Shown here: piece after piece, positions 1 through 64,000 of the stretch | Position numbering within the stretch: position 1 is the first letter of the stretch | Layout of the letters: the number at the start of each line of letters is the position of its first letter | Source of the DNA: a virus | Length of the DNA: 64,000 nt | Virus record (IMG/VR): IMGVR_UViG_3300046782_000218 | Span: 1 to 64,000 of that record | Direction: 5' to 3' (one strand) | Position numbers and translations under genes: made by a program | The notes under the pieces: model-generated | Seen by the model: the letters and a program-made list of their open reading frames with translations, nothing else | Databases searched by the model: none | What the model was told of the DNA's origin: nothing

Positions 1-8
1 AAGTGCTG

Positions 9-176
9 TTATCGACCGGGCGTAGTCCACTTGGGCGGATACTGCGCGCCGTCTTGAGTCCATCGATCCGGACTGTGCGTGACCGGCGTTGGTGAGGTCG
101 TCAGTCCTTTGACCAGCACTGAAACGCCGAAACATACAGACAGAGTCAGAAACGCCACGCTGATTTTGAGCTTCAT
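9..176 (-). CDS. Small membrane or secreted protein, 55 aa
   Basis: The ORF starts at the ATG that overlaps the stop codon of the preceding gene (ATGA), which is why I prefer it to a longer start at 239. The product begins MKLK and has one hydrophobic stretch at about residues 5-25, followed by a polar, Pro/Thr-rich tail. It could be a secreted peptide or a single-pass membrane protein with its tail outside. No family is recognised. It is the last gene of a three-gene unit with the zinc-ribbon gene and the NERD gene. Confidence 0.55.
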   Translation of the reverse strand: MKLKISVAFLTLSVCFGVSVLVKGLTTSPTPVTHSPDRWTQDGAQYPPKWTTPGR

Positions 177-862
177 CACAACCCTTTCGCCAGCTTGGGC
201 CACGCACCCATTGGCCACGATGTGCCGCACTTTGAGCACCGGATGCTGACAGACCCCAGCCGGACAGACAGCAGGTTTCGGCAGGGAACACCATCGGTCA
301 ACGTCGGACAGTGCCCGAGCTGCAGTTTATGCGCAGCCTTAGCGTCAGGGTCGGTGGGGTCGATGATGCGCTTGCATTCGGTCACCAGACGCTCTACGTC
401 CTGCCGGAATTCACCAAAATCATCTCGGCATTCGGCTGCCCAAGACAAACTGGCCAGCAGAGCATTAATGGCGATGTCCAGCTGACCCAACACGAGCTTA
501 TCACCGACAATGTGCGAGATCGCAGGACCTGACCACACCACCCGCTGAAATTTGCGAGCAACGTGCCAGGTGTTGACCCAAAACCGCAAGGTAGCAACGG
601 CTCCGCTTTCCGCCGTCAAGCTCACTGCGTTAACGTTGAGAGGGGCAGGTGCCTCAACTCGCTTAGCGGACCTCTCGGACCTGCCGAACGAGGTCAACTC
701 GTAGGCACCTGCCCCCATACCGATCAACGTCGCGTAAAGACCGTGTTCACCGCCCAGAGTGATTAGCTTGCGCTCGATGTCTTCCTCACACACCGGACAC
801 ACTGACCGATTAAGCTCGACGTCTGAACGGCCCATTGACCGGTGACACGATGAGCAACGCAC
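176..862 (-). CDS. Two-zinc-ribbon protein of unknown function
   Basis: I place the start at the GTG at 862, one base after the stop of the NERD gene. An in-frame ATG at 934 would add an Arg-rich stretch that looks like NERD-gene shadow. The N-terminus has a CxxC pair followed by a second CxxC about 18 residues later. The C-terminal third has two more Cys pairs (around CPTLTDGVPC and CSKCG), so two zinc-ribbon-like modules flank a helical middle. Coupling with a nuclease-related-domain gene suggests a joint role, possibly nucleic-acid binding. That role is inference from context. Confidence 0.6.
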   Translation of the reverse strand: MRCSSCHRSMGRSDVELNRSVCPVCEEDIERKLITLGGEHGLYATLIGMGAGAYELTSFGRSERSAKRVEAPAPLNVNAVSLTAESGAVATLRFWVNTWHVARKFQRVVWSGPAISHIVGDKLVLGQLDIAINALLASLSWAAECRDDFGEFRQDVERLVTECKRIIDPTDPDAKAAHKLQLGHCPTLTDGVPCRNLLSVRLGSVSIRCSKCGTSWPMGAWPKLAKGL

Positions 863-863
863 G

Positions 864-1592
864 TTACGCCATCCGGCTGTACGGAGGGAACTGCCGGACC
901 AGCGCTTTGGCCAGCTGGCGCGCTTGAAACGCATTGGGCCGACCGTCCTGAACGGCCTTCAACGTGCTGACCAAGTTAGCCTGCTCGATCACGTAGAAGA
1001 ACTCGTTAACCGCGATCCACCCGGACGGATGCCGATGCCGGTCAACCGTGGCTCCGTCGAGAACCAGAATCGACACTGCCGGAACACCCAGCAGGTCGCT
1101 AACCCGGCTGGTCTCCCAAGCGATGGTCTGCACCGACCGGTCTTGATTCCACGGGCCGTAGAACAAGCTTTGGCCCTTCATGTACACTGGGGCGTTCTTG
1201 GCGTGCCAAGCCTTGGTGTCGCCTACCACTACACCGCGACCGGAAGGCATCACCCAAACGTGGTCGAGGTTGGCTTTCGACTTCGGTATCGACAGATCAT
1301 CGTAGAGTCGCCAGCCGGTGCGTCGAAGGCCACGCACCTTGCGGCTCGTCCGTCGTTCTCCGTCAGCCCCTTGTCGCCAGCGGGCACCCGCCGCACGCAC
1401 CCCACGAAAGCCCGGAACGGCCCCTCCGAGCGCTCCGAGGACGGCCCCCGCTACTGCGGCCCCTGAGCCGCCCACGGAGCCCACGGCACCCCCTCCGGCG
1501 GCTGTGATGAGCACCAGCTTGCCGGATTTTCTGATGTGTTCGTTGGTGAGCTGCCTGGCCTTGGCCCTGGCAGAGGACCCAGCTCTGTTCAT
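864..1592 (-). CDS. NERD (nuclease-related domain) protein with Gly-rich hydrophobic segment
   Basis: After a basic N-terminus there is a Gly/Ala-rich hydrophobic stretch (about residues 25-65), possibly a membrane insertion. The C-terminal two thirds resemble the NERD fold: GERRTSRKVRGL, a conserved Asp in the segment NLDHVWVMPSG, then VVVGDTKAWH, which has the spacing of a PD-(D/E)xK-like core. NERD proteins are thought to act on DNA, often from a membrane or plasmid context. A strong ribosome site (AGGAGG) lies upstream of the ATG. Host DNA breakdown or phage DNA processing are possible roles; the sequence does not decide between them. Confidence 0.6.
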   Translation of the reverse strand: MNRAGSSARAKARQLTNEHIRKSGKLVLITAAGGGAVGSVGGSGAAVAGAVLGALGGAVPGFRGVRAAGARWRQGADGERRTSRKVRGLRRTGWRLYDDLSIPKSKANLDHVWVMPSGRGVVVGDTKAWHAKNAPVYMKGQSLFYGPWNQDRSVQTIAWETSRVSDLLGVPAVSILVLDGATVDRHRHPSGWIAVNEFFYVIEQANLVSTLKAVQDGRPNAFQARQLAKALVRQFPPYSRMA

Positions 1593-1620
1593 TTTTTGAC
1601 CTCCTGGACTTTGCTACGCG

Positions 1621-1656
1621 ACGACCCCCCGGCTGGTCCGACTGCCGGGGGGTCGT
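1621..1656 (-). terminator. Hairpin terminator
   Basis: A perfect 13-bp GC-rich stem (1621-1633 with 1644-1656) and 10-nt loop lie just after the stop of the 1675-2289 gene. There is no long T run, as for most terminators in this genome. Confidence 0.6.
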
Positions 1657-1674
1657 TCGGTTGTTGGGAACTGC

Positions 1675-2289
1675 TCAGAAGAGCGACTCGTCGTCGGAGC
1701 CGTTGGCGTCCGCGTCGGCCTCGGCCGGAGTGGTGGCCGCCTGAGCCGCAGCCTTGGCCGCCTTCGCGGCGTCCGCCTCCGCCTTCTTCGCGGCCTTCTT
1801 GGCAGCGGCCTCGGCTTCACGATCGGCCTTCTTGGCAGCGGCTTCCTCCTTCTTGGCCGCCTTGTCCGCCTCGGCCTGGGCCTTCTTGGTGTCGCGGACC
1901 TCGGCCTTCGCGGCCTTGTCGGCGAGCAGGGACTTGGCGCGAGCGATGCCGTCGGCGACCTTGGGGCCGAAGCCGTACTCGTTGGCCGCGTCCTGGGCGG
2001 ACATCTCGACGTCCTCGCCGTCCACGTTCTTGTAAACCGGGATGTCGGTCGCGCCGAGCTTGATGAGCTGGGACTTGAGCTTGGCGTCGTGGCCCGGGGC
2101 GAAGTTGCCGTTGGTGGTGGCGGTGCAGGGGACCAGCTCGTCCAGGACCGCGCTGTCACCCTCGCCGACGATCTTGCTGTACAGGCCGCACTTGCACTTG
2201 ACGGGAACCTTGGGCTCCTTGACCGGGGTCGCGGGGGCTTCGACCTCGTCGGTTGCGGCGGTCTCGTTCTCGACGGTTTCGGTGCTCAT
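1675..2289 (-). CDS. PGHDAK-motif protein with long Lys/Ala-rich tail
   Basis: This is one of four proteins in the window with a CxC region followed by the motif F-x-PGHDAK-x-(K/L)-x-x-L. Here the cysteine region is at about residue 32 and the motif at about residues 64-75. Residues 110-190 are a highly charged Lys/Glu/Ala helix, like a histone tail or a long coiled coil. A good ribosome site (AAGGAG) precedes the ATG at 2289, and a promoter sits 50 bp upstream. The 192-aa protein at 5980-6558 is clearly its paralogue. The biochemical role is unknown; the basic Ala/Lys tail would suit nucleic-acid binding. Confidence 0.65.
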   Translation of the reverse strand: MSTETVENETAATDEVEAPATPVKEPKVPVKCKCGLYSKIVGEGDSAVLDELVPCTATTNGNFAPGHDAKLKSQLIKLGATDIPVYKNVDGEDVEMSAQDAANEYGFGPKVADGIARAKSLLADKAAKAEVRDTKKAQAEADKAAKKEEAAAKKADREAEAAAKKAAKKAEADAAKAAKAAAQAATTPAEADADANGSDDESLF

Positions 2290-2341
2290 TGGGCTTTTTC
2301 TCCTTGGTAGGAATTCACTGTATGTCCTGCGGTATGCTCCG

Positions 2342-2371
2342 ATTCTATCATAGCAACCGGGGGTCACGCAA
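2342..2371 (-). promoter_or_regulatory. Early promoter (TTGCGT-N18-TAGAAT)
   Basis: The -35 is at 2366-2371 and the -10 at 2342-2347, with TG one base before the -10. It drives the 1675-2289 gene. Confidence 0.7.
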
Positions 2372-2380
2372 GTGATTCGT

Positions 2381-2878
2381 TCAGGCTGCCAGAGCCATGC
2401 CGCTGGCCGCCCAAATCAGGTTGTCCGACGCGTCCCAAAGCAGGTCGGCCAGGTGGCTCAGGCCGTGAGCGTCAGCACGGTCCGCCCGGTCCGCGAGACG
2501 GTCCGACAGGCTCTCAGTGATCTCGATCGGACCCAACTCGGCCAGTTCGTCGGACACTTCGCGACGGTTGGCCTCGTTCTCTTCGCGAGGAACGACGAAT
2601 CCCATCCGGTGGATCGTGTAGAACAAGATGCGATCGATGCGGAATGACCGCTGTTCGCCGGTCTCACGGTCCATCGCGATAACTCGAATGTCGCCAACCT
2701 CGCTGACTGCCGCATCGAAAATCTCGATGGTTCGCACGGTCTCCACCAGACGGCCGGTCTTGCGGCCGGTGACCTCGTCTTTCTCCTCCTTGAGCGCCGT
2801 GATGGTTACGGCGTTCTTGCGGTCCATTGCGCGCAGCAGGTCCACCAGGGTCTTGTGCTGGTTGATTGCTTTGCGCAT
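2381..2878 (-). CDS. Small protein with weak WYL-like pattern
   Basis: This 165-residue protein starts at an ATG with GGAGG upstream. Its middle contains the segment IRVIAMDRETGEQRSFRID, which resembles the strand pattern of WYL ligand-sensing domains (a charged turn followed by RxFRxDRI). The N-terminus is basic and helical, the C-terminus acidic and helical. I do not see a helix-turn-helix. A regulatory or ligand-binding role is possible but weakly supported. Confidence 0.55.
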   Translation of the reverse strand: MRKAINQHKTLVDLLRAMDRKNAVTITALKEEKDEVTGRKTGRLVETVRTIEIFDAAVSEVGDIRVIAMDRETGEQRSFRIDRILFYTIHRMGFVVPREENEANRREVSDELAELGPIEITESLSDRLADRADRADAHGLSHLADLLWDASDNLIWAASGMALAA

Positions 2879-2917
2879 GATGTCCGCCTCCGGGTTGTTC
2901 TCTGTCCTTGTGGTACT

Positions 2918-2946
2918 ATTTTATCATGGGACAGGGCCCAGCACAA
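2918..2946 (-). promoter_or_regulatory. Early promoter (TTGTGC-N17-TAAAAT)
   Basis: The -35 is at 2941-2946 and the -10 at 2918-2923, with an extended TGA before the -10. It drives the 2381-2878 gene. Confidence 0.7.
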
Positions 2947-2947
2947 T

Positions 2948-3067
2948 TCACGGCTTGCGTCGGTTTCGGAACAGGACAACTACCCCGTTGATGATAATAG
3001 CCAACGCAGTTAGCCAGCACGCGGCTCCGTACATCAAGCAAAAGAATCTGGTTTGATCACTGGTCAT
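2948..3067 (-). CDS. 39-aa single-pass membrane protein
   Basis: A short ORF with ATG at 3067 and a good ribosome site (AGAGGTAA). One strong hydrophobic helix runs from about residue 9 to 32, followed by a basic tail (FRNRRKP), so the N-terminus is probably outside and the C-terminus inside. It lies in a run of small coupled membrane genes. Function is unknown; small phage membrane proteins of this kind include superinfection-exclusion and lysis-modifying factors. Confidence 0.5.
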   Translation of the reverse strand: MTSDQTRFFCLMYGAACWLTALAIIINGVVVLFRNRRKP

Positions 3068-3137
3068 TGACGTTACCTCTCATTGCACGTCTGTGCCCCC
3101 ACCCGACACGGGTAAGGGGCAACAGCGTGGGGGCCGA

Positions 3138-3269
3138 TCAGTGCTTGCGACTGACGGCTTCGCGGATCTTGGCCGCTTCTCGGTCGAAGGCTCGGCTGAT
3201 CGCCGAGTAGACTCCGATTCCGAGCGTCAGAACCGCCAGCAGAGCTAGCAGCAAAACGACGGGGTTCAC
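3138..3269 (-). CDS. 43-aa single-pass membrane protein
   Basis: It starts at GTG 3269, two bases after the stop of the 3271-3519 gene, with its ribosome site (GAGGAGGTG) inside that gene's end. A hydrophobic helix covers residues 3-20, followed by an amphipathic, charged tail. No family is recognised. The tight coupling supports that it is a real gene. Confidence 0.5.
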   Translation of the reverse strand: MNPVVLLLALLAVLTLGIGVYSAISRAFDREAAKIREAVSRKH

Positions 3270-3270
3270 G

Positions 3271-3519
3271 TCAATTCACCTCCTCAGCGTTGTCGAAAAC
3301 GGCTGTTGACCACACGAAGTTGACGACCTCGACCATGTTGGGATCGTAGTCGGTGTTGGCCAGTGCCCACTCGATGGCGGACACTTCCAGCTGAGCCTCG
3401 TTGAACAGGCCGTTAACGGTGCCGGAATTTTCCACGTGCGCCAACGCCAGTTCACCGTACTCGTTGCTGACGCTGAGTTCGGCGTGCCACACGAACTCGG
3501 TGATCACTCGGCCGTCCAC
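3271..3519 (-). CDS. Hypothetical acidic protein, 82 aa
   Basis: GTG start with AGGGGAGA upstream. The protein is acidic and has several aromatic residues (WHAEL, FVWST). A promoter lies at 3553-3581. The gene is first in a unit with the two small membrane-protein genes downstream. No family is recognised. Confidence 0.6.
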   Translation of the reverse strand: MDGRVITEFVWHAELSVSNEYGELALAHVENSGTVNGLFNEAQLEVSAIEWALANTDYDPNMVEVVNFVWSTAVFDNAEEVN

Positions 3520-3552
3520 GGTTTCTCCCCTGTATGTCCTGTTGTTAGTACC

Positions 3553-3581
3553 ATTCTAACACAGGACGGCCCCCGGGGGAA
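3553..3581 (-). promoter_or_regulatory. Early promoter with weak -35 inside a terminator palindrome
   Basis: The -10 TAGAAT is at 3553-3558. The best -35 at the right spacing (TTCCCC, 3576-3581) lies within the upstream palindrome. Confidence 0.5.
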
Positions 3582-3597
3582 TTCCCCCGGGGGCCGT
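3566..3597 (-). terminator. Perfect 32-bp palindrome, terminator
   Basis: The two 16-base halves are perfectly complementary and directly follow the stop of the 3603-4292 gene. Confidence 0.65.
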
Positions 3598-3602
3598 AAC
3601 CG

Positions 3603-4292
3603 TCAGTCAGCGTCGATCACGAAGTGCTCGTAGGCCACGGAGTAATCGGCCTTCTCAATGGTGGAGCTGCGAAGCTCGGTCTTGTCACCGAGCCACGCCT
3701 TGGCGTTCTTGGTGAACGTCTCCAGGTCGGTGCCGAAGCTGTATCCGATCGGCTCGTGGCTGTTCTTCTGGCCGTCCGACTTCTGCAGGTTCCTCATCAC
3801 GGCGCGCGTGGCCGGGTCCTCGCCGATCCGCGCGGTGATCGATTCCGCAAAGCGACGCTGTTCGCGGCTGATGCCCTCCGCTACCTTCATTGTGATCTTG
3901 TCGCCGAATTGCCTCGCGGCGTCCAGCGCGTGCTCGTGGCCGCCCATCATGTTACCCTTGGCGTTTCCCCACGCCCGGATCAGGAATCCCTTAGCCTTGG
4001 CGTCATGGCCGGGGAGGAACTTCCGGCCTTTGCCCGGGGTGCGGGTGACGTCGCAACCGGTGTGGTGGAGCACCCCGGCACGGTCCCGATATCCCAGGGT
4101 CGCGCACCCGCACACCGTGGCCTCGGCAAGGTCGGTTACCTTGTAGTCAGACCATCCGCTGGCCGTGGTGTGTGTGAACGCGGGGAGGAACTCCACGTGG
4201 ACGATCTCGCCGACCGGGGTCAGGGAGGGCTCGCTGCGAACCCAACCGATCTCGCCGTTCGGGGTCTTGACCACGGTCCCGATTTCCAGCAT
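3603..4292 (-). CDS. PGHDAK-motif protein, 229 aa
   Basis: I use the ATG at 4292 because its spacing to AAGGAG is better than for GTG 4298. The first 60 residues look like a small beta-barrel (GTVVKTPNGEIGWVRSEP), a pattern common to SH3- or KOW-like folds. Next come a CGC segment and FLPGHDAKAKGFL, the same motif as in three other proteins of this window. The C-terminal half is helical and charged. It sits alone between its own promoter and terminator. Role unknown. Confidence 0.65.
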   Translation of the reverse strand: MLEIGTVVKTPNGEIGWVRSEPSLTPVGEIVHVEFLPAFTHTTASGWSDYKVTDLAEATVCGCATLGYRDRAGVLHHTGCDVTRTPGKGRKFLPGHDAKAKGFLIRAWGNAKGNMMGGHEHALDAARQFGDKITMKVAEGISREQRRFAESITARIGEDPATRAVMRNLQKSDGQKNSHEPIGYSFGTDLETFTKNAKAWLGDKTELRSSTIEKADYSVAYEHFVIDAD

Positions 4293-4328
4293 CTCCACCA
4301 GCTCCTTCGTTTCCGTCCTTGTAATAAA

Positions 4329-4358
4329 ATTTTATCATGCCACAACGGGGAAACGCAA
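4329..4358 (-). promoter_or_regulatory. Early promoter (TTGCGT-N18-TAAAAT)
   Basis: The -35 is at 4353-4358 and the -10 at 4329-4334, with an extended TGA. It drives the 3603-4292 gene. Confidence 0.7.
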
Positions 4359-4392
4359 GTCCCCTCGCCCGGTCGATCTCGGGCGAGGGGAC
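4359..4392 (-). terminator. Hairpin terminator
   Basis: 13-bp perfect stem (4359-4371 with 4380-4392) after the 4415-4819 gene, touching the next promoter. Confidence 0.6.
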
Positions 4393-4414
4393 GTCTTGCG
4401 AAGCGCGGATCGGG

Positions 4415-4819
4415 TCAGCCGACGTGCGGGTTGCTCTTGTTGGCCGCTACCTGGCGCACGAGGTCGGCGATCAGGTCGGCCAACGTGGCGTTCGGTCGGT
4501 TGGACACCCGGGCCTGCTCGGCTCCACTGGAGTCTTCCGCGACCAGATCACCGTACCCGTCCGCCACCACGGTCATGACGTGGAACCCGCCGTTGCCCGC
4601 GTTGATCGTCATGGGCTGCACCTTCACGTCGGTCGCCTTGACCGCGTGCGGGCTAAACTTGTCGGCGAGAGCCTCAGCCAGGATCTCGTTGAGGAGGTCC
4701 GCCGGGCTGATCTCGCGCGCTGCGGCTACCTGCTTGACGATCTGGGCAGTTGCCCCGGTCAGCCGTCCGTCGAAGTTGACGAACTGCAGAAAGTCGGGGA
4801 TGGGCTGGATGTCGGCCAC
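4415..4819 (-). CDS. Hypothetical protein, 134 aa
   Basis: GTG start with a strong GAGGAG ribosome site. The N-terminal half is helical (ATAQIVKQVAAAREI, LLNEILAEALADKF); the C-terminal half alternates strands and helices. No catalytic motif is visible. Own promoter at 4864-4893 and terminator downstream. No family is recognised. Confidence 0.6.
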   Translation of the reverse strand: MADIQPIPDFLQFVNFDGRLTGATAQIVKQVAAAREISPADLLNEILAEALADKFSPHAVKATDVKVQPMTINAGNGGFHVMTVVADGYGDLVAEDSSGAEQARVSNRPNATLADLIADLVRQVAANKSNPHVG

Positions 4820-4863
4820 GGTGGTCTCCTCAGGTCGGGGCGGGGGGTCCCGCCGTTAGTACC

Positions 4864-4893
4864 ATTCTACCACATCGCCCCCGGGTCACGCAA
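4864..4893 (-). promoter_or_regulatory. Early promoter whose -35 lies in a terminator loop
   Basis: The -10 is at 4864-4869 and the -35 TTGCGT at 4888-4893. The -35 sits in the loop of the hairpin at 4877-4902. Confidence 0.7.
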
Positions 4894-4902
4894 CCCGGGG
4901 GC
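4877..4902 (-). terminator. Hairpin terminator overlapping a promoter
   Basis: 10-bp stem (4877-4886 with 4893-4902) after the 4912-5046 gene. Its loop carries the -35 of the next gene. Confidence 0.55.
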
Positions 4903-4911
4903 CGGAAGCCC

Positions 4912-5046
4912 TTAGGCCAACTCACCGTCGCAGTCGTCCCACACCCGGTGGTTGGCCGCCGCGTCGTCGCGAGCGTCGTCCAGGTCCGTGGACTCGGCGG
5001 TAAGGACGGTTCCGCACTCCTGGCAGGTGAACCGGAACTCGTTCAT
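4912..5046 (-). CDS. 44-aa zinc-finger-like protein
   Basis: The ATG at 5046 is preceded by GGAGG. The N-terminus carries a CxxC pair (FTCQECGTV), then a helix of Asp/Ala residues and a later His and Cys (NHRVWDDC), so one C2HC zinc site is possible. Own promoter at 5076-5105. Function unknown. Confidence 0.55.
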   Translation of the reverse strand: MNEFRFTCQECGTVLTAESTDLDDARDDAAANHRVWDDCDGELA

Positions 5047-5075
5047 TTTGGGCCTCCGTCGTCGTCGTTAATACC

Positions 5076-5105
5076 ATTCTATCATGGCAACCTGGGTTGG
5101 CACAA
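5076..5105 (-). promoter_or_regulatory. Early promoter (TTGTGC-N18-TAGAAT)
   Basis: The -35 is at 5100-5105 and the -10 at 5076-5081, with extended TGA. It drives the 4912-5046 gene. Confidence 0.7.
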
Positions 5106-5145
5106 GTTGGCGGTCCGCCCGAACTCTGGCGGACCGCCGGTCAGG

Positions 5146-5373
5146 TCACAGCGGGAGGATCTGGTCCTCGGTAACGTCGGTCCGGCCCTCGTCTCCGTAC
5201 CCGTAGAACTCGGATTCGGCCCCGCTGATCTCTCCCCCCAAGCCATCGAGGTCCAGGTCCACCCCAACCATGCGGACGCCGGTGAACAGGTCCACGTACC
5301 ACGCGACCACGGTGGCCTCTGCTACCTCGCCGAAGTAGTCGACGCGCACCTTCTGACCCTTGGTGAACGGCAT
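5146..5373 (-). CDS. Small beta-rich protein, 75 aa
   Basis: The ATG at 5373 has GAGAGG upstream; longer in-frame starts run into the promoter and are rejected. The sequence GQKVRVDYFGEVAEATVVAW looks like the start of an SH3-like or Tudor-like barrel, then an acidic stretch. A similar opening is seen in the 3603-4292 protein. Function unknown. Confidence 0.6.
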   Translation of the reverse strand: MPFTKGQKVRVDYFGEVAEATVVAWYVDLFTGVRMVGVDLDLDGLGGEISGAESEFYGYGDEGRTDVTEDQILPL

Positions 5374-5417
5374 CGGGTGTCCTCTCGTTAGGGGCGGGGT
5401 TCCCACCCTGTAGTACC

Positions 5418-5447
5418 ATTCTACCACGGCACCCCGGGTTGGCACAA
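5418..5447 (-). promoter_or_regulatory. Early promoter (TTGTGC-N18-TAGAAT)
   Basis: The -35 is at 5442-5447 and the -10 at 5418-5423, with TGG before the -10. It drives the 5146-5373 gene. Confidence 0.7.
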
Positions 5448-5526
5448 GCTGGCGACACGAGCCCACGGACGGCCGTCCCGCGACCTGGGAGGGGCTGGTC
5501 GGTACTCTGGGCCCCCGGGCACGCCG

Positions 5527-5556
5527 GAGCCCCCCGGTGACGTCACCGGGGGGCTC
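5527..5556 (-). terminator. Perfect 30-bp palindrome, terminator
   Basis: 15-bp arms with no loop, just after the stop of the 5569-5775 gene. Confidence 0.65.
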
Positions 5557-5568
5557 GGCGGGGGTAGA

Positions 5569-5775
5569 TCAGTGCCGCGTGATCTCGGTCGCGGTCCAGG
5601 TCTCGTCCCGGTCATTTCGCGCGCTGCGCGTGTCCAGTTCCTGCTCGGCCACCCGGCCAATCTCGGCCAAGGTCCCCTCCCGGTCGGCCTCCAGCTCGGC
5701 CAGCGTGGTGTCCACGTGTTGCACGTTGGTTCGACCGGTGGAAGAGGTCAGCTTCACGGAGTGGGTGATCTTCAT
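5569..5775 (-). CDS. Hypothetical protein, 68 aa
   Basis: The ATG at 5775 has AAGGAG upstream. An N-terminal beta-like segment is followed by a charged helix (TTLAELEADREGTLAEIGRV). No family is recognised. Own promoter and terminator. Confidence 0.55.
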   Translation of the reverse strand: MKITHSVKLTSSTGRTNVQHVDTTLAELEADREGTLAEIGRVAEQELDTRSARNDRDETWTATEITRH

Positions 5776-5828
5776 TAGGGTCTCCTTGGGGCCGGTGGTT
5801 GGGGGGTCGTCCCCCAACCTCTAATAAA

Positions 5829-5858
5829 ATTATACCATACAACAAACGGTCTGCACAA
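5829..5858 (-). promoter_or_regulatory. Early promoter (TTGTGC-N18-TATAAT)
   Basis: The -35 is at 5853-5858 and the perfect -10 at 5829-5834, with extended TGG. It drives the 5569-5775 gene. Confidence 0.75.
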
Positions 5859-5933
5859 GTCACCGGCGTGAGGTCTTCCGTAGGGCATCCGGCAACCTAT
5901 CGCAGGCTGGCCGATATTGTGGTACTCCAGACA

Positions 5934-5972
5934 CGCCCGAGCCTCCCGGAATGGTCACGGGAGGCTCGGGCG
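5934..5972 (-). terminator. Hairpin terminator
   Basis: 15-bp perfect stem (5934-5948 with 5958-5972) after the 5980-6558 gene. Confidence 0.65.
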
Positions 5973-5979
5973 GGGGTTG

Positions 5980-6558
5980 TCAGACGGTGCGCAGGACCTC
6001 GTACTTCGTGGTCTCCTTGCGGGTGTGGCCGTCCTTGGCCAGGTAGTAGAAGGTGCCGTCCTTCTCGATGCCCTTGTACTCCCACCGGCCTACCTTCGCG
6101 ATGACCTCGGGCTCCTCGGCCGGGGTCGGGGTGTTCTTGGCCTTCTTGGCGTCGCGGGCAATCTCGCGCTGGATTCGGGCCTCCTCGCGCTTCGCGGCCT
6201 TGGCCGCCTTGGCTGCAGCCTTCTCGGTGGCGGTCGCGATGCCATTGGCGACCATGTAGCCGAAGTCGTACCGGTTGGCATGGGTCTGCGCGTCAGCGGA
6301 GACGCTCATCCCGCCCTCGGTCCGGCGGATGTCCGCGCCGTTGATCGTCGCCATCTTGATCAGGAAGCTCTTGAGCTTGGCGTCGTGGCCGGGGGCGAAC
6401 GTGTTGCGGGTCGTCGCGGTGCAACCGGTCGTGAACTCGGCGTCCCAGGTCAGGTCGCCGTCCTCGGTGTCGCGGACGTTCACCAGGACGTCGTACTTGC
6501 TGCACTCGCAGGCGATGAGGTCCTTGACAGTTGCGGCGGGGGCGGTGGTCTCGGTCAT
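5980..6558 (-). CDS. PGHDAK-motif protein with Lys/Ala helix and C-terminal domain
   Basis: Paralogue of the 1675-2289 protein: an early Cys pair (ACEC), then FAPGHDAKLKSFLIK at about residues 54-68, then a Lys/Ala-rich helix (about 110-145). It differs in having an extra C-terminal domain of about 40 residues with aromatic strands (RWEYKGIEKDGTFYYL). Good ribosome site, own promoter and terminator. Function unknown. Confidence 0.65.
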   Translation of the reverse strand: MTETTAPAATVKDLIACECSKYDVLVNVRDTEDGDLTWDAEFTTGCTATTRNTFAPGHDAKLKSFLIKMATINGADIRRTEGGMSVSADAQTHANRYDFGYMVANGIATATEKAAAKAAKAAKREEARIQREIARDAKKAKNTPTPAEEPEVIAKVGRWEYKGIEKDGTFYYLAKDGHTRKETTKYEVLRTV

Positions 6559-6605
6559 TTCAGGCTCCTTCGGTCGGTGGGGCCGGAGCCCCTGTCGTTA
6601 ATACG

Positions 6606-6635
6606 ATTTTATCATGCGACCGATAACCTGCGCAA
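6606..6635 (-). promoter_or_regulatory. Early promoter (TTGCGC-N18-TAAAAT)
   Basis: The -35 is at 6630-6635 and the -10 at 6606-6611, with extended TGA. It drives the 5980-6558 gene. Confidence 0.7.
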
Positions 6636-6667
6636 GTACCCTTGACCGTGTGATTTGTGTCACACAG

Positions 6668-6704
6668 CTGACCCCCCGCCCAAGCTAACCAAGCGGAGGG
6701 TCAG
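6668..6704 (-). terminator. Hairpin terminator
   Basis: 12-bp stem with one mismatch (6668-6679 with 6693-6704) after the 20-aa ORF. Confidence 0.5.
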
Positions 6705-6717
6705 TTTGACCGCTTAA

Positions 6718-6780
6718 TCATTCATCGTCTCCAGCGGGGAACGGCTCATCGTCCTTCTTTCCGCACCAGTCGCACATCAT
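6718..6780 (-). CDS. 20-aa CxxC microprotein
   Basis: The ORF starts nine bases after the stop of the 6790-7005 gene and has a GAGGGGG ribosome site. The product is MMCDWCGKK followed by an acidic tail, a half zinc-finger that could bind metal as a dimer. It may be real because of its coupling, but it is very short. Confidence 0.35.
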   Translation of the reverse strand: MMCDWCGKKDDEPFPAGDDE

Positions 6781-6789
6781 GTCACCCCC

Positions 6790-7005
6790 TCACCACTCCG
6801 GCTCTGACATGATCTGGCTGAAACAGGGGCCGCAGGTGTTGGTGATCAGCAATTCGCGGTCGGCGGGGGTGAGGTACGGGAACGCGTCCTGCGCGAGCTT
6901 GCCGTGAAGGAACGCGTCGTAGTCGTCTGCGTAGACGTTGATGTTCTTACGTACCTCACACTTCGGGCTGACATCGGCAACGCACTTGATAGATACGGCG
7001 ACCAT
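6790..7005 (-). CDS. Hypothetical Cys-containing protein, 71 aa
   Basis: The ATG at 7005 has GAGGAGAG upstream and follows the stop of the 7017-7385 gene by 11 bases. Cys residues are at about positions 8, 15, 60 and 63 (the last pair as CGPC), which could form a single zinc site or disulfides. No family is recognised. Confidence 0.55.
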   Translation of the reverse strand: MVAVSIKCVADVSPKCEVRKNINVYADDYDAFLHGKLAQDAFPYLTPADRELLITNTCGPCFSQIMSEPEW

Positions 7006-7016
7006 TGGGTCTCTCC

Positions 7017-7385
7017 TCAGTTGTGGCTTCGAAGTGACGGAAGGTGGTTGAGTTGCAGGATGTGGCAACTGGCGTAGTGACCGGCGGCTGGACCAACCCA
7101 TATCGGGATGTCCGGACCATCGACCCACGGAACCAGCCAGGTGGCTGTCAAGCCAACCGCCAGCGTGGTTCGGACGATCGGAATCATTACCTCGGTGCGG
7201 AAAGTGTACCACACTTCATTGGACTGAACACACCAGCCGCACACGCCGCAGCGGCCGGTCTTGCACCCCCGCTCAAGGTCCCAGGCAAGGCCGTGAACCA
7301 ACGAATTTACTTGCTTGGCGGCCAGCGTGTGAGTCGCCGAGCACCGGAGGACCTCGTCCCCCATACCTACGTGAAAATGGTTCAT
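7017..7385 (-). CDS. Cys-rich protein with one hydrophobic segment, 122 aa
   Basis: The ATG at 7385 has GGAGGAA upstream. The middle carries a dense Cys motif (CKTGRCGVCGWC, about residues 41-52), followed by a hydrophobic segment (about 67-87). It could be a membrane protein with a metal-binding or redox cytoplasmic head. No family is recognised. It heads a three-gene run with the two small Cys proteins downstream. Confidence 0.55.
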   Translation of the reverse strand: MNHFHVGMGDEVLRCSATHTLAAKQVNSLVHGLAWDLERGCKTGRCGVCGWCVQSNEVWYTFRTEVMIPIVRTTLAVGLTATWLVPWVDGPDIPIWVGPAAGHYASCHILQLNHLPSLRSHN

Positions 7386-7399
7386 GGTTCCTCCGTCCG

Positions 7400-7427
7400 G
7401 CCCCCGCGTCTACGACGACGCGGGGGC
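7400..7427 (-). terminator. Hairpin terminator
   Basis: 11-bp perfect stem (7400-7410 with 7417-7427) after the 7436-7606 gene. Confidence 0.6.
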
Positions 7428-7435
7428 GGTCAGGG

Positions 7436-7606
7436 TTACGGCTTGTGGAACAGCCCGGGATCGGGTGCGGGGGCGTTGGCGATGTCGCTTGCGTGCTCGT
7501 CCTCGGCCACCACGTCAGGAGCCGCGTTAGCGCCAGACCAGGCGACGCTGTCGAAATACTCGGCAGCGTCGGCGTCGTCCTTCGGTACCGGGTCGTACTT
7601 GGCCAT
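7436..7606 (-). CDS. Acidic protein, 56 aa
   Basis: ATG start with GAGAGGA upstream. The composition is strongly acidic and Ala/Pro-rich, with no Cys. Small acidic early phage proteins can mimic DNA or bind host factors, but nothing specific is visible here. Its promoter (7651-7680) is divergent with that of the only plus-strand gene. Confidence 0.5.
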   Translation of the reverse strand: MAKYDPVPKDDADAAEYFDSVAWSGANAAPDVVAEDEHASDIANAPAPDPGLFHKP

Positions 7607-7650
7607 GCCGGTCCTCTCGTCGGTCGGGGTCTTGTCTCCCCGTTATCTCT

Positions 7651-7680
7651 ATTCTATCACGTGATACCGGTCATTCACAA
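7651..7680 (-). promoter_or_regulatory. Early promoter, left arm of a divergent pair
   Basis: The -35 TTGTGA is at 7675-7680 and the -10 TAGAAT at 7651-7656. The -35 boxes of the two divergent promoters are four bases apart. Confidence 0.7.
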
Positions 7681-7684
7681 TGGA

Positions 7685-7714
7685 TTGTGCCAACTCAGCG
7701 CGGGATGATAGAAT
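7685..7714 (+). promoter_or_regulatory. Plus-strand promoter (TTGTGC-N18-TAGAAT)
   Basis: The -35 is at 7685-7690 and the -10 at 7709-7714, with extended TGA. It drives the 7745-8017 gene and has the same consensus as the minus-strand promoters. Confidence 0.7.
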
Positions 7715-7744
7715 GTTACTAACACTGAGAGATAGGGGCCAACC

Positions 7745-8017
7745 GTGGCGAAAAAGACGATACTTCCTCCGAGGCTGATCGAAGTTGAGGGGCAGACGCT
7801 CTACCTGTTTCCCTCGGAGAGCTATCCGTATCAGAGTGTCAAACTAACTCTGAACGCGTCCAAGGCGCTGGGGTTCAAGCGTCGAGTGTCGCGGAGCGGG
7901 TGGGTCAGCCTGCATCAGGTGTACAAGAGCGGCGGCATCGAATGGGTCAAGGTGTTGACACTCGCCGACAGTTCCAAGTACCTGGTTCCGGACAGCACCA
8001 TCAAAGCCAAGCCCTGA
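7745..8017 (+). CDS. Only plus-strand gene; basic 90-aa protein
   Basis: GTG start about 30 bp downstream of its own promoter, with a weak ribosome site (AGGGG). The product is basic, with an alternation that suggests a small mixed alpha/beta fold (LIEVEGQTLYLF, SVKLTLNASKALGFKRR). No helix-turn-helix is clear and no family is recognised. It is the only gene here that opposes the direction of the genome and it ends at a terminator shared with purB, so it has its own control. Confidence 0.6.
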   Translation: MAKKTILPPRLIEVEGQTLYLFPSESYPYQSVKLTLNASKALGFKRRVSRSGWVSLHQVYKSGGIEWVKVLTLADSSKYLVPDSTIKAKP

Positions 8018-8024
8018 ACAACGC

Positions 8025-8061
8025 GACGCCCCCCGCCGGAGTCAACAAGGCGGGGGGCGTC
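8025..8061. terminator. Two-way hairpin terminator
   Basis: Perfect 13-bp stem (8025-8037 with 8049-8061) between the ends of the converging plus-strand gene and purB. Confidence 0.65.
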
Positions 8062-8072
8062 GGCGTGTCTGA

Positions 8073-9431
8073 TCATTGGTTAGTGACACCCAGCATTCGA
8101 GACAGCCGGTCGAACACGTGGTCGGTGTTGCCAACGGTCATCCGACATACTTCGTGAAGCTCGACCCAGTTCGGGTTGAACTTGGTGTCGTCTAGGTCTC
8201 CAGTCTTGACGCGGTGACGAGCTTCTCGGGCGACTTCGGCGGCCAGCCTGCTGCCCGCGTCGCAGTTGTCCACAGCTGCCTTGACCACGTGCCAGGCGTC
8301 CATGGGGTCGAGACCTTTCTCAACTAGCCAGGTCCTGGCCGTTGCACTCATGACCTCTGGCTCGTGGTCATACGCGTTGGCCGACATGCGGTCGGCGCGC
8401 ACTTCAAGAGTGCCGATCAGGCCGGTGGCCTTGTTGACCATGGTGTCGAGCAGGATCAACGCGGTAGGCAGCGCGATGCGCTCTACGCTGCTATGACTGA
8501 TGTCGCGTTCGTGATGCAACGCGATGTCTTCCAGCGTGGGGCCGACCTGAGCACGCACCAACCGGGCCAAGCCGGACAGATTCTCGCTAACGATCGGGTT
8601 GCGCTTGTGCGGCATGGCCGATGATCCTTGACGACGATCGGCCCCACCTTCGACCAGTTCGCCGACCTCAGTTCGCATTGACAGACGGACCTCCATGGCC
8701 AGCGACTCGATGACCGCTGCAGCCTGCGCGCAGGCGTACACCAAGTGCGCGATGGAATCGCGGAACACTACCTGCGTGGCCGTTATCGGAGCACTGACCG
8801 AAGGTCCGAGCAACAAATGCGCGAACTTGGCCTCGTCATCGTGGCTGATCCGCTTGTAGTCGCCAACCGGGCCGGACAGTTTGGGGGTAACGGCTTCGGC
8901 ACCGGCTCGTCGAAGTAGGCTGTGAGCCCGCACCATGGCAAACGTGACGTCGGCGACCTTGTACCCCCAGGTGGTAACCTCGGCAGCTTGTCCGTGCGTC
9001 CGGCCGATGCGAAGCGTGTTGCGGTGTTCGAGGGCGTGACCCGCAAGTGCCCGTACCAGTTTGTCCATCCGGCGGTCGATGACGGTCCACGAGTTGGCTA
9101 TGGCCAACGACATAGCCGAATCGACCAGGTCCGAGCTGGTCATGTTCCGGTGAACCCACCCATGAGCCACGAGGTGCATGTTACGTCGCCACGCGGCCAG
9201 GAACGCCATCACGTCGTGACCCGTCGTGGCCTCTTCCTCGGCTACGGCGTCCGGGGTGGGCACCTGAGCCCGTGCCATGGCTTCCGTGGCTTCGGAGGAG
9301 GCTCCCTGGGCCTTCGCGGCGGCAATCTCCACCCTAGCCCAGTCGCGATACTTGGCCTGTTCCGACCAGATGGCCGCCATCTCGCGGCCAAGATACCGCT
9401 TGGGCACCGGAATTTGGTCGAGCGTGTTCAT
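8073..9431 (-). CDS. purB: Adenylosuccinate lyase (PurB-like)
   Basis: A full-length 452-residue member of the fumarase/aspartase superfamily. The signature GSSAMPHKRNP is at residues 269-279 (flexible loop with the catalytic Ser). The general-base region RTHGQ (His146) and an N-terminal TGHDV are also present. The family cleaves adenylosuccinate to AMP plus fumarate. In the Z-genome pathway the same enzyme class removes fumarate from N6-succino-2-amino-dAMP to give dZMP. Position in one cluster with purZ and a MazZ-like gene makes this second role likely. The ATG overlaps the stop of the 51-aa gene upstream (ATGA), so translation is coupled. Confidence 0.92.
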   Translation of the reverse strand: MNTLDQIPVPKRYLGREMAAIWSEQAKYRDWARVEIAAAKAQGASSEATEAMARAQVPTPDAVAEEEATTGHDVMAFLAAWRRNMHLVAHGWVHRNMTSSDLVDSAMSLAIANSWTVIDRRMDKLVRALAGHALEHRNTLRIGRTHGQAAEVTTWGYKVADVTFAMVRAHSLLRRAGAEAVTPKLSGPVGDYKRISHDDEAKFAHLLLGPSVSAPITATQVVFRDSIAHLVYACAQAAAVIESLAMEVRLSMRTEVGELVEGGADRRQGSSAMPHKRNPIVSENLSGLARLVRAQVGPTLEDIALHHERDISHSSVERIALPTALILLDTMVNKATGLIGTLEVRADRMSANAYDHEPEVMSATARTWLVEKGLDPMDAWHVVKAAVDNCDAGSRLAAEVAREARHRVKTGDLDDTKFNPNWVELHEVCRMTVGNTDHVFDRLSRMLGVTNQ

Positions 9432-9583
9432 TGCTGTCCTGTCTTGTCGTCAGCTTCGGTATTGCCGGTTTGCAGGTACTGCACCGTGTCCTCTCGGACC
9501 TGTTGGGACGGCTCGCTGTTGTCAAGCTGAGCACACGCCCACTGTGACGCCGCAAACTCAAGCGCGGTAGCTTCCTTGACCAC
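9428..9583 (-). CDS. Hypothetical protein, 51 aa
   Basis: GTG start with GGAGGG upstream; its stop overlaps the purB ATG. A helical N-terminal part is followed by a polar, Gln/Thr-rich tail. One Cys. It is part of a chain of overlapping small genes leading into purB. No family is recognised. Confidence 0.5.
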   Translation of the reverse strand: MVKEATALEFAASQWACAQLDNSEPSQQVREDTVQYLQTGNTEADDKTGQQ

Positions 9584-9584
9584 G

Positions 9585-9692
9585 TCAGCCCTCCTGTGTC
9601 AGATATTGCCGGATGTCTGCCAGGTCGGCAGCGGCCTGCTCAAGCTCCGCTGCCGTCTGGTCGGCCTGCTGGCTGAACTCGTCCTCGGTCAC
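9585..9692 (-). CDS. 35-aa helical microprotein
   Basis: GTGA overlap with the preceding gene. Nearly the whole product is one Ala/Glu/Gln helix (TAAELEQAAADLADIRQYL) with heptad-like spacing, so it could form a coiled coil with the 65-aa coiled-coil neighbour. No known family. Confidence 0.4.
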   Translation of the reverse strand: MTEDEFSQQADQTAAELEQAAADLADIRQYLTQEG

Positions 9693-9886
9693 GCGTTGCC
9701 CAGGTCGTACCACAGGGTGTGGGCGGCTTCCCTGGCGTCGTCGATGGCCTTACGGAGGTTGTCCCGTTGCGTGGTCATCTCCTCCAGGTCGCTGCGGAGC
9801 TGGTCCCGCTCGTTCTCCAGGTCGGAGACGTCCCCCCGCAGGTCCCCGATGATGGTGTTGGGGTCCTCTTCCGAGTAGCTGGCCAT
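9689..9886 (-). CDS. Coiled-coil protein, 65 aa
   Basis: The ATG overlaps the preceding stop (ATGA). After an acidic start the sequence is a clear coiled coil (SDLENERDQLRSDLEEMTTQ) of about 35 residues, ending AHTLWYDLGNA. No enzymatic motif. Probably a small adaptor, which is inference. Confidence 0.55.
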   Translation of the reverse strand: MASYSEEDPNTIIGDLRGDVSDLENERDQLRSDLEEMTTQRDNLRKAIDDAREAAHTLWYDLGNA

Positions 9887-10224
9887 CAGAAACTCACTCC
9901 CATCAGGAAGAACTTGCCGCTGACGCTCTGGTAGATCTTGACCGGGACGCCGTCCACGAACACCTGGTCCGCCGAGGAGGAGCCCACACGGTCCGTGATG
10001 TCGAAAGTGTCGCTGAGGTCCGACAGCCACAAGACCTCGGTGTAGTTCTCCCCGGAGTAGTCGCACTTGTTGACGGCCAGCTCGATGTCCCCGGCAGCTT
10101 CCTGGATCTTCTCCAGGGCCGCTATCAGGTCGCCGATCCTGGCCGCACGTTCCGACTTGTGCGGCCAGACGTTCGTCTCGGGGTCGATGGAATCCTTGTC
10201 GCGCCAGCGACGCTCTGTGGCCAC
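9886..10224 (-). CDS. Hypothetical protein, 112 aa
   Basis: GTG start with TAGGAGG upstream; first gene of the transcript that runs on to purB. A helical segment (ARIGDLIAALEKIQEAAGD) is followed by beta strands. It resembles small phage proteins annotated only as conserved hypothetical. No catalytic residues stand out. Confidence 0.6.
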   Translation of the reverse strand: MATERRWRDKDSIDPETNVWPHKSERAARIGDLIAALEKIQEAAGDIELAVNKCDYSGENYTEVLWLSDLSDTFDITDRVGSSSADQVFVDGVPVKIYQSVSGKFFLMGVSF

Positions 10225-10242
10225 TGCTGCCTCCTAAGCTTA

Positions 10243-10269
10243 GGGGACCGTCCGGGCTGGACGGTCCCC
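10243..10269 (-). other. Hairpin at the 5' end of the purB transcript
   Basis: 11-bp perfect stem (10243-10253 with 10259-10269). It lies downstream of the -10 at 10278-10283, so the RNA would begin at or in this hairpin. It may stabilise the 5' end or attenuate; it may also terminate readthrough from the dUTPase gene. Confidence 0.5.
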
Positions 10270-10277
10270 GTACTACC

Positions 10278-10307
10278 ATTCTACCATGGGGCGTGTAGCT
10301 GGTACAA
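10278..10307 (-). promoter_or_regulatory. Promoter of the purB transcript (TTGTAC-N18-TAGAAT)
   Basis: The -35 is at 10302-10307 and the -10 at 10278-10283, with TGG before the -10. Confidence 0.7.
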
Positions 10308-10312
10308 GCTTC

Positions 10313-11236
10313 CTAGCGTCCGGTGGACCCGAACCCGTTGGAGCCCCTGACCTTGTCCCGGGTGTTGCCCCACTTGGCGTTGAAGCCGAGGGCAGCGGTC
10401 GGGAGGAGGATGATCTGCGCGACCCGCTCACCAGCCGCCACCGTGACCGGCTCGGTGCTGAGGTTCTGGCAGCCCGCGAACAGGACCCCGGTGTAGCCGT
10501 TGTCGATGATCCCGGTGGACACGAGGAGCTTCCTCGCGCGGAGCGTGGAAGACCGGCCGGTGATCATGCCCCACAGGCCGTCCGGGAGGTCCACGGCCAC
10601 CCCCGTGGGGACGTCCACGAACTCACCCGGCTGGATGGTGGTGTCCTCCAGAGTGTACAGGTCGTAGCCCGCGTCGTCGTCGTGCCCCCGGGTCGGCAGC
10701 TTCGAGTTCACGTTGTACGCCTGGAAGATCAGGTCCCACGAGGGCTTGCTCTCGATGGAGGGAACCCGGCGGACGGACTTCTGCAGCTCGCCCATCAGTT
10801 CCGCTCGGCGCTGCAGCCAGTCGGCGACGTCGTACCGAGCGTTGGACGTCTCGGGGCTGACTACCAGTACGTTGGCATCACCGGCCCACCCGCTGATGGC
10901 CCAACTGTTGTTGGTCTCGTCGGTGGCGATCACCACGGGGGTGCAGTTGTTGCGGGCACGCTCGACCTCGGCCGGAACCCCGTAGGTCACCACGCCAGAG
11001 GGCAGGTACGCAAACAGCGCGTGGGCAGCGTCGAGCGCGAACTCGTTGATCTCGCTGATGAACCCGGCAGGGTCACCCTGACCCGGGATGAAGGCGCCGC
11101 CAGGCAGGTAGGTCGACCAGCCGCTCTGGCTCATGGCCTGCTGCAGCTCGCACAGGAACTGAACGTGCTTGTGGTTAGGCTCCGTACCGTAGTCGAGCGG
11201 CTGGGCCCAGTACAGGAGCTTGCTCGGGCTATTCAT
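10313..11236 (-). CDS. dut: Nucleoside 2-deoxyribosyltransferase-like domain fused to dUTPase
   Basis: Residues about 170-307 are a complete trimeric dUTPase: motif 1 DDDAGYDLY, motif 2 GRSS, motif 3 GIIDNGYTG, motif 4 AGERVAQII, motif 5 RGSNGFGSTGR. It would turn dUTP into dUMP. Residues 1-150 resemble nucleoside 2-deoxyribosyltransferases or deoxynucleotide N-glycosidases: an early YWAQP strand, a D-A-A-H-A-L strand before the catalytic-type Glu in GVPAEVERAR, and TPVVIAT. That domain cuts or exchanges the base of deoxynucleosides or dNMPs. Standard dUTPases are about 140-150 residues, so the fusion doubles the size. Lying between mazZ and purB, it may help reshape the dNTP pool for a Z genome; that is inference. 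Confidence 0.85.
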   Translation of the reverse strand: MNSPSKLLYWAQPLDYGTEPNHKHVQFLCELQQAMSQSGWSTYLPGGAFIPGQGDPAGFISEINEFALDAAHALFAYLPSGVVTYGVPAEVERARNNCTPVVIATDETNNSWAISGWAGDANVLVVSPETSNARYDVADWLQRRAELMGELQKSVRRVPSIESKPSWDLIFQAYNVNSKLPTRGHDDDAGYDLYTLEDTTIQPGEFVDVPTGVAVDLPDGLWGMITGRSSTLRARKLLVSTGIIDNGYTGVLFAGCQNLSTEPVTVAAGERVAQIILLPTAALGFNAKWGNTRDKVRGSNGFGSTGR

Positions 11237-11265
11237 CGGGTTTGACTCCTACCTAGTTGGATGGG

Positions 11266-11296
11266 CTGCCGGGCGGGGCGATTACCCGCCCGGCAG
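11266..11296 (-). terminator. Hairpin between genes
   Basis: 12-bp perfect stem (11266-11277 with 11285-11296) between the 11301-11513 gene and the dUTPase gene; terminator or attenuator. Confidence 0.55.
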
Positions 11297-11300
11297 GGTG

Positions 11301-11513
11301 TCACGGAGTGTGCAGCTCGGTGTAGACAGTGAACTCAGAGCCCTCGTCGCCGCTGTCCTTCCAATCGGACTCGTCGACGTCCAGGGCCTTGCCTCGGGTG
11401 ATGAACAGCTCCCCGGGGTACCGCTCGATGGCTTTGCCCACCGCCAGCGCCTCGGCCGATGTCATACCCTGCTCGACCAAGAACGCCAGGAACTTCATCT
11501 CGCCCCTGGTCAC
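11301..11513 (-). CDS. Hypothetical protein, 70 aa
   Basis: I use the GTG at 11513, which overlaps the mazZ stop (GTGA); an ATG at 11498 is also possible. The product has a helical N-terminus (MKFLAFLVEQGMTSAEALAVG) and an acidic C-terminus. It looks like a small helical-bundle or UBA-like protein. Role unknown; co-transcribed with purZ and mazZ. Confidence 0.55.
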   Translation of the reverse strand: MTRGEMKFLAFLVEQGMTSAEALAVGKAIERYPGELFITRGKALDVDESDWKDSGDEGSEFTVYTELHTP

Positions 11514-12037
11514 GGCCACTGCCCGTACTGCCGGATGAATTGGGCCATGGCCGCGTAAATCATCAGGTCACGAAGCGTGTCAACACTGGGCGCGACTCCC
11601 CGGATCATGGCGTCGGCCACGCGCTGCATCTTTCCGTATGCATAGACGAAGCAGCCGAGTTCGAGCGCTTCGGCCGGTTCGACCTCGCGCCCCTGGCCTC
11701 GGGCGTACAACCTGCCCATGGCCGCCAGCGAATTGGAGCCGTACTCCCTGGCCTTGGCCGCGATGGTGGGAGCCTCGGTGGCTACCAGCTTGGTCCACCA
11801 CTCGTCGAACTCCACGGGGCTGATGCCCAGTTCCCGCCGTAGTTCCGCCTCGGTCAGGGCTTCCGGCACTCCCACCCTGAGAGGGTTAACCATCGTTCTG
11901 TCCAGCATCTCTTGGAGCTTGGCCCGGTTGTCCTCCGCCGGACGGGGGCCGGGACCTCCGCAGGACGGGCAGTTGGGGACTCCGAACACCGGCTCGGTCG
12001 GGTGTCTCGGGTCCGTGCATTTGATGCGTTCGGTCAT
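11510..12037 (-). CDS. mazZ: MazG-like nucleotide pyrophosphohydrolase, MazZ candidate
   Basis: 175 residues. The N-terminus carries a CPSC segment after an earlier Cys; the C-terminal 100 residues match a phage MazG/HisE-type helical family: AAKAREYGSNSLAAMG, then ALELGCFVYAYGKMQRVADAM, then SVDTLRDLMIYAAMA. The acidic residues in the last two helices would bind Mg2+. In Z-genome phages MazZ splits dGTP (or GTP) to dGMP, the substrate of PurZ. The gene is directly downstream of purZ with a 12-bp gap and shares its promoter. The assignment rests on these motifs and on context. Confidence 0.75.
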   Translation of the reverse strand: MTERIKCTDPRHPTEPVFGVPNCPSCGGPGPRPAEDNRAKLQEMLDRTMVNPLRVGVPEALTEAELRRELGISPVEFDEWWTKLVATEAPTIAAKAREYGSNSLAAMGRLYARGQGREVEPAEALELGCFVYAYGKMQRVADAMIRGVAPSVDTLRDLMIYAAMAQFIRQYGQWP

Positions 12038-12049
12038 GTTGCCATGCTC

Positions 12050-13153
12050 CTATCGGAGGAAGATGCCAGTGGCCGGACCGGTGCCCACGAAGTTGACGTG
12101 GGTGCCGACGTTGGCCTGAGTGATGCCGACGAGGGACGCCAGCTGACGCGCCGTGTCGTTGTCTACCCGACTGGCGTCGGAAACGCCTGCCAGCTTCGGA
12201 ATCAGCGTGTCGACCATGGTGAGAGCCAGCTTGACGCCGATGCCGCCGTTGTCCTCGACGGCGTTGCACACCATCTCGTTGTCCCACTCGCCGACGCGGC
12301 GAACCTTGTTGGTGACCGTGGTGCGCTCCTCCGGCAGGCCCAGCTCTTCCCAGGTGGTCTCACCCTTGAGGGGACCGGAATTACCGGCCACGCGGATCGG
12401 CCGGACACGAGCCGCCAGCCACACCTGGAGCTGGTCGACCGAGTCGTGCCAGGGGCTGAGTCCCGCCATGGCCAGGAAGTCGATGGCCCGGCAGTCGGAC
12501 GAGGTGCACTGCGGGTACATCCCGGCGTGCGTTCCGAGTCCGTAACCCTGCGTCCCCTCGATCAGGACGGAGTAACCCTGTCGGAGCTGGCCGTACATCC
12601 ACGGGGCGGAGTCGAAGTCGCCGCCGAACAGCTCGGCCTTGCGCCACACCCGGTCGGCACGAGCGGCGCCGATGCCCTTCGCCGTCGAGCCCAGTCGCTT
12701 GACCAGGTCGGATTGCTGCTCGTCGAAGATGTGGTGGGGCTTGAGCAGTGTCGCCGATCGGTCCACGGACAGCCGACTCGACACGTCGTATCCCGCGCGG
12801 TCGAGGGCGTCCTTCTCGGCGTCGAGCACGGCCAGGTCGACCTCGGATCCGGCCGCGATCACCAGATGCGCGTTACGGTTGCTGACCGCTGCGACCGGCA
12901 CGGACCGCAGCTTCCACAGGTGCGCCGTACCGTCGGGGATGGCGACGCCGTCCAGGTTGGTCATGACCACGTGATTGGTCTCGTCCGGCTTGCACCCCGG
13001 AGGGCACTTGCCCACTACGGTGTGACCCGCGTTCGGTCCGGCCACGCGGACGGCCACCAGGTGGGCCTCCCGCTGCGACAGCTGGTCAGCAACAGAACCC
13101 TTTCCCTCGCTTCCCAGTTGACCGCCAGCCACTACGATGAGCTTTCCGCTCAT
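12050..13153 (-). CDS. purZ: PurZ, N6-succino-2-amino-2'-deoxyadenylate synthase
   Basis: 367 residues, shorter than bacterial PurA (about 430). The P-loop region reads GGQLGSEGKG (residues 10-19). PurA enzymes have Asp in GDEGKG; here it is Ser15, the known hallmark of phage PurZ, which must hold guanine rather than hypoxanthine. The conserved His is in GPNAGHT (39-45), followed by STAKGIG, an EGTQG loop and RPIRVAGNSG. PurZ joins aspartate to dGMP using ATP, dATP or GTP as energy source. It heads the transcript from the promoter at 13188-13217, followed by mazZ. Confidence 0.93.
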   Translation of the reverse strand: MSGKLIVVAGGQLGSEGKGSVADQLSQREAHLVAVRVAGPNAGHTVVGKCPPGCKPDETNHVVMTNLDGVAIPDGTAHLWKLRSVPVAAVSNRNAHLVIAAGSEVDLAVLDAEKDALDRAGYDVSSRLSVDRSATLLKPHHIFDEQQSDLVKRLGSTAKGIGAARADRVWRKAELFGGDFDSAPWMYGQLRQGYSVLIEGTQGYGLGTHAGMYPQCTSSDCRAIDFLAMAGLSPWHDSVDQLQVWLAARVRPIRVAGNSGPLKGETTWEELGLPEERTTVTNKVRRVGEWDNEMVCNAVEDNGGIGVKLALTMVDTLIPKLAGVSDASRVDNDTARQLASLVGITQANVGTHVNFVGTGPATGIFLR

Positions 13154-13187
13154 TCTGTACCGCCTCTCTGTGTTCTGGTACTACACT

Positions 13188-13217
13188 ATTGTACCATGCC
13201 CCGCACACCCGGCACAA
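13188..13217 (-). promoter_or_regulatory. Promoter of the purZ-mazZ-dut transcript (TTGTGC-N18-TACAAT)
   Basis: The -35 is at 13212-13217 and the -10 at 13188-13193, with extended TGG. The leader before the purZ ATG is about 30 nt. Confidence 0.75.
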
Positions 13218-13226
13218 GCCGGGCTG

Positions 13227-13712
13227 TCATTTGGCGTTACCCTGACGCACCTGCTTAACCCAGAAATATCCAAGGCACTCGCTGTCCTTTGAGTGACCTC
13301 CGTGGCCGTAGCTCTTCCAAGCCCGGAGCGGCATCTGCGGCGGCATGAAGGCCATCGTCTTGTACAGCTTCTTGTGGTGACCAGCAAGATACCGCCGCAT
13401 TGGCACTGCGGTACGGCGACAGATGTGCTTCATGGCACCGATGAGTTCCGAAGTCTGGAACTCCGACCCGATCTGCTGCCCCATCAGTTCGCCGTAAAGC
13501 TGAAATTTCTCGTACACTACCAGATCGATCTTGCCAGCGTCGGTAACCTCGATCAACATGTCGACCATACGGTCCGGCGTGGTCTCCCATGACCGCAGAC
13601 ACTGGTCCCCAGACCAGGTGGTTACTCCCACGTGAATGTCCCCAGGGTCAATGGACGTCCAGCGGTCCGGCAGCAGGTTGGGCAGCGGGAACTCGAGCGG
13701 GTCGTTTATCAC
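13227..13712 (-). CDS. RuvC-like Holliday junction resolvase
   Basis: GTG at 13712 overlaps the preceding stop, with a GGGTGG ribosome site. The RNase H-like core is visible: SIDPGDIHVGVTTW (first Asp, strand 1), DLVVYEKFQLYG (Glu after strand 4), QTSELIGAMKHICRR (helix), and HSKDSECLGYFWV (final His/Asp pair). These match the phage RuvC-like family of about 160 residues. It would resolve branched DNA before packaging. It is the last gene of the polymerase operon and sits next to purZ. Confidence 0.85.
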   Translation of the reverse strand: MINDPLEFPLPNLLPDRWTSIDPGDIHVGVTTWSGDQCLRSWETTPDRMVDMLIEVTDAGKIDLVVYEKFQLYGELMGQQIGSEFQTSELIGAMKHICRRTAVPMRRYLAGHHKKLYKTMAFMPPQMPLRAWKSYGHGGHSKDSECLGYFWVKQVRQGNAK

Positions 13713-13963
13713 TGTATCCACCCAAACACGAAGATTACGGTGCCGTCATCTTTTCGGGACGGCATCCAACCAGTTGACTCGTCCGCTTTGACTCGGTACA
13801 CCGCTTGTTTAATCTGGCTAGGGGGCTCTCCCGGTTTGGGGGCTAGTAGGCTCATCTCTGGGAACACCGGGCAGCAGTATTGAGACGATGGGTGGATTAC
13901 CCCCGGGTACTCGACCACGGTGCCGTCGAATGGGCCTCCTACCAACTCCGCACGGTCGTTCAT
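13709..13963 (-). CDS. GGPxDG-motif small protein, 84 aa
   Basis: The ATG at 13963 overlaps the preceding stop. The N-terminus AELVGGPFDGTVVEYPG matches the next gene's AEFIGGPMDGDRYELPG, so the two are tandem paralogues. Small proteins with this opening are frequent in actinobacteria and their phages; their role is unknown. The C-terminus is a mixed beta stretch rich in aromatic residues. Confidence 0.65.
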   Translation of the reverse strand: MNDRAELVGGPFDGTVVEYPGVIHPSSQYCCPVFPEMSLLAPKPGEPPSQIKQAVYRVKADESTGWMPSRKDDGTVIFVFGWIQ

Positions 13964-14262
13964 CACCACGCCTGCTCTGACGGGATGTGGATGTAACGGA
14001 GAGCGTTGCCGTCCGGGGTAAGTCGGATGCTGGCCTGGCCAACCTCTCCCGGGACCATGTCAGGCCGGTAGAGGGCTATCTTGAGATCCGACAGGTTTAG
14101 TTCCGCGTTGAACGGGGCGCTAAGGCCCTGGTCCGGAACTGCAATCGCCCCGTCGTGCATAAGGGCCCATCCTGGCAGTTCGTACCGGTCGCCGTCCATC
14201 GGCCCACCGATGAACTCGGCCATCTTGCCCGCCAGGTGAAAACCCCAGTTGATGTTGGTCAC
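13963..14262 (-). CDS. GGPxDG-motif protein, 99 aa
   Basis: GTG at 14262 overlaps the preceding stop and has GGAGGAA upstream. It shares the GGPMDG opening with its downstream neighbour, then diverges, ending in alternating strands (ASIRLTPDGNALRYIHIPS). Probably a small beta protein produced by gene duplication. Function unknown. Confidence 0.6.
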   Translation of the reverse strand: MTNINWGFHLAGKMAEFIGGPMDGDRYELPGWALMHDGAIAVPDQGLSAPFNAELNLSDLKIALYRPDMVPGEVGQASIRLTPDGNALRYIHIPSEQAW

Positions 14263-14495
14263 GGAAGGTTCCTCCAATCCAGGTCCAGGCAGTACGCGGC
14301 CTCGACGGCCTTGCCCCAGTGCTCGGCGTCCGGGTGCTGGTAGTCGTAGCAGTTCAGGCACGGGCAACTGAAACCCGCACGGACGACGCGCCGCAGCTGT
14401 CCGAACGTATCGAAGTTGCTGGCCGCCACCGCGTCCGCCATCTGCTTTTGGAGGTCCTCCGTGGTGATCTCGATGATCTCGATCTCGTCGCTCAT
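14259..14495 (-). CDS. Hypothetical Cys-containing protein, 78 aa
   Basis: ATGA overlap with the preceding gene. An acidic N-terminal helix is followed by a CPCLNC cluster (about residues 44-49) and a further Cys near residue 69. One zinc site is possible. No known family. Confidence 0.6.
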   Translation of the reverse strand: MSDEIEIIEITTEDLQKQMADAVAASNFDTFGQLRRVVRAGFSCPCLNCYDYQHPDAEHWGKAVEAAYCLDLDWRNLP

Positions 14496-14779
14496 CAGTC
14501 GGTTCCTGTCAGGAAGGGGTTCATTTGGTCGCCCCTGCGGGGGTGGTCAGGCCGGTGGATCTTGTGACACTCGCATTCACAGTTGCAGCAGTGCGAACCG
14601 CGAGGGCAGTGCCGAGGGCAACCGGCGTGATTGCCCTCGGCACACTCGGAGATCAATCTCGCCACTGTCGCAGTCTCCACCGTCGGGTGCTGTGTCGGCA
14701 GCGGTTCCATACCCAGGTTACCGTGCCACACCGGTGACAATACCAGCGCAGACTCATCGCCTACGTCCCGGGCAGTCAC
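14495..14779 (-). CDS. Cys-rich protein, 94 aa (start uncertain)
   Basis: No start is ideal. I choose GTG 14779, which overlaps the previous gene by 26 bp; GTG 14731 and ATG 14710 remain possible. The C-terminal half is dense in Cys and His (CAEGNHAGCPRHCPRGSHCC), enough for two zinc sites. No family is recognised. Confidence 0.5.
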   Translation of the reverse strand: MTARDVGDESALVLSPVWHGNLGMEPLPTQHPTVETATVARLISECAEGNHAGCPRHCPRGSHCCNCECECHKIHRPDHPRRGDQMNPFLTGTD

Positions 14780-15080
14780 CCGCTCGGTGACCCTGCCGGA
14801 TGGTCTTGCACGCCTGCGGCGGGTGCTGGGTGCAGCTGTTGGCCACTCGGTTTCGAGCAACCAGACCGCACGGCTCCTGAGTGCACGGGCACTCGTCCTC
14901 CAGCTGGTGACTGTCCCAGCTCCGGCCGATGTGCATCACGTCGTCCGAAGTTAGCCCCGGACATGTAACGTCCGGCTCGTTCTCCTCGGGATACTCCGCG
15001 TACGGGTTCCATAGGTGCTTGTGGTGTACGTCCGGATTCGAGCACTTGACCATCAGTCTGCCTGCGCTGTTGTCAAACAT
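14754..15080 (-). CDS. Cys/His-rich protein, 108 aa
   Basis: The ATG overlaps the polymerase stop (ATGA). The sequence has scattered Cys and His pairs (CSNPDVHHKH, CPCTQEPCG, CTQHPPQACK) that resemble several small zinc knuckles. Immediately after the polymerase gene it could be a DNA-binding accessory, but that is only context. Confidence 0.55.
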   Translation of the reverse strand: MFDNSAGRLMVKCSNPDVHHKHLWNPYAEYPEENEPDVTCPGLTSDDVMHIGRSWDSHQLEDECPCTQEPCGLVARNRVANSCTQHPPQACKTIRQGHRAGDCPGRRR

Positions 15081-17227
15081 CAGTGCTTGTCCCTCCAGCG
15101 ATCCGGGGAAATCCCCCAGGTCATCGTGCGGCCTCTGACGTTGAAGTATTTCTGGAACTCACGCTCACCGATGGCTGACACTTGTTCAGCTTCCTTGCGC
15201 CCTGCCTCGTCGGCTGTGTGCCTAGTCACCAGGCTGTCGTGTATCTGCAGCAACAGAACGCCAGGCATCTCGCGTTCAACAGCCAGCATCCATTTAACCA
15301 TCCCCCTCGCCAAATTACCTTGAATCACCTGGTTTACCGCGCTGTTGGTCTTCTCGCTGGGGCTGTACCAGCGTCGCCAGCCATCCAGCATGGTCAGATA
15401 CCCACACCCGCCCTGCCAGCGGGTGACCTTCTGGGTTGCCTGGTTGGTCAGACGCCGGAACTCAGGGTATTCGGTGAAGAAACTCTCCATTGCGTCCTTG
15501 GTGGCCTGCATCGAAATCGGTACGCCGGATGCGGCCTCGATCTGTTCCATCAGTGCCTTGACGCCACCGCCGTACAGGATGCCGAACGTGCCTCGCTTGG
15601 CTGCGTTACGCAGGTCGTAGAATTGCGGGTGGTCGGGGTCGACGCCGAACAACGCTTTGGCGTTCATCGCGTGCAGATCGGCCCCGGAGTCGAGGGCGTC
15701 CCAGAGCTTGGTACTGCCCGCGATTACGGTAACCACACGCATTTCGCCGGTAGCGAGGTCGTGCTCGTACAGGTCGTACCCGGGCTCATCTCCGATGATG
15801 CTCCGGATAGGCTCCGTGTCTTCCGGGATGAGTCGTCCGTGCGGGATGGCCTGGGCCTGCCAGCGGCCCACCGCGAGCCTCCCAGATACCGTCCCGCCCT
15901 TTCCGTCGCTGGCCCGGTCGAAATCGCCCTTGGTCTGCTTGTATCGAGTCCGGATACGACCATCCTTGCCGGTGCGCTTGGCCCAACCGGTATACCACTT
16001 GGAGTCGGAATTCCGGTTCTTGGTCCAGGCCATGAACTCCTGAGCCCACGGTCGCCCTTCGCTGACCAGTTTTCGCAGCTCGGTCAGGTCCAATTGAGGC
16101 TGTCGGGTCTTCTCGGTCCGGCTGGTCGGCTCCAGCCCCATGCCGTTCTTCCCGCCACATTCCGGGCACGACTTCTCGCACACCGTGGGGAACGTCAGAT
16201 CTTCCGCCCACGGGTCACCGCCACCGGGTGCAGGAACCTGCACATCCGCAGACCGGCTGCACGTCGGGCCGTAGTAGAACCGTTTGGCCTGCGCGATCTT
16301 GGAGGGATCGAACGGCATCACAGCTGCGATCTTGCGGTTGCGGACGCGAAGCTTCGCACCCTCGGCCAGCGACCGATCTACCGCGTAGTAGACGCCTCGA
16401 CGCTCCATGCGGTAGAGCGTGGTCCGAAGCTCCATCTCGTCCTTGACCAGATCCCAGAACTTGGGCAGTACCTCGCCGTTGTCAGCGCACGCCAGCTGAT
16501 ATTCCTTGAGACGCGCGGTCAGCTGGGTGTCTTTGGCCGCGTACTTTGACATCGCTCCGGCCCAGACGAGCAGATCGTATCGCTTGGTCATCTGAACGCC
16601 GACCTTGGAAAGCTCGTCTTTCAGTTCCTCGGCCTCGGTGCCCTCGTCTTCACCCCACAGCCGCTTAGCTGTTTTCTTGAGGGCAGCCGGTTCGAGCGGG
16701 TCGATGAGCTGTTTCTGAATGACCAGGGTGCACCAGATGGCGCGACGCCGAGTAGCCGGGTTGACCGGCGGCTCCAACGTAGGTTCCATCATGTTGAGCC
16801 GCTGGGGTTTGTTCAATTCCCAGGTACCCGGCTCACTGTCAGGGTCCCACGCCCCCCAGCCGTCCCAGATTTCGGGGTTGCTCCCTGCACCCGCGCGCAG
16901 ACCGGCTGCGAACATCGGCATATCGTGGATCGAGTTGTGCATGGTCAGGTTGTCGCGTCGGTCGAGCCATGCGATCAACTTCGCGTACTCGGTAGCGGGC
17001 AGGTTGGGTGCCGCGTCCGCCATGGTGATATCGCGGCCGAGGACCTTCGACATAGCGGCCAGGATGCGGTCCTGCTCGGCCTGGTCGATGATGGCGAATT
17101 CGGCATGACCTGTCTCCGGGTCAACGGTCGGCTTGCCCGGCTTGCCGATGAGCGGCCCCTGATCGAACGGCCACGCGAAGTCGAGCAGTTCGTTGGTCTC
17201 GGGGTCGCGGAAGCTGAGCGACACCAC
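15080..17227 (-). CDS. polA: Family A DNA polymerase (DpoZ-like), main reading frame
   Basis: Residue numbers count from GTG 17227. Polymerase motif A is YEHDLATGEMR (Asp490), motif B is RNAAKRGTFGILYG (Arg540, Lys544, Phe548, Tyr552), motif C is QIHDS (His663-Asp664). The 3'-5' exonuclease keeps ExoII (MHNSIHDM, Asp102) and ExoIII (YAAKDTQLT, Asp233). A CPECGG segment sits near residue 355. The frame is open upstream of GTG 17227 to about 17323, and the residues there (LFRDGEPFKSG, EARIS) look coding, but no normal start exists. ExoI lies in another frame (see 17302-17391). With purZ nearby, it is the probable Z-genome replicase. Confidence 0.9.
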   Translation of the reverse strand: MVSLSFRDPETNELLDFAWPFDQGPLIGKPGKPTVDPETGHAEFAIIDQAEQDRILAAMSKVLGRDITMADAAPNLPATEYAKLIAWLDRRDNLTMHNSIHDMPMFAAGLRAGAGSNPEIWDGWGAWDPDSEPGTWELNKPQRLNMMEPTLEPPVNPATRRRAIWCTLVIQKQLIDPLEPAALKKTAKRLWGEDEGTEAEELKDELSKVGVQMTKRYDLLVWAGAMSKYAAKDTQLTARLKEYQLACADNGEVLPKFWDLVKDEMELRTTLYRMERRGVYYAVDRSLAEGAKLRVRNRKIAAVMPFDPSKIAQAKRFYYGPTCSRSADVQVPAPGGGDPWAEDLTFPTVCEKSCPECGGKNGMGLEPTSRTEKTRQPQLDLTELRKLVSEGRPWAQEFMAWTKNRNSDSKWYTGWAKRTGKDGRIRTRYKQTKGDFDRASDGKGGTVSGRLAVGRWQAQAIPHGRLIPEDTEPIRSIIGDEPGYDLYEHDLATGEMRVVTVIAGSTKLWDALDSGADLHAMNAKALFGVDPDHPQFYDLRNAAKRGTFGILYGGGVKALMEQIEAASGVPISMQATKDAMESFFTEYPEFRRLTNQATQKVTRWQGGCGYLTMLDGWRRWYSPSEKTNSAVNQVIQGNLARGMVKWMLAVEREMPGVLLLQIHDSLVTRHTADEAGRKEAEQVSAIGEREFQKYFNVRGRTMTWGISPDRWRDKH

Positions 17228-17301
17228 CGAAATTCGGGCCTCAGGCTGCGGCGGATTGTTTCCCGATTTGAACGGCTCACCGTCTCGAAAAAGGCCGGAC
17301 G

Positions 17302-17391
17302 CTAAGAGCCCTCCGTGTCGACGCTAACGTCCCACCCCGAGGGGAGTTCCGGCAGCTCGACGTCACCTACGCGGGTGAATTGGAGAGTCAT
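17302..17391 (-). CDS. Out-of-frame N-terminus of the DNA polymerase (ExoI motif)
   Basis: ATG 17391 has an AGGTGAT ribosome site. It encodes 29 residues ending WDVSVDTEGS and then TAG at 17302-17304. VDTEGS is what the ExoI motif (D-x-E) of this polymerase should look like. A -1 shift just before the TAG would continue into LASGLFRDGE, the open frame leading to the main polymerase ORF. Either a programmed frameshift, a real mutation that removes proofreading, or a sequence error would explain it. Confidence 0.6.
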   Translation of the reverse strand: MTLQFTRVGDVELPELPSGWDVSVDTEGS

Positions 17392-17920
17392 TGGCATCAC
17401 CTACTTTCGTGTGAGGGCACGCGCCGTAGGCGTGCTTAGCGAAGTTGCAGTTGTGGCACAGAGTTTGGAACCCCTCAGGGTACCCGTTCTTGTTTAGCCA
17501 CCGGTAGGTTACCAGAGATCCGCCGCTAGAAGCTTTACCCCTGATCTCCTCCCGGTGTACGTTACCATCATTGTTTACATGGTCTATGCAGAGAAATTCC
17601 TCATGGCTTTCTCCGCAACAAGCGCACAATAGCCCGTATGCGTCCAACGCTGCCTTGCGGTACCGATAATGACGGTATTTGGCACCTCGGCGCATGTTAG
17701 CTTTTATGGACTCATGCTGCTCGGTGGTCATCTGTGACCTGCGCCACGTGGCTACGTTTTCTCGGTTGCAAACACGGCACACCCAAACCTTGCCGTTGTG
17801 GTACGCGTTCTCCTCGGTGCGAGGGTGTCCTTTCTGGCACTCTTGGTCCGGCGTTACCCCGCAGTAACACGATTTAGCCCGCTGGCCCCGCCAGACGTGC
17901 TCGTGTTGTTCTGTGGTCAT
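17363..17920 (-). CDS. HNH endonuclease (free-standing, homing type)
   Basis: 185 residues. Two Cys pairs near the N-terminus (CYCG, CRVCN) and CACCG are followed by CIDHVNNDGN (His-Asn core), then YPEGFQTLCHNCNFAKH, the C-terminal zinc half of a recombination endonuclease VII-like HNH fold. Such genes are mobile and often sit next to replication genes. This one overlaps the first 29 bases of the polymerase coding start. The -10 of its promoter ends 7 bases before the ATG, so the mRNA is nearly leaderless. Confidence 0.85.
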   Translation of the reverse strand: MTTEQHEHVWRGQRAKSCYCGVTPDQECQKGHPRTEENAYHNGKVWVCRVCNRENVATWRRSQMTTEQHESIKANMRRGAKYRHYRYRKAALDAYGLLCACCGESHEEFLCIDHVNNDGNVHREEIRGKASSGGSLVTYRWLNKNGYPEGFQTLCHNCNFAKHAYGACPHTKVGDANDSPIHPRR

Positions 17921-17927
17921 ACCCCCT

Positions 17928-17956
17928 ATTTTATCATACGGGGGACTCTGTGTCAA
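17928..17956 (-). promoter_or_regulatory. Promoter of the HNH-polymerase operon (TTGACA-N17-TAAAAT)
   Basis: A consensus -35 (17951-17956) and -10 (17928-17933) with extended TGA. One of the strongest-looking promoters here; it should drive HNH, polymerase and the genes down to RuvC. Confidence 0.75.
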
Positions 17957-17966
17957 CTACATGCGT

Positions 17967-18161
17967 TTAGCCGAAGATCGTCACGAAGATCAGCCCGAGG
18001 ACGGCCACCAGGCCGATCACGGCCAGCCCGAGTACCATGAAGCTGTCGGCCAGCGAGGCCAGCACCTTGGCCACGGCCTGGGCCTGCTGCAGGGCGGAAG
18101 GTCGAGCGGGCTGGTTGATGACGGGCCCAGGAACTCCGGGGCCGGTGCGTATCAGGGTCAT
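17967..18161 (-). CDS. Small membrane protein, 64 aa
   Basis: ATG 18161 is preferred over GTG 18170 because AGGTGG is well spaced. A Pro-rich N-terminus and an Ala-rich helix are followed by a C-terminal hydrophobic helix of about 22 residues (FMVLGLAVIGLVAVLGLIFV). Tail-anchored topology is likely. No family is recognised. Confidence 0.5.
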   Translation of the reverse strand: MTLIRTGPGVPGPVINQPARPSALQQAQAVAKVLASLADSFMVLGLAVIGLVAVLGLIFVTIFG

Positions 18162-18178
18162 TTCATCCACCTATGAAT

Positions 18179-18214
18179 TGGGGGCACTATTCAAGTTGAT
18201 GAATAGCGCCCCCA
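18179..18214 (-). other. Hairpin directly downstream of a promoter
   Basis: Stem of 7+7 pairs with one A-C mismatch (18179-18193 with 18200-18214). It lies where the RNA from the promoter at 18214-18243 would start, so it could be a 5' hairpin, a terminator, or both. Confidence 0.45.
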
Positions 18215-18243
18215 GTAAAACACGTCAAATAAACCTGACGCAA
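18214..18243 (-). promoter_or_regulatory. Promoter with TTTACT-type -10
   Basis: -35 TTGCGT at 18238-18243; -10 TTTACT at 18214-18219. The same variant -10 is seen at 25358 and 35948. Confidence 0.5.
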
Positions 18244-18254
18244 GTCCTACGGTG

Positions 18255-18473
18255 TCACCCGAACAGGTGATGCCAGGCCAGCGCGGTGCCGATCGTAAGG
18301 AACCCGATGGATGCCAGCAGCGAGACTGCCAGTACGGCCAGGAACCCGGCAACGTTCTTGACGCCGGTCCAGACCTTGTTGGTGGGGGGATTGAAGGTAG
18401 CGCATCCGCCGCAGCAGGCGCACCTCGGGCTAATCTGGACCAGAGGCTCGGCTACCTCGGTCATGGTGGTCAT
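18255..18473 (-). CDS. Membrane protein with CxxC cluster, 72 aa
   Basis: The ATG overlaps the helicase stop (ATGA) and has GGAGAG upstream. A CACCGGC cluster (residues 18-24) precedes one long hydrophobic segment (about 40-65). It could be a membrane-bound metal or redox protein. Function unknown. Confidence 0.55.
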   Translation of the reverse strand: MTTMTEVAEPLVQISPRCACCGGCATFNPPTNKVWTGVKNVAGFLAVLAVSLLASIGFLTIGTALAWHHLFG

Positions 18474-20248
18474 GGGTTCACTCTCCGGGTGTGGGTGCTG
18501 AACTTGCTGATGTGACGGGTGAGCGGGCTTTGACGCCACCGCAGATTATTGGCCCTGCTGTCCGCTATGTATACCCTGCCGTTGTCTTCAACGGTCCTTA
18601 CCAACCTACCTATGCCCTGGGCCAGGGTCTGCAGCATCGAGTCTGCATAGACCTGCCGACCGTGGATCTTCTCGATAGCCTTAACCTCGAGGGTTGGCAC
18701 CCCCCACGGAAGCCGGTAGATGATCACCTGCCGGAGTGCATGGCCGGGAACGTCTACGCCGGTCCACATCGAGGTCACTCCGCCCATCACCGCGTGGCCG
18801 TGCTTCTTGAACTGCTCCAGGCACTTGGCGGTGTCTTGCGGGTCGGACGACTGAGCGAATACCGGGACGTTATGCTTGAGACCCTTGGCCACGTGCGGCA
18901 TCACCTCGTTCAGGTCCTTCCACGAGGTGAACAGAATCAGGGTGCCGCCCCCGCCGTTCTCGTGCGACCGGCCGCACATGTCGTTGACAGCCGCGACAGT
19001 TTCTTGCACTCGGTCCCAAGCCACCTTGGGGTCATTGCCTCGGTGACGGCTGATGGCCAGCGTGGACCGCGAGAAGTCGAACGGAGTACCGACGTCCTCC
19101 AGTTCGGCGGTAGGGGTGCCCATCCGGCGCGGCAGGGTCTGCGGAACGGTCCCCGACACCAGCAGCGACGGCTGCTTGTTCAGGATGTCGCGGAAGATGA
19201 ACGAGGAGTCGACGCACGTGGTGTTCAGTGCAGGTGCCAGATCTTTGGACCCTTCGACACTTTCCATGGTGATGGTGCTGATGAACCGGCCTTCGGCCTC
19301 GTCGGCGTCCGCGAAGTCGAGGAATCGCTGCTGAGCCCGCATTTGTTTCTTGAGAACTCGGGCCAGCGCATGGTCCTTCTCCTCGACCGCCCAATCGAGC
19401 TGACGTTCGAGGGCATTCACGGCCTCGGCCGCCACCTTGACGATGTCGGCCAGCCGGGGGTCCTCGGTGTCAATGGCCATCTCGCGGTGAAACTCGTTCA
19501 GATCCTTGGTGACGACATCGACCCACGCCGACAGTCCCTCCACCTCACGGAACACGGCGCTGTTGCGCTTGATCTGGTCCGACATGCACGACCGGCCCAC
19601 ATCGTCCAGCGCGTGCGCCTCGTCCACGAACAGGGCACCGAACTCGGGCAGGAGGCCAACGGCCCCGTTGGTGAACCCGAGAACGCGCCAATCCCAGACC
19701 AGCATGTGTCCGTTGGTGATGATGACCTCGGCCTCAGCGGCTCGCTTGCGCGCGATCTGAACGGCGCACTTGTCGCCCATCTTGTCGTCGCAGTCGCCGG
19801 AGCAACCCCACGAGTTGTCAAGGCCGTGTTGGGCCCATTCCAGCTTGCCGCCCTCGACCAACTTGTCGAAGGTGGCGATGGGGTCGCGCTCCTGCGACAT
19901 TTGGAAAGACGCGGTGCACAGGTAGCGGTTCCGGCCCTTGAGATACTCGAACCGGCCCCCGGTCGTCTTGGAGATCTTGGGGGCGTCCTGTTCGACGTAC
20001 TGGTTGATGAGATTGTTGGTAGGACACACGATCACCGAGGGCTTGCGATCTGCGGAGGTCCTGGCAGCTTCCAGAGCGGTGCACAACAAGGCGTATGACT
20101 TGCCTGTCCCGGTACCGGCCTGCACGTAGGTTGCTTCACCGTCTGCCAACACTTCTCGGGCAAACTGTACAAGCTTGGTCTGTTGGGGCCGAGGAGACAA
20201 GCCCATCGATTTCAAAGCGTCTTCGAAGATGTTCTCTCCGAACTTCAC
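18470..20248 (-). CDS. DinG/XPD-like superfamily 2 DNA helicase
   Basis: I use GTG 20248, five bases after GGAG; the ATG at 20323 lies inside the promoter -10 and cannot be used. Walker A is QAGTGTGKS (43-51) and Walker B the DEAH box (209-212). Four Cys (111, 149, 153, 161) lie between them as in iron-sulfur helicases of the DinG/XPD family. The C-terminal half has ILFTSWKDL, VMGGVTSMWTGVDVPG and QGIGRLVRT (motif VI). It would unwind 5'-3' using ATP, in replication or repair. Leader about 65 nt. Confidence 0.88.
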   Translation of the reverse strand: MKFGENIFEDALKSMGLSPRPQQTKLVQFAREVLADGEATYVQAGTGTGKSYALLCTALEAARTSADRKPSVIVCPTNNLINQYVEQDAPKISKTTGGRFEYLKGRNRYLCTASFQMSQERDPIATFDKLVEGGKLEWAQHGLDNSWGCSGDCDDKMGDKCAVQIARKRAAEAEVIITNGHMLVWDWRVLGFTNGAVGLLPEFGALFVDEAHALDDVGRSCMSDQIKRNSAVFREVEGLSAWVDVVTKDLNEFHREMAIDTEDPRLADIVKVAAEAVNALERQLDWAVEEKDHALARVLKKQMRAQQRFLDFADADEAEGRFISTITMESVEGSKDLAPALNTTCVDSSFIFRDILNKQPSLLVSGTVPQTLPRRMGTPTAELEDVGTPFDFSRSTLAISRHRGNDPKVAWDRVQETVAAVNDMCGRSHENGGGGTLILFTSWKDLNEVMPHVAKGLKHNVPVFAQSSDPQDTAKCLEQFKKHGHAVMGGVTSMWTGVDVPGHALRQVIIYRLPWGVPTLEVKAIEKIHGRQVYADSMLQTLAQGIGRLVRTVEDNGRVYIADSRANNLRWRQSPLTRHISKFSTHTRRVNP

Positions 20249-20321
20249 TGCAACTCCGATCGTTCGTTTCGTTTGTGGCGCGGCCCAAAACCGGGGCCGA
20301 ACGGCTGACGTATCTTCTACC

Positions 20322-20351
20322 ATTCTACACTGTCTGACCCCGTCCGGTCAA
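20322..20351 (-). promoter_or_regulatory. Helicase promoter, -35 in a terminator hairpin
   Basis: -35 TTGACC at 20346-20351 and -10 TAGAAT at 20322-20327. The -35 lies in the loop and arm of the hairpin at 20340-20360. Confidence 0.7.
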
Positions 20352-20360
20352 GCCGGACGG
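20340..20360 (-). terminator. Hairpin terminator overlapping the helicase promoter
   Basis: 8-bp stem (20340-20347 with 20353-20360) after the 20369-20665 gene. Confidence 0.5.
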
Positions 20361-20368
20361 AGCGTTGT

Positions 20369-20665
20369 TTAATAGTCGGGATAGCTGTCCCACTGGGGGT
20401 GGTTGGCGTGCCACGGCGGGAGGGCCGAGAGGGGGTCTTCCTGGGCCTGGGAGCCCTGGGGTGGCCCTGGGGCCCCCGGAGCGGCTCCCATGTTCTCCGT
20501 GGTGCCCTCCTGCGTCACGGCGGGGCCCTCCTGCTCCAGTGCCGCCAGGAGGGCCCGCGTGCTGGCCAGTGCGGTATCTACCGCGTCTGCCAGGTTTCTT
20601 ATCGCTTGTGTTACTTCCGGGTTGATCTTGATGACCACGTCAACAGTGCGGAGACGATCGGCCAT
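20369..20665 (-). CDS. Hypothetical protein with Pro/Gly-rich tail, 98 aa
   Basis: ATGA overlap with the gene upstream. The first half is helical (PEVTQAIRNLADAVDTALAS, then a Leu/Ala helix). The second half is Pro/Gly/Gln-rich and probably disordered, ending in aromatic residues (WHANHPQWDSYPDY) that may be a protein-binding tail, as in SSB-like proteins. That comparison is only of overall shape. Confidence 0.55.
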   Translation of the reverse strand: MADRLRTVDVVIKINPEVTQAIRNLADAVDTALASTRALLAALEQEGPAVTQEGTTENMGAAPGAPGPPQGSQAQEDPLSALPPWHANHPQWDSYPDY

Positions 20666-20994
20666 CAGGCGTCGGCCTCGACGTCCGTGTCGATGTCCAC
20701 CAGGACGTTATCCTTACCCATGTACCGGGCGTGAATGCAGAAGCCTTCACCGTTCTCGGCCTTGCGGCTCGTCATCTCGAAGCCAGCCCAGTAGGACTGC
20801 TCACGCAGACGACGCCGGACGACGCCAGCGGACTTGATGCTGGTGTGACCTTCGCTGATCACGGCCCACTGGCCAGGGTGGTCGGTACGAAGCTTCTCGG
20901 CCAGCTCGCGGCGGTGACGCGCCAGCTCGGTCGAGTTCACCTCCGCACTGTTGAGCGGTCGGGGGTTACTGAACTGGATCTCGTCGCTTCCCAT
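20665..20994 (-). CDS. Hypothetical protein, 109 aa
   Basis: ATG 20994 with AAGGAT upstream. The sequence has a charged helix (TELARHRRELAEKLRTDHPGQ) and then beta strands ending FCIHARYMGKDNVLVDID. It lies between the likely origin and the helicase. No family is recognised. Its promoter (21054-21083) has a GTGTTCC box at the expected transcription start. Confidence 0.6.
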   Translation of the reverse strand: MGSDEIQFSNPRPLNSAEVNSTELARHRRELAEKLRTDHPGQWAVISEGHTSIKSAGVVRRRLREQSYWAGFEMTSRKAENGEGFCIHARYMGKDNVLVDIDTDVEADA

Positions 20995-21053
20995 TTTGCT
21001 GTATCCTTCTGGCAAGAGTGTGTGCCGAGGATGGCACAGTGCACGGTGTTCCC

Positions 21054-21083
21054 ATTGTACTATGTGGGGGCCGATCGAGTCAA
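21054..21083 (-). promoter_or_regulatory. Promoter with GTGTTCC box at the start site
   Basis: -35 TTGACT at 21078-21083 and -10 TACAAT at 21054-21059. A GTGTTCC copy at 21046-21052 covers the expected +1. Confidence 0.65.
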
Positions 21084-21102
21084 TGTATCTTGACCGACTG
21101 CC

Positions 21103-21312
21103 CTAAAGTTCATCAACTGGCTCCCCGCGCAGAGCCCGCAACACCTGGTCCTTGTAGTACACTTTGAGGATTCGCCTTGCGGCGGCTTGCTGCTCCTGCA
21201 TTTCACGATACTGAGCGGCGTGAGCTTCCCTTAGTTCCAACTCGGCTTTCAAGGCATCCGCTCTGATTTGAGCTGCCAATTCGGCTCGTCGCATCTTCTC
21301 GTCACTACTCAT
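21103..21312 (-). CDS. Helical protein, 69 aa, leaderless
   Basis: The ATG is six bases after the -10, so the transcript probably starts at the ATG. The product is one long charged helix (Ala/Glu/Arg/Gln-rich, residues 5-50), then KVYYKDQVLRALRG. It may be a small DNA- or protein-binding coiled coil. It is the gene nearest to the repeat-rich region. Confidence 0.55.
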   Translation of the reverse strand: MSSDEKMRRAELAAQIRADALKAELELREAHAAQYREMQEQQAAARRILKVYYKDQVLRALRGEPVDEL

Positions 21313-21318
21313 GGCACC

Positions 21319-21348
21319 ATTCTACCATACAGATACCTCCAGGAGGAA
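21319..21348 (-). promoter_or_regulatory. Leaderless promoter (weak -35, TAGAAT)
   Basis: -10 at 21319-21324 with extended TGG. The -35 position (TTCCTC, 21343-21348) overlaps a GTGTTCC box, so the box may control this promoter. Confidence 0.6.
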
Positions 21349-21761
21349 CACCACTGCCGGAGAGACGCCGGGCCCCCCGGGGCCAGATAGACTGGCTAGC
21401 CAGTATGGGTGGGCGTAAAAAAAGAATTCACAGAGGGTGTTCCGGTGTTCCTATATATCTCTCACCCCCTCTGACCGGCCAGAAGACAGGAACACCTATA
21501 GTGTTCCGAGTAGTGTTCCTATATAAAAAAAGGGGTGTTCCCGGGGGGTTCCACGGGGGTAGTTGTGTGTATACAGTGTTGGTACGTTTTCTGTTTATTC
21601 TGTTTATGAGGAACACCAGGAACGCCCTGCGGAGCACCCCCGGGGTGTCCCCTCGCGGGGTATATTGTTGTACTGTTCCTGAGACCCCGCCAGCGGCCGG
21701 TGTTCCCGGCTCTTGACACGCCGCTGCCCCCTCTGGATGTACTCGGAGGGGGCAGTGTTCC
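21345..21761. repeat. GTGTTCC repeat array, likely replication origin
   Basis: Ten exact copies of GTGTTCC (in either orientation) lie in 417 noncoding bases: 21345(-), 21437, 21445, 21489(-), 21501, 21513, 21535, 21610(-), 21700 and 21755. Near-copies lie between them. Two of them form an inverted repeat around CTATA (21489-21507). The 13-mer at 21445-21457 recurs at 21513-21525, and the 14-mer at 21701-21714 recurs at 21756-21769. AT-rich stretches (21452-21457, 21520-21531, 21583-21607) alternate with the boxes. The array directly follows the primase gene. This is what an iteron origin looks like; a many-site operator is the alternative. Confidence 0.65.
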
Positions 21762-21773
21762 CGGCTCTTAACG

Positions 21774-24551
21774 TTAGTTGAGGCTGCTCCGGTCGATGAT
21801 CACGGCCTGAGCACGAGTAAGCTTGCTGGGGTCGCGAACTTCCTCGGCCCCCACCTCGATGTTGACTCGGGTGAGGATCGATTGGGCAATGTGGTTCGGC
21901 AGACGCCTGTAGCGAGCTTTCGACCTCTTGACACCGGAGTCCGAGTTGGCTCGGTCGATCTCCATCATCGTCCAGTCAACGCCGCGTTCACCTGCCTTAC
22001 CTCCGACCATGCCGAGGCGGGCAGCCTGGTCTTCAAGAGCAGCCGCCGTTTCCGTGCGATCCGACACCTTGCCTCGGCGGTGCTGGTTCCACCACACCGC
22101 CAAATTCTCGGTGTGCACCCAGATGTGGTCGGCCTGATCCGCACTACCTGGAGCCGGTCCAATCAGTACCGGCGTCGGTACCCCGTAATGAGGAGCCCTG
22201 TCGGCACGGATCGGCCTGGCCATCGGCCCGATTACCGTCAACACCTCGGGAATCAGCTTCATGGTGAGAGCGTTCTCATCGCCCGTGTCCTTGACACCCG
22301 TTGACCATTCGTCCACTCGCTTGATGTGGGTATCGTCTCCGGTGATGTCGGCCAAGATCCTGGCTCCCACCCGCATCACGGCCATCTTGTCGGCATGACG
22401 CCCAGAGCTGGCCGAGTTGGATCGCGTGCGCAGTTCAGAGAACTCGGGCAGCCTGGCCTCAGCGTACTTGAGGATTAGCTGCACCAACGCCCCTGAGAAG
22501 ACGGTCAGACCCTCGCTGGTGTTATACCGGTCCATCATGTCGAGGACGTCGTCCCACTGGGGCTTGCTCGGGTCCTTCTTGGATTTACGTCCCTTGGGGT
22601 TGGGCAGCCCCATGGTTACGATTCGGTCGGACAAGGCTTTGTCTTCCAGCAGGCTAGAACCTTCCATAGAGATCCAAACCGGTGCCAGCAGCCGTGACTT
22701 TACTGTGGACAGTTTGTCCTCGCCGACCTTATCCGCCGCACCTTCGACCGTGGCCTGACGCAACAGCTCCTTGATGTTGTCCACGTTGTCTGCGTCGTCA
22801 ATGTGGACAGGAGCACCTCGATGGGCTGTCATCGCGTTGCGGATGCTAGCCATGGTGCCGATGCCGCCCTCTTTGGTGCGGTTGCCGAACAGCTGGTGGA
22901 TGAGTTGCGCGAACCCCTTGGACTTGCCCGACTCGCTGGCTGCCTGCACTAGGAAAATCGGGAACAGCGACGACTTGCGCACGAGCTGGCCCTTAATGAC
23001 ACCAGCCACCATCCACGAAGTGAACACCGAGGTGAACGTCTCATCGTGGAACGTCAACACTTCGCGAAGCACCGACCTGGTCTCGTGCTCCGGCCGAGCG
23101 TGGCCGTAGAAATGGTCAACCAGGTTATTGTTGGCCAAACTGCGTGATGGCCGTACCTTCGGGTTGATTGTGATGTTGTCCTTGGTGATGACCCCTTCGT
23201 AAGTAACGAACCCGGCGGCTTGGTCGTCCCAGCCGAGGTGATCGATGACCCGGCAATCGACCGGGTTCTGTGATCTCATGAATCGCTGCAGCCGTACGCC
23301 CGGTGATCCGTGAGCGTCCCGGTCGTCAGTGAAGAACAGCGAACACTGATAGCCAGCCGCCCACGCCCGGAGAGCCGACGTGCTGATCAGAGTCTTTGAC
23401 GGAAGGTCGATGTCACCGAAGATCACGCCATCATCTCGGAGCAGATCAACCACCCAGATGGTCTCTCCGTTCGAGGTGTTGACGCTGGTGGCTGTGACCT
23501 CGAAGTCGCTGAAAGTTACGATCTCGACTTCCTTGCCCTTCTTGGACACGAAGTCACGCCGGGTAGCATACCCGATCTTTCCGTCAGTGCGAGGGAACAG
23601 ACCTCCCGGAGCCATCGACATGGGATTGCCGTAGTTCTCGGCCGGAGACTCGTCGGCCTGCGGTTCCGCTGCGCTGATATCAGGTGGCCTGAACCCTTTG
23701 TTAGCGCGTTCCTCGGAATCCAGCCGCCAAATGCGGTTGAGTTTCTCCAGCACGACATTACGACCGATGGGCTGGTCCGACATGGCGTCGATGGCCACAG
23801 CCAATTCAGCTGCGTCGTCTCGGGTAAGACCGTCCTTCCCGTGGGCGACGGCCGACAGTTTACCAATCAGTTGGGTTACCCAGTTGTCTCCGCGACCTGC
23901 ATCATCGGACGGCAGCCTGGCCAGGTCGGCGATGGTGACTCGCGGTTTACCATTTTGAGACCAGGGCAGATTTTCCTTCCGCAAGCACTCAGGGGCATCA
24001 AGCAACTCGCCGTCAACCCACTTGTAGTCAAGGCCGCTACGGTGACGCGAAGGAGGTAGAACTACACCCCCACCATCGCCCCGAAAGTCGTAACCCATCG
24101 AGTTGTCGGAGTGTCCAGGCCACGGACGGTTGTCGTTGTCGGCGATCCGAAAATGAAGATGGAACTTGGTGCCGCCGTCTCGACCGGTACTGACCTTGAG
24201 CGCACGGTCGAAAATGTCGTCGCCGATCAGCTCACGCCACTTGTCAACAGCATCGTTGCCGTCGAGGTCGAGGACAACGCGCTTGGACACCTGGCCCGTG
24301 GCTACCCACAAACCTTGAGCCGGGAACGTAGAAGTGTCGAAGACGCGAGCAAGATCCGGCCACGTGGGGCGGCCAATCTTGATCCAATCTTCGCCCCACT
24401 GAATCCCCGACTGTCCGGGGTGTTTGTTGCCCAAGTTGAGGGGAAACACCTGCAGCCCCTGTTCGGCGTACAGTCTCCACTGTTCCGTGAACTTGGTGAC
24501 TTGAACCGAAGCCGCTTGCGCCCCTGACCCGTCTACTGTATTCTGGGACAC
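21774..24551 (-). CDS. Primase-polymerase/ATPase replication protein
   Basis: 925 residues, GTG start with GGGAGGG upstream. The N-terminal 200 residues match the bifunctional primase/polymerase (AEP) fold: WVATG, VVLDLDGND (Asp95, Asp97), GTKFHLHFR, then DFRGDGGGVVLPPSRHRSG. The middle is a DUF927-like domain. Walker A is AASESGKSKG (537-546) and Walker B PVHIDDADN (581-589). It would prime and unwind DNA at the origin. The repeat array right after its stop fits a protein that acts on its neighbouring origin. Leader of about 140 nt from the promoter at 24697-24726. Confidence 0.85.
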   Translation of the reverse strand: MSQNTVDGSGAQAASVQVTKFTEQWRLYAEQGLQVFPLNLGNKHPGQSGIQWGEDWIKIGRPTWPDLARVFDTSTFPAQGLWVATGQVSKRVVLDLDGNDAVDKWRELIGDDIFDRALKVSTGRDGGTKFHLHFRIADNDNRPWPGHSDNSMGYDFRGDGGGVVLPPSRHRSGLDYKWVDGELLDAPECLRKENLPWSQNGKPRVTIADLARLPSDDAGRGDNWVTQLIGKLSAVAHGKDGLTRDDAAELAVAIDAMSDQPIGRNVVLEKLNRIWRLDSEERANKGFRPPDISAAEPQADESPAENYGNPMSMAPGGLFPRTDGKIGYATRRDFVSKKGKEVEIVTFSDFEVTATSVNTSNGETIWVVDLLRDDGVIFGDIDLPSKTLISTSALRAWAAGYQCSLFFTDDRDAHGSPGVRLQRFMRSQNPVDCRVIDHLGWDDQAAGFVTYEGVITKDNITINPKVRPSRSLANNNLVDHFYGHARPEHETRSVLREVLTFHDETFTSVFTSWMVAGVIKGQLVRKSSLFPIFLVQAASESGKSKGFAQLIHQLFGNRTKEGGIGTMASIRNAMTAHRGAPVHIDDADNVDNIKELLRQATVEGAADKVGEDKLSTVKSRLLAPVWISMEGSSLLEDKALSDRIVTMGLPNPKGRKSKKDPSKPQWDDVLDMMDRYNTSEGLTVFSGALVQLILKYAEARLPEFSELRTRSNSASSGRHADKMAVMRVGARILADITGDDTHIKRVDEWSTGVKDTGDENALTMKLIPEVLTVIGPMARPIRADRAPHYGVPTPVLIGPAPGSADQADHIWVHTENLAVWWNQHRRGKVSDRTETAAALEDQAARLGMVGGKAGERGVDWTMMEIDRANSDSGVKRSKARYRRLPNHIAQSILTRVNIEVGAEEVRDPSKLTRAQAVIIDRSSLN

Positions 24552-24612
24552 GCGTATCCCTCCCCGGGTGGCTAGCAGTATGGCCGCTGCTTCACCCGAT
24601 AGCGGTGCTATT

Positions 24613-24652
24613 GACGCCCCCGGTGATTACTGTGAGGTACCCCGGGGGCGTC
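24613..24652 (-). other. Hairpin in the primase leader
   Basis: 11-bp perfect stem (24613-24623 with 24642-24652) between promoter and primase start. Probably regulatory (attenuator or stability element). Confidence 0.45.
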
Positions 24653-24696
24653 GCTGTGTTATCAAGCTTTCTCGCTAGTGGTTACCCGGAGACCCT

Positions 24697-24726
24697 ATCG
24701 TACCACGAGATGCGGCTCTCGCACAA
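24697..24726 (-). promoter_or_regulatory. Primase promoter (TTGTGC-N18-TACGAT)
   Basis: -35 at 24721-24726; -10 at 24697-24702 with extended TGG. Confidence 0.65.
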
Positions 24727-24925
24727 CGATACTACAATCTTAGCGGACTGCTTGCGGATACCGCGACGCTCCGTGGCCCCTGGGAGCGCCTCTCTCCCCC
24801 ACCCCGGTACTCGGTGCCCAGCACAGGGGGAGAGGTCGCGGGAGACCCCCTCCCGCGTCGCGGCGGTACCAGCGCGCCCCCTGGCCCTGGTGCGGGCGGA
24901 GGGGGCGCGCTGGAGAGGGCTGGAG
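24727..24925. other. Noncoding, strongly structured 200 bp
   Basis: No gene is seen here. Several GC stems stand out: 24791-24800 with 24825-24834, an 11-bp stem 24871-24881 with 24901-24911 (likely terminator of the 24926-25351 gene), and a short palindrome near 24839-24856. Bases 24831-24850 occur again inside the portal gene (61820-61839). Confidence 0.45.
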
Positions 24926-25351
24926 TCACTCAGGGTCGGCAGAACCGCCCTCCCGGATTTCCGGGAAATTGCGATTGAATTCGTTGATCAGGTGTTCGAC
25001 CTCATCCGGGCTTACCGGCTTGATGACCCTTAGCAGTCGTTGATCGGGAGTCGGCTTGGGCATCAGGTTGAACCTCTCTTCTGAGGTCAGCGCGTGCCGC
25101 GTCTGGGTGAGAGTGTCCGGCCGATCTACCCTGACGGCATCTTCCTGACGACTGTAACCCCAACCGGCCCTTCGAAAATGTCTCATCGCGAGATCTATCA
25201 CCTTGGACTCCAAGGACGATATCAGCACGCCGTTGAGGGTGTACCTGACGCCGATACACACGACAACCGACCGGCCGAACACCGCCTCTACCTCCTGGAA
25301 CACCTTGGACAACACTGGGGCAGACTCGATGATGGAACGAGAGTACGTCAT
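24926..25351 (-). CDS. Hypothetical protein, 141 aa, leaderless
   Basis: ATG 25351 is six bases after a TTTACT -10, so the mRNA probably begins at the ATG. The middle has strands (SVVVCIGVRYTLNGVLISSL) and a helix (KVIDLAMRHFRRAGW). The C-terminus is helical and acidic. No known domain. Last gene before the structured spacer. Confidence 0.55.
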   Translation of the reverse strand: MTYSRSIIESAPVLSKVFQEVEAVFGRSVVVCIGVRYTLNGVLISSLESKVIDLAMRHFRRAGWGYSRQEDAVRVDRPDTLTQTRHALTSEERFNLMPKPTPDQRLLRVIKPVSPDEVEHLINEFNRNFPEIREGGSADPE

Positions 25352-25357
25352 GCCCTT

Positions 25358-25387
25358 AGTAAAACACTCCTGTTGCGCAGCCGTCAA
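25358..25387 (-). promoter_or_regulatory. Leaderless promoter (TTGACG-N18-TTTACT)
   Basis: -35 at 25382-25387, -10 at 25358-25363, ATG six bases further. Confidence 0.5.
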
Positions 25388-25654
25388 TTACCCTGTTCGC
25401 TCGGGCCAATGCCAGGTCCGGCTCTGCTTGGTGACCTCGTCGTGACACACCGCGCGTAGGCTTACGCACTTGGTCGGCAGCATCACGTGCAACGCCACCC
25501 ACTCGGACCCCTCGACGCTTGGAATGATCTCTTCGTCGGGAAGGAAATTACCCTCTTCCCAAATTCGAGTGATCACTGCGGCTCGGCAGTGCGTTTCTCT
25601 GACCTGAATGTCGGTGTCCACAAAGTGGACCATGCGGCCTACGCTCGGTGTCAT
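25388..25654 (-). CDS. Conserved actinophage-type small protein ending WHWPE
   Basis: ATGA overlap. The pattern GRMVHFVD, then HCRAAVITRIWEEG, VALHVMLPTKCVSL and a final TWHWPE matches a small beta-barrel-like family that is common in actinobacteria and their phages and has no assigned role. 88 residues. Confidence 0.65.
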   Translation of the reverse strand: MTPSVGRMVHFVDTDIQVRETHCRAAVITRIWEEGNFLPDEEIIPSVEGSEWVALHVMLPTKCVSLRAVCHDEVTKQSRTWHWPERTG

Positions 25655-25872
25655 CGGTTCCACATTCCCGAAGCGATCTCGATGGCCAGGTCGTACAGCA
25701 TTTTGCGCTCCACCTCGGCGTCGTACCGATCCTTCTTTTCCTTGTCATTCATGTCCGGACTCATCTCCTGGCACCTGAACCAGAAGTCAAGCGTCGTCTC
25801 CCAGCAGTCCAGTTCCATGGGGTGGTAGTCTCCGTGCAGGAGGCAATACCCCGTCGCGGTGTCGGTCTTCAT
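25651..25872 (-). CDS. Hypothetical protein, 73 aa
   Basis: ATG with GAGGAA upstream; overlaps neighbours on both sides. Cys/His pairs near the N-terminus (YCLLHGDYH, LDCW) could bind metal. A charged helix follows. No family is recognised. Confidence 0.55.
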   Translation of the reverse strand: MKTDTATGYCLLHGDYHPMELDCWETTLDFWFRCQEMSPDMNDKEKKDRYDAEVERKMLYDLAIEIASGMWNR

Positions 25873-25875
25873 AGT

Positions 25876-26247
25876 TCATTCCTCGTCGTGCTCAGTGACG
25901 GCTCTGCGCAGTATGTCCTGACAGTGGGTGGTGGCCGTGCGGATCTCCAGGATATCAGCCCGCTCGTTCCAGTACTTAACCCGCTCCGCCAATTCTTCAA
26001 ACAAGCCCCGACGTTTCTTTGCCCACTGCGTCAGGCGCCGGTTTTGACTTTCCAGGTCGGATACCCGACTTTCCAGCTGCGCTAGTTGTTCCAGCCCCAG
26101 CCTAAGCCGAGTGGCCTCGTAGCTACTGAGCTTGTCCCGTTCTGCTCGGTCGGCCAGCGCCCTCATTTGCTCCATGGTTACCGGCACGTTTTCCCGTGCG
26201 CTTGGCTCTTCCCAACCATCCGCCCACGGCCTAGCCTTCTTGGGCAC
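25876..26247 (-). CDS. Coiled-coil protein, 123 aa
   Basis: GTG with a strong AAGGAGG site inside the DUF4031 gene's end. A basic N-terminus is followed by a long coiled coil (about residues 25-85, LEQLAQLESRVSDLESQNRR) and a second helix. Possibly a structural adaptor in replication. No family is recognised. Confidence 0.6.
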   Translation of the reverse strand: MPKKARPWADGWEEPSARENVPVTMEQMRALADRAERDKLSSYEATRLRLGLEQLAQLESRVSDLESQNRRLTQWAKKRRGLFEELAERVKYWNERADILEIRTATTHCQDILRRAVTEHDEE

Positions 26248-26530
26248 CGAGCGCCTCCTTGCGACGCTTGCTGATGATCTCGCCCATCTTGTGCATGTCC
26301 ACCGGGACGGCCCCCGACCGTATTGCCAAAACGCGTTTGGTCGGTACGATGTCGTAGTGCCAGGTGACGCCGTCCTTGTTCTGGAACCATGACCGCTTAA
26401 GCCCGATCAACTCGGCCATTTCGTGCAGCTCGTCCATAGTGTCAGCGGTCATGTGACACCATTTGGCGTGACCCAACAGCTGTTTGACCGTGTCCCCGTA
26501 GTCCACGATTTCGTCAACGTATACCACCAT
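26231..26530 (-). CDS. DUF4031 domain protein, 99 aa
   Basis: ATG 26530 with GGAGG upstream. The pattern VYVDEIVDYGD, WCHMTAD, DELHEMAELIGLKRSWFQ, HYDIVPTKRVLAIRSGAV is that of DUF4031. Its biochemical role is not known; the conserved Asp and His residues suggest a small hydrolase or metal-binding domain. Expressed from the recombination transcript past a hairpin at 26550-26593. Confidence 0.75.
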   Translation of the reverse strand: MVVYVDEIVDYGDTVKQLLGHAKWCHMTADTMDELHEMAELIGLKRSWFQNKDGVTWHYDIVPTKRVLAIRSGAVPVDMHKMGEIISKRRKEALGAQEG

Positions 26531-26549
26531 GTTGATGCCTCCAAACACG

Positions 26550-26593
26550 GCCGTGGCCGCCGTCTCCGGGGGGAAGAGAGCGGCGGCCACGGC
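26550..26593 (-). terminator. Hairpin terminator or attenuator
   Basis: 13-bp perfect stem (26550-26562 with 26581-26593) between the DUF669-like gene and the DUF4031 gene, with no promoter between them. Partial readthrough would set the level of the downstream genes. Confidence 0.55.
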
Positions 26594-26612
26594 GTCAAGG
26601 GGTGGTGGAACC

Positions 26613-27122
26613 TCAGAAAAGCGGTTCCTCGGTCGAGCCGCCGGTCACGGTGTCGGCACCGGGAGCCTCAGCGGGGTCGATCTTGCGCGGGCTGACGCCC
26701 AGGGTCTTGAGGGTCTCGTCGTCCGTGCCGGTCGGGCCGTCCTTGGGCAGCAGGCTCTCCAGGTTGTTGGACAGCTCGCCCATCCGGGCACCCTGGCCGA
26801 TGATCTGGTGGCCGACGACGCCCCGGACCTGACGGCCGATCAGGTCGTCGGTGTTCGTGGTGGTCGGGACCTCGAAGGCCGCGAAAACGGACTTGAGCCG
26901 GAAGAACGCGGCCTCGCTGAGCGAGGTGTTCTCGTAGAACCGGCGACCGGCGTTCTTCTGGCCCTCGGGGACGTCGAACCTCCACGACCAGTACGGCCCC
27001 TTCTGGCCCTCCTTGACGGTGACCTCGACGAGCTGCAGGAGATAGACCCCCGGGTCGAGGAGGGCGAACCCGTCCTCGGCGTTGTTGACCTTCTCGGCGA
27101 TGGTTTCGTTGAGCTGAGGCAT
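26613..27122 (-). CDS. DUF669-like protein, probable ssDNA-binding partner of recombinase
   Basis: ATG 27122 with AGGGAG upstream; 169 residues. GVYLLQLVEVTVKEGQKGPY, then WSWRFDVPEG and a helix FFRLKSVFAAFEVP, then GRQVRGVVGHQ resemble DUF669 proteins, which are found next to phage Sak4-type recombinases and RecB-like nucleases. The C-terminus is acidic and disordered, ending STEEPLF, as in ssDNA-binding proteins. Immediately downstream of the Sak4-like gene. Confidence 0.65.
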   Translation of the reverse strand: MPQLNETIAEKVNNAEDGFALLDPGVYLLQLVEVTVKEGQKGPYWSWRFDVPEGQKNAGRRFYENTSLSEAAFFRLKSVFAAFEVPTTTNTDDLIGRQVRGVVGHQIIGQGARMGELSNNLESLLPKDGPTGTDDETLKTLGVSPRKIDPAEAPGADTVTGGSTEEPLF

Positions 27123-27204
27123 TGACTGCGCTCCCTGATGTGTGCTAAACTTGGCTTGACGGATGTTTTCTGCCCGACTGTCCCCGGGCCGGGGTTGTTC
27201 TACC

Positions 27205-27234
27205 ATCCTACCATGCCGTGTGTTCTGTGCACAA
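27205..27234 (-). promoter_or_regulatory. Promoter of the DUF669-like gene (TTGTGC-N18-TAGGAT)
   Basis: -35 at 27229-27234, -10 at 27205-27210, extended TGG. Confidence 0.65.
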
Positions 27235-27251
27235 TTACTGCACGTTACCGG

Positions 27252-28106
27252 TTAGGTAGAAGAGATCGCCGCGTTGGCGTTGGTACGAGCGCGGTAGGCT
27301 TCCTGGTACGGGTCCCCGGGAACGTCGCCGTCCTCGTTGACGTACTGCACGACCCTGTCGAACGTGGGGTTGACGAACGTGGACGGGAACACCCCGTACC
27401 GGTCCTTGCCACGGAATCGACCGGTGGGCACGGTGCTGGCCACGAACCTGGACAGGTCGCCGTCCTCGGTGTCCTCCTGACGGGTGCAGAACACCGCGTC
27501 GACGTAACCGATCAGGTCGGTGGAGAACGCCGGAGTAAGCGCCGGTCGGTAGAACACGCCGCCCGCGTCGTTGTCGACTTCCCGCTTGTCCAGGCAGACG
27601 AACGCCACATGGCACGGAAGGTCACGGAGACGACGGGCGACCCGTCGACACATCTCCGTCATCTTGCCCTGCTCCTTGATGTCCACCTCGAACGGGTCCA
27701 CGATCATGGTAGCCGCTCGCTTGGCGTTGCGCGTGTCCACGATGTCTTCGATGAACCGCTTCTGCAGCTCGGTGAACGAGTCGATGATGATGCCGACCAG
27801 CCGGTCCGCCGGATCGAGGTCGCCAGCCGCCAACTGCTCGGCTTCCTTGATCAGCTTGGCTTCCATCTGACCGGTGAGCTTGTTCATGGCGTCGAAGTTG
27901 GAAACCGGGTACGGGTGGATGTTCTCCACCGGTACGCCCATTCGCCGCAGGGGCCTCTTCTTGAGACCCGACTCGCAGTCGATGGCAACCACGTGGCCGC
28001 TCAGCTTGGCCATGTGAGCCGCATCGGTGCTCTTACCGGAACCGCCAGGCCCGAAATACAGGGCGTTGACGTATTCCTCCGTATCCGCCAGAGACGGAAG
28101 TGCCAT
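27252..28106 (-). CDS. Sak4-like RecA-fold ATPase
   Basis: 284 residues, ATG with AAGGAG upstream. Walker A GPGGSGKST (19-27); Walker B strand VGIIIDSFTE (about 104-113); then a RecA-like core (CHVAFVCLDKREVDND). The protein matches phage Sak4-type single-strand annealing/recombination ATPases. It forms a recombination set with the DUF669-like gene downstream and the RecB/Cas4-like nuclease upstream. Confidence 0.8.
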   Translation of the reverse strand: MALPSLADTEEYVNALYFGPGGSGKSTDAAHMAKLSGHVVAIDCESGLKKRPLRRMGVPVENIHPYPVSNFDAMNKLTGQMEAKLIKEAEQLAAGDLDPADRLVGIIIDSFTELQKRFIEDIVDTRNAKRAATMIVDPFEVDIKEQGKMTEMCRRVARRLRDLPCHVAFVCLDKREVDNDAGGVFYRPALTPAFSTDLIGYVDAVFCTRQEDTEDGDLSRFVASTVPTGRFRGKDRYGVFPSTFVNPTFDRVVQYVNEDGDVPGDPYQEAYRARTNANAAISST

Positions 28107-28135
28107 TGTTTGATTCTCCTTCATCCTGCAAGACA

Positions 28136-28151
28136 CCGGTATTTCTACCGG
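28136..28151 (-). other. GAAA-tetraloop hairpin before the Sak4-like gene
   Basis: 6-bp stem closed by a GAAA loop on the minus strand, about 30 bases before the ATG. May stabilise or cap the processed mRNA. Confidence 0.4.
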
Positions 28152-28225
28152 CCGCGTGCGGTAAGGGAACGTCGAATCCCTACCCAAGTGTACTAGCCTG
28201 GGTGCGAACCTGCTACCGCCGTTCC

Positions 28226-28244
28226 GACCCCTGATCAGGGGGTC
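28226..28244 (-). terminator. Hairpin at the end of the RNA region
   Basis: Near-palindromic GACCCCTGATCAGGGGGTC; likely 3' end of the tRNA-like transcript. Confidence 0.45.
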
Positions 28245-28274
28245 AGTCCAAGAGACCTCTGCAGCGGTCTCCGT

Positions 28275-28338
28275 GGTGTGGACGGGATTCGAACCCGCGC
28301 CTCCGATGCCTCGGTGCTCTGCCATTGAGCTACACACC
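28275..28338 (-). ncRNA. tRNA-like element A without a normal anticodon loop
   Basis: 64 nt. A 6-bp acceptor stem (GGTGTG with CACACC), T8-A9, a D-arm (GCTC/GAGC) and a normal T-arm (GCGGG-TTCGAAT-CCCGT) are present. Between base 26 and the T-arm there are only 16 nt instead of about 22. The anticodon arm is a 4-bp mini-stem CCGA/TCGG with the loop GGCA, so it has no seven-base anticodon loop and cannot decode. Confidence 0.55.
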
Positions 28339-28398
28339 CGTCAAGTGCCCTCGACGTTTACCATTTCCTGCTGGTTAGGCTAGGAAACTTTGACGACC

Positions 28399-28466
28399 GG
28401 TAGAGATGAACACCAACTCCGTCGAGTGGGGATCGATTAGGAGACTTTTACAGTGCCACCTCTACC
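28399..28466 (-). ncRNA. Possible tRNA-like element I
   Basis: A perfect 7-bp closing stem (GGTAGAG with CTCTACC) encloses 54 nt, the size of a short tRNA. No normal T-loop or anticodon loop is seen, so this is a weak call. Confidence 0.3.
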
Positions 28467-28474
28467 AGCGCCGT

Positions 28475-28549
28475 GGACAGGTGAGGACTTGAACCTCGTC
28501 GGCCCGATCGCCAGCTCCCGTGTTTGCAACACGTCGACTGAGACCGTCC
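28475..28549 (-). tRNA. Degenerate tRNA-Cys(GCA)-like element B
   Basis: 75 nt. Acceptor GGACGG with CTGTCC (one wobble), T-arm CGAGG-TTCAAGT-CCTCA, anticodon loop TTGCAAA on a 4-bp stem CGTG/CACG, which reads Cys. The D-arm is reduced to 8 nt and the variable region is about 20 nt long, so the shape is abnormal. Confidence 0.4.
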
Positions 28550-28604
28550 TTTGCCTGATGGCCCGACCTACTGGGCCCTGCCCTTGATTGAGTTGTTTTG
28601 ACGT

Positions 28605-28650
28605 GGCGGCTCCGGTGTCGTACCGACTTTGACGTCGGGCCGGAGCCGCC
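28605..28650 (-). ncRNA. Long RNA hairpin H
   Basis: 11-bp perfect stem (28605-28615 with 28640-28650) with a second inner stem CCGAC/GTCGG on the RNA. Not followed by T residues. Confidence 0.45.
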
Positions 28651-28666
28651 ATCGGGCGACTTTCTT

Positions 28667-28729
28667 GCACCACCCGGCAAGGCCAATCCGGGTCCCGGGG
28701 CCGGTCTGCCTAAACAAACCACCCGGTGC
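28667..28729 (-). ncRNA. Structured RNA element G
   Basis: A 5-bp closing stem (GCACC with GGTGC) and an inner CCGGG/CCCGG hairpin, 63 nt, three bases from tRNA-like element C. No T-loop. Confidence 0.3.
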
Positions 28730-28731
28730 GT

Positions 28732-28797
28732 GATGTGAACGGGATTCGAACCCGCATCCCCGATGCCTCGGTGCTCTTGCCGTTGAGCTATCACATC
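28732..28797 (-). ncRNA. tRNA-like element C without a normal anticodon loop
   Basis: 66 nt. The acceptor stem is a perfect 7 bp (GATGTGA with TCACATC). T8-A9, D-arm GCTC/GAGC and T-arm GCGGG-TTCGAAT-CCCGT are all in place. The anticodon arm is the same mini-hairpin as in element A (CCGA-GGCA-TCGG). The rest is so well kept that random decay of the anticodon arm is unlikely. Confidence 0.6.
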
Positions 28798-28851
28798 GGC
28801 CGGATGCCTCCGGCTTTTACCATGCCCGCGTGTTAGGCTGGGCAGTCTGTG

Positions 28852-28968
28852 TCAGTGCGGGTGGCCGTCCTCGCGGGCGGGCTGGTCCTCCCACTGCGGC
28901 GGGGCCTCGTCGTCGGTCTCCTCGTGCTCGTCGCCCTTGACGATGCTGCCGGTGATCTTGAGCTTCAT
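28852..28968 (-). CDS. Acidic microprotein, 38 aa
   Basis: ATG 28968 with GGGG at some distance. The product is acidic (Asp/Glu-rich) with PPQWEDQPA near the end. It lies between the RNA elements and has its own promoter. No family is recognised. Confidence 0.45.
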   Translation of the reverse strand: MKLKITGSIVKGDEHEETDDEAPPQWEDQPAREDGHPH

Positions 28969-29013
28969 CGACTACCCCAATTCCCGAGGACCCTGTGCCC
29001 TCGTTCTGCGCCC

Positions 29014-29043
29014 ATTCTATCATGGGAGGGGTTGCTCTGTCTA
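29014..29043 (-). promoter_or_regulatory. Promoter (TAGACA-N18-TAGAAT)
   Basis: -35 at 29038-29043 and -10 at 29014-29019, extended TGA. Drives the 38-aa gene and possibly RNA elements A-C, G and H. Confidence 0.6.
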
Positions 29044-29052
29044 CCCCTGCTG

Positions 29053-29307
29053 TCAGCCGGTCTTGGTGAGCGTCTTGCCCACCTCAGGCGCGGTCTCCAG
29101 CGCCTTGCGGATCGCGGCCTCGCGCCGCTTGGTCACCGCGATGTTCCAGCGCGCCGAGTAGATATTGACGCACTTCGAGCAGTTGTCCGGGCTGTGCCGG
29201 TCACCGCAAACGCGCTTCTTCCACGCCTTGCCGTTCCGGCGGTTGGAGTTGCTACCGGTCTCGACCAGCTTCTTCGCGGGTGCGGCCTTCTGCAGCGAAT
29301 TCGCCAT
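29053..29307 (-). CDS. Basic zinc-finger-like protein, 84 aa
   Basis: ATG 29307 with GAGGGG upstream. Very Lys/Arg-rich. A CGDRHSPDNCSKC segment (residues 34-46) can bind one zinc. The C-terminal helix is basic. Placed inside the RNA region, it could bind RNA; that is only context. Confidence 0.55.
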   Translation of the reverse strand: MANSLQKAAPAKKLVETGSNSNRRNGKAWKKRVCGDRHSPDNCSKCVNIYSARWNIAVTKRREAAIRKALETAPEVGKTLTKTG

Positions 29308-29338
29308 TGCTAATCCCCTCGTCGTGTCCTGTGCCCCT

Positions 29339-29368
29339 ATTGTACCACGGGGGGTGTTGTGCTGTCTA
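29339..29368 (-). promoter_or_regulatory. Promoter (TAGACA-N18-TACAAT)
   Basis: -35 at 29363-29368 and -10 at 29339-29344, extended TGG. The -35 abuts tRNA-like element D. Confidence 0.65.
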
Positions 29369-29372
29369 GTGT

Positions 29373-29451
29373 GGACTCGACAGGATTCGAACCTGCAACC
29401 GCCGAGGTGGTGCCTCGGTCAACCAGCGTCTACCAATTCCGCCACGAGTCC
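29373..29451 (-). tRNA. Degenerate tRNA-Leu-like element D
   Basis: 79 nt. Perfect 7-bp acceptor (GGACTCG with CGAGTCC), Leu-type D region (GGCGGAATTGGTAGACGC) and T-arm GCAGG-TTCGAAT-CCTGT. The only 5+7+5 arm is CCGAG-GCACCAC-CTCGG, whose loop lacks U33, and seven extra bases precede it. No valid Leu anticodon is seen. Confidence 0.45.
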
Positions 29452-29487
29452 CGCTATTAAATTATGCCTTTGTGTAGTTGGTTTACC

Positions 29488-29532
29488 GGTCCACCGAGCA
29501 CCACCGTCCCCACGTAAAATGCTCGGTGGACC
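29488..29532 (-). ncRNA. Long RNA hairpin K
   Basis: 13-bp perfect stem (29488-29500 with 29520-29532), 19-nt loop. Followed by a smaller 7-bp hairpin at 29536-29563. Confidence 0.45.
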
Positions 29533-29639
29533 AGACCTCGGGCAGGGACCCCGTTACCCGAGGGGCGGGAGTCACTCGACGGGGGGGACGAGATCTTCCC
29601 TGCTAGTGGACGGTGGCGCGCACAACCGGGGGTCTGCGT

Positions 29640-29738
29640 GGTCGTATCAGGAATCGAACCTGCATTGCCCTACGCTGGTCCTTCAACGATTTCCCGGGTT
29701 AGTTGGGCTCGGGTGGCTTACCATTAGCCGAAACGACC
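29640..29738 (-). ncRNA. Enlarged tRNA-like element E
   Basis: 99 nt. Acceptor GGTCGT with ACGACC, D-arm GGC/GCC with TAATGGTAA loop, T-arm GCAGG-TTCGATT-CCTGA. About 55 nt lie between D-arm and T-arm and no standard anticodon arm is seen there. Confidence 0.4.
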
Positions 29739-29755
29739 TCGGTATTTAATTAGCT

Positions 29756-29806
29756 CCGGTCCTGCCTCAAGGGAGAACGGACGGAAAACCCTTGAGGCAG
29801 GACCGG
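29756..29806 (-). ncRNA. 18-bp RNA hairpin between tRNA-like elements
   Basis: Perfect 18-bp stem (29756-29773 with 29789-29806) and 15-nt loop. This is the longest perfect hairpin I saw in the window and would be a substrate for RNase III. Confidence 0.55.
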
Positions 29807-29874
29807 ACCGGCTGCTCGCGGTTTGGTAGCCAGAGACTTGCCCTACCGCGAACTCAGGGGCACCGAACCCCAGT

Positions 29875-29998
29875 GGCGGCCAGAGGAATCGAACCTCCAC
29901 TTGAGACCCCAACGGGGAGAGAGTCTCGTGATCTCGATGCTGGCGTTTCAGGTGGGGTTCAGGGGGCCCCAACGCCTTGATCGAACCAGACAACCGCC
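29875..29998 (-). ncRNA. Enlarged tRNA-like element F
   Basis: 124 nt. Acceptor GGCGGTT with GGCCGCC (two wobbles), T-arm with TTCGATT loop. The middle has nested stems (GGCGTT with AACGCC; GAGAC with GTCTC around a CCCC/GGGG hairpin) instead of a normal anticodon arm. Confidence 0.35.
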
Positions 29999-30012
29999 TT
30001 GCTTTTCGGAAA

Positions 30013-30056
30013 ACCGGCCGGAACGCCATCATCGCCGTTCGAAACGTCCGGCCGGT
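30013..30056 (-). terminator. Leader terminator or attenuator of the RNA region
   Basis: 10-bp GC stem (30047-30056 with 30013-30022) followed on the RNA by four U, only about 12 nt after the start site of the promoter at 30075-30104. Confidence 0.5.
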
Positions 30057-30072
30057 CCCCCTTCGCACCCTT

Positions 30073-30387
30073 CTAGGGTACCATACCGTTTGCCTGGCTG
30101 TCAATCCCTCCGGGACGCCAGCCGCGCACCTCCTTGGCAGCAGCTCTCCAACCGTCCTGCCACTCGCCGTATCCATCCTGGTTGAACCGACTGAACAGCA
30201 TCTCGGCCGCTCCGTCCACCGCCTCGGCCTGCCCGCTGGCGAAAGCCCGGTTCAGTTCCTCCGCCACCGCCTCAGCGATACGCTTGGTCTTGAACTGCAG
30301 AACCGAGATCTTAACGGTCTTGCCGTTCTCGTCCACAATGTCTATGGGGTGGGTTGCCCCACGAGCATTGACCTGATACTGTCTCAC
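30073..30387 (-). CDS. Hypothetical protein, 104 aa
   Basis: GTG 30387 with CGGAGGA upstream; longer starts run through the promoter. A beta N-terminus (THPIDIVDENGKTVKISVLQF) is followed by a helix (RIAEAVAEELNRAFASG) and an aromatic C-terminus. Its end overlaps the promoter of the RNA region. No family is recognised. Confidence 0.6.
   Translation of the reverse strand: MRQYQVNARGATHPIDIVDENGKTVKISVLQFKTKRIAEAVAEELNRAFASGQAEAVDGAAEMLFSRFNQDGYGEWQDGWRAAAKEVRGWRPGGIDSQANGMVP
30075..30104 (-). promoter_or_regulatory. Promoter of the tRNA-like RNA region (TTGACA-N18-TACCCT)
   Basis: Consensus -35 (30099-30104), weak -10 (30075-30080) with extended TGG. Confidence 0.6.
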
Positions 30388-30421
30388 TCGCTCATCCTCC
30401 GGTCTGTCCGTTCTGTGCCCT

Positions 30422-30451
30422 ATTGTACCATGCGGGTTGTCCCGGCAGCAA
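30422..30451 (-). promoter_or_regulatory. Promoter (TTGCTG-N18-TACAAT)
   Basis: -35 at 30446-30451, -10 at 30422-30427, extended TGG; drives the 30073-30387 gene. Confidence 0.65.
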
Positions 30452-30461
30452 GTAGGGCGGA

Positions 30462-30962
30462 TCAAGACGCGAGAGCCCAGGCTTCGTTGTCGGGAACTGC
30501 CCACACCGGATACCGGCCTCGCCGATAAATCAGGGTGGGCACACCGGATTTGACCGATCGGTGAATGCAGTCCCAGGTACCGTTGGAATGCTCCTGCCAC
30601 ACAAACCCAAGCGTGGCGAGGGGATGCTCGTCAACCATCCGCTGGTTGCGGTAGTTACCTTGAGCAGGACAGAAGTCGGACACACCGTTCCAACGGCGGT
30701 GCCTCGGGGTGCAGGTCGGCAAGCACGGGTCCGACCACCGAGCCTCTACTCGCTTGACCCGAACGCCTTCGTAGTACCGGTTCACCGCCCAGCCGTCCGC
30801 CAAGTTGTCGGCTCCGCTACGGTTCTTCCCGTGCATCACCGTCATTAACGTGAACGGACCAGCCACTACCAGCGAGCAGTACGCTTCCCACAACGCGTTG
30901 TCCAACATGCCAGGGTCAGCCCACGTCCTGCTGCCGGTAACCAGTATTAGTGCTTCGCTCAC
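30462..30962 (-). CDS. SLOG/DUF2493-like protein
   Basis: 166 residues, GTG start with GAGGGGG upstream. The pattern ALILVTGSRTWADP, then a helix, VMHGKNRSGADNLADGWAV and VRVKRVEARW is that of the DUF2493/YspA branch of the SLOG superfamily (Rossmann-like, nucleotide or NAD-derivative binding). In phages such proteins are common and of unknown role; SLOG proteins in bacteria often sense nucleotide signals. Cys residues (CLPTC) near the middle are unusual. Confidence 0.7.
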   Translation of the reverse strand: MSEALILVTGSRTWADPGMLDNALWEAYCSLVVAGPFTLMTVMHGKNRSGADNLADGWAVNRYYEGVRVKRVEARWSDPCLPTCTPRHRRWNGVSDFCPAQGNYRNQRMVDEHPLATLGFVWQEHSNGTWDCIHRSVKSGVPTLIYRRGRYPVWAVPDNEAWALAS

Positions 30963-30982
30963 GGTTCAGACCCCCTCACGGG

Positions 30983-32929
30983 TCAGTGTCGGGTGTGATC
31001 GATCTCCCAACCGGTGTCGAGCAGGAACCGCTCTTCCCGGTCGTCCCCCAGCTTACGGCCGGTGAGGCACGCCTCGCGCATCGAGCACATGCGCTTGCAG
31101 CGCTCGGCGTCCGGGTGTCGGGTGTGCTTGTTCGCCTTGGAATGCAGGTACCTGGCCGTTTCCAAGGTCTCCTGCAACAGCGTGCGGACCTCCTGGTCTG
31201 TGCGGTTGGTGGGGACTCGGGCGAACCTACCATCGATCGGCTGCGGCTTAGGCTGGGCACCCGGCTTGAGGCCAGCGGCCTTGTCGGCGTGCCATTGAGC
31301 CACGACGTCCGGATGATCACCCTTGTTCCGGGTGGTCCGCACGCCGTTGTACAGGCAGGCAAAGATGTTCTTGTCGAGCAGATTCAAGGCACCTTTGTAT
31401 ACGCCGAACTGATCGTGGAAGTCGAGATCCTGGGTGTCCCCCGGCAAGTTGGCTGCACTGTTGTGGGTCATCACGCCGTTAACCGCAAACAGGCTATCAG
31501 CGGCTCGGACTTCCAAGTCGGTACACGCTCTCTCGCCTATCGGTTCAACACTTACTACCGACAGCCGTTCTTGCAGAGAAGCCTTAGACCGCTTCCACCG
31601 ACTTAGTTTTTCCTCATGATGGTACGGTGCGGGGAAGTCACTCGGAAACCGCATTTTGACTTCCCAGTTGGGGGCACCTACGCCGCCTTGATACTTTGGT
31701 CCCTTGTTACACCAAACGGTTGCCACCCCGCCCAGTGATTCAACCAGCTTTATTACATCATTGGCCAGCTGCTTGGAACCTGTCTGGTACAACGGGACAC
31801 CCTTACGGTGAGATCCGTCCGTATCCATCAGTCCACGAAGCAGCTCCAAGCGCTGATTAAATGACCCCAGCAGGTATCCGGACGGGATGAACTTATGGGG
31901 GCCATCCGACCCGTGCAGTCCCAGAGACTTTACCACGTCCCCTAGGGTTCCTGCCAGTCGGTACGTGTCCGCTTTGGTCGGGTGTTTGTACACGCCGGAC
32001 ACGTAGCTGCCCTCGGGCAAAGCAGCTTTAACCCGAGCCACGGTCCCCGGGTGATTCTTAGTGAATGTTACGGGCAGAGAAGTGAACCCGCCGTCCCCCA
32101 ACAGCGCTCCTAGCAAGTAGGGGTCTAGTTGGAAAGTGCGTTCCGGCCGGTCGGACCTCGGAGACTGCAACATCCGGTAGGTCACTCCGGAAGCAACGTT
32201 AGCAGCCATTTCGGCTGTAGTGATCTCTTCACGCACATACCGGCCGGTATGCACTGACCTGTCTACGGGCCACACGTGGTCTCCGGAACACACTACTTCA
32301 ATCCCGTTTCGCAGAGTGACCAGGTAACAGTCAAGCTGAATGCTGCGGCTAGCTGCGACAACCTCAGTCCAGGTCCCATCGGATGACAGCACCAGGTCTC
32401 CAGCCGTTACGTCGCCGATGCGTGTCTTACCGGAGAACGTCTGTATGGGCGTATCGTCACTCAGGCACTTGTGATCCCACACCCAGCGGCGACCGGTCAT
32501 CCGATGTTCGGCCACCAGGTCAACGCCGCCCTTGAGGGTGAATCCGGACAGCCGACCGCTGGCCGTCCTGAGCGGTACTTCGAACCGGTATTCGACCGCG
32601 AGGATCTTCCATTCCTCATCGACGCCGTAATGTTCGACGTACCCTTCGAACATCCACCTTACCAGATCGATGGTGTCAGGGTCCTTGCCGGTGGCGGCCA
32701 GATCGGCGAACACCTGGTCAACCGACGACATGGCCACGGCCTTGTTGCCCGGAACCCGTAGCAATGATCGGTACCAGGTCTCCAACACGAGGTGGAACAT
32801 GGACCCCTTGGCGAGAGGGCCGGTTCCGTCGTTCTCCTTGGTCCACCTTTGGGCGTATGTCCTCCAGTGATAGTGGGGGCACATCCTACCGCGTTGGATC
32901 TCGGAGTAGCTAACCGTTACTGTCGACAC
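30983..32929 (-). CDS. RecB/Cas4-like exonuclease containing an intein
   Basis: 648-residue precursor. The N-extein (1-154) has QRGRMCPHYHW (first Cys), HLVLE, then GGVDLVA (Asp136) and WDHK (Asp152, Lys154), the PD-(D/E)xK core. The C-extein ends with CKRMCSMREAC, the Cys cluster of iron-sulfur Cas4/AddB-type nucleases. A 336-residue intein sits directly after the catalytic Lys154. After splicing the nuclease would be 312 residues. It would resect DNA for the Sak4-like recombinase. GTG start with AAGGAC upstream. Confidence 0.85.
   Translation of the reverse strand: MSTVTVSYSEIQRGRMCPHYHWRTYAQRWTKENDGTGPLAKGSMFHLVLETWYRSLLRVPGNKAVAMSSVDQVFADLAATGKDPDTIDLVRWMFEGYVEHYGVDEEWKILAVEYRFEVPLRTASGRLSGFTLKGGVDLVAEHRMTGRRWVWDHKCLSDDTPIQTFSGKTRIGDVTAGDLVLSSDGTWTEVVAASRSIQLDCYLVTLRNGIEVVCSGDHVWPVDRSVHTGRYVREEITTAEMAANVASGVTYRMLQSPRSDRPERTFQLDPYLLGALLGDGGFTSLPVTFTKNHPGTVARVKAALPEGSYVSGVYKHPTKADTYRLAGTLGDVVKSLGLHGSDGPHKFIPSGYLLGSFNQRLELLRGLMDTDGSHRKGVPLYQTGSKQLANDVIKLVESLGGVATVWCNKGPKYQGGVGAPNWEVKMRFPSDFPAPYHHEEKLSRWKRSKASLQERLSVVSVEPIGERACTDLEVRAADSLFAVNGVMTHNSAANLPGDTQDLDFHDQFGVYKGALNLLDKNIFACLYNGVRTTRNKGDHPDVVAQWHADKAAGLKPGAQPKPQPIDGRFARVPTNRTDQEVRTLLQETLETARYLHSKANKHTRHPDAERCKRMCSMREACLTGRKLGDDREERFLLDTGWEIDHTRH
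31460..32467 (-). mobile_element. Intein with LAGLIDADG homing endonuclease
   Basis: 336 residues: Cys1 in CLSDDTP (precursor residue 155), a block-B-like GDHVW, two dodecapeptide motifs (LLGALLGDGG and LLRGLMDTDG), and the C-terminal VNGVMTHN before Ser+1. All splice residues (Cys1, His-Asn, Ser+1) are present, so it should splice. Both acidic catalytic positions of the homing endonuclease are also kept. Confidence 0.88.
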
Positions 32930-32992
32930 TGTCGTCCTTCGTTAGATGTGGGCACGTTCCGCCGTTAAGATGCTTACCCAGAGTTCGCTTGT

Positions 32993-33472
32993 TCACGACA
33001 GCCGACCAGCAAGCTTGGCCTGCAGCTTCGGGCTGTCAACCAGCTCGGCAAGAGCATCGTCCCGAGACTTGGTGCCGGAGGTTACCTCCTGCTGCAAACG
33101 GCTCAGAAGCTTGGCGTCGTGACCGGGCCGGAACCGTCCTCCGCAAGTCTCCCCGCAGCCACACCCGCAGGTGCCCCCAGAGGCTCGTCCCGACGTCGTA
33201 CGGGGGCTCCGGGGCGCTCTCGTAGCCGCCCGGGTCCTCAGTGCCGTGGTGGCCGTCGTAGGCGCGGAGAGGGGCCCTTCCGCCTCACGGCGGTTCTCGT
33301 TCTCTGCGTGCACCTGCGTGGCCTGGTAGGCGTGGCTCGGCGTACCGCATTCCTTGCCCGGGTACCCGCAACGGCACGCGCTACGGAACTTTACCCCGTA
33401 CATCTCTGGGGGCCCCGGAACGTGTTTGATGTTGGGATCGATCTCCCTAGGCAGAATCGTGGGGACCGTCAT
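32993..33472 (-). CDS. PGHDAK-motif protein with Cys-rich region
   Basis: 159 residues, ATG with TAGGAGG. Early Cys pairs (ACRCG, ECG), a Thr/Arg/Ala-rich linker, then GTCGCGCGETCGGRFRPGHDAKLLSRLQ in consecutive blocks (about 96-125), and a helical tail. It is the fourth member of the PGHDAK family here and the one with the fullest CxCxC cluster before the motif. Function unknown. Confidence 0.65.
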   Translation of the reverse strand: MTVPTILPREIDPNIKHVPGPPEMYGVKFRSACRCGYPGKECGTPSHAYQATQVHAENENRREAEGPLSAPTTATTALRTRAATRAPRSPRTTSGRASGGTCGCGCGETCGGRFRPGHDAKLLSRLQQEVTSGTKSRDDALAELVDSPKLQAKLAGRLS

Positions 33473-33483
33473 GGGCCGACCTC

Positions 33484-34068
33484 CTATTCTCCAGTGGTAC
33501 TGTGCAGTCTATCATGGCCTTGCCCCGTGGGCAAGTTGTCCTGTTTGTGTCCCGTAACCGAGGCCCATATCCGGCCGTGCCAAATCCGGGATACAGTGGC
33601 GTGCGATACCCCAAACTGAGCAGCCACCTCGATACGCGTTGCCGTTCCTTTGAGCCTGTACACTGCCAACGCCTGTCCGGCTGACAGCCTGGCTTGGCTG
33701 CTGGTCTTCTCGAAGCTCCGATGTGCAGGACTAATGCACCGATAATCGCCGCAGGTCAGCGTCGTATACTGGTCGTTTATCGCGGGAAACCATTCATTCA
33801 TCATCCACCAGAACGCGGAATGACGAGGGCTGGTTTTGCTCGGGCCGCGTGACCGGCAGTCGAACACCGGATACAGCGCACCGTTTTTGCGCTTGTTGAA
33901 CCGACCGACCCACACCCAGCAGCCGTCAGGAGTTCTCTCAACTCGGGACAGCCAGCTGGCCCTAGGTCCTTCCAGTTTCTTGAACGTCAGTCGGTGCATA
34001 TACGCAGGCCGAGCGGTCGGCCGGGACACTATCGCCCAAGCCGACCGCTCCGTGGTGGGAAACGCCAT
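33484..34068 (-). CDS. HNH endonuclease with C-terminal helix-turn-helix
   Basis: 194 residues, ATGA overlap with the upstream gene. The middle has CWVWVG, then AFWWMMNEWF and LTCGDYRCISPAHRSF, the degenerate HNH of the phage HNH_3 type. The C-terminus RIEVAAQFGVSHATVSRIWHG is a resolvase-like helix-turn-helix (NUMOD-like) for target recognition. Probably a homing endonuclease. Confidence 0.75.
   Translation of the reverse strand: MAFPTTERSAWAIVSRPTARPAYMHRLTFKKLEGPRASWLSRVERTPDGCWVWVGRFNKRKNGALYPVFDCRSRGPSKTSPRHSAFWWMMNEWFPAINDQYTTLTCGDYRCISPAHRSFEKTSSQARLSAGQALAVYRLKGTATRIEVAAQFGVSHATVSRIWHGRIWASVTGHKQDNLPTGQGHDRLHSTTGE
33506..33534 (-). promoter_or_regulatory. Promoter inside the HNH gene end (TTGCCC-N17-TAGACT)
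   Basis: -35 at 33529-33534, -10 at 33506-33511, extended TGA; serves the 32993-33472 gene and the RecB-like gene beyond. Confidence 0.6.
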
Positions 34069-34820
34069 CAGATCTTTCCCGCGCAAACCGGGCCCATACC
34101 GCGCTCGATCGATTCCTCATCAGTAAGCAGAGCGGCACACCTTACACACCGCCCGTACAGCTTGCCGAATTCCCGGGCCTGCTCCATCGTCATCCGGTCA
34201 GCCGGGGCGATCTTCCGCATGCCGCCCACGATCCGCTCGAAGAACCACTCGTCGCCGTCCTGCGTCAGCTTCTTGGCGTACAGTCGGCCGGACCCGTGCA
34301 CCGCGCGCTGCACCTTGTAGATGTCGCCGTTCGCGGTCTTGTACATGCCCTCCGTGACCTCAGCCACGGGCTCGTCAGCAACGACCTTCTTCTTGTACGG
34401 CCACGGCTGGCTCAGCATGTGCTCCCGAGCGGCGTCCACGTCGGCCATCTTCATCGCCCCAAGGAACGTCTCCAGCTCCTGGCCGAGATATTCCGTGATG
34501 TTCTTCGCGGCGGCCAGCTTGCGGATCATGTTCTTCTGGGGCTCGCTGGCCTCACGGTCGTTGCGGCGGGGGGTTTTCGAGGTGCCGAACCCGTTGCCGG
34601 AACCCTGCGGGCGGGGGGCGGTGGAGGCAACCGGCGTGCGGTGAGCCGCCGGACGGGCAGTCTGGGCGGTGAGTTGGCCGAGGACGATTTCCATGCCCTT
34701 GCGGAGGGTGCAGGGCTCGTTGGCGGTGCAGCACCCGGCGTCGTGCACCTGCAGACCCTCGCGGATCATCGTGGCCTGCTCGCTGGCTTCGGCCTTGGTG
34801 TTCGGGATGATGACCGGCAT
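34068..34820 (-). CDS. Protein with C-terminal DUF6011-like zinc motif
   Basis: 250 residues, ATG with AGGAGG. The N-terminal part has CCTANEPC; the middle is a linker; residues about 95-150 are helical (EPQKNMIRKLAAAKNITEYL). The C-terminus GRCVRCAALLTDEESIERGMGPVCAGKI (positions about 222-249, given here as one known block of three Cys) is typical of DUF6011. Such proteins are frequent near phage replication genes; no reaction is known. Confidence 0.7.
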   Translation of the reverse strand: MPVIIPNTKAEASEQATMIREGLQVHDAGCCTANEPCTLRKGMEIVLGQLTAQTARPAAHRTPVASTAPRPQGSGNGFGTSKTPRRNDREASEPQKNMIRKLAAAKNITEYLGQELETFLGAMKMADVDAAREHMLSQPWPYKKKVVADEPVAEVTEGMYKTANGDIYKVQRAVHGSGRLYAKKLTQDGDEWFFERIVGGMRKIAPADRMTMEQAREFGKLYGRCVRCAALLTDEESIERGMGPVCAGKI

Positions 34821-34851
34821 TTTGTCCTCCTGGTGTCTCGCTGTTGATACT

Positions 34852-34881
34852 ATTTTATCATGCCCAGGAGTGCACGCACAA
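34852..34881 (-). promoter_or_regulatory. Promoter of the recombination transcript (TTGTGC-N18-TAAAAT)
   Basis: -35 at 34876-34881, -10 at 34852-34857, extended TGA. Confidence 0.75.
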
Positions 34882-34922
34882 GTCGGCCCCCGAGATCGTG
34901 TTGATGAATCTCGGGGGCCGAC
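34882..34922 (-). terminator. Hairpin terminator
   Basis: 15-bp perfect stem (34882-34896 with 34908-34922) after the 58-aa gene, touching the next -35. Confidence 0.65.
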
Positions 34923-34924
34923 CG

Positions 34925-35101
34925 TCAGGTTAGTTCGCGTTGCCACCGAGGAGGCATGTCGTCTATCTCGGTGTGCAGCTCGTCCGCGTTGGCCCAGGTT
35001 CGGACGCCCCACGTTCCGGTTTCCTTGTCAGCGTCTGCCGTGACGCCAATCAGGCATTTCCGGAGCTTGCGGGCCACCACCTTGGCCTGTTCCTCGGTCA
35101 C
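34925..35101 (-). CDS. Hypothetical protein, 58 aa
   Basis: GTGA overlap with the NlpC/P60 gene. A charged N-terminal helix (EEQAKVVARKLRKCLIG) and Trp-rich C-terminus (TWGVRTWANADE, PPRWQREL). No family is recognised. Confidence 0.5.
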   Translation of the reverse strand: MTEEQAKVVARKLRKCLIGVTADADKETGTWGVRTWANADELHTEIDDMPPRWQRELT

Positions 35102-35583
35102 CACAGCCTGCCGTAGTAGGCGTGGCGGCCACCGCCGAGATACTCGCTAATCGGAGCGTATACGACGCGGTAACCTCGATAGGAGCCGGAGTTGGCGTTG
35201 ATCATCCAGGACTTGCCCGACCAGTACCCGGCGTAGATACCGACGTGGGTAATGCGGCTTGACGAGTAGCCGATGGCCACCAGGTCACCGACCCTGCGGT
35301 AGCTCCACGAGATGTGATGCATCGAGTTGTACTGGGACTGCGCCGTTCGCGGCACCGCATGACCCGCGTGTCCGAAGGCGTAGTAGGTCAGGCCGGAGCA
35401 GTCGAAGCGGTACGGACCGGCCGCGCCGTACTGATACGGGTAGCCGTTCTTGCTCTTGGCGATGCTGTATGCTTTGGTCTCGATCTGGGTCGGGGTAAGG
35501 GCCGACGAGGGCGTGGCTTCGGCCATTCCCAGAGCCGTCATCATTGCGGTGGCGACGGCCACGGTAACAAGCTTACTGTTCAC
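35098..35583 (-). CDS. Secreted NlpC/P60-type peptidase
   Basis: 161 residues, GTG with TGGAG upstream. The N-terminus is a signal peptide (basic MNSK, hydrophobic core, then ATPSSA). The catalytic Cys is in FDCSGLTYYAF and the His in THVGIYAG, as in NlpC/P60 gamma-D-glutamyl-diaminopimelate endopeptidases. A signal peptide is unusual for a phage lysin; it would be exported before lysis. It lies in the early region, so it may alter the wall during infection rather than lyse. Confidence 0.8.
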   Translation of the reverse strand: MNSKLVTVAVATAMMTALGMAEATPSSALTPTQIETKAYSIAKSKNGYPYQYGAAGPYRFDCSGLTYYAFGHAGHAVPRTAQSQYNSMHHISWSYRRVGDLVAIGYSSSRITHVGIYAGYWSGKSWMINANSGSYRGYRVVYAPISEYLGGGRHAYYGRLW

Positions 35584-35604
35584 GATCAGATCTCCAATGT
35601 GGGA

Positions 35605-35718
35605 CTACTGGGGGGCAACACTGAACCTGCGAGCAGCTCGGCCTTCCTCTCGACGTGCCTCGTTGCGGTCCATCCGACGCTCGATGATCTCGGTCTGATC
35701 GAACTTCTCCTGGGCCAC
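35605..35718 (-). CDS. Charged microprotein, 37 aa
   Basis: GTG one base after the preceding stop, with AAGGATA upstream. One long charged helix (Arg/Glu-rich). No family is recognised. Confidence 0.4.
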   Translation of the reverse strand: MAQEKFDQTEIIERRMDRNEARREEGRAARRFSVAPQ

Positions 35719-35719
35719 G

Positions 35720-35941
35720 TTAGCTATCCTTGGGGTCTTCCGCGTGGAGTTCCCACGCGTGGTATCGGAACCAGCCGTCGGTCCAGGGCTGCGGGTCGAA
35801 CTTGGTCCTCGGCTCGTGGTGTACCGGATTTTGCAGCCCCCACACCGGCCGGATGACCTTGCCCGCAGCCGCTGCTTTCACCAGCTGCCGGGTGTTGGGA
35901 CCCTTGCCCTTGAACGCTGCTCGGTACTCCATCGTCGCCAT
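35720..35941 (-). CDS. Hypothetical protein, 73 aa, leaderless
   Basis: The ATG is six bases after a TTTACT -10. Basic N-terminal half, then Trp/Pro/His-rich C-terminus (PQPWTDGWFRYHAWELH). No family is recognised. Confidence 0.5.
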   Translation of the reverse strand: MATMEYRAAFKGKGPNTRQLVKAAAAGKVIRPVWGLQNPVHHEPRTKFDPQPWTDGWFRYHAWELHAEDPKDS

Positions 35942-35947
35942 ACCCCT

Positions 35948-35976
35948 AGTAAAACATAGGCTTGCCCCAGGCGCAA
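35948..35976 (-). promoter_or_regulatory. Leaderless promoter (TTGCGC-N17-TTTACT)
   Basis: -35 at 35971-35976, -10 at 35948-35953. Confidence 0.5.
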
Positions 35977-35990
35977 TCCCCCAGATACAC

Positions 35991-36028
35991 CAGCAGCCGG
36001 GGACCCCTCGACGGAGCCCCCGGCTGCT
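35991..36028 (-). terminator. Hairpin terminator
   Basis: 12-bp perfect stem (35991-36002 with 36017-36028) after the 36036-36374 gene. Confidence 0.6.
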
Positions 36029-36035
36029 GGGTTTA

Positions 36036-36374
36036 TCAATGTGATACGGTGAACATGACGAGATCGAACCGGCCGATCAGCTTCCACACTTCGTTCAGCT
36101 CGCCGAACAGTCCCTGGATCTTGATCACCTGGAACGGCTGATTGGCACGGCCTCGGTAGAACCGTACTGTGCCCTCGCCGTACACGTAGTTGGTTTCGAT
36201 CTCGATGGGGCTGTCAGGCGCGATGAGCAAGTTGCGCCATCGGCCGTACTTGACCTGTTCGAAATCCACTCCGTTGAGCACGTTGACCAGATCGGTCATA
36301 TGCTGCTGCACAAGCTTACACCGCGACGCGTTGGTGTCGGTGTCCGCTGTTGCTGTCGCCACTCGGTTTCCCAT
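36036..36374 (-). CDS. Hypothetical beta-rich protein (start uncertain)
   Basis: ATG 36374 overlaps the HTH gene by 59 bases and lacks a good ribosome site; ATG 36299 is an alternative. The C-terminal 80 residues alternate strands (EIETNYVYGEGTVRFYRG, FQVIKIQGLFGEL). No family is recognised. Co-transcribed with the HTH gene. Confidence 0.5.
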   Translation of the reverse strand: MGNRVATATADTDTNASRCKLVQQHMTDLVNVLNGVDFEQVKYGRWRNLLIAPDSPIEIETNYVYGEGTVRFYRGRANQPFQVIKIQGLFGELNEVWKLIGRFDLVMFTVSH

Positions 36375-36600
36375 CCTGCTCGAAGACATTGACACGGAGG
36401 AAACGACCGAACGCGGTCTTGCCGGAAACGTACGCTTCGAGAGCTTCCTCCGGGTCGAGTCGGTACTCATGGACGATCCGGCCGAGTAGTTCCCGACCGG
36501 GAAGACGGCCCCCGGACTTGATCCGAGACACCGTGGTGAAATGACATCCCACTCGGGCAGCGAACTGCCCCAGCGTGACCACTTCCCTACTCATTTCCAT
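36316..36600 (-). CDS. Small helix-turn-helix regulator
   Basis: ATG 36600 is seven bases after the -10, so the mRNA is probably leaderless; ATG 36594 is also possible. Residues about 8-45 form a Cro/CI-type HTH (VTLGQFAARVGCHFTTVSRI, then GGRLPGRELLGRI). The C-terminus is polar. It sits at the border between early genes and the late block and may control the switch or its own promoter. Confidence 0.7.
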   Translation of the reverse strand: MEMSREVVTLGQFAARVGCHFTTVSRIKSGGRLPGRELLGRIVHEYRLDPEEALEAYVSGKTAFGRFLRVNVFEQDGKPSGDSNSGHRHQRVAV

Positions 36601-36607
36601 GACTGCC

Positions 36608-36637
36608 ATGGTACCATACCCCTTGTCTACGTAGCAA
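36608..36637 (-). promoter_or_regulatory. Promoter of the HTH regulator (TTGCTA-N18-TACCAT)
   Basis: -35 at 36632-36637, -10 at 36608-36613, extended TGG. Rightmost promoter of this family in the window. Confidence 0.6.
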
Positions 36638-36645
36638 TGGTGTAT

Positions 36646-37164
36646 CTATTCGATCGACTCCAGCAGTTCGTACAGGCTGGATGGTGCGACATACCCAGGC
36701 CAACGGTTGTTGGTGAACAACCGGTAACCGGCGTCGAGGTAGCACTGATCCACGATTTGGCTGCAGATCATGTGCTTGGAACTGGCGATGTATCGTTTGA
36801 GGCCCGGTGCCGGTAGGTGCAGCCGATGAGCGACCATGGCCCCGTAATCGAGGAAGCTGTACGGTACGCCAATGTACCCTTTGGCAGCGCTTACGATAGC
36901 TGCGCGCTGCTTGTCCTCGTCGGTCCAGTCCCGAAGCTTGCCCGAAGACCACAGAATCTCGCGATCACTGTACTCGGACAACAAGTTGAACTGTGCACCC
37001 CCCGGCATGGCCTCGACCACATGACCATCACCGACGTACACAAAAGCGTGTTCCAGATCACGGAACGTACCGTCATACGCCCACTGGCCCAGCCGGATGG
37101 CCAACCCGACACCGCCCGTTATGCGGGTCAGACCGAAGTCTCCCAGTTTGAGTGCGGTTTTCAC
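36646..37164 (-). CDS. YiiX-like permuted papain-fold enzyme
   Basis: 172 residues. GTG 37164 overlaps the preceding stop (GTGA). LEHAFVYVGDGHVVEAMPGG (His in a strand) precedes HMICSQIVDQCYLDAG (Cys on a helix), the circularly permuted order of YiiX/NlpC-P60-like amidases. Likely a wall or peptide hydrolase. Last gene of the late block, next to other lysis enzymes. Confidence 0.7.
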   Translation of the reverse strand: MKTALKLGDFGLTRITGGVGLAIRLGQWAYDGTFRDLEHAFVYVGDGHVVEAMPGGAQFNLLSEYSDREILWSSGKLRDWTDEDKQRAAIVSAAKGYIGVPYSFLDYGAMVAHRLHLPAPGLKRYIASSKHMICSQIVDQCYLDAGYRLFTNNRWPGYVAPSSLYELLESIE

Positions 37165-38027
37165 GGTGCGGCCAGGAACGCGTGCCGGTGGGCCAGGCTG
37201 GTCAGGCTCTTGATGCCGGGATAGCCGTTGGCGTCCTTGCCGGAGTATCCGAGCTTGTGCTGCCATCCAGCGTACGCCGAAACAGTCATGCTGCCGAACG
37301 ATCCGTCAACCCATTTGGATGCCAGCAAACCCTCGGCGTTTAGCGCGTGCTCCACGATCTTGACCTCAGAAGCAAAGGTCGTGTGACCTTGTGGAGCCCT
37401 GGGGTCTCTGGCCGCCGCTGCCAGCAGATGCGACAGGTGGACCGTAGGGAGGACTACCGGCGACGCTGGGCGCGGGTACTGCCCGAAGTCGGTGGTGTGG
37501 GCGTAGTCGATGTCGGCTTTTCCGCCCAGCGCCGTTCCCTCTTGGGTGATGTTGGCATGAACCGACCACACGCCGTTGGACCACGCCTGAGTTTGCCACA
37601 GGTAGTGGATTCCTGAGGCGTGCGCACCCTCCATGATGCGAACTCCGCCGTATGCACCGACACGACCGATACCGATCTGTCGGATTACGCCCTGGAAATA
37701 CGGCAGCACGCTGGCCCAGGACGTGTCTTCGTCCACCGCGAAGTACAGGACGTGGTTCGGGGGAAGCCCAACCGCTGCCCGCTGAGCATCGGCACTCTGG
37801 GCGTCGGTGACGCCTCCGCTATATCCGACCGTGGCTCTTCCCGCGCTGGTTTCCCAGATTGTGACGAGGCCCAAATCAGCAGCGTGGTAGGCCGTCACCT
37901 CGTCCTTGTGCAGGTCCTTGGAGTCGTCCCGAGAGAAGTACCGGGCCACCCAATGCGCCCCGGTTGCCTTGATGTCCGCGACACTGGGACGGTCCCAGGC
38001 CAGATCCAGGCCCTTGACAGATGTCAT
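37161..38027 (-). CDS. DUF1906 glycoside-hydrolase-like endolysin
   Basis: 288 residues, ATG with AAAGGAAA upstream. Residues 3-190 match the DUF1906/Rv2525c TIM-barrel fold: KGLDLAW, HWVARYF, EVTAYHAADLGLVTIWE, LYFAVDEDTSW, RVGAYGG, YLWQTQAWS, DIDYAH. The C-terminal 80 residues (VKIVEHALNAEG, WVDGSFGSMTVSAYAGWQHK) look like a peptidoglycan-binding repeat. It is the most lysozyme-like protein here. Confidence 0.8.
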   Translation of the reverse strand: MTSVKGLDLAWDRPSVADIKATGAHWVARYFSRDDSKDLHKDEVTAYHAADLGLVTIWETSAGRATVGYSGGVTDAQSADAQRAAVGLPPNHVLYFAVDEDTSWASVLPYFQGVIRQIGIGRVGAYGGVRIMEGAHASGIHYLWQTQAWSNGVWSVHANITQEGTALGGKADIDYAHTTDFGQYPRPASPVVLPTVHLSHLLAAAARDPRAPQGHTTFASEVKIVEHALNAEGLLASKWVDGSFGSMTVSAYAGWQHKLGYSGKDANGYPGIKSLTSLAHRHAFLAAP

Positions 38028-38032
38028 CAGCG

Positions 38033-39064
38033 TTACTTTCCTTTCGCTGCTCGCCAAGCGGAGAACGCCGCGATGAGGTCGACGTCCGGGTCTCCCGTGG
38101 GGGTCGGAGATGGGGGGACAGGGGCCGTGATCAGGTTGGGAACCGTTACGTCACCCTGTTGTGACAACAGCCAGGTGAGTTCGTCTGTGGTGACGTAACC
38201 CCAGCCGTCGAGGCCCCAATCGGTGTCCCACGAGTTCGGGAACCAGTACCGCCCGGTTTCCAGCTCGAACCTCGGCAGCTCCAGCTCGTGGCCGCCAGCC
38301 TCTCCCGAGTTCTTGTCCACCTTGATGTGACCGTCCGAGTCGGTGTTAAACATGGAGTTCATCCACACCGTGCCGACGATGACAGGGCCCTTCTGGAGAG
38401 CCGAGTTGACTGCTGCCAGGCTGAACGCGTGTGTGTATTTGTCGGCCAGGCCGAGGGCGACCAGCGCTTTCGCAACTCCCAGGCCGGATGAGCCGGTGTC
38501 GGTGGGCGGATACTGACCGGAGAACGAGTCGAGGATCGTGGCCAGTGAGTAGAGCTTCACCGCGAAGTCTTCGTTGAGCTGATGAACACCGGCCGCAAAC
38601 ACGCCGTGTGAAGCTGCAGCACCCGCAGCGCTGACGGTGACCGAGGTTGTAGCTGTGCGATTGGCGAAATCGGTGCCTAGCAGTCCCGTTGCCGCGTTGC
38701 CGGTGCACGACCCGAGGTTGCCCTGATTCAGGATCGGTATGCGCCTGGTCCAGTTGACCGAGCTGACAGCACCTTTCGGCAACACCGGTTCTGCGAAGGC
38801 CACCGACCGAGAGTCGTGGTTGATGTGTCGGCCAAGCCGCAGCGTGGCGTAATTGGCTTCGGGCAACCGGCGGTGGTTCGGGGTGTTCGTCTCTTCCACG
38901 GGCGGAGTCTCCTCGTTGCTGTTCTGTTCTTTGATCAGGTGGTGCAGTCGGCCAATATGCCGCCGCATCAACCAGTGGTGCAGCCCGACCAGGGGCACCC
39001 AGAGTAGGTTAGCTTCCAGGTTTGGCCAGACTTGACCCCAACTAGCTAGCGCCGACGACATCAT
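38033..39064 (-). CDS. Papain-family (C1) cysteine peptidase
   Basis: 343 residues. Cys region [17 protein letters not shown] (about 113-129), His region [11 protein letters not shown], Asn region [17 protein letters not shown], in the papain order. The first 45 residues include a hydrophobic stretch ([14 protein letters not shown]) and a basic tail that may anchor it. C1 peptidases are rare in phages and act on proteins or peptides. In the lysis block it may cut wall or surface proteins; that is inference. Confidence 0.8.
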
Positions 39065-39073
39065 CCCCTACTT

Positions 39074-39421
39074 TCACATTTTCTTGAGCTGGAGTATCGC
39101 CAGTACGACTAGCAGAACTGTCAGCAAAGTGGGAATGGACCACCTGCGCCACTCCGTGGTTTTAGACGCTACCTTGTCTTCTACCTCTTCGGCCTTGACA
39201 ATCCCGTCGATTCGGGTGCGTTCGTGATGCAGCCGAGCGTCCAGGTCACGGACATCTCGTTGGAGTTGGCTGGTGATGCTCAAGACCTCTTCGCGGTCAG
39301 CTTTAGCCGTGAGCTTGATATCCAGCCGGTCGATAGACGACTTGATTTCCCCCAACAGTTCCTTAACACTGTAACTGACTACACTGCTGCTGTCCCGATC
39401 TTCGTCGTGCGGCTGGGGCAT
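39074..39421 (-). CDS. Coiled-coil protein with C-terminal membrane helix, holin candidate
   Basis: ATG 39421 with GGAGG. Residues about 20-85 are a long coiled coil (VKELLGEIKSSIDRLDIKL, REEVLSITSQLQRDVRDLD); residues 93-112 are one hydrophobic helix (SIPTLLTVLLVVLAILQL) followed by KKM. This is the XhlA-like layout often annotated as holin or membrane protein beside phage lysins. Confidence 0.65.
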   Translation of the reverse strand: MPQPHDEDRDSSSVVSYSVKELLGEIKSSIDRLDIKLTAKADREEVLSITSQLQRDVRDLDARLHHERTRIDGIVKAEEVEDKVASKTTEWRRWSIPTLLTVLLVVLAILQLKKM

Positions 39422-39503
39422 CCTATTGCCTCCACCCCCTTCTAGCGTAGTGCATATCATTGACTAACCTCACCCCCCCTGGGGCGAGAGCTGGAGGTCG
39501 GGC

Positions 39504-41822
39504 CTACAGGATGACGACTCCGTTGGCCTGAGCAGTAACGGAGTCGTAAGTTATCTGGGACACCGTGGCGAACGGCTTCACTGTCTCCGGAGACAGTTGC
39601 ATCACTACGTCGGAGAAGAACACCGTGTTGCCAGCGGCAGGAGTTGCGATCTCGGTGGGCGCCAAGGTGGCCGACGCTGCCGTCAGAGGGGCCTGATACA
39701 GCTTGGCCACGTTGGTCCAGGTGGCAGCCGTTAGAGACACGATGGAGCTGCTGGTACTGATGAACCCGCCAGCGCTGTTGTACCAGTTTACCGACAGCGA
39801 GAAGTTGGCGTAGCCGCCGGGGGAGTAGAACCACCCATTGGGGGCTATCCAACGCTCGGTACCCAAGGCTGCGTTGCTGCTGCCGATTGGGATCTTCTCC
39901 GACTCCGCGTAGGCGATGCTGAAACCGCCCGTGGGGGTCAGCAGACCGGAGAACGGGAACCCACCGTGAGTCTGTGCCGCCGACTGCACGAAAGTGCCAT
40001 TGTGGGCCGTCCACGAGGTAACGCCGCTGGTGAACGTGGGGTTTACGTTCAGCGCGTCGTTGGGCTGGGTGGTTGCTTCCAAGTACCCGATCGGCCGACG
40101 CAACTCGTCATACACGGTGGTGGTTACTCGGGCGGCCCGGTTGGAGGTGTACGCCGATCCGGTGTTGCTGGGGTCTTCCCAGGTGTGGTGCACCGAGTTG
40201 CTGACCGAGGTGTCGTATACCGACATCGGCATCGAGTTGCCCGCCGAGTAGGTGGACCAAGAGTTGGCGTTCCTCAGGCTGGACCGGGCATCGGTAGGCA
40301 AGCCAGCCGCGTTGATGCCGTAGGAAAGGTAACTAGACGCGCTTTCCGACTTGTTCTGTTGCAGCACCACGTGGTACGTTCCGCCGTTGGTCAGCCCTGT
40401 GGCGTAAAGTGGCACCGAGATCATCGGCACCGGGGTTAGCGTGGTGGCCTCGTAGTACTGATTTACAGGGTACAACCCGATCATGTCATACGAGCCGTCA
40501 CCGTTGCTGAACGCGCCCACCTGTGCATTGGTGGTGTGAGGCCAGGTTGTGGACACCCAGCCGTCAGCAGGTCCCGCCACGTCGTCGAACGTCAGCACGT
40601 TCACGTTGTTTGCCGGTAGCACCGGGTTTCCCACCAGCACCATGGCGCGGTCCGTGGTGGCCAGGTTCCATCCGTTTTGAGCGTCAGTGTACGCGGAAGG
40701 AAGAGAAGGAGCGGTCTGCCACCCGCCAAGCGACCCATCAGGGTATATCCTGGAATAGTACGTGGACGACAACCTCGCTCCGCCGTTGATGAACCCGCCC
40801 GCTACCACCAGCCAGGTGCCTATAACTTCGGCGAAGCACAGGTCAGTGCCCTGGAGCAGCGGCGCACAGGTCACCCAAGGCCCTATCTGGCCGTTGGTTA
40901 TAGTGGCGGAATAGACCGTGTCCACCTGGGCGTTGGCCGCGTTGGACCCCCCGATTACGTACACGAAACTGTCGTTCCAGGTAACCATTTCTGCGGGAAC
41001 GAGCGCCACCGGTAGCGGGGTTTGAGCGCTCCATGACCCCATTGCTCCGGTGGTAGGGTCCCAGCTAGCCACGTACACATTCTTGGTTGCTGAGGCCAGC
41101 GTGGTCCCGGTAGTGCCCCCCGCTGTCAGCACCAGACTGGAGGTGGTAGTGGACGCGGGCTGTGATATCCCTATGGGGAGGCTGGGCTGCGGTATCGGGA
41201 GATCAACCGATCCAGTGCCGGTGTGCTTGGTGGAGGTTACAACGCTTGCCGCAGCGCTGGTGCTCGGGTCTGCACCGCCCGCACTAACTATGAAGTTCCC
41301 CGAGGTGGTGGCAGCAGAGTCTATCGAGTTGCCCCCGCTGGTCGAGTTGGCGGACACCCAAGGCTTCTGTGTTATTCCCCCCGTCGTGTACATCGTGTTG
41401 GACTTGGAGGTGGCCAGCGGGGCGCCATCGGTTATTCCGTCCGGCGCGGCCAGCGCGTTTATCCACTCCTTGGGGATCATCGTGGACGACAGTACGTTGG
41501 TGATGTCCGGGTTGCCGCCGGAGTCTGGGTACAACGTTACCAGAAGGTCGGCGCCGTCACCCACTGGCAGGAGTGGCAGGGTAACCCGCCCAACCGAGGT
41601 TCCACTTAGGACGAACGGCTGGTCGAAGTCGGAGGTGTTCCCCAGATTTATCCACGAGAAACCGCCAGCGGAGCCGTTGGGGGTGAGCACCTGGGTGCCC
41701 TGGTAGATCGGGTACGCAACGTGAGTGCCCAGCTCTTGGTCGACCTGGTTGGCCCGGTTGGTGGCGGTGAGGTCGCCCGGTAGGCCGTTTTTGGCTGCCT
41801 GCCAAGACGGGGTAGTGTTCAC
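39504..41822 (-). CDS. Receptor-binding minor tail protein with Kelch-like propeller
   Basis: 772 residues, GTGA overlap. The N-terminus (TPSWQAAKNGLPGDLTATNR) resembles that of the 42317-43069 protein, probably a common tail-attachment domain. Residues about 260-440 carry Kelch-like repeats (VYVIGGSN, WLVVAGGF, LGGWQTAPSLP). The C-terminal 150 residues look like a carbohydrate-binding module (GFPFSGLLTPTGGFSIAYAE). It is the best receptor-binding candidate. Confidence 0.7.
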   Translation of the reverse strand: MNTTPSWQAAKNGLPGDLTATNRANQVDQELGTHVAYPIYQGTQVLTPNGSAGGFSWINLGNTSDFDQPFVLSGTSVGRVTLPLLPVGDGADLLVTLYPDSGGNPDITNVLSSTMIPKEWINALAAPDGITDGAPLATSKSNTMYTTGGITQKPWVSANSTSGGNSIDSAATTSGNFIVSAGGADPSTSAAASVVTSTKHTGTGSVDLPIPQPSLPIGISQPASTTTSSLVLTAGGTTGTTLASATKNVYVASWDPTTGAMGSWSAQTPLPVALVPAEMVTWNDSFVYVIGGSNAANAQVDTVYSATITNGQIGPWVTCAPLLQGTDLCFAEVIGTWLVVAGGFINGGARLSSTYYSRIYPDGSLGGWQTAPSLPSAYTDAQNGWNLATTDRAMVLVGNPVLPANNVNVLTFDDVAGPADGWVSTTWPHTTNAQVGAFSNGDGSYDMIGLYPVNQYYEATTLTPVPMISVPLYATGLTNGGTYHVVLQQNKSESASSYLSYGINAAGLPTDARSSLRNANSWSTYSAGNSMPMSVYDTSVSNSVHHTWEDPSNTGSAYTSNRAARVTTTVYDELRRPIGYLEATTQPNDALNVNPTFTSGVTSWTAHNGTFVQSAAQTHGGFPFSGLLTPTGGFSIAYAESEKIPIGSSNAALGTERWIAPNGWFYSPGGYANFSLSVNWYNSAGGFISTSSSIVSLTAATWTNVAKLYQAPLTAASATLAPTEIATPAAGNTVFFSDVVMQLSPETVKPFATVSQITYDSVTAQANGVVIL

Positions 41823-42301
41823 GAGGTCGCCAAACTGACCAGCACCAGGCCAAACCGGAAGGTGGTGATGGTGATGGTTCCGCCCGAGTTCTGGTTTGCA
41901 TACACCTCGATGTAGTCTCCGGCTTGAAGAACTTCAAGGCCGGAGCACACGGCAGCCACGTTACCCACGCTTCCTGCTACGGTGTTAAACTTGGTGTTCG
42001 TGATGGTCACGCCGTTTACCTCAATCTGGGCGCGGCCCAGATTGGTCGCCCCCAGAGCGCCTGGCCACACCATAGTGCCGGAAACCTGATAGGTGCCGCC
42101 CACTATCGCTGTTACCCTGGATGGGTTGGTACCAGAGGACCAGGTTATGTTGCCGCTTTTGGACAGTTGGGTAGTCAGAGGCAACGCGAAGTACGTGGAC
42201 GCGTTAGACGCCAGAGAAGGAGCACCCGACAGGTTTACCATGGGGGGGTTGCGCAACGCGGCTATCTGCGCCGCGTTCAGCACTTCAAGTGTGGTGGCCA
42301 T
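41819..42301 (-). CDS. Jelly-roll minor tail protein
   Basis: 160 residues, ATG with GGGAGGG. Strands such as YFALPLTTQLSKSGNITW, GGTYQVSGTMVW, RAQIEVNGVTI and GDYIEVYANQN match C1q/TNF-like jelly-roll tips of phage fibres. It is short, so probably a separate tip subunit beside the large fibre. Confidence 0.65.
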   Translation of the reverse strand: MATTLEVLNAAQIAALRNPPMVNLSGAPSLASNASTYFALPLTTQLSKSGNITWSSGTNPSRVTAIVGGTYQVSGTMVWPGALGATNLGRAQIEVNGVTITNTKFNTVAGSVGNVAAVCSGLEVLQAGDYIEVYANQNSGGTITITTFRFGLVLVSLATS

Positions 42302-42316
42302 GCTGTTCCCTCCCGG

Positions 42317-43069
42317 TCAGGCTATCGACGCCAGCATACCGCTGCTGTACGTGTAGGTTCTGAGAGACTGCAGGTACCCGGTGGCCGTCTGACCGGCAGT
42401 GTACTCGGCGTACGTGGATATCTGCTGGGTTGCGTTGTACGTGGTGGCTGTCCAGCGAGCGCCGGAGTCGTCCCAGGTGCTGGTGAGCAGCCCGGTAGCC
42501 GACTGGTCGAAGACTCGGTACTGGAACCCGTAGGCTTGAGCGGCCCAGGTGGTTCCGTTGGCAGAAGTAGACGCGCCGGACGCCTGGTTGGATCGGTACC
42601 AGTTGTAATGGTCCGTTCCGTTTCCGGCCGCCGGAGTGACCAACCAGTACGTAGTGGACGCCGTCAACCCGCTGACCGGAAGCGGGTAGATGATCGGAGT
42701 GTTCAGGACAGCCGTGGTGGCGTACTCTAGTGTGATGGTGACACTAGCCAATGGGGCTCCGGTGGGAGCGCCGCCGGAGTTTGCGTACAGCCGCAGCGTG
42801 GTAGGGGCCAGGTTGGCAGCCGTAACCGATGCTGTTCTCACCGGCACGATCACGTAGCCGATTTGCGTCTGACCTACCGCTGTAGTGAATGATTCGGCCA
42901 ACCAGGTGCCGCTGGTGTTGGTGGAGGTGGCGCCAGCGGTGGCCTGGGCTGCGGTCTGGGTGGCCGCGTACAAGACCGTGGACGCGTGGCCGCCAAGCAA
43001 CTGGTTGACGTGACCGGCTAGCGGGGGCTGCCCGCTGGTGGCGGCTTGCCAGGTAGGTACGATCGGCAC
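42317..43069 (-). CDS. Minor tail protein, 250 aa
   Basis: GTG with GGGAG upstream. The N-terminus VPTWQAATSGQPPLAGHVNQ matches the N-terminus of the large receptor-binding protein. The rest is a beta sandwich (TTLRLYANSGGAPTGAPLAS, TTYWLVTPAAG) like a carbohydrate-binding module. Probably part of the tail tip or fibre. Confidence 0.65.
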   Translation of the reverse strand: MPIVPTWQAATSGQPPLAGHVNQLLGGHASTVLYAATQTAAQATAGATSTNTSGTWLAESFTTAVGQTQIGYVIVPVRTASVTAANLAPTTLRLYANSGGAPTGAPLASVTITLEYATTAVLNTPIIYPLPVSGLTASTTYWLVTPAAGNGTDHYNWYRSNQASGASTSANGTTWAAQAYGFQYRVFDQSATGLLTSTWDDSGARWTATTYNATQQISTYAEYTAGQTATGYLQSLRTYTYSSGMLASIA

Positions 43070-43070
43070 G

Positions 43071-43613
43071 TCACACTCCCGATATACTGAACGTAGCCTG
43101 CAGAATCAGGGTGTCCGACGTGGGCACGCTGACCGTAGGCGAGAAGGCCCAGTGGTCCAGCAACACGCCAGCGGTGATTACCGAGGTGTCATCGGAGCTT
43201 CCGTTGGCGAACACTCCGGCCTCCGTTACCGTCCAGGTGGACACAGGGGACGGGAAGTAGAACAGCCAGGTGACCTCAGACCCGAGGGTGGACGTTGCCG
43301 GGGACGACGCTCCGGCGCCTACCGGCTGCCTGCCCAGCTCACTGAACAGCAGCGTGTCGGAGGCAGCTACAGTTCCGGCTCCGGAACCTACCGCGCCCCA
43401 CAGCGGGGTTAGGTAGGTGGGCTGGGTAACACCCTGGCTGGCTGCCACGTCCTGGATTCCCGACCACACCAGGGCTGAGGCCAGCACTGTCAGGCCCGCA
43501 GTGCACATGATGTTGTTGCCTTCTCGACGGTCCCGGATCGATCCGTCTGGCTTCACCACCGTGACCGACAGCCTGCCGTGAATCCCTATCAGCCCCGACG
43601 CTTTTATCCCCAC
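43071..43613 (-). CDS. Minor tail protein, 180 aa
   Basis: GTG 43613 lies seven bases after GGGGGG and overlaps the preceding stop by a few bases; GTG 43628 is the alternative. The segment LSVTVVKPDGSIRDRREGNN opens a beta-rich protein with GVFANGSSDDTSVITAGVLL. It resembles tail-tip proteins found beside actinophage receptor-binding proteins. Confidence 0.6.
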   Translation of the reverse strand: MGIKASGLIGIHGRLSVTVVKPDGSIRDRREGNNIMCTAGLTVLASALVWSGIQDVAASQGVTQPTYLTPLWGAVGSGAGTVAASDTLLFSELGRQPVGAGASSPATSTLGSEVTWLFYFPSPVSTWTVTEAGVFANGSSDDTSVITAGVLLDHWAFSPTVSVPTSDTLILQATFSISGV

Positions 43614-43819
43614 GTGAGAGCCCCCCACACTCCGGCGTCGTACACCGAGTTTAGTTGCACGGTTGTAGCCATCGAATCGGCCATTGACGCGGTTTCGTCC
43701 GTTTCGGCGAAAACTCCCAGCCCGTTTACGATGGCGTCACTGCCGATGTTGGCTGTGGATTGGTCGTTTAGAGTGCCCAGCACATCGACCAGGGTATAGG
43801 GCCGGAATACTCCGGGCAC
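43604..43819 (-). CDS. Small tail-region protein, 71 aa
   Basis: GTG with TGGGAG upstream, between two tail genes. Short beta-rich protein ending VYDAGVWGALTWG, a motif common in the last strand of small phage tail proteins. No function assigned. Confidence 0.55.
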   Translation of the reverse strand: MPGVFRPYTLVDVLGTLNDQSTANIGSDAIVNGLGVFAETDETASMADSMATTVQLNSVYDAGVWGALTWG

Positions 43820-43831
43820 TGTGTACTCCCA

Positions 43832-45241
43832 TCAACTAAACAGCCTGATTCCCTTGAGGCTGGCCTGCCGGTACCCGCCTGCCCCGAAGTTAATCGAGTT
43901 ACTGATCACCAGGAAGGTATCATTGATGCCAGGCAAGTAGCTGTTGGTGGAATCAGGTATGAACTGGTTCACGACTTGACACGCTTCACCCGCTCGCACC
44001 CAACCGGCCCACGACTCGTCGGTGGTCCACGTCAGTCGCTCAGCCGGGAATGAGTATTCCTGTCGTTCTCGTTGGGCCCGGCTGAGTGCCATCGGCACCG
44101 TAGTTAGGCTTGTGTCGTTTATGTACTCGCCAAAAACGCCGTTGTTAGGCCCAGTGTACTTAGCCTGCGACGAGAAGTCATTAACCTGGGCCACCACCGG
44201 CACCTGGTAGTCGTACCAGAGCCGAATCACCACGCCCTGCGCGGGTGTCAGGGTGGTGCTGGTGAGGAACCATCCTCCGACGCTGTTCTGAGTTATCTGC
44301 CACTTGCTAGAACTTGGTGCGCTACCTGCGCTGACCAAATCCACGGGGGTCTTAGTCCCGTTCACTGTCAGCGCGGGGGACCCACTAACCGTGTACCGGA
44401 GAGGCCACGACTGCTGAGCCCCGTTACCCTGCCAAGTGTCGGTTGGTGGGTTTTTGGTGCTACCAAAAGACACGGTCTGGGTGGCTCCCTGTACCAAGAT
44501 CCGGTTGTACAACGAGGTGCCGTCCCACTCGTAGCCAAAACTTCCGTCTAGCATAAAGTGGCCTTGCGTGGCTGACCCACCCGTGCCGGTGGGCGCGGTG
44601 GTGAAAGTAACTCCGGAACTTTGCGCCGATTGAACGTCGAAGAAGTGTAGCGCCAGGTTTTCGTCTACGTACCAACCGTACGGGATGGCCTGTCCGGCCA
44701 ACTGAGCTAGCTTGCGCCACGCACCCGACAGGCTGGTGTAGTTCAGCACGAAGCTGGCCAACTGCGGCCCGGGACTGACGAATCCACCGTTGGCCACGGT
44801 GTCGGCTGTGATGCCGCAACCGGCCTGCTGAGTCAAGGCTATAACTATTTGGTCCACGGTCTTGCCATAGAACACGCCGTGTACGATGCTTTTGTCAGCG
44901 TAGAACGTGAAGTCGGTACACTGCAACGACCACTCGTTGCGGGTGGGGGCGGTTACGGAAAACTGAGGGTTATTACACACCCCAGCGAATAGGGTGGTGG
45001 AGATGCTGTTGTCCACCAGCTTTACCACTGACAGAGCCGGTATGTTTACCGTTGGGCTGCCGGTGCCGTAGTCGTCGACCAGCGGCATTGTCGCCGTGTC
45101 GCCCTGTCTTCCGAAGTTTTGCGTGATGATTGGTGTCTGGGCGGTTCCCGACCAAGCCAGTTTGCTGGTGTAGTTGGTCGGGGAACCGCCCGGCGGCGTG
45201 ACGGTGAAAGTCAGGTTAGGTGAAGCTACCGGACCAGGCAT
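43832..45241 (-). CDS. Tail-tip hub protein (baseplate hub-like)
   Basis: 469 residues, ATG with TAGGATG. Position directly after the tape measure and pattern (KLVDNSISTTLFAGVCNNPQ, SLQCTDFTFYADKSIVHGVF, GKTVDQIVIALTQQAGCGIT) fit the phage tail hub of the gp27/Tal type seen in actinophages. It would close the tail tube and carry the tip proteins. Confidence 0.65.
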   Translation of the reverse strand: MPGPVASPNLTFTVTPPGGSPTNYTSKLAWSGTAQTPIITQNFGRQGDTATMPLVDDYGTGSPTVNIPALSVVKLVDNSISTTLFAGVCNNPQFSVTAPTRNEWSLQCTDFTFYADKSIVHGVFYGKTVDQIVIALTQQAGCGITADTVANGGFVSPGPQLASFVLNYTSLSGAWRKLAQLAGQAIPYGWYVDENLALHFFDVQSAQSSGVTFTTAPTGTGGSATQGHFMLDGSFGYEWDGTSLYNRILVQGATQTVSFGSTKNPPTDTWQGNGAQQSWPLRYTVSGSPALTVNGTKTPVDLVSAGSAPSSSKWQITQNSVGGWFLTSTTLTPAQGVVIRLWYDYQVPVVAQVNDFSSQAKYTGPNNGVFGEYINDTSLTTVPMALSRAQRERQEYSFPAERLTWTTDESWAGWVRAGEACQVVNQFIPDSTNSYLPGINDTFLVISNSINFGAGGYRQASLKGIRLFS

Positions 45242-45244
45242 CCG

Positions 45245-47959
45245 TCACATCCTAATGTGTGTTCCGCCAGCGGGCAAGGTGCGCGTAGCCAGCCGGTTAC
45301 CGATCTTGTTGACCAGGGCGTCCATGTCCCTGTCGGACATAACCTGAGATCCGCGAAGGTCAAGGTAAGTTACGTTTCCGCCACCTCCTGCTCCGCCGGA
45401 CAGAGCGGCCAGCGACGTGCCGGACATCCGGATGCTAGACCCAGACGCTTGTCCGGCTATAGCGTTGGTGACGTGGTGCATGGCCTGAGTGGCCAACGGG
45501 GCGTTGTCCATCATGCCTTTAGTAAGCATCTTGATGATTGTTCGGCCGCTCAGCTCGGGGCTGCCGCTACCGGAAAGCGGGCCTTCCTTGACTGGCGAGT
45601 GGGGCAGGTGGTTCCAAATGGTGCTAGCCACATTGCTGATGATGTCCTTCACCCCGCCGATCATAGACTTCATCCCGCCGATCAGGCCCTTGATGACGTT
45701 CTGGCCAGCGTCCCACAGCAGCGTACCGAACCCGGATGCGGCGTCCTTGATGGCGGTTACGGCGTTGCTCATGGCGTCGCTGGCCAGCTTCTTGAGGTCC
45801 TTCCAAGCCTTACCCCAGTGGCCGGTGATGACGTCCAGAACGACGGTGATGAAATCGCGGATGTAGTCCACCCAGAACTTAATCACGTTGCCGATGTTGG
45901 TCCAGATCATTTTGGTGGCGTCGCGGATGAAGTCCCACGTGGTTATGAAAGCCCGCTTCCAGATGGTCAGCATTGGCTTAAGCACCACGTTCCACCAGAC
46001 GGTAACTATCACCTTGCAATAGTCCCATAGTGCGTGCCAAACCTGCTTGACCTCGGACGCATTGGTCTTCCACCAGCTCTTGAACCCGTTCATGACGGAC
46101 CGCAGTTTGCCCATCACGTCGGTGGAGAACCACTGCACCACTGCGCCAACAGCTTGCCAAGCGCCCACGAACACGGTCTTCATGAACGTGCCGATATCGG
46201 CCAGGATGGTGCGGAAGGTGCTGAAATGTGTGTAGCAGTAGTACACGCCGAGGGCCAGGGCAGCGATGGCCAGGACTATCAGGCCCACCTCGCTGAACAG
46301 CACCGTGACCACGGCCGTGATGGCAGATATGGCCAAGGTGAGCACACCCAACGCTATCGCGCCGATCAGGATGTACCTGGTCAACGTCTGGTGCTTGGCG
46401 ATCCACTGTGTTAGCGGCACCAGCATTTTGGCCACCTCGCCGATGATCCGGGTAACCACCGGCAGCATCACGGTGCCCAGTTCCACACCTGCGTTGTGAA
46501 TGGCAGCCTTGGCCTGGTCCACCTTGAACCCCATGGTCTCCTGGATCTCTCCGAAGCCCTTGACGTCCTGGCCCGCCTTAGTGGTGGTGCCCGCCATCTG
46601 GTTGATGATGTCCTGAGTGGCGGCGAAGTTCTCACCCGTGGTTCCAAGTGCTGCGTTGGCACCCGCTGCGGTGCCGACCAGGTTCTTTAGTGCCGCCGCA
46701 AACTCGGGAGTGCCTTCCTTGCCCGCCTTGGTAGCTAGGGTGGACAGGTACTGCATCGCGTCGCTAAGGCCGTTAGGCCCGTGCAGCTTCTCCCGCAGTG
46801 TCTTGGTCGACCCACCGAACTGGTCTAGCGCCTTCTTCATGGTGTTGGTGGGGTTCAGCAGGGAACGCAGCGCCTGGGCCAAGTTCATGGCCGCTCGGCG
46901 CGCGGTGAAGCCGTGGTTGGTCATTTCGGCCAGGGTAGCGCCTGCGTCGTTGAAGCTGATGCCTGCAGCGCTGGCCGCCGGGATGATGCTAGCGAATGCG
47001 CCGGAGAATTCCTCCAGGTTGGTCTTACCGTGCGAGATGGCCACAACCATCTTGGAGGTGACGTCAGCCGCCGCACCCGCCTTGAGGTGGTAGTCAACCA
47101 GGACGTCGGTCAGTGCCTTGGACACGGTAGTGACGTCGGCACCCTCGGCCTTGGCGCCTTGAGATGCGGCCTTGAGGACCTCCAGGCCCTGTGCGGCGTG
47201 GTACCCGGCGGCCTCGACGTAATACATCGCCTTGGCTTCCTCGTTGGACGAGGTGGCCGTCTCGTTGGAGATGTCCAGCATGCCCTTGCGGACCAGCCCC
47301 AGCTTGCTCATCTGCTCGCCAGCGGAGGTCACCAAGCGGGTGGTGAGAGTCTGGTACTCGGTGGCGGCCTTGATCGACTCGTAGGTGATGGCAGCAGCTC
47401 CGGCAGCGACGAACAAGCTGCCCTTGTGTGCTGCAGACGCTGCCGCAACCATCCCGCGTTGTGCGCTGGCCAGCCGGGTAGAAGACGCTGCGGCGGCGTC
47501 GGTCCGGCCGGTGGCGGCGGTAACTGCAGCGGCCTGGCTGGTCTCAGCGTCTCGCAGCCCTCGGGCCGCTGCAGCGGCTTCCCGCTGAGCCACGTTGAAC
47601 CGGTTTATGGCAGCTACTTGGGCATTGAGTACCTCGGCGTCGGTTTGGCCGGACGCTGCCACCTGACGCTGAATGTTGATTAGCTGTAGTTCAGCCTCAG
47701 CTTGAGCCCGAGTGGCCGCCTCCAGTTTGGTTCTGGAAGCAGACACTCGGGCGTTGGCCACGTCGAGAGCGTCAGCGCCGGAGGCAGTCCGCAGCATGCT
47801 CTCGTCGATGATGGTTCCCGCTTCGGCCGCCGTGTCAGCGGTGGCTCTGGCGGTACCAGCGAAGTGCTGGAAGGACTCGTCTACCCGGCTCATTATCTCG
47901 GAGGCCCTGTCGCGGGCTTCCAGTACCGCCAGGATGGTGAATTCCTCAACCCCGGGCAT
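45245..47959 (-). CDS. Tail tape measure protein
   Basis: 904 residues. Long helical protein: coiled coil at 50-130, the TP901-type core (GLEVLKAASQGAKAEGADVT, FTARRAAMNLAQALRSLLNP, LGTTGENFAATQDIINQMAG), then hydrophobic segments (YILIGAIALGVLTLAISAIT and LIVLAIAALALGVYYCY). At about 1.5 angstrom per residue the tail would be roughly 135 nm long. Overlaps the end of the chaperone frame. Confidence 0.9.
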   Translation of the reverse strand: MPGVEEFTILAVLEARDRASEIMSRVDESFQHFAGTARATADTAAEAGTIIDESMLRTASGADALDVANARVSASRTKLEAATRAQAEAELQLINIQRQVAASGQTDAEVLNAQVAAINRFNVAQREAAAAARGLRDAETSQAAAVTAATGRTDAAAASSTRLASAQRGMVAAASAAHKGSLFVAAGAAAITYESIKAATEYQTLTTRLVTSAGEQMSKLGLVRKGMLDISNETATSSNEEAKAMYYVEAAGYHAAQGLEVLKAASQGAKAEGADVTTVSKALTDVLVDYHLKAGAAADVTSKMVVAISHGKTNLEEFSGAFASIIPAASAAGISFNDAGATLAEMTNHGFTARRAAMNLAQALRSLLNPTNTMKKALDQFGGSTKTLREKLHGPNGLSDAMQYLSTLATKAGKEGTPEFAAALKNLVGTAAGANAALGTTGENFAATQDIINQMAGTTTKAGQDVKGFGEIQETMGFKVDQAKAAIHNAGVELGTVMLPVVTRIIGEVAKMLVPLTQWIAKHQTLTRYILIGAIALGVLTLAISAITAVVTVLFSEVGLIVLAIAALALGVYYCYTHFSTFRTILADIGTFMKTVFVGAWQAVGAVVQWFSTDVMGKLRSVMNGFKSWWKTNASEVKQVWHALWDYCKVIVTVWWNVVLKPMLTIWKRAFITTWDFIRDATKMIWTNIGNVIKFWVDYIRDFITVVLDVITGHWGKAWKDLKKLASDAMSNAVTAIKDAASGFGTLLWDAGQNVIKGLIGGMKSMIGGVKDIISNVASTIWNHLPHSPVKEGPLSGSGSPELSGRTIIKMLTKGMMDNAPLATQAMHHVTNAIAGQASGSSIRMSGTSLAALSGGAGGGGNVTYLDLRGSQVMSDRDMDALVNKIGNRLATRTLPAGGTHIRM

Positions 47960-48549
47960 GTCCGGCTCCCTTGGGCTGCCTAGCCGCCTGCGCGGTTTCT
48001 TCCCTGGCGATCATTTCGATGTAAGTCAGATAATCCTCCACCTCTCGCCAGGGCCGTTTCAGCAGGTCGTCACGTCGTAGGCCGAGCTGCTTCCACAGTT
48101 CCCGTTCGAGCAAGAACGTGCCCAGCGATGACGGTGTGCCTTCCACCGTCGTTCCCATCCTGATGGTCGCCGACACCGCCATCAGGAAACTGACGCTTTT
48201 CCGGACCCGTGGCCGGTTTGTTGCTGTCGTTGATGATGGTGAACAGTCGGTCGAACTCGATGCCGGGCATGCGCTTGACGTTGGCCATCGTCACGTCCCA
48301 GACGGTGCCGTCTTCCTCGTCCAGGTTCCAGGCGATGATGGACGCCAACACCATCTCCTGACGGAACGTGGTGGTGTCCATTTCGATCTGGACACCTCGG
48401 TCGCCGTCCACGTGGCCGCTGGTCAGGGCCCTTTCCGCTTGTTCCTTGTCCCCCTGGGACAGTACCTCTCGGATCTCTACCCAGTACCCAGAACCCTCGG
48501 AGCCGATCGGAACCCTGCGGGTGCCGGAGTAGGCGGAAAGGAATCCCAT
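47946..48549 (-). CDS. Tail assembly chaperone, frameshifted long form
   Basis: The -1 frame relative to the 48070-48549 gene is open from about 48215 to 47946 and overlaps the tape measure start by 14 bases. It encodes LGTFLLERELWKQLGLRRDD and REVEDYLTYIEMIAREE, typical of the C-terminal chaperone part. The shift probably occurs at GGAAAAG (48196-48202), moving AAG to AAA. The downstream frame has no normal start of its own with a ribosome site, which supports frameshifting. Confidence 0.7.
48070..48549 (-). CDS. Tail assembly chaperone, short form
   Basis: 159 residues, ATG with AGAAGG. VEIREVLSQGDKEQAERAL, then a helix (TTTFRQEMVLASIIAWNL) and WDVTMANVKRMPGIEFDRLF are typical of the first chaperone. 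After the slip site the zero frame becomes low-complexity, so the functional product ends near residue 118. Confidence 0.75.
   Translation of the reverse strand: MGFLSAYSGTRRVPIGSEGSGYWVEIREVLSQGDKEQAERALTSGHVDGDRGVQIEMDTTTFRQEMVLASIIAWNLDEEDGTVWDVTMANVKRMPGIEFDRLFTIINDSNKPATGPEKRQFPDGGVGDHQDGNDGGRHTVIAGHVLARTGTVEAARPTT
48196..48202 (-). promoter_or_regulatory. Likely -1 frameshift site of the tail chaperones
   Basis: On the minus strand GGAAAAG, codons GAA-AAG in the zero frame. It lies near the start of the overlap between the two chaperone frames. Confidence 0.55.
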
Positions 48550-48562
48550 CGCAGCCTTCTTT

Positions 48563-49999
48563 CTAGTACGGGAGGTAAACGCTGTTGTTGATGATCGCGC
48601 GAATCGTGTACTGATTCGCGCCGCTGAGCGGGCGGCTGGCCTCGTAGGTGAGCGTGGACATGACCACGTCGTCGATCTTGAGATCGTTCGCGTACTTGCT
48701 CAAGGCGATCTGCGGCATCTGGATGTCGATGGTGCCGCCGTTGGCCGGGTGCACCAGGGTGAAGTCCAGGGCGCCCAGGGTGCCGTTGGCCATGCGGCTG
48801 AAGTCGCCGTAGGTGGCGTCGTTGAGGCTGTCGAACACCACATCGAGAGCGCCACTGGTGTGGATCGTGAGCGGGGTGATGAACGAGGGTCCGTGCTGGC
48901 CGGAGTAGGTGTACGTCTCCTTGAGCCCGTTGTCCACGCTGACACTGATGTTGCTGGCCTCAGTGCGCAGCGTGCCGTAGATGGACAGGTTGGCCTCGGC
49001 GAAGACGTAGGGCATCTCGTCGACTATGTTGATGCCGGTCGGGCTGCCCAGGATGGCCACCGACTGGCCGGAGATGTCCAGCGACATCTCCACGGCGGTG
49101 TTGCCTACGGGAGCCTTGAGGTCCCACTTGCCGACCTTACACCCGGCAAACTGGAGGGACTGAAACCCGCCGATGTTCTTCTCTACCGTCAGGGACGACA
49201 ACGTGTTGGCCTGCGTCACGGTGTGCGTGAACGGGGTCGACACAATGATGACCTGAGCTGCCGATGCGTGGTTGAACGTCAGCGGCGAGTCCAGGGTAAG
49301 TGTGTTGGTCACCACGTTGGTAACCTTGCGCACCTCGGACGTGATGCCGCCAGCCACCGTGTTGACGTCGATCTGGATGATCGTTCCGGTGACGATGCCG
49401 GTGGCCGAGGTGACATCGGCTGTGGACGTCGGAGCGGTTATCGGGGCCGACAGGGTGGTGGTGGTTCCCGTGACAGCCGGGTCCAGGGCGGCGTGCGCGT
49501 ATGTGAACGCGTCCGGCACCGTGACGACCGATCCGACCAGGTTGGAGATCAGCCGAGCTTCTCGGGTGCTGCCCGACCCGATGATGATCTCCTGGCCGAT
49601 GGCGAATCCGGTGGGAGACGTCAGCGTGGCGGTGAAGGTGCCAGCGGCTGCGGTTCCGGTGATCGTAGTAGACACCGGGGTGGTGATGGTGCCGTAGACG
49701 CCCCACCCGACAGCCGAGTCAGCGCCGATGGACGCTACGGTGACTTCCATGGCGTTGGACGGGAAGATCGGGCCGGTCACGGTGCCGGTGAACTTGGCCT
49801 CGCCGTACAGGTTGTAGATCTGCTTGTCTCGCACGCCCTGCATCAGCGCCGGAGAGAACCAACCGGGGTCCTCCTCCATGGTGTTGGACGCCATGGGCAG
49901 GAACGTGTTGGCCGCTATCGGAGTGCCGAAGGTTGTCTCCTTGGCGAATCCGGTGGCGGAAAGAGACCCGTACTTTTCCAGGCTCGTGGGGTATGCCAC
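48563..49999 (-). CDS. Major tail protein with inserted beta domains
   Basis: 478 residues, GTG with GAGGAGG. The N-terminal 100 and C-terminal 190 residues form the tail-tube fold (GSLSATGFAKETTFGTPIA; GFQSLQFAGCKVGKWDLKA). Residues about 105-280 are repeat-like beta segments (TGTAAAGTFTATLTSP, SATGIVTGTIIQIDV) that probably project from the tube. Usual tube proteins are 150-300 residues, so the insertion is large. Confidence 0.85.
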   Translation of the reverse strand: MAYPTSLEKYGSLSATGFAKETTFGTPIAANTFLPMASNTMEEDPGWFSPALMQGVRDKQIYNLYGEAKFTGTVTGPIFPSNAMEVTVASIGADSAVGWGVYGTITTPVSTTITGTAAAGTFTATLTSPTGFAIGQEIIIGSGSTREARLISNLVGSVVTVPDAFTYAHAALDPAVTGTTTTLSAPITAPTSTADVTSATGIVTGTIIQIDVNTVAGGITSEVRKVTNVVTNTLTLDSPLTFNHASAAQVIIVSTPFTHTVTQANTLSSLTVEKNIGGFQSLQFAGCKVGKWDLKAPVGNTAVEMSLDISGQSVAILGSPTGINIVDEMPYVFAEANLSIYGTLRTEASNISVSVDNGLKETYTYSGQHGPSFITPLTIHTSGALDVVFDSLNDATYGDFSRMANGTLGALDFTLVHPANGGTIDIQMPQIALSKYANDLKIDDVVMSTLTYEASRPLSGANQYTIRAIINNSVYLPY

Positions 50000-50007
50000 A
50001 GACCTCC

Positions 50008-50307
50008 TCAGCGGTCGATGTCGTCAGCAGAACCGCTGCTGTCGGTCTTGGCGGCTGGCCGCTTGCGGATGGGGGCGTCCCGGGGCGGGACGGGGGTCTC
50101 TGCGACCTCGGACGGCGTGGCGGGGCTCTCGGCCGTAGGCAGCTCTTCTAGGCCCTCGGTGCCCCCTTCTACGGCTTCTACGTCCGTCCGGTGTATCAGG
50201 CGATCAATGTCGTCATCAGACACCCAGAATTCCTGGCCGGGTTCGACGGTTCCTATCGGAGGCGAAAGGAACGTCACGGTTTTGTCTCCGGTGTACCTCA
50301 GCTTCAC
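50008..50307 (-). CDS. Small acidic head-tail region protein, 99 aa
   Basis: GTG 50307 follows GAAGGTGA. The N-terminus VKLRYTGDKTVTFLSPPIGT and GQEFWVSDDDIDRLIHR match a small beta-barrel found between connector and tail genes of actinophages. The C-terminal half is Pro/Glu/Arg-rich and probably disordered. Confidence 0.6.
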   Translation of the reverse strand: MKLRYTGDKTVTFLSPPIGTVEPGQEFWVSDDDIDRLIHRTDVEAVEGGTEGLEELPTAESPATPSEVAETPVPPRDAPIRKRPAAKTDSSGSADDIDR

Positions 50308-50311
50308 AGTG

Positions 50312-50770
50312 TCACCTTCTCCTGAACTCGGCCAGCATGGCATCTCGGTACTGCTGCCGAAGTGACGGCATCATCGGCATCATCGCTCTGCGCGGGAACG
50401 GATCGGGCCTGGTGCCCGGGTGATTAACCCGTTTGGCGAAACGGCCGTGGCCGTCCCTGCCCGTCCAGTGCAGCGCTTTGGCGCGTTTCGCTTCGATGAT
50501 GTGAGGAGGGGTGCCATTCAACACATATTTGGCGTATGGTACCGAGGTAGTGAAGATCACCGACACGCCGAGCATCGAATGGGACATGGTCCGATAGATG
50601 ATGCTGTCTCGCAGCCTACCACCCTCCGGACCAGGAGCCACGGGGGCAAACTGCTTGAGCACCATCCTGCTCCGAGGTGCAGCCTGATTGGCCCAGGTAA
50701 CGGCGGCTCGCTGCCACTTGAACCCGTGGATCGGGTTGTTTTCGGTTCCGGACACCATGACGCTGATCAT
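50312..50770 (-). CDS. HK97-gp10-like head-tail connector
   Basis: 152 residues, ATGA overlap. The segment LRDSIIYRTMSHSMLGVSVI, VPYAKYVLNGTPPHIIEAK and the basic tail match the gp10-type neck proteins. It would join head and tail. Confidence 0.7.
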   Translation of the reverse strand: MISVMVSGTENNPIHGFKWQRAAVTWANQAAPRSRMVLKQFAPVAPGPEGGRLRDSIIYRTMSHSMLGVSVIFTTSVPYAKYVLNGTPPHIIEAKRAKALHWTGRDGHGRFAKRVNHPGTRPDPFPRRAMMPMMPSLRQQYRDAMLAEFRRR

Positions 50771-51246
50771 ATCTGCACCGCCTCGTACACATCGAGCCCG
50801 ATCCTAGCAGTGTAATACAACATCCGGAGAGTGGACGGAGTACGTTCCGGCGGATATTCCAGCTCGAAGTCCTCGCCGATGGCCAGAATTTGCGACACCA
50901 CACCGGTTGTTGGGTCGGTGATGAACAGCGGCATCGTTGTCGTCCAAGTCTTGGTCATCACCGCATCAACAATCAGCGGGAATTCTTGATCGACGCTCGG
51001 CTCATCAGGCATCGTCTCCCACGACAGATAGACGTCAACCATCCAGTTCAGGCGTTTGAATCCGGGGCCGCGAGGAGCCGACTGCCGCATACCGCGAAGT
51101 CGGGCCCCGTAGATGTACGCCTTGGGTCGGTCGATGTCCTCGACGGTGGGGGGCGTGATGTACGCCTCCAAATTTCGGTCGAGAGCTGGAATGGGAAGGT
51201 CAGCCAACAGTGACTGCACGTATATCTGTACCGAGTTGAGCGGCAT
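50767..51246 (-). CDS. Tail terminator-like protein
   Basis: 159 residues, ATGA overlap. Position between connector and tail genes and a mixed alpha/beta pattern (RPKAYIYGARLRGMRQ, KRLNWMVDVYLSWE, EFPLIVDAVMTK) fit a tail terminator or tail completion protein. No unique motif. Confidence 0.55.
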   Translation of the reverse strand: MPLNSVQIYVQSLLADLPIPALDRNLEAYITPPTVEDIDRPKAYIYGARLRGMRQSAPRGPGFKRLNWMVDVYLSWETMPDEPSVDQEFPLIVDAVMTKTWTTTMPLFITDPTTGVVSQILAIGEDFELEYPPERTPSTLRMLYYTARIGLDVYEAVQI

Positions 51247-52232
51247 CAAATCACCCGCTTGTACGGCTTGAGCAGTTCCTTGTACTGATCCATCAGATCC
51301 TCGGTTCCGTGGCCGCCCACGGTTTGCGATCCAGGCAGGTTCTGAATCGACACCGACGTGATGCCCGCGTCGAGAGCCTGGGTAGTGGCCGCCAACGTGG
51401 CCGCCCAGATTACATCAGCCGGAAGGGACGACACCAGTACCGTAGCCGGGTTGCCTCCGTTGTGTCCGAACATCAGAGGTTCAGCCAACTGCAACGTTCC
51501 GGGACCGGCCGGAGCCGTTCCGCCACCATTGGGCAAAACCGTTGGGTTGGTGGCCGTTACAGATAGTACGTTTATCACCTCGGTGGATGATCCGTCGTAG
51601 ATGAACGCTGCGGCTCCCGTGAACCCAGTTACGTTGTCAACCGTCAGCGTCGTAGCTCCGGCCGTAGCATCGGACATAAGGCCGCTGTGAGGCCAGCCGT
51701 TGACGTACGAGCAGGCAAACCGGAAGCCGTTCCGCCCAAGAGTCCACCCGGCAAACCCTGGAGCAATGAGAATAGACTGACCACCGGCACCGCCAGAACC
51801 CGAGGGTACGTTAGACCCGTACACGCCGATCACTGGGTTTTCGATGTCGGTCATCGTCGGAGGAACTTGGTTCCACTGCCGAGGGAACGTGCCGTTGGGC
51901 GAAATCTGTACGGCCAACACCTCGGTAACAGGCCACCGGCTTAGCACCCATCGAATATTTCCGGTGCCCTGCTCCAAATTGATCCGAAAATCGCCCGGTC
52001 CGGATCGTTGCTCGTTATCGACCGTGGCTCTCAGCGCCTGGTTGCAGTATCCATCAACGATCGTCGTAGCTCGCCAGCAGATGTTCTGTTGTTCCGCCAA
52101 CTGGTCGGCTGTAGACGCCTTGGGAAACGGGATGATCGACCAGCTGATGCCTGTAGGAGCGTTGCTGATGATGTTGGGGGTTATGTAGGGAGTAGCGATA
52201 TACCCTCCTCCTTGGCCAGCCGCCGAGCGCAT
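51246..52232 (-). CDS. Head-tail connector protein (start uncertain)
   Basis: The stretch TPYITPNIISNAPTGISW at the N-terminus, then the helical ICWRATTIVDGYCNQ, is typical of actinophage head-to-tail connectors. ATG 52232 and ATG 52268 have no ribosome site and overlap the zinc-finger gene. A perfect AAGGAGGAGG lies seven bases before an ATC codon (52197-52199) at the point where homologous proteins would begin. An inserted beta region covers about residues 180-260. Confidence 0.7.
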   Translation of the reverse strand: MRSAAGQGGGYIATPYITPNIISNAPTGISWSIIPFPKASTADQLAEQQNICWRATTIVDGYCNQALRATVDNEQRSGPGDFRINLEQGTGNIRWVLSRWPVTEVLAVQISPNGTFPRQWNQVPPTMTDIENPVIGVYGSNVPSGSGGAGGQSILIAPGFAGWTLGRNGFRFACSYVNGWPHSGLMSDATAGATTLTVDNVTGFTGAAAFIYDGSSTEVINVLSVTATNPTVLPNGGGTAPAGPGTLQLAEPLMFGHNGGNPATVLVSSLPADVIWAATLAATTQALDAGITSVSIQNLPGSQTVGGHGTEDLMDQYKELLKPYKRVI

Positions 52233-52369
52233 TGAGAGCACAACCAGCGCTCGTTGGTCGAGTCCCATGTCCCGTGTCGGTCACAGAATGACGATCGGCA
52301 GCTATCGCAGTTCCCGACCGGAGGGCGTCCCCGTTGGGGGCACAACTTGCACGAATTCCGGCCCCTCAA
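52181..52369 (-). CDS. Zinc-finger protein, 62 aa, TTG start
   Basis: TTG 52369 lies seven bases after GGAGG. Three Cys pairs (CKLC, CDSC, CSQC) plus FCDRH give two zinc sites. It resembles small zinc fingers found among actinophage head genes. Its end overlaps the connector start. Confidence 0.6.
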   Translation of the reverse strand: MRGRNSCKLCPQRGRPPVGNCDSCRSSFCDRHGTWDSTNERWLCSQCARRLAKEEGISLLPT

Positions 52370-52388
52370 CGGGTCACCTCCTTCGGCG

Positions 52389-52928
52389 TCAGCTGCTGGC
52401 GGGAGGCTTGCGGGCAGGTGCTGCTGCCTTCTTGGCCGGAGCCGGTGCCTGCTTGACAAGGGGCGGGGTGTTGTCCGGCGCCACCAGCATCGACACGCCG
52501 CATTCCGGGCAGAACTTGGTGCCGGTCGGAACCACGTGGCCACTCGGGCACTCCTCGGTGGTGGGTCCGGTCTGACCCTGGAGAGTACCACCGGTCATGA
52601 TCTGAGCCAACTGCTCGATGGCCTTGGGAAGGTCGCCGAGCTTGGACAGCTCCTGAATGGCGTCATGGGTCGAGTTCTCTCGCTGACGCTTGCCTGCGCG
52701 CTGGTCGGATTCGCGCCGCATCTGCTCGTCGGGAGTCTCGGGGATGTCGTCCGGGTGCCCCGCCCAGTGCGGGTCACTGCGAAGGATGTCTTCGCAGGGG
52801 CCGCAGGTCAGAGCCCAGATCTTGTCAGGCGCACCCTCGCGTACGGGTCGGCTGTGAGTTTCTCCACAGCCTCCGTGCTGGGGCGAAATCGAAACGCCCA
52901 TCACGTCGCTACGAGCGTAAGCGGTCAT
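52389..52928 (-). CDS. Zinc-ribbon head-region protein, 179 aa
   Basis: ATG with GAGGTT. Cys residues at about 21, 42 and 45 (CGPC) and a C-terminal ribbon (CPSGHVVPTGTKFCPEC) give two sites. The helix in the middle (AIQELSKLGDLPKAIEQLAQ) and the Lys/Ala/Pro tail suggest an internal head or morphogenesis role. Function unknown. Confidence 0.6.
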   Translation of the reverse strand: MTAYARSDVMGVSISPQHGGCGETHSRPVREGAPDKIWALTCGPCEDILRSDPHWAGHPDDIPETPDEQMRRESDQRAGKRQRENSTHDAIQELSKLGDLPKAIEQLAQIMTGGTLQGQTGPTTEECPSGHVVPTGTKFCPECGVSMLVAPDNTPPLVKQAPAPAKKAAAPARKPPASS

Positions 52929-52958
52929 CGCAACCTCATTTTCCTACTTGTCAAGCGC

Positions 52959-53237
52959 TTAAACAGCGCGAGTCGGTTCCCCGCAGCGGGGGCAGATCTT
53001 GTTCCAGGCATTCCACAGCCGACCACACGGGTCGCACCGTTGGCCGTTCTTAGTTCCGAAAGAGACGGCACCCTTGGCCTCTACCAGGCCGGTAGACCCG
53101 AACTGGCCACGGTTGATAGCGGAAGCGTGACGGTCATCGACCGTAATCGATCCGCCGGGTCGAGACGCCGTGTACTTGGTGCCGTCCTTGCAGTCGAACC
53201 CAGAACAGCCGGGGGGTAGCTGAACCTTCACGCTCAC
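52959..53237 (-). CDS. Zinc-ribbon protein, 92 aa
   Basis: GTG with AAGGGAG. The first part (VQLPPGCSGFDCKDGTKYTA) is a short beta domain; the C-terminus has CDPCG and CPRCG. Proteins like this sit beside capsid genes in several actinophages; role unknown. Confidence 0.6.
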   Translation of the reverse strand: MSVKVQLPPGCSGFDCKDGTKYTASRPGGSITVDDRHASAINRGQFGSTGLVEAKGAVSFGTKNGQRCDPCGRLWNAWNKICPRCGEPTRAV

Positions 53238-53249
53238 TGCGCGACTCCC

Positions 53250-53543
53250 TTACTGTGCGGTTGATATGAACGCGCCGACCGGAGTCGGACCGGCAACCGA
53301 TCCGATGCCGTACAGGGTGACACCCTTGGAGCCTACGAAAGTGGTCAGAGTGACAGACTGGCCGCCCACTATGGGCGCTCCGTTGGCCGTGGTGACGTTG
53401 GCGGAGGTGCCTATGTACACGATGGTGGTGCTGGCTGCCCCTACGGTCAAGGTGACGCTGCTGGCCCCTGGAGGAACGTCGCAGATCTTGACGGCAGACG
53501 CCGTCACGGAAGCCTGATACGCGGTTATGGCCACGGAGGTCAT
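53250..53543 (-). CDS. Small head decoration-like protein, 97 aa
   Basis: ATGA overlap. Thr/Ser/Val-rich beta protein with pattern VTLTVGAASTTIVYIGTSAN, like one unit of the 53540-54025 and 54090-54410 proteins. Probably a head cement or fibre protein, by position and composition. Confidence 0.55.
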   Translation of the reverse strand: MTSVAITAYQASVTASAVKICDVPPGASSVTLTVGAASTTIVYIGTSANVTTANGAPIVGGQSVTLTTFVGSKGVTLYGIGSVAGPTPVGAFISTAQ

Positions 53544-54025
53544 ACCCCGCTGACCACGCGCACCGCGCCGTTGTTGGAAGCACTGAGCTGGCCGAAAGTT
53601 ACGCCGGTACCGTGGTCGAAAGCCAGAGCAGACACGACCACGCTAGTGCCAGTGGACCCAGCACCTACCGTGACCACCTCGGTGCTGTTACCGTCCTGGA
53701 CCACTACCACCATGCCGTTGGTGTAGCTTGCGCCGCCGGAAGCCACGGGGAGGGCGGTACCGGTGGCCACCACACTGCCGGACGTTACGCTGGTGGGAGC
53801 CTTGACTGCGCCTGCACCCGACACGGCGTAGATGGACTGCGCCACGGACGGCAGGCTGATCTCCTGGTTGGGCGCCAGGGGGAACCCGGTGGCCGACGTC
53901 ACACCGGTCTGACCGAGGTACACAGTCACCGGGCTGGTGTTGGTGATGATGAAGTTCTGGGCGTTCGCCTGCGGAGCAAAAACCAGAACCGGAGCCGTGC
54001 CGACCGTTGCGGTCGAGGTCGCCAT
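53540..54025 (-). CDS. Head decoration-like protein, 160 aa
   Basis: ATG 54025 with AAAGG. The segment NFIITNTSPVTVYLGQTGVT followed by GFPLAPNQEISLPSV matches the next upstream protein (LTIINTGTTTCFVGIAAVT, LRLAPGQQIVI). So these small beta proteins are related. Likely head surface or fibre proteins. Confidence 0.6.
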   Translation of the reverse strand: MATSTATVGTAPVLVFAPQANAQNFIITNTSPVTVYLGQTGVTSATGFPLAPNQEISLPSVAQSIYAVSGAGAVKAPTSVTSGSVVATGTALPVASGGASYTNGMVVVVQDGNSTEVVTVGAGSTGTSVVVSALAFDHGTGVTFGQLSASNNGAVRVVSGV

Positions 54026-54049
54026 ACTGTAGCCTTTCTTGGCCAACGC

Positions 54050-54074
54050 CCGACCCCCGCACACCAGGGGTCGG
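54050..54074 (-). terminator. Hairpin between decoration genes
   Basis: 8-bp perfect stem (54050-54057 with 54067-54074). Confidence 0.4.
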
Positions 54075-54089
54075 GCTGCTGCGGGCGGA

Positions 54090-54410
54090 CTAGTCGACGA
54101 CGTTGCCGGTGGCGAAACCGGCCTCGATCGTGGTTGTTCCGGACGCGGTGATGGCGTACACGTCGCCGAGGGTGTTGCCCTTGACGTACTTGTAGCCGTT
54201 GATCACGATCTGCTGGCCGGGAGCCAGCCGCAGGCCGGTGACGGTCACAGCCGCGATGCCGACGAAGCAGGTCGTGGTGCCGGTGTTGATGATGGTAAGG
54301 TCAGTCAAATTGGCACCTGTGGAGTACAGGGCCGAGGTGGTGTCGAACACCTTGGTCGCCGAGTTGGTGACGGTGGTGTTCTGCACCGTAGATGCAGCAA
54401 AGATGGCCAT
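54090..54410 (-). CDS. Head decoration-like protein, 106 aa
   Basis: ATG with AGAGAGGA. Directly after the major capsid gene, Thr/Val-rich, single beta domain. Place and size fit a capsid cement protein. Paralogous in pattern to the next gene. Confidence 0.65.
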   Translation of the reverse strand: MAIFAASTVQNTTVTNSATKVFDTTSALYSTGANLTDLTIINTGTTTCFVGIAAVTVTGLRLAPGQQIVINGYKYVKGNTLGDVYAITASGTTTIEAGFATGNVVD

Positions 54411-54449
54411 GCCGCTGGTTCCTCTCTACACGAGCCGAAGGAGGGCAAC

Positions 54450-54488
54450 CGGGCGACCTGCTCCACCCTCGAAGAGCAGGTCGCCCGG
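54450..54488 (-). terminator. Strong hairpin after the capsid gene
   Basis: About 14-bp perfect stem (54450-54462 with 54475-54488). Probably lowers readthrough or protects the 3' end of the capsid message. Confidence 0.6.
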
Positions 54489-54497
54489 TAGTGTGCG

Positions 54498-56324
54498 TCA
54501 GCTAAACGGGGTGACGTCGCTGACCTGGAGGCCCTGGATCAGGCCGGAGTAGAACGGGGCGTGGCTGACCAGCGCGCCGTACATGAAGATCGAGTAGCGG
54601 AACGTAGCGTCGATGACGGGCCAGGCGATGGACACATAGTCCTGCACCATGGTCATCTCCCACGCGTTGGCGACGTTGGTCCACGTCTGCGGGAGCTGGT
54701 AGGTCATGAGCATCGCCGTGCCCTGGGTGAGCCACGGGTGGACGACGAGCTTGAGCACCGACCGGGTGATCGGGTTCTGGAACTCGGAGACCGCAGCGCC
54801 GACGCGAACGCCGGGAACCTCGGACTGTTCCAGGAACAGCCGGTAGTTCGTGGCCGAACCCTGCGCGATCACGTCGTTGGACAGGCGCATGATGTCGCCA
54901 CCATCGCCGACGATCTCGGCCGGGTCGGCACGGAACGCACCCGGGTTGTTGCTGCTCTGGTTCTCCCACAGGGAGTCGAGCGCGGTGTACAGAACGTTGT
55001 AGTTCAGGTGGCTGGCCGCCGACGGGTTGTAGTACCCGCCCTGCCATCCCGAGGGGTAGATGCCCGAACCGGCGGACTTGCCCGCCAGCGTCGGGATGAT
55101 GCCCTCCATGCGGGTCGGGGAACCCGTGGTGGTGTCGGAGGTCGGGGGGATCGGCTGGGTGGAGAGAGCCGCCGCGCCCTGCAGGGTGTACTTGACACCG
55201 CCCACGCCGGTCGCGAAGCGGTACCAGTTGGTGCCGTCCGTCGAGGTGTAGATGTTGTAGGTGAGAGCACCGGTCGAGGGGCCGATGGTGAGGTCCACCA
55301 CCTGGCTGGCCGCTACGGTGGTGGCGGTGGACGCCGAGGGGACGGTCTCGCCGTAGTAGTTCGCGGCGGTGACCTTGACCGAGGTGACCGAGGTCGCCAG
55401 CGCGGTTTCGCCGGAACCCGCCGCGCGCACGACTGCCGACACGATGGTCGGAGCGGCCAGCGTGGTTGAGGTTGCCGCCAGCATTTGGTATTCCTCGCCG
55501 AGCATCATCTCCTGCAGGAGGATGAGGTTGGCGAGGGCCGACACGTCCTCGAAGCCCTGACCGGCGAACTGCGCCAGCCACGACAGCGATTCCGTCAGAC
55601 CGAAGAACCGGTAGGGCACGTTGATCGTGACCTCGGTCTGGCTGCCGGACTGCGGGAGGTTGAGCGGCCACGAGGTCATGCTCGGGTTGCCGGTCTGGAC
55701 CAGCTCGGGGATCGAGATGTCGAGCACGCCCTGACCGCCGGTCTGAGAACCGGAGATGCCCGTGAACACCTTCTCGATACGGCTGGTACCCTGACCGGCC
55801 GGTCGCGGAAGCTTGTTCCGGAATACCGTGTACATCGGGTAGATCAGCCGGGACGGAGCCAGTAGGTCGAACGGGACCAGGCCGGAGACCGTGCCGATGC
55901 CGAGGTTACCGGCAGTGAACGACTTCAGCGCGTCTGCACCGCCCGGCATGTTGCCGAGGACCTGGGAGAGCTGCTCTCCGAGCGACGGGGTGTTGAGCGC
56001 GGTCTTGAGGTAACCGAACTGGTTGAGGAAACCCGGGTTCAGACCCTTGACCACGTCCGACTTGGCGTAGAACCCGCGCTGCGTCTCTGCCCGCAGGTCC
56101 ATGGCCGCCTGGTGCGACTTGGTCATGATGGCGACCGGGTCGGTCAGCGGCTCGTTGCCGCCACCTGCATACCCGGCACCCTTGACCATGAACGGCATGC
56201 GAGCCTTGAGCATGTCGCCCGAGTGGTTGTAGCGCGTGGATTCCGCCTCAGCGGCCTTCACGACCTGTCCGGCCTGAGCAGCCGGGGCAGCCGGGGCAGG
56301 GTCCATGGTGAGGATGTCAGCCAC
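54498..56324 (-). CDS. Major capsid protein with fibronectin-like insertion
   Basis: 608 residues, GTG with AAGGAG. The HK97-type order is seen: N-terminal helical arm, then PFDLLAPSRLIYPMYTVFRN, VPYRFFGLTESLSWL (P-domain region), and C-terminal NPITRSVLKLVVHPWLTQGT. Residues about 288-395 are a fibronectin type III-like insertion (VKVTAANYYGETVPS, LTYNIYTSTDGTNWYR). Usual HK97 capsid proteins are 280-400 residues. High-level expression is expected from its late position. Confidence 0.88.
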   Translation of the reverse strand: MADILTMDPAPAAPAAQAGQVVKAAEAESTRYNHSGDMLKARMPFMVKGAGYAGGGNEPLTDPVAIMTKSHQAAMDLRAETQRGFYAKSDVVKGLNPGFLNQFGYLKTALNTPSLGEQLSQVLGNMPGGADALKSFTAGNLGIGTVSGLVPFDLLAPSRLIYPMYTVFRNKLPRPAGQGTSRIEKVFTGISGSQTGGQGVLDISIPELVQTGNPSMTSWPLNLPQSGSQTEVTINVPYRFFGLTESLSWLAQFAGQGFEDVSALANLILLQEMMLGEEYQMLAATSTTLAAPTIVSAVVRAAGSGETALATSVTSVKVTAANYYGETVPSASTATTVAASQVVDLTIGPSTGALTYNIYTSTDGTNWYRFATGVGGVKYTLQGAAALSTQPIPPTSDTTTGSPTRMEGIIPTLAGKSAGSGIYPSGWQGGYYNPSAASHLNYNVLYTALDSLWENQSSNNPGAFRADPAEIVGDGGDIMRLSNDVIAQGSATNYRLFLEQSEVPGVRVGAAVSEFQNPITRSVLKLVVHPWLTQGTAMLMTYQLPQTWTNVANAWEMTMVQDYVSIAWPVIDATFRYSIFMYGALVSHAPFYSGLIQGLQVSDVTPFS

Positions 56325-56363
56325 AGACTTCTCCTTAACATTATGGTGTAGCGGGAAGGTGGT

Positions 56364-59030
56364 TCAGGTGGTGGGCAGCCCGCGCATCTTGACGAGCGCG
56401 TTCCAGGCAGCTTCCCGCTGCGCCGGGTCAGGGCTGGCGCGGAACTGAGATTCCAGTTCGCGCATCATCATCATCTGGGTCCGCTCTGCGGTCTCAGCGA
56501 CTGTGGCAATGCCGGTCAAACCGGCAGACTTGGTGACCGGATTCTGTCCGGCCCCCTTGAAAGCAGCGACCCGGGGGTCAGGCAGGTCACCCAGAGCATC
56601 GACGTTCTTGGACAGGCTGGCGACCTGCTCACTGAGCGAGGTTACCTGCTTGAGCAGTTCGGTGATGACCGGGTCCTGCGCGTGTTCGGCCTTGAGAAGC
56701 TTGGCCTTCTTGTGCTTCTTGGCCTTGGGCTCCGCGTTCTTGCCGACCCCCATGGGAGCGGGCCGAGCGCCGACCGGAGGAGTTCCCGCGAGTCCCGGTG
56801 CCACCATGGGGCAGAGGTCGGGGAATGTCTGGGAGATGTGGTCGTGCATGCTTCGCATGGCGTTGGCTGCCGCGTTGCGAATCGAAGACGCGTACTCGAC
56901 ACGGCTGATGATGCCGGTGTTCTTGTTGGACGGGCTGTCCGAAGCGTGGCCTCCGGCGAGGTACCCTCGGGTGTAGTCGCTGGCGTCCATGTGTCGAGTG
57001 GGCACGTTGGCCGTGTTGGGGCCGCTGGCTCCCGGACTGTTGTCCGCGTGACCGGCCGAGATGTACGGACGGTTGAACTTGGACGGGCTTAGTTCGGTGG
57101 GCGTCGGGAAGGTTGCCGGGCCCTGGTTCGCGTCGCGGAATGCCTTGTGCGATTCGATCCGCAGATCGTTGATGACCTCGTCACCGGCCATCTTGAGCGT
57201 GTCGGCCTCCTGCCAGAGCGCCGTTGCCTTGGTCGCCTGTTCCAGGGTGCCGCCCGTGGCTGCGTCCAGAGCTGCCGACTGCCAGTACCCGAGGTCCATG
57301 CCGCTGACCTTGAACGAGGGGTGAGACTTAGCCACGTCGTCCGGGTGGTACCCCGCGCACAGAGTGTCGTGCAAGGCAGCCAGGTCGTAGGGGACACCGA
57401 TCGTCTTGATGCGGGTCAGCGACTTCATGGCCGCCGTGTCCGGGTCGGTCGGCAGACCAGCGTCGTGTTCGAGCGCTTCCACCGCTTCTCCGTCCGGCTC
57501 ACGGTGTGCAGGCACCGGCTTGACGTCCGATGCACCTTCACCGACCACGCCAGCACCCGGGGTAGGCTTTCCCGCCTTGTTGTTCATGCCCTCGTACCCC
57601 GGGTTCTGCTTTCCGCACCTCGGGCAATACTTCTCGTCGTCGTCCAGCTCGCGACCGCACCCGAGGCAGTTGAAGTCGTGCCCCTTCTGGGCCTTCATGC
57701 AACCGTCGCACCCGCAAGTGCACCCAGTCTGGCACGAGCAATCGGGACCGCAACCGCAGTCGCACTTGTTGGCCGCCTTCACAGCCGACATGTCGTTGCC
57801 GCACTCCGGGCAGAAGTTGTGATCAGCATCGATATTGGCACCGCAGCCAGCGCACATGCACTTGATCTTGTCGCCCTTGACGGCCGTGGAGTCCTCAACT
57901 CCCTTGGCCATGGGCAGGCCCGTGCCGCACTTGTCGCACTTACGGAGCTTCGAGTCAGCGTGGAACGACTTGCCGCAGTTGGGGCAGTCCTTCGCACCCT
58001 TGGTTGACTCGGCCGGAGGCTGGTGTTCACTGGAGAACGTCGGGTGCGCTCCGGCGAACGGGGAAGAGCCGCCGCTCATCTCGTCAGCCTTCTTCTTGCG
58101 CTTGTCCTTCTTCTTCTCGACCAGCGTGTCGGTCGTAGATTCTCCCTTCCAGCTCTCCGGAAGCTCTTGTACGAACTCCGGTCCGAGTCGCCTCGCAATC
58201 CGGATGATGTTCTCCTTGAGCTTGTCCGAACTGTAGTTGTCCGTACCTGCCCGACCGATCGAACTGGCCGCGTCGGACACATCGCCCGGCTTGACGATCG
58301 GGAACGATCGGTCACGTCCGGCAAAGTTGGCCGCCGGGATCTTGTCCCGGTCCACGCCACCGCCAACGCTGGGGTCCATCTGGCGCTTTTCCGCCAGCGC
58401 ACGATGTTCGAGCAGCTTGGCCAGATCAGCCGGGCTGAACGTCGAGTGGGCGGGAAGCTCGACGGTCTTCACATCGTCGGCTGCCTTCTGGATGAGCGTA
58501 CTGTTGCCGAACACCTTGCCGACCCATTCGGCATGGCCGTCGTCGCCAGCTGACTTGACCAGTTGGATGCCGCAGTTCTTGTTGGCCGGACGATCCACGA
58601 GGCTGATCTCGACGATCTCGCCGCCGACGATCCGGCCACCTCGGGCCACAGAATCCCGGACGATCTTGGGCCGAGCGATGCCGACCGAGTACGCTCGGAG
58701 AGCACCCTTCTCGACCAGACGCTTGGCTACCGGTTCGATCACCAGTGATTTTACCCAGGTCTCTCCGTCGCCGCCGGAGTTGACCTCGATTCCCACGCCT
58801 GCCGGGTCTCGCTGGGCATTGTGCTGAACACGTACGTTGGCTCCACTAGACAGCCAATCGGCGATGGCCTTGGAACTGAAATCCGGGTCAACGATCTGTT
58901 CGTCGGAGTCCACGCTGCCGTCAGTGGCCTTGCCGTAAACCAGCAGGTCACCATCGGGGGTGGTCTCAGTCTTCTCGATGGGGAAGCTGACGTAGGTCAG
59001 CTCCGAATTGGGCGTTAGAGTCGCAGCCAT
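56364..59030 (-). CDS. Prohead protease fused to zinc ribbons and scaffold-like region
   Basis: 888 residues. Residues 10-160 are a prohead serine protease: VQHN (His70), LRAYSVGIA (Ser115), EISLVDRPAN. Residues 349-480 hold about five Cys-rich units (CPNCG, CDKCG, CAGCG, CPECG, a CDCGCGPDCSC cluster, CLGCG, CPRCG). Residues 550-735 form a helical domain ending SMHDHISQTFPDLCPM; residues 770-815 are a Lys-rich then coiled-coil segment, scaffold-like. Typical proteases of this family are 200-300 residues. Confidence 0.82.
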   Translation of the reverse strand: MAATLTPNSELTYVSFPIEKTETTPDGDLLVYGKATDGSVDSDEQIVDPDFSSKAIADWLSSGANVRVQHNAQRDPAGVGIEVNSGGDGETWVKSLVIEPVAKRLVEKGALRAYSVGIARPKIVRDSVARGGRIVGGEIVEISLVDRPANKNCGIQLVKSAGDDGHAEWVGKVFGNSTLIQKAADDVKTVELPAHSTFSPADLAKLLEHRALAEKRQMDPSVGGGVDRDKIPAANFAGRDRSFPIVKPGDVSDAASSIGRAGTDNYSSDKLKENIIRIARRLGPEFVQELPESWKGESTTDTLVEKKKDKRKKKADEMSGGSSPFAGAHPTFSSEHQPPAESTKGAKDCPNCGKSFHADSKLRKCDKCGTGLPMAKGVEDSTAVKGDKIKCMCAGCGANIDADHNFCPECGNDMSAVKAANKCDCGCGPDCSCQTGCTCGCDGCMKAQKGHDFNCLGCGRELDDDEKYCPRCGKQNPGYEGMNNKAGKPTPGAGVVGEGASDVKPVPAHREPDGEAVEALEHDAGLPTDPDTAAMKSLTRIKTIGVPYDLAALHDTLCAGYHPDDVAKSHPSFKVSGMDLGYWQSAALDAATGGTLEQATKATALWQEADTLKMAGDEVINDLRIESHKAFRDANQGPATFPTPTELSPSKFNRPYISAGHADNSPGASGPNTANVPTRHMDASDYTRGYLAGGHASDSPSNKNTGIISRVEYASSIRNAAANAMRSMHDHISQTFPDLCPMVAPGLAGTPPVGARPAPMGVGKNAEPKAKKHKKAKLLKAEHAQDPVITELLKQVTSLSEQVASLSKNVDALGDLPDPRVAAFKGAGQNPVTKSAGLTGIATVAETAERTQMMMMRELESQFRASPDPAQREAAWNALVKMRGLPTT

Positions 59031-59038
59031 AAGGCCCC

Positions 59039-59206
59039 CTAATTGTCGGTCGACAGCACGTCAGCGACCGTGTCCACGATGTTGTTGACAGCGTCAACAA
59101 CGGAAATTCCCGCTGCATCGGCCGCTGCCTGGAGGTCCGACAGGGTAACGTGCCTGTCGTCACCATGACCAGCCTCGGGCTTATGACACCCGCAGCTCAG
59201 GCACAT
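59039..59206 (-). CDS. Small Cys-containing head-region protein, 55 aa
   Basis: ATG with GGGAGG. MCLSCGCHKPEAGHGDDRH is followed by a helix (TLSDLQAAADAAGISVVDAV). Proteins with this opening are recurrent next to actinophage portal and protease genes. Probably binds zinc; role unknown. Confidence 0.6.
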   Translation of the reverse strand: MCLSCGCHKPEAGHGDDRHVTLSDLQAAADAAGISVVDAVNNIVDTVADVLSTDN

Positions 59207-59226
59207 ATTGCGCTCAACCTCCCGGG

Positions 59227-59457
59227 TCAGTCGTCTTCGTCGTCAGGTGGCGCAAGCTCGGTGTAGAGCAGCGTACGGGCCACCCATCGGTCATTTTCGA
59301 CCGGCAGTATGTAGCCAGCCCTGGTGTACGCTGCTCCGTGTTTGAACTTCACCTTTATGCCCGCGTCAGTGCATTTGTTCAACACGTCGGCAAGAGCAGT
59401 TAGCAGGGCAGCAGCGTCAGTCGCCGAGGATTCCCCGATAGACTCGCGGCCAGTCAC
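59227..59457 (-). CDS. Hypothetical protein, 76 aa
   Basis: GTG 59457 has GAGGAG seven bases upstream and overlaps the portal end by 41 bases. A helix (DAAALLTALADVLNKCTDAG) is followed by strands (IKVKFKHGAAYTRAGYILPV). No family is recognised. Confidence 0.6.
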   Translation of the reverse strand: MTGRESIGESSATDAAALLTALADVLNKCTDAGIKVKFKHGAAYTRAGYILPVENDRWVARTLLYTELAPPDDEDD

Positions 59458-62400
59458 CAGCCAGCTCCTCACGAATTGCCGGGTTATCTATCATGTCCTG
59501 CGGGGACCACCAGGCCAGAGCCTCGACGCTGTCACCGTCCGGATCGTCCGGGTTAGTTACACTGTCGAATCGGCCATCAAATATCGGCAGCTGATCCTCG
59601 TGGCTGATGAGGAAGATGAACCCTGCGTAGACGCCGTTCTCCGACAGCCATTGGCCGACCAACTTGGCGTCTTCCGGGAATATCATCCCGGTCTCTTCGG
59701 ACCATTCCCGAGTTGCTGCGGCTTGAGGCAGTTCGCCGTCTTCCAGGCACCCGCTTGGGAATTCCCAGCTACCGGCTGCCGGGTCGTCCTCGTCGTACGC
59801 TCGTTGGAGCAGGAGCACTCGTTCTGTGTCCTCGGCCACCACGCAGACACCGGCCGCTTTCGGACCTTCTGACTTGTCCTGATAGGCGTACTCGCTGGTT
59901 CCGGCGTCACCCTCAGTGCGCTGATACGAATGGGTTTCGTCCCAAGGGCCGTCCTCCGTGGGAACCTTGCCGACGTACGCCCTGACGGGTTTACCCACGA
60001 GCCGAGAAGCCAGGGCACGGTGGTGCCCATCAACAATTACGGCCTTGGACCGGCCTGGCTTCTCGACCAGCAGGATCGGCCGGAGATCCTCGCCATCGGC
60101 GAGTTTCCGAGCGAACTTGGCGACCTTTTTGGGCTCGTGGCTGGCTGCCCACGACTTGACATCTTCGAAGTCGATGTCCTCCGTGTTGACCTCTTCTGGA
60201 CCCCGCCACGGAATGGACGGTATCCAGGTCAGAGCGTGCGCCGGAAAATCGTCCTTCATGCTGTCCATCGGGCCGCGCCACGCGACCTGGTCAGCTCGCC
60301 CGCAATGCGGACAACCCGCGTCGTGCATCGTTGGGTCACGGAACATTTCGTCACAGTTGGGAGTGCCTTCATCAGACGGATAGAGAGTTCCGCTTGCGTC
60401 ACATCGGTAGCACTCGTGCCCGGTAACGTGTTCGCCCGTTCCGTTGCAGCAGTCACACAATGGACGCGCGTTCTTGTGCACTTCGGCGTCAATGAATAGA
60501 CCGCATATAACACACCTACTGCCAGCCTTAGGATTGCCAAACGAGTGGGCTACGTCCTGGGCGTCACCGGCTGTTCCGTCAATACCAGCTGCCAACCGTT
60601 GACGATCGCCGTCGTCTCCTGACGCCTCGTCTGCGCTCTTGGCGTGATAAATACCGTCAGCGTCGTGCGGAGCTAGGAACGGGCCGCCTCCGCCTGCCGG
60701 GTTGGACCAGGGCTTGACACCCTCTTCCGTCCAGAACTCGACGCCGTTGGTGTCAACCCACCTGGTGGCCATGGTCTGCCGGGCGGCTTCCTTGTAGCTA
60801 ACGCCCTCGTTCAGGAGCCGATAAAGCTCCAAGGTGTCGCCTGAGGTTACACTACGCTTGTTCCAGTCTTCCGGGGCGAGACCCTTGCTGAGGTGCCGAG
60901 CCAACGCCTCCATCTCGGAGTAAATCGTTCGGTACTTGGTGCTGGCCAGCAGGTCGCGATGGCTGGGGGGATTCGATACCGATGACAAAAACTGCTTGCC
61001 GTCGTCCGCTGACCCTCCGTGCAGAGCCTGCATTTCAGCCGTGTGGGTCCGGTAATAATCGGTCTCGGCCTGTTCCGACTGTGCCGGTTGGCCGTACCGA
61101 GTGACCTCGTCTTCCCGCTTGATGTACTCCAAGCTGCAGTTACAGTTTGGGCCACCGAGGCAGAAACCACCGAAACCGCTGTCACCCGGGTACCCAGGCA
61201 GACTGTCGAACGTGAACACCTGGCCGTCGCGGTTGACACACAGCATGCAGTTTTGTTCTACTATGCCGATGTGCCAAATGATGTCGTAGTCGCCGGAAGC
61301 CTGAACGGTCTTACCGAACGCCGCGTTATACGCCGCGATGAGAGACCGGCCGTAAAGGGCAAGACGACTCTTGAGCTTAGCCAGCGGGGTGGTTGAGTCG
61401 CTGCCGGACAGGTCCTTGAACAAACCCATCAGGAACGGTCGCTGAGATTCGGCCCGTGTACGGGCGTCGCTGGACATGTCAACCGCAGTAACTGCAGCTT
61501 TGGCCGCTGTGTGGTCGTGCTTGGCGTCGCGAGATGCAGCGCTCATCACGGAGTCGTAACCAGCCGCCAAGTGCTGCACGGCCAGGTCGGTGGCGGTATT
61601 GGCGTCGAACACTCCGTCCTGGAACTGACGAACCAATCGATCCAATGACGCAACTACACGGGCCGACGCTGTGTCTACCCGGGTGCCCCGCCGTGCCTGG
61701 TGGCGTGCTGCTGCCGGGTGCGGGGGCCGTGTGGTCTTCTGTGCCCCCGTCGTGACGCGGGAGGGGGCCGAGGAGGCACTCTCATGCCCCTCTGCGGCCT
61801 CATGCCCGGGAGACTGGGCAGAGGTCGCGGGAGACCCCCCCGGAGGCTTCTGGCCGCCGGGAGCTGACGAACCACCGCCGGGCGTAGCCGGTGCTCCCGG
61901 CTTGGGCGGACGTTCGCCGATACCGGCAGCAGCCAGAATGCCCGCTTGCCGAGCCTTCGAAGCTTCGTCCAGGGTGACAAAGCCGGTGGTTGTGGTGGAC
62001 CATCCAGGGTCGGACGTCTCGGGCAGCCCCCAAGGCTGCAGATTGAGTTCCTCGCGCGCCTCGTCAATCGACCGCAGGCCCGTGCTGACCTGTCTGGCCA
62101 GCATCTCGGTACGGGTGTTCTCGTCCTCTTCCTCGGCCTGACCTTCGAAGATGAACTGCATATCTTCTTGGCCGCAGATGCCCTGAATCACGGCGTTGAA
62201 TATGTCAGACAGGAAATTGAGAGTTGGCTTGGTGGCCTTGCGCTCCGAGATGGAGCTTGTCATCTTGGACATCTGGTTGGCCGCGCCGGGTGACTGCGTG
62301 GTGCTGACCTTGGGGGAAATTCCCAGCTCCATCGGCATAACGTCGAACGCCATGCACACCTGGTTCATCACCACTTCGTCAAACTGGTCAGCAATCTGCG

Positions 62401-63580
62401 GGGGCCGCTGAGGGTCCACCTTGCTGCCAGCCGGAAGAACCAGGATTTTGTGCTTCCATGCCGGGTCGCCAGCGATTGCGTTAAGCGCATCCTGTAGTTC
62501 CCGGATCTGGTTCGGTGTCATGGCGTTTGCGTCGCCCGGAGAAACGTACACTGCCGGAACAGTGCCTTCGCGGAAGTAATCGAGTTGATAACCTTGCTTC
62601 TGCAGACCGGCCATCACTGGGATCAGTGCACGTTCGATGGGCGGGAATCCGTACGGGGTCCATCTCCTCGGAGTCATCGGCAGGTAGACCATTTGGTCAG
62701 CCTTGAAACTGGCGACCTCGGCCCCAGTCAACCCGCCGTATTCGAGGTCTCTGTCCGTGACCAGGGTCATCAGGTCTACGCGAGGAACACCGTACAGGAA
62801 CTGCTGATAGGCCGGAGCCGGGGGCCGAGGGGTCTCGCCGTGCATGCCGAGCAGCGGCCGGATGGTCTGACCGGACAGCAGCGACAGTGAATCGAGATCG
62901 GACCCGAGCAGGCCGCGACCCTGGTTCTTGGCCCACTTGTTCCGGAACAGCAACGACAACGCGTCGAACACGAACACCTCTTCCATGAAGGCGTCGATGA
63001 ACGTGTTCCACGAGAAATAGTCGGGGTCCGGCTTCTTGAAAAACTTGACGGCCTGAGCCTTGCGTTCCCCGAAGTCGCGCATTGCCTTGGGGTCGCCCCG
63101 CATCGCTTTCGACGCTTCCTTGGTAGGCATGATGTCCCACTCAAGCGACCGAATCTCGGACTTCCGAAGTTGAATCGCTGCTCGGGCCACCGAGTACACG
63201 TCGGCCAGCGTACGCAGAGTGTTGAAGTCCGCCAGCTTGATGCCCTCGGAGCCAGGCTGGCCGACCGGAAGGTTCCACCCAACCTCGTACTGGAACAACC
63301 GGGGGTCAGGGAGGTTAGACCCCTCCGACGGTGCGTCTACCGGGACCGGAAGAATCGGACTGAACGGGCCGAAGGCGCCGTCTGTGAAGGTGTCCGCCGG
63401 GCGAGGAAGATACGACCGGTACGCACTGGACCAAGTGCCGGAGGAGCCCCCGGCGTCCAGCTCCCTGGCCAGCGGCGACAACGGGGCCGACCCGATCCCC
63501 GGCAGCCCCTGGTTGGCCGACGTAGGGCTCTGCTGGCCCGGTATGGCCTTGATGCTGCTGATTATCGACCCTCTAGCCAC
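59417..63580 (-). CDS. Portal-MuF fusion with zinc, ParB-like and Nudix domains
   Basis: GTG 63580 follows GAGGGAGG. Residue numbers count from GTG 63586. Portal 90-540 (GTVPAVYVSPGDAN, DVMPMELGISPKVSTTQS). Pro-rich linker 555-630. MuF head-morphogenesis domain 630-825, ending IVEQNCMLCVNRDGQ and GGPNCNCSLEYI. Cys-rich region 1025-1095. ParB/sulfiredoxin-like domain 1115-1210 with VDGHHRALASRL. Nudix hydrolase 1238-1389 with a perfect box (G1279, E1285, REWSEETG 1293-1300). One polypeptide therefore links the portal to two enzyme-like domains. Confidence 0.88.
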   Translation of the reverse strand: MARGSIISSIKAIPGQQSPTSANQGLPGIGSAPLSPLARELDAGGSSGTWSSAYRSYLPRPADTFTDGAFGPFSPILPVPVDAPSEGSNLPDPRLFQYEVGWNLPVGQPGSEGIKLADFNTLRTLADVYSVARAAIQLRKSEIRSLEWDIMPTKEASKAMRGDPKAMRDFGERKAQAVKFFKKPDPDYFSWNTFIDAFMEEVFVFDALSLLFRNKWAKNQGRGLLGSDLDSLSLLSGQTIRPLLGMHGETPRPPAPAYQQFLYGVPRVDLMTLVTDRDLEYGGLTGAEVASFKADQMVYLPMTPRRWTPYGFPPIERALIPVMAGLQKQGYQLDYFREGTVPAVYVSPGDANAMTPNQIRELQDALNAIAGDPAWKHKILVLPAGSKVDPQRPPQIADQFDEVVMNQVCMAFDVMPMELGISPKVSTTQSPGAANQMSKMTSSISERKATKPTLNFLSDIFNAVIQGICGQEDMQFIFEGQAEEEDENTRTEMLARQVSTGLRSIDEAREELNLQPWGLPETSDPGWSTTTTGFVTLDEASKARQAGILAAAGIGERPPKPGAPATPGGGSSAPGGQKPPGGSPATSAQSPGHEAAEGHESASSAPSRVTTGAQKTTRPPHPAAARHQARRGTRVDTASARVVASLDRLVRQFQDGVFDANTATDLAVQHLAAGYDSVMSAASRDAKHDHTAAKAAVTAVDMSSDARTRAESQRPFLMGLFKDLSGSDSTTPLAKLKSRLALYGRSLIAAYNAAFGKTVQASGDYDIIWHIGIVEQNCMLCVNRDGQVFTFDSLPGYPGDSGFGGFCLGGPNCNCSLEYIKREDEVTRYGQPAQSEQAETDYYRTHTAEMQALHGGSADDGKQFLSSVSNPPSHRDLLASTKYRTIYSEMEALARHLSKGLAPEDWNKRSVTSGDTLELYRLLNEGVSYKEAARQTMATRWVDTNGVEFWTEEGVKPWSNPAGGGGPFLAPHDADGIYHAKSADEASGDDGDRQRLAAGIDGTAGDAQDVAHSFGNPKAGSRCVICGLFIDAEVHKNARPLCDCCNGTGEHVTGHECYRCDASGTLYPSDEGTPNCDEMFRDPTMHDAGCPHCGRADQVAWRGPMDSMKDDFPAHALTWIPSIPWRGPEEVNTEDIDFEDVKSWAASHEPKKVAKFARKLADGEDLRPILLVEKPGRSKAVIVDGHHRALASRLVGKPVRAYVGKVPTEDGPWDETHSYQRTEGDAGTSEYAYQDKSEGPKAAGVCVVAEDTERVLLLQRAYDEDDPAAGSWEFPSGCLEDGELPQAAATREWSEETGMIFPEDAKLVGQWLSENGVYAGFIFLISHEDQLPIFDGRFDSVTNPDDPDGDSVEALAWWSPQDMIDNPAIREELAGDWPRVYRGILGD

Positions 63581-63595
63581 GGTCACCTCCCTCGC

Positions 63596-64000
63596 TTATC
63601 GCTTGTACCAGGACCAAACTGTACTTACTCTCGCTGGGAACAGGTTGACGCTACTCCACTGCGCGGGAAGAGACGCCGTAGCAGCTCCGTCAATGGTCTC
63701 TCCAGCCTGAGCCGCCACGGTAACCGCGTTGGCACTGGCGTCGATCTTCTTGACAGTGTACACGTTGGGGGTCCATGCTGCGCTGATCAGCGTTATGGTT
63801 ACGGGACCGGCGGTGGCGTCCACCAAAACCGTGTCGTCCAGCACCGTTACCGTGTAGTTAGCAGAGTGTACGTTGGAGACGAAACCCTGCTGGCCGTTGA
63901 CTATCTTCAACCCAGTAGGGTTGGTGACGGTGATGGTGTCCACGCTGACCAGACCCACCAGGTTGATTTCTCCCAGTAGAGCGGCCAACCCCGCACCGGA
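63596..64000 (-). CDS. C-terminus of a beta-rich structural protein (partial)
   Basis: The frame is open to the window edge, so the start lies outside. The visible part has two similar beta units and ends VYTVKKIDASANAVTVAAQA and then GETIDGAATASLPAQWSSVN, a pattern typical of the last repeat of phage head or tail fibres. Upstream of the portal it may be a head fibre. Confidence 0.6.
   Translation of the reverse strand, partial: SGAGLAALLGEINLVGLVSVDTITVTNPTGLKIVNGQQGFVSNVHSANYTVTVLDDTVLVDATAGPVTITLISAAWTPNVYTVKKIDASANAVTVAAQAGETIDGAATASLPAQWSSVNLFPARVSTVWSWYKR

What the first reader, a model, noticed from the sequence alone, without database searches (positions are those of the whole stretch)
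8073..17391. Z-genome (2-aminoadenine) module
PurZ has Ser in place of the PurA catalytic Asp (GSEGKG), and a MazZ-like hydrolase, PurB and a family A polymerase lie in the same cluster. Known from PurZ phages: the Asp-to-Ser change allows dGMP as substrate. I infer that the phage DNA contains 2-aminoadenine instead of adenine.
Basis: partly seen in the sequence, partly recalled or inferred. Interest (0 to 1): 0.85.

Follow-up and report, generated by a model that had tools for sequence, protein, structure and literature searches.

The report
Phage gene set for 2-aminoadenine DNA
This soil virus of bacteria carries a nearly complete set of genes for building its DNA with 2-aminoadenine instead of adenine; the set is of a kind already known from Streptomyces phages, but it includes one unnamed gene that sits right behind the key enzyme in every one of 80 related virus sequences examined.

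Summary
The module is real and of a known kind. The window is 64 kb of an 89-kb viral contig related to Streptomyces phages Hiyaa and Galactica, with the same genes in the same order. PurZ (12050-13153) has the Ser (GSEGKG) and belongs to the PurZ0 subgroup (100/100 support). PurB and a family A polymerase are confirmed.

Three corrections. No DatZ, HD, DUF550 or DUF5664 gene was found in the record. (2) The 'MazZ-like' gene (11510-12037) matches neither MazZ nor any Pfam or PHROG family. It is an unnamed family directly downstream of purZ0 in 80 of 80 IMG/VR loci, perhaps distantly related to DUF6378; nucleotide hydrolase is likely but not shown. (3) The polymerase is broken by an 8-nt insertion at exonuclease motif I, possibly an assembly error, and keeps the helix-O Tyr where both studied DpoZ groups have Phe.

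That the DNA contains 2-aminoadenine is well supported but not proven. Verdict: new member of a known kind.

The parts
12050..13153 (-). purZ (PurZ0 subgroup), N6-succino-2-amino-dAMP synthase; 367 aa; Ser15 in GSEGKG
   Evidence: Ser in 46/46 aligned PurZ; PurZ0 clade 100/100; 59% identity to Galactica gp65
   Evidence: directly downstream of purZ in 80/80 IMG/VR PurZ0 loci
10313..11236 (-). dmtZ-dutZ fusion; N-terminal NDT-like domain (res ~1-165) plus dUTPase-fold domain (178-306)
   Evidence: (PF00692 8e-25): Y9, D15, P45, N64, E90, W112 match Ghobes DmtZ Y6, D12, P57, N77, E103, W124
8073..9431 (-). purB, adenylosuccinate lyase, 452 aa
   Evidence: 48-50% identity to the Streptomyces phage PurB-like proteins
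15080..17323 (-). family A DNA polymerase, main open frame (exo II, exo III, polymerase motifs); GTG start at 17227
17302..17391 (-). 5' part of the polymerase gene with exo motif I (DTEGS), closed by TAG after 29 codons
17299..17310 (-). site of the 8-nt insertion that shifts the frame (the gap falls within GGCTCTTAGCGT; placement ambiguous by a few bases); TTAGCGTC also occurs 22 bases upstream, at about 17327-17320
   Evidence: alignment with L114
17363..17956 (-). HNH endonuclease gene overlapping the start of the polymerase gene; probably not part of the pathway
   Evidence: phrog_2255 4e-7

Best explanation
A Hiyaavirus-like phage carries a PurZ0-type 2-aminoadenine module. Proposed route: (1) the DutZ domain, perhaps helped by the unnamed 11510-12037 protein, converts dATP and dGTP to dAMP and dGMP; (2) PurZ0 joins dGMP and aspartate, using a purine triphosphate, to make N6-succino-2-amino-dAMP; (3) the phage's own PurB splits off fumarate to give dZMP, so this step need not rely on the host; (4) DmtZ destroys dAMP and can transfer its sugar phosphate to free Z base, giving more dZMP; (5) host kinases make dZTP; (6) the phage family A polymerase places Z opposite T. 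Shown here: gene content, order, phylogenetic placement and catalytic residues. Known from characterised relatives: activities of PurZ, DutZ, DmtZ and Wayne-type DpoZ. Inferred: all activities in this phage, and that A is replaced wholly or nearly so.
For: PurZ0 placement and Ser; synteny with Hiyaa and Galactica; DmtZ residues 6/6; PurB motifs and lyase match; polymerase inside a PurZ0-phage PolA clade, 100/100, apart from 8 non-Z PolA and 2 VC8-type polymerases; no DatZ/HD/DUF550/DUF5664 in the 89-kb record, fitting the PurZ0 pattern reported in PMC12884076.
Against: No chemical evidence of Z in this or, in the sources read, in any Hiyaa-type phage. The polymerase reading frame is broken at exo motif I in this contig and lacks the helix-O Phe shared by both studied DpoZ groups. 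The contig is a linear metagenomic record and may be a fragment, so genes may be missing.
Confidence: 0.85

Rival explanations
1. The module is decaying or only partly effective in this phage: the polymerase frameshift is real, and the DNA carries mixed A and Z or only A.
For: 8-nt insertion with a stop in exo motif I; helix-O Tyr as in ordinary PolA.
Against: All other module frames are open with active-site residues kept; the relative L114 has an intact polymerase; a single indel in a metagenomic contig can be an assembly error, and the inserted octamer copies one 22 nt upstream. Exonuclease-deficient VC8 DpoZ mutants keep Z preference (PMC8599892).
Confidence: 0.1
2. The PurZ-like protein is an extra PurA that raises ordinary adenine nucleotide supply; PurB and the nucleotide hydrolases serve general pool control.
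For: PurA and PurB are consecutive enzymes of adenine synthesis; PF00709 match.
Against: Ser replaces the catalytic Asp in 46/46 sequences aligned, whereas Asp is 99% conserved in the PurA group (PMC12884076); a DmtZ with these residues would destroy, not save, dAMP.
Confidence: 0.03
3. For 11510-12037 only: not a hydrolase but a PurZ-binding helical protein, for example a regulator or channelling partner.
For: Strict adjacency to purZ0 (80/80) and no significant match to any known hydrolase in sequence or fold.
Against: Four acidic positions (E98, E126, D153, D157) plus K95, K136 and R139 conserved at 90% or more look like an active site; its place is taken by the dNTP hydrolase DUF5664 in Arthrobacter phage Wayne (PMC12884076); above-chance profile match to DUF6378 with the same motif register.
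Confidence: 0.3

Closest known systems
Streptomyces phages Galactica and Hiyaa (Hiyaavirus)
   Same: Same genes in the same order: primase/polymerase, helicase, family A polymerase, purZ, unnamed gene, dmtZ-dutZ ('deoxyuridine triphosphatase'), purB; PurZ 56-59%, polymerase 58% (Galactica), PurB 48-50% identical.
   Different: Unnamed gene is 175 aa here against 315-419 aa; polymerase frame broken; little nucleotide identity.
Arthrobacter phage Wayne and Gordonia phage Ghobes PurZ0 modules (PMC12884076)
   Same: PurZ0, DutZ and DmtZ; DmtZ-DutZ fused as in Wayne; Ghobes also has purB and the unnamed gene (gp51).
   Different: Wayne has DUF5664 in place of the unnamed gene, and no Arthrobacter phage was among the PurB matches; their polymerases have helix-O Phe, this one has Tyr.
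S-2L / phiVC8 / SH-Ab 15497 Z-clusters
   Same: PurZ with Ser in place of Asp.
   Different: Those have DatZ and MazZ, MazZ-2 or DUF550; this record has none of the families tested and its PurZ lies in the other subgroup.
DUF6378 (PF19905), e.g. Salmonella phage 9NA gp29
   Same: Same motif register (E/D-Y-G, K-x-x-R, D-T/S-x-x-D-x-x-x-Y) as the unnamed gene; hhalign score 26.5 against a maximum of 17.8 in 100 column shuffles; Foldseek probability 0.97 but E 0.06.
   Different: HHalign probability only 39%; no Pfam hit for the window protein; DUF6378 is itself uncharacterised.

Membership tests
PurZ0 subgroup of PurZ | Adenylosuccinate synthetase fold family | tested here: met
   PF00709 5e-30; best PDB match 7vf6, named in PMC12884076 as PurZ0 of phage Archimedes
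PurZ0 subgroup of PurZ | Ser in place of catalytic Asp13 | tested here: met
   GSEGKG; Ser in 46/46
PurZ0 subgroup of PurZ | Monophyly with Wayne/Ghobes-type sequences, apart from VC8/S-2L-type | tested here: met
   100/100 support
PurZ0 subgroup of PurZ | dGMP as substrate | not testable with these tools
   needs an enzyme assay
DmtZ | Catalytic triad Tyr, Asn, Glu and residues Asp12, Pro57, Trp124 of Ghobes DmtZ | tested here: met
   Y9, N64, E90, D15, P45, W112
DutZ | dUTPase fold fused to or near DmtZ in a PurZ0 phage | tested here: met
   PF00692 8e-25 at residues 178-306 of the same protein
DutZ | dATP and dGTP diphosphohydrolase activity | not testable with these tools
   needs an enzyme assay
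DpoZ (PurZ0 type, DpoZ-1) | Clade with polymerases of PurZ0 phages | tested here: met
   36 PurZ0-phage polymerases together, 100/100, against 8 non-Z and 2 VC8-type
DpoZ | Helix-O Tyr changed to Phe (only change shared by both DpoZ groups, PMC8599892) | tested here: not met
   FGILYGGG; Tyr also in Galactica, Hiyaa and most soil relatives
DpoZ | Intact 3'-5' exonuclease motif I | tested here: not met
   DTEGS then TAG after an 8-nt insertion; exo II and III kept; may be an assembly error
DpoZ | Preference for dZTP over dATP | not testable with these tools
   needs a polymerase assay
MazZ (MazZ-1 of S-2L) | Sequence or profile homology | tested here: not met
   HHalign probability 0.9% with S-2L MazZ; no Pfam match
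MazZ (MazZ-1 of S-2L) | MazG-HisE fold | tested here: inconclusive
   Confident four-helix model (pLDDT 93), but the best MazG-like PDB match, DR2231, has E 5 and probability 0.21
MazZ-2 | Sequence homology and four conserved acidic residues | tested here: inconclusive
   Four acidic positions at 90% or more; no MazZ-2 sequence set was compared
DUF5664 / DUF550 dNTP diphosphohydrolases | PF18909 or PF04447 match | tested here: not met
   No match at E <= 1 in the 89-kb record; HHalign with Wayne gp51 and the Bhz20 protein 0.1-0.2%
DatZ | YfbR-like / HD phosphohydrolase | tested here: not met
   No PF12917 or PF01966 match at E <= 1 in the 89-kb record
PurB adenylosuccinate lyase | Lyase_1 fold with flexible-loop Ser and general-acid His motifs | tested here: met
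   PF00206 6e-35, SSAMPHKRNP and GRTHGQ

The most novel reading that the evidence does not exclude
The 11510-12037 family is a near-universal partner of PurZ0 and a separate, not previously named dNTP diphosphohydrolase lineage, distantly related to DUF6378, that supplies dGMP to PurZ0 and/or removes dATP; it would be another convergent answer to the task done by MazZ, MazZ-2, DUF550, DutZ and DUF5664.
Probability: 0.4. Interest if true: 0.55.

Novelty: new member of a known kind. Interest (0 to 1): 0.42.

Why it matters
2-aminoadenine DNA breaks the standard A:T pairing and resists many restriction enzymes. This record adds a divergent phage to the PurZ0 branch and shows three points I did not find discussed in the papers available here: a phage-encoded PurB is common in that branch, one unnamed gene follows purZ0 in all 80 loci examined, and the helix-O Phe reported as the shared DpoZ feature is missing from many PurZ0-phage polymerases. 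The second and third can be tested with existing isolates such as Hiyaa, Galactica and Ghobes.

Tried and rejected
'MazZ-like' was tested by Pfam and PHROG, PDB sequence search, HHalign against MazZ, DUF5664 and DUF550-type proteins and Foldseek on two AlphaFold models: no significant named match, so the label was dropped. The PDB profile hits are designed helical repeats, taken as composition effects. The genome-contig search for the unnamed family: two alignments gave no usable pattern; a third found no relative, a weak negative because its patterns were narrow. A terminase or helicase reading of 30983-32929 was rejected: the matching part looks like an intein. Programmed frameshifting for the polymerase was considered; no canonical slippery site was seen at GGC TCT TAG and the relative is intact, so error or mutation is preferred. 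Early Z-genome papers in Science and the PurZ0 paper in Nature Microbiology are not in the held library and were not read.
Full report
Setting. The window is bases 1-64000 of an 89,118-base IMG/VR virus record classed as linear. The identified phage genes lie on the minus strand. The closest annotated isolates by PurZ are Streptomyces phages Galactica (59%) and Hiyaa (56%); nucleotide similarity to them is slight. The primase/polymerase, helicase, polymerase, purZ, unnamed gene, dUTPase and purB stand in the same order in those phages, so this is a new, divergent member of a known group.

PurZ. The protein at 12050-13153 reads GSEGKG where PurA has GDEGKG. It matches PF00709 (5e-30) and the PHROG for 2-aminooxy adenylosuccinate synthetase (6e-75); its best PDB match is 7vf6, which PMC12884076 names as PurZ0 of Gordonia phage Archimedes. 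In a tree of 46 PurZ proteins it falls inside the PurZ0 group (100/100), apart from VP5, S-2L and an Acinetobacter phage sequence; all 46 have Ser. PMC12884076 reports Ser in all 147 phage PurZ and Asp in 99% of the PurA group. The Ser marks PurZ as a whole and does not separate the two subgroups.

dUTPase-like protein. PMC12884076 showed that PurZ0 phages use DutZ (a dUTPase-fold enzyme taking dATP and dGTP to dAMP and dGMP) and DmtZ (hydrolyses dAMP and transfers its deoxyribose phosphate to Z base). The window protein 10313-11236 has both domains fused, as in Wayne, and keeps all six DmtZ residues that were mutated or highlighted there: Y9, D15, P45, N64, E90 and W112. No YfbR-like/DatZ, HD, DUF550 or DUF5664 match was found in the 89-kb record. 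This fusion is therefore the best candidate for removing dATP and providing dGMP.

The 'MazZ-like' gene. The protein at 11510-12037 follows purZ by 12 bases. No Pfam or PHROG family matches it or its relatives above noise, and profile comparison with S-2L MazZ, Wayne DUF5664 and a DUF5664-DUF550 protein gives nothing. In the annotated phage collection it is found in 31 records (18 Microbacterium, 6 Gordonia, 5 Streptomyces, 1 Micrococcus, 1 Curtobacterium); for Microbacterium, Gordonia, Streptomyces and Curtobacterium these counts equal the numbers of PurZ-bearing records. Of 80 IMG/VR loci selected by PurZ0 similarity, all 80 carry it just downstream of purZ, stop to stop 292-1262 bases, median 395. 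These 80 are the best of 294 candidates, so they are biased toward PurZ proteins like this one; in Arthrobacter phage Wayne the position is held by DUF5664 instead. Across 53 sequences K95, Y99, G100, G108, K136, R139, D153, D157 and Y161 are invariant, and E98 and E126 at least 90%.

Fold of that gene. AlphaFold gives a confident four-helix domain (pLDDT 93, pTM 0.81). Outside its own family the best viral structural neighbour is DUF6378 (9NA gp29, probability 0.97 but E 0.06). In the PDB the MazG-like DR2231 appears only at noise level. HHalign against a small DUF6378 alignment scores 26.5 with the Y-G, K-x-x-R and D-T-x-x-D-x-x-x-Y motifs in register, against at most 17.8 in 100 column-shuffled controls. 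A distant relation to DUF6378, and from there to nucleotide pyrophosphohydrolases, is a reasonable hypothesis. MazZ membership is not shown.

PurB. The lyase at 8073-9431 is full length with the expected motifs. Among annotated PurZ-bearing phages, PurB is found in the 5 Streptomyces and 6 Gordonia records; it is in 10 of 20 IMG/VR PurZ0 loci that have at least 9 kb on both sides. PMC12884076 assigns the step from dSMP to dZMP to host enzymes. A phage-encoded lyase is thus a frequent addition, already annotated in GenBank records; I found no discussion of it in the papers read.

Polymerase. The family A polymerase groups with 35 other PurZ0-phage polymerases at 100/100, apart from eight ordinary phage PolA (of phages not among the PurZ matches listed) and two VC8-type DpoZ. 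PMC8599892 names one change shared by both studied DpoZ groups, Tyr to Phe in helix O. The Wayne, Ghobes and Microbacterium types have Phe, but this phage, Galactica, Hiyaa and most soil relatives have Tyr, as do all eight ordinary polymerases sampled. The Phe is thus not universal in PurZ0 phages, and Z preference in this branch has not been shown in the sources read.

Frameshift. From the ATG at 17391 the frame runs into TAG at 17304-17302 just after exo motif I (DTEGS); the rest of the gene continues in another frame. The relative L114 (71% identity over aligned tree columns) is intact, and the difference is a net 8-base insertion; the octamer TTAGCGTC also occurs 22 bases upstream. Assembly error or a recent mutation cannot be told apart here.

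Conclusion. The phage very probably makes 2-aminoadenine DNA by the PurZ0 route. Shown: gene content, order, relationships, residues. Inferred: every activity in this phage and the extent of replacement. The module is known in kind. What is new in degree is the purZ0-linked unnamed gene, the frequent PurB and the Tyr-type polymerases.

Noticed in passing
window 30983-32929 (-): A PD-(D/E)XK (Cas4-like) exonuclease appears to be interrupted by an intein: weak Hint_2 match from residue 155 and a LAGLIDADG domain at 359-408; this explains misleading terminase and helicase hits.
   Followed up: partly
window 59417-63586 (-): A 1389-aa portal protein (PF04860 at 278-515) carries a NUDIX hydrolase domain at its C-terminus (1244-1367).
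   Followed up: no
window 17299-17391 (-): 8-nt insertion and frameshift at exo motif I of the polymerase; the octamer TTAGCGTC is repeated 22 bases apart.
   Followed up: partly
PurZ, window 12050-13153 (-), residues about 44-83; also Galactica, Hiyaa, L018, L019, L006, L114 and others: Soil-type PurZ0 proteins have an insert with CPxxC-like and His residues between GHT and LRxVP, absent from Wayne, Ghobes and S-2L types; possibly a metal site.
   Followed up: no
window 29371-29451 (-): Single tRNA-Leu (GAG) gene next to the recombination genes; Galactica and Hiyaa have a tRNA-Glu in the corresponding place.
   Followed up: no
window 17363-17956 (-): HNH endonuclease gene directly upstream of and overlapping the polymerase start, where Galactica and Hiyaa have a different, larger gene.
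   Followed up: no
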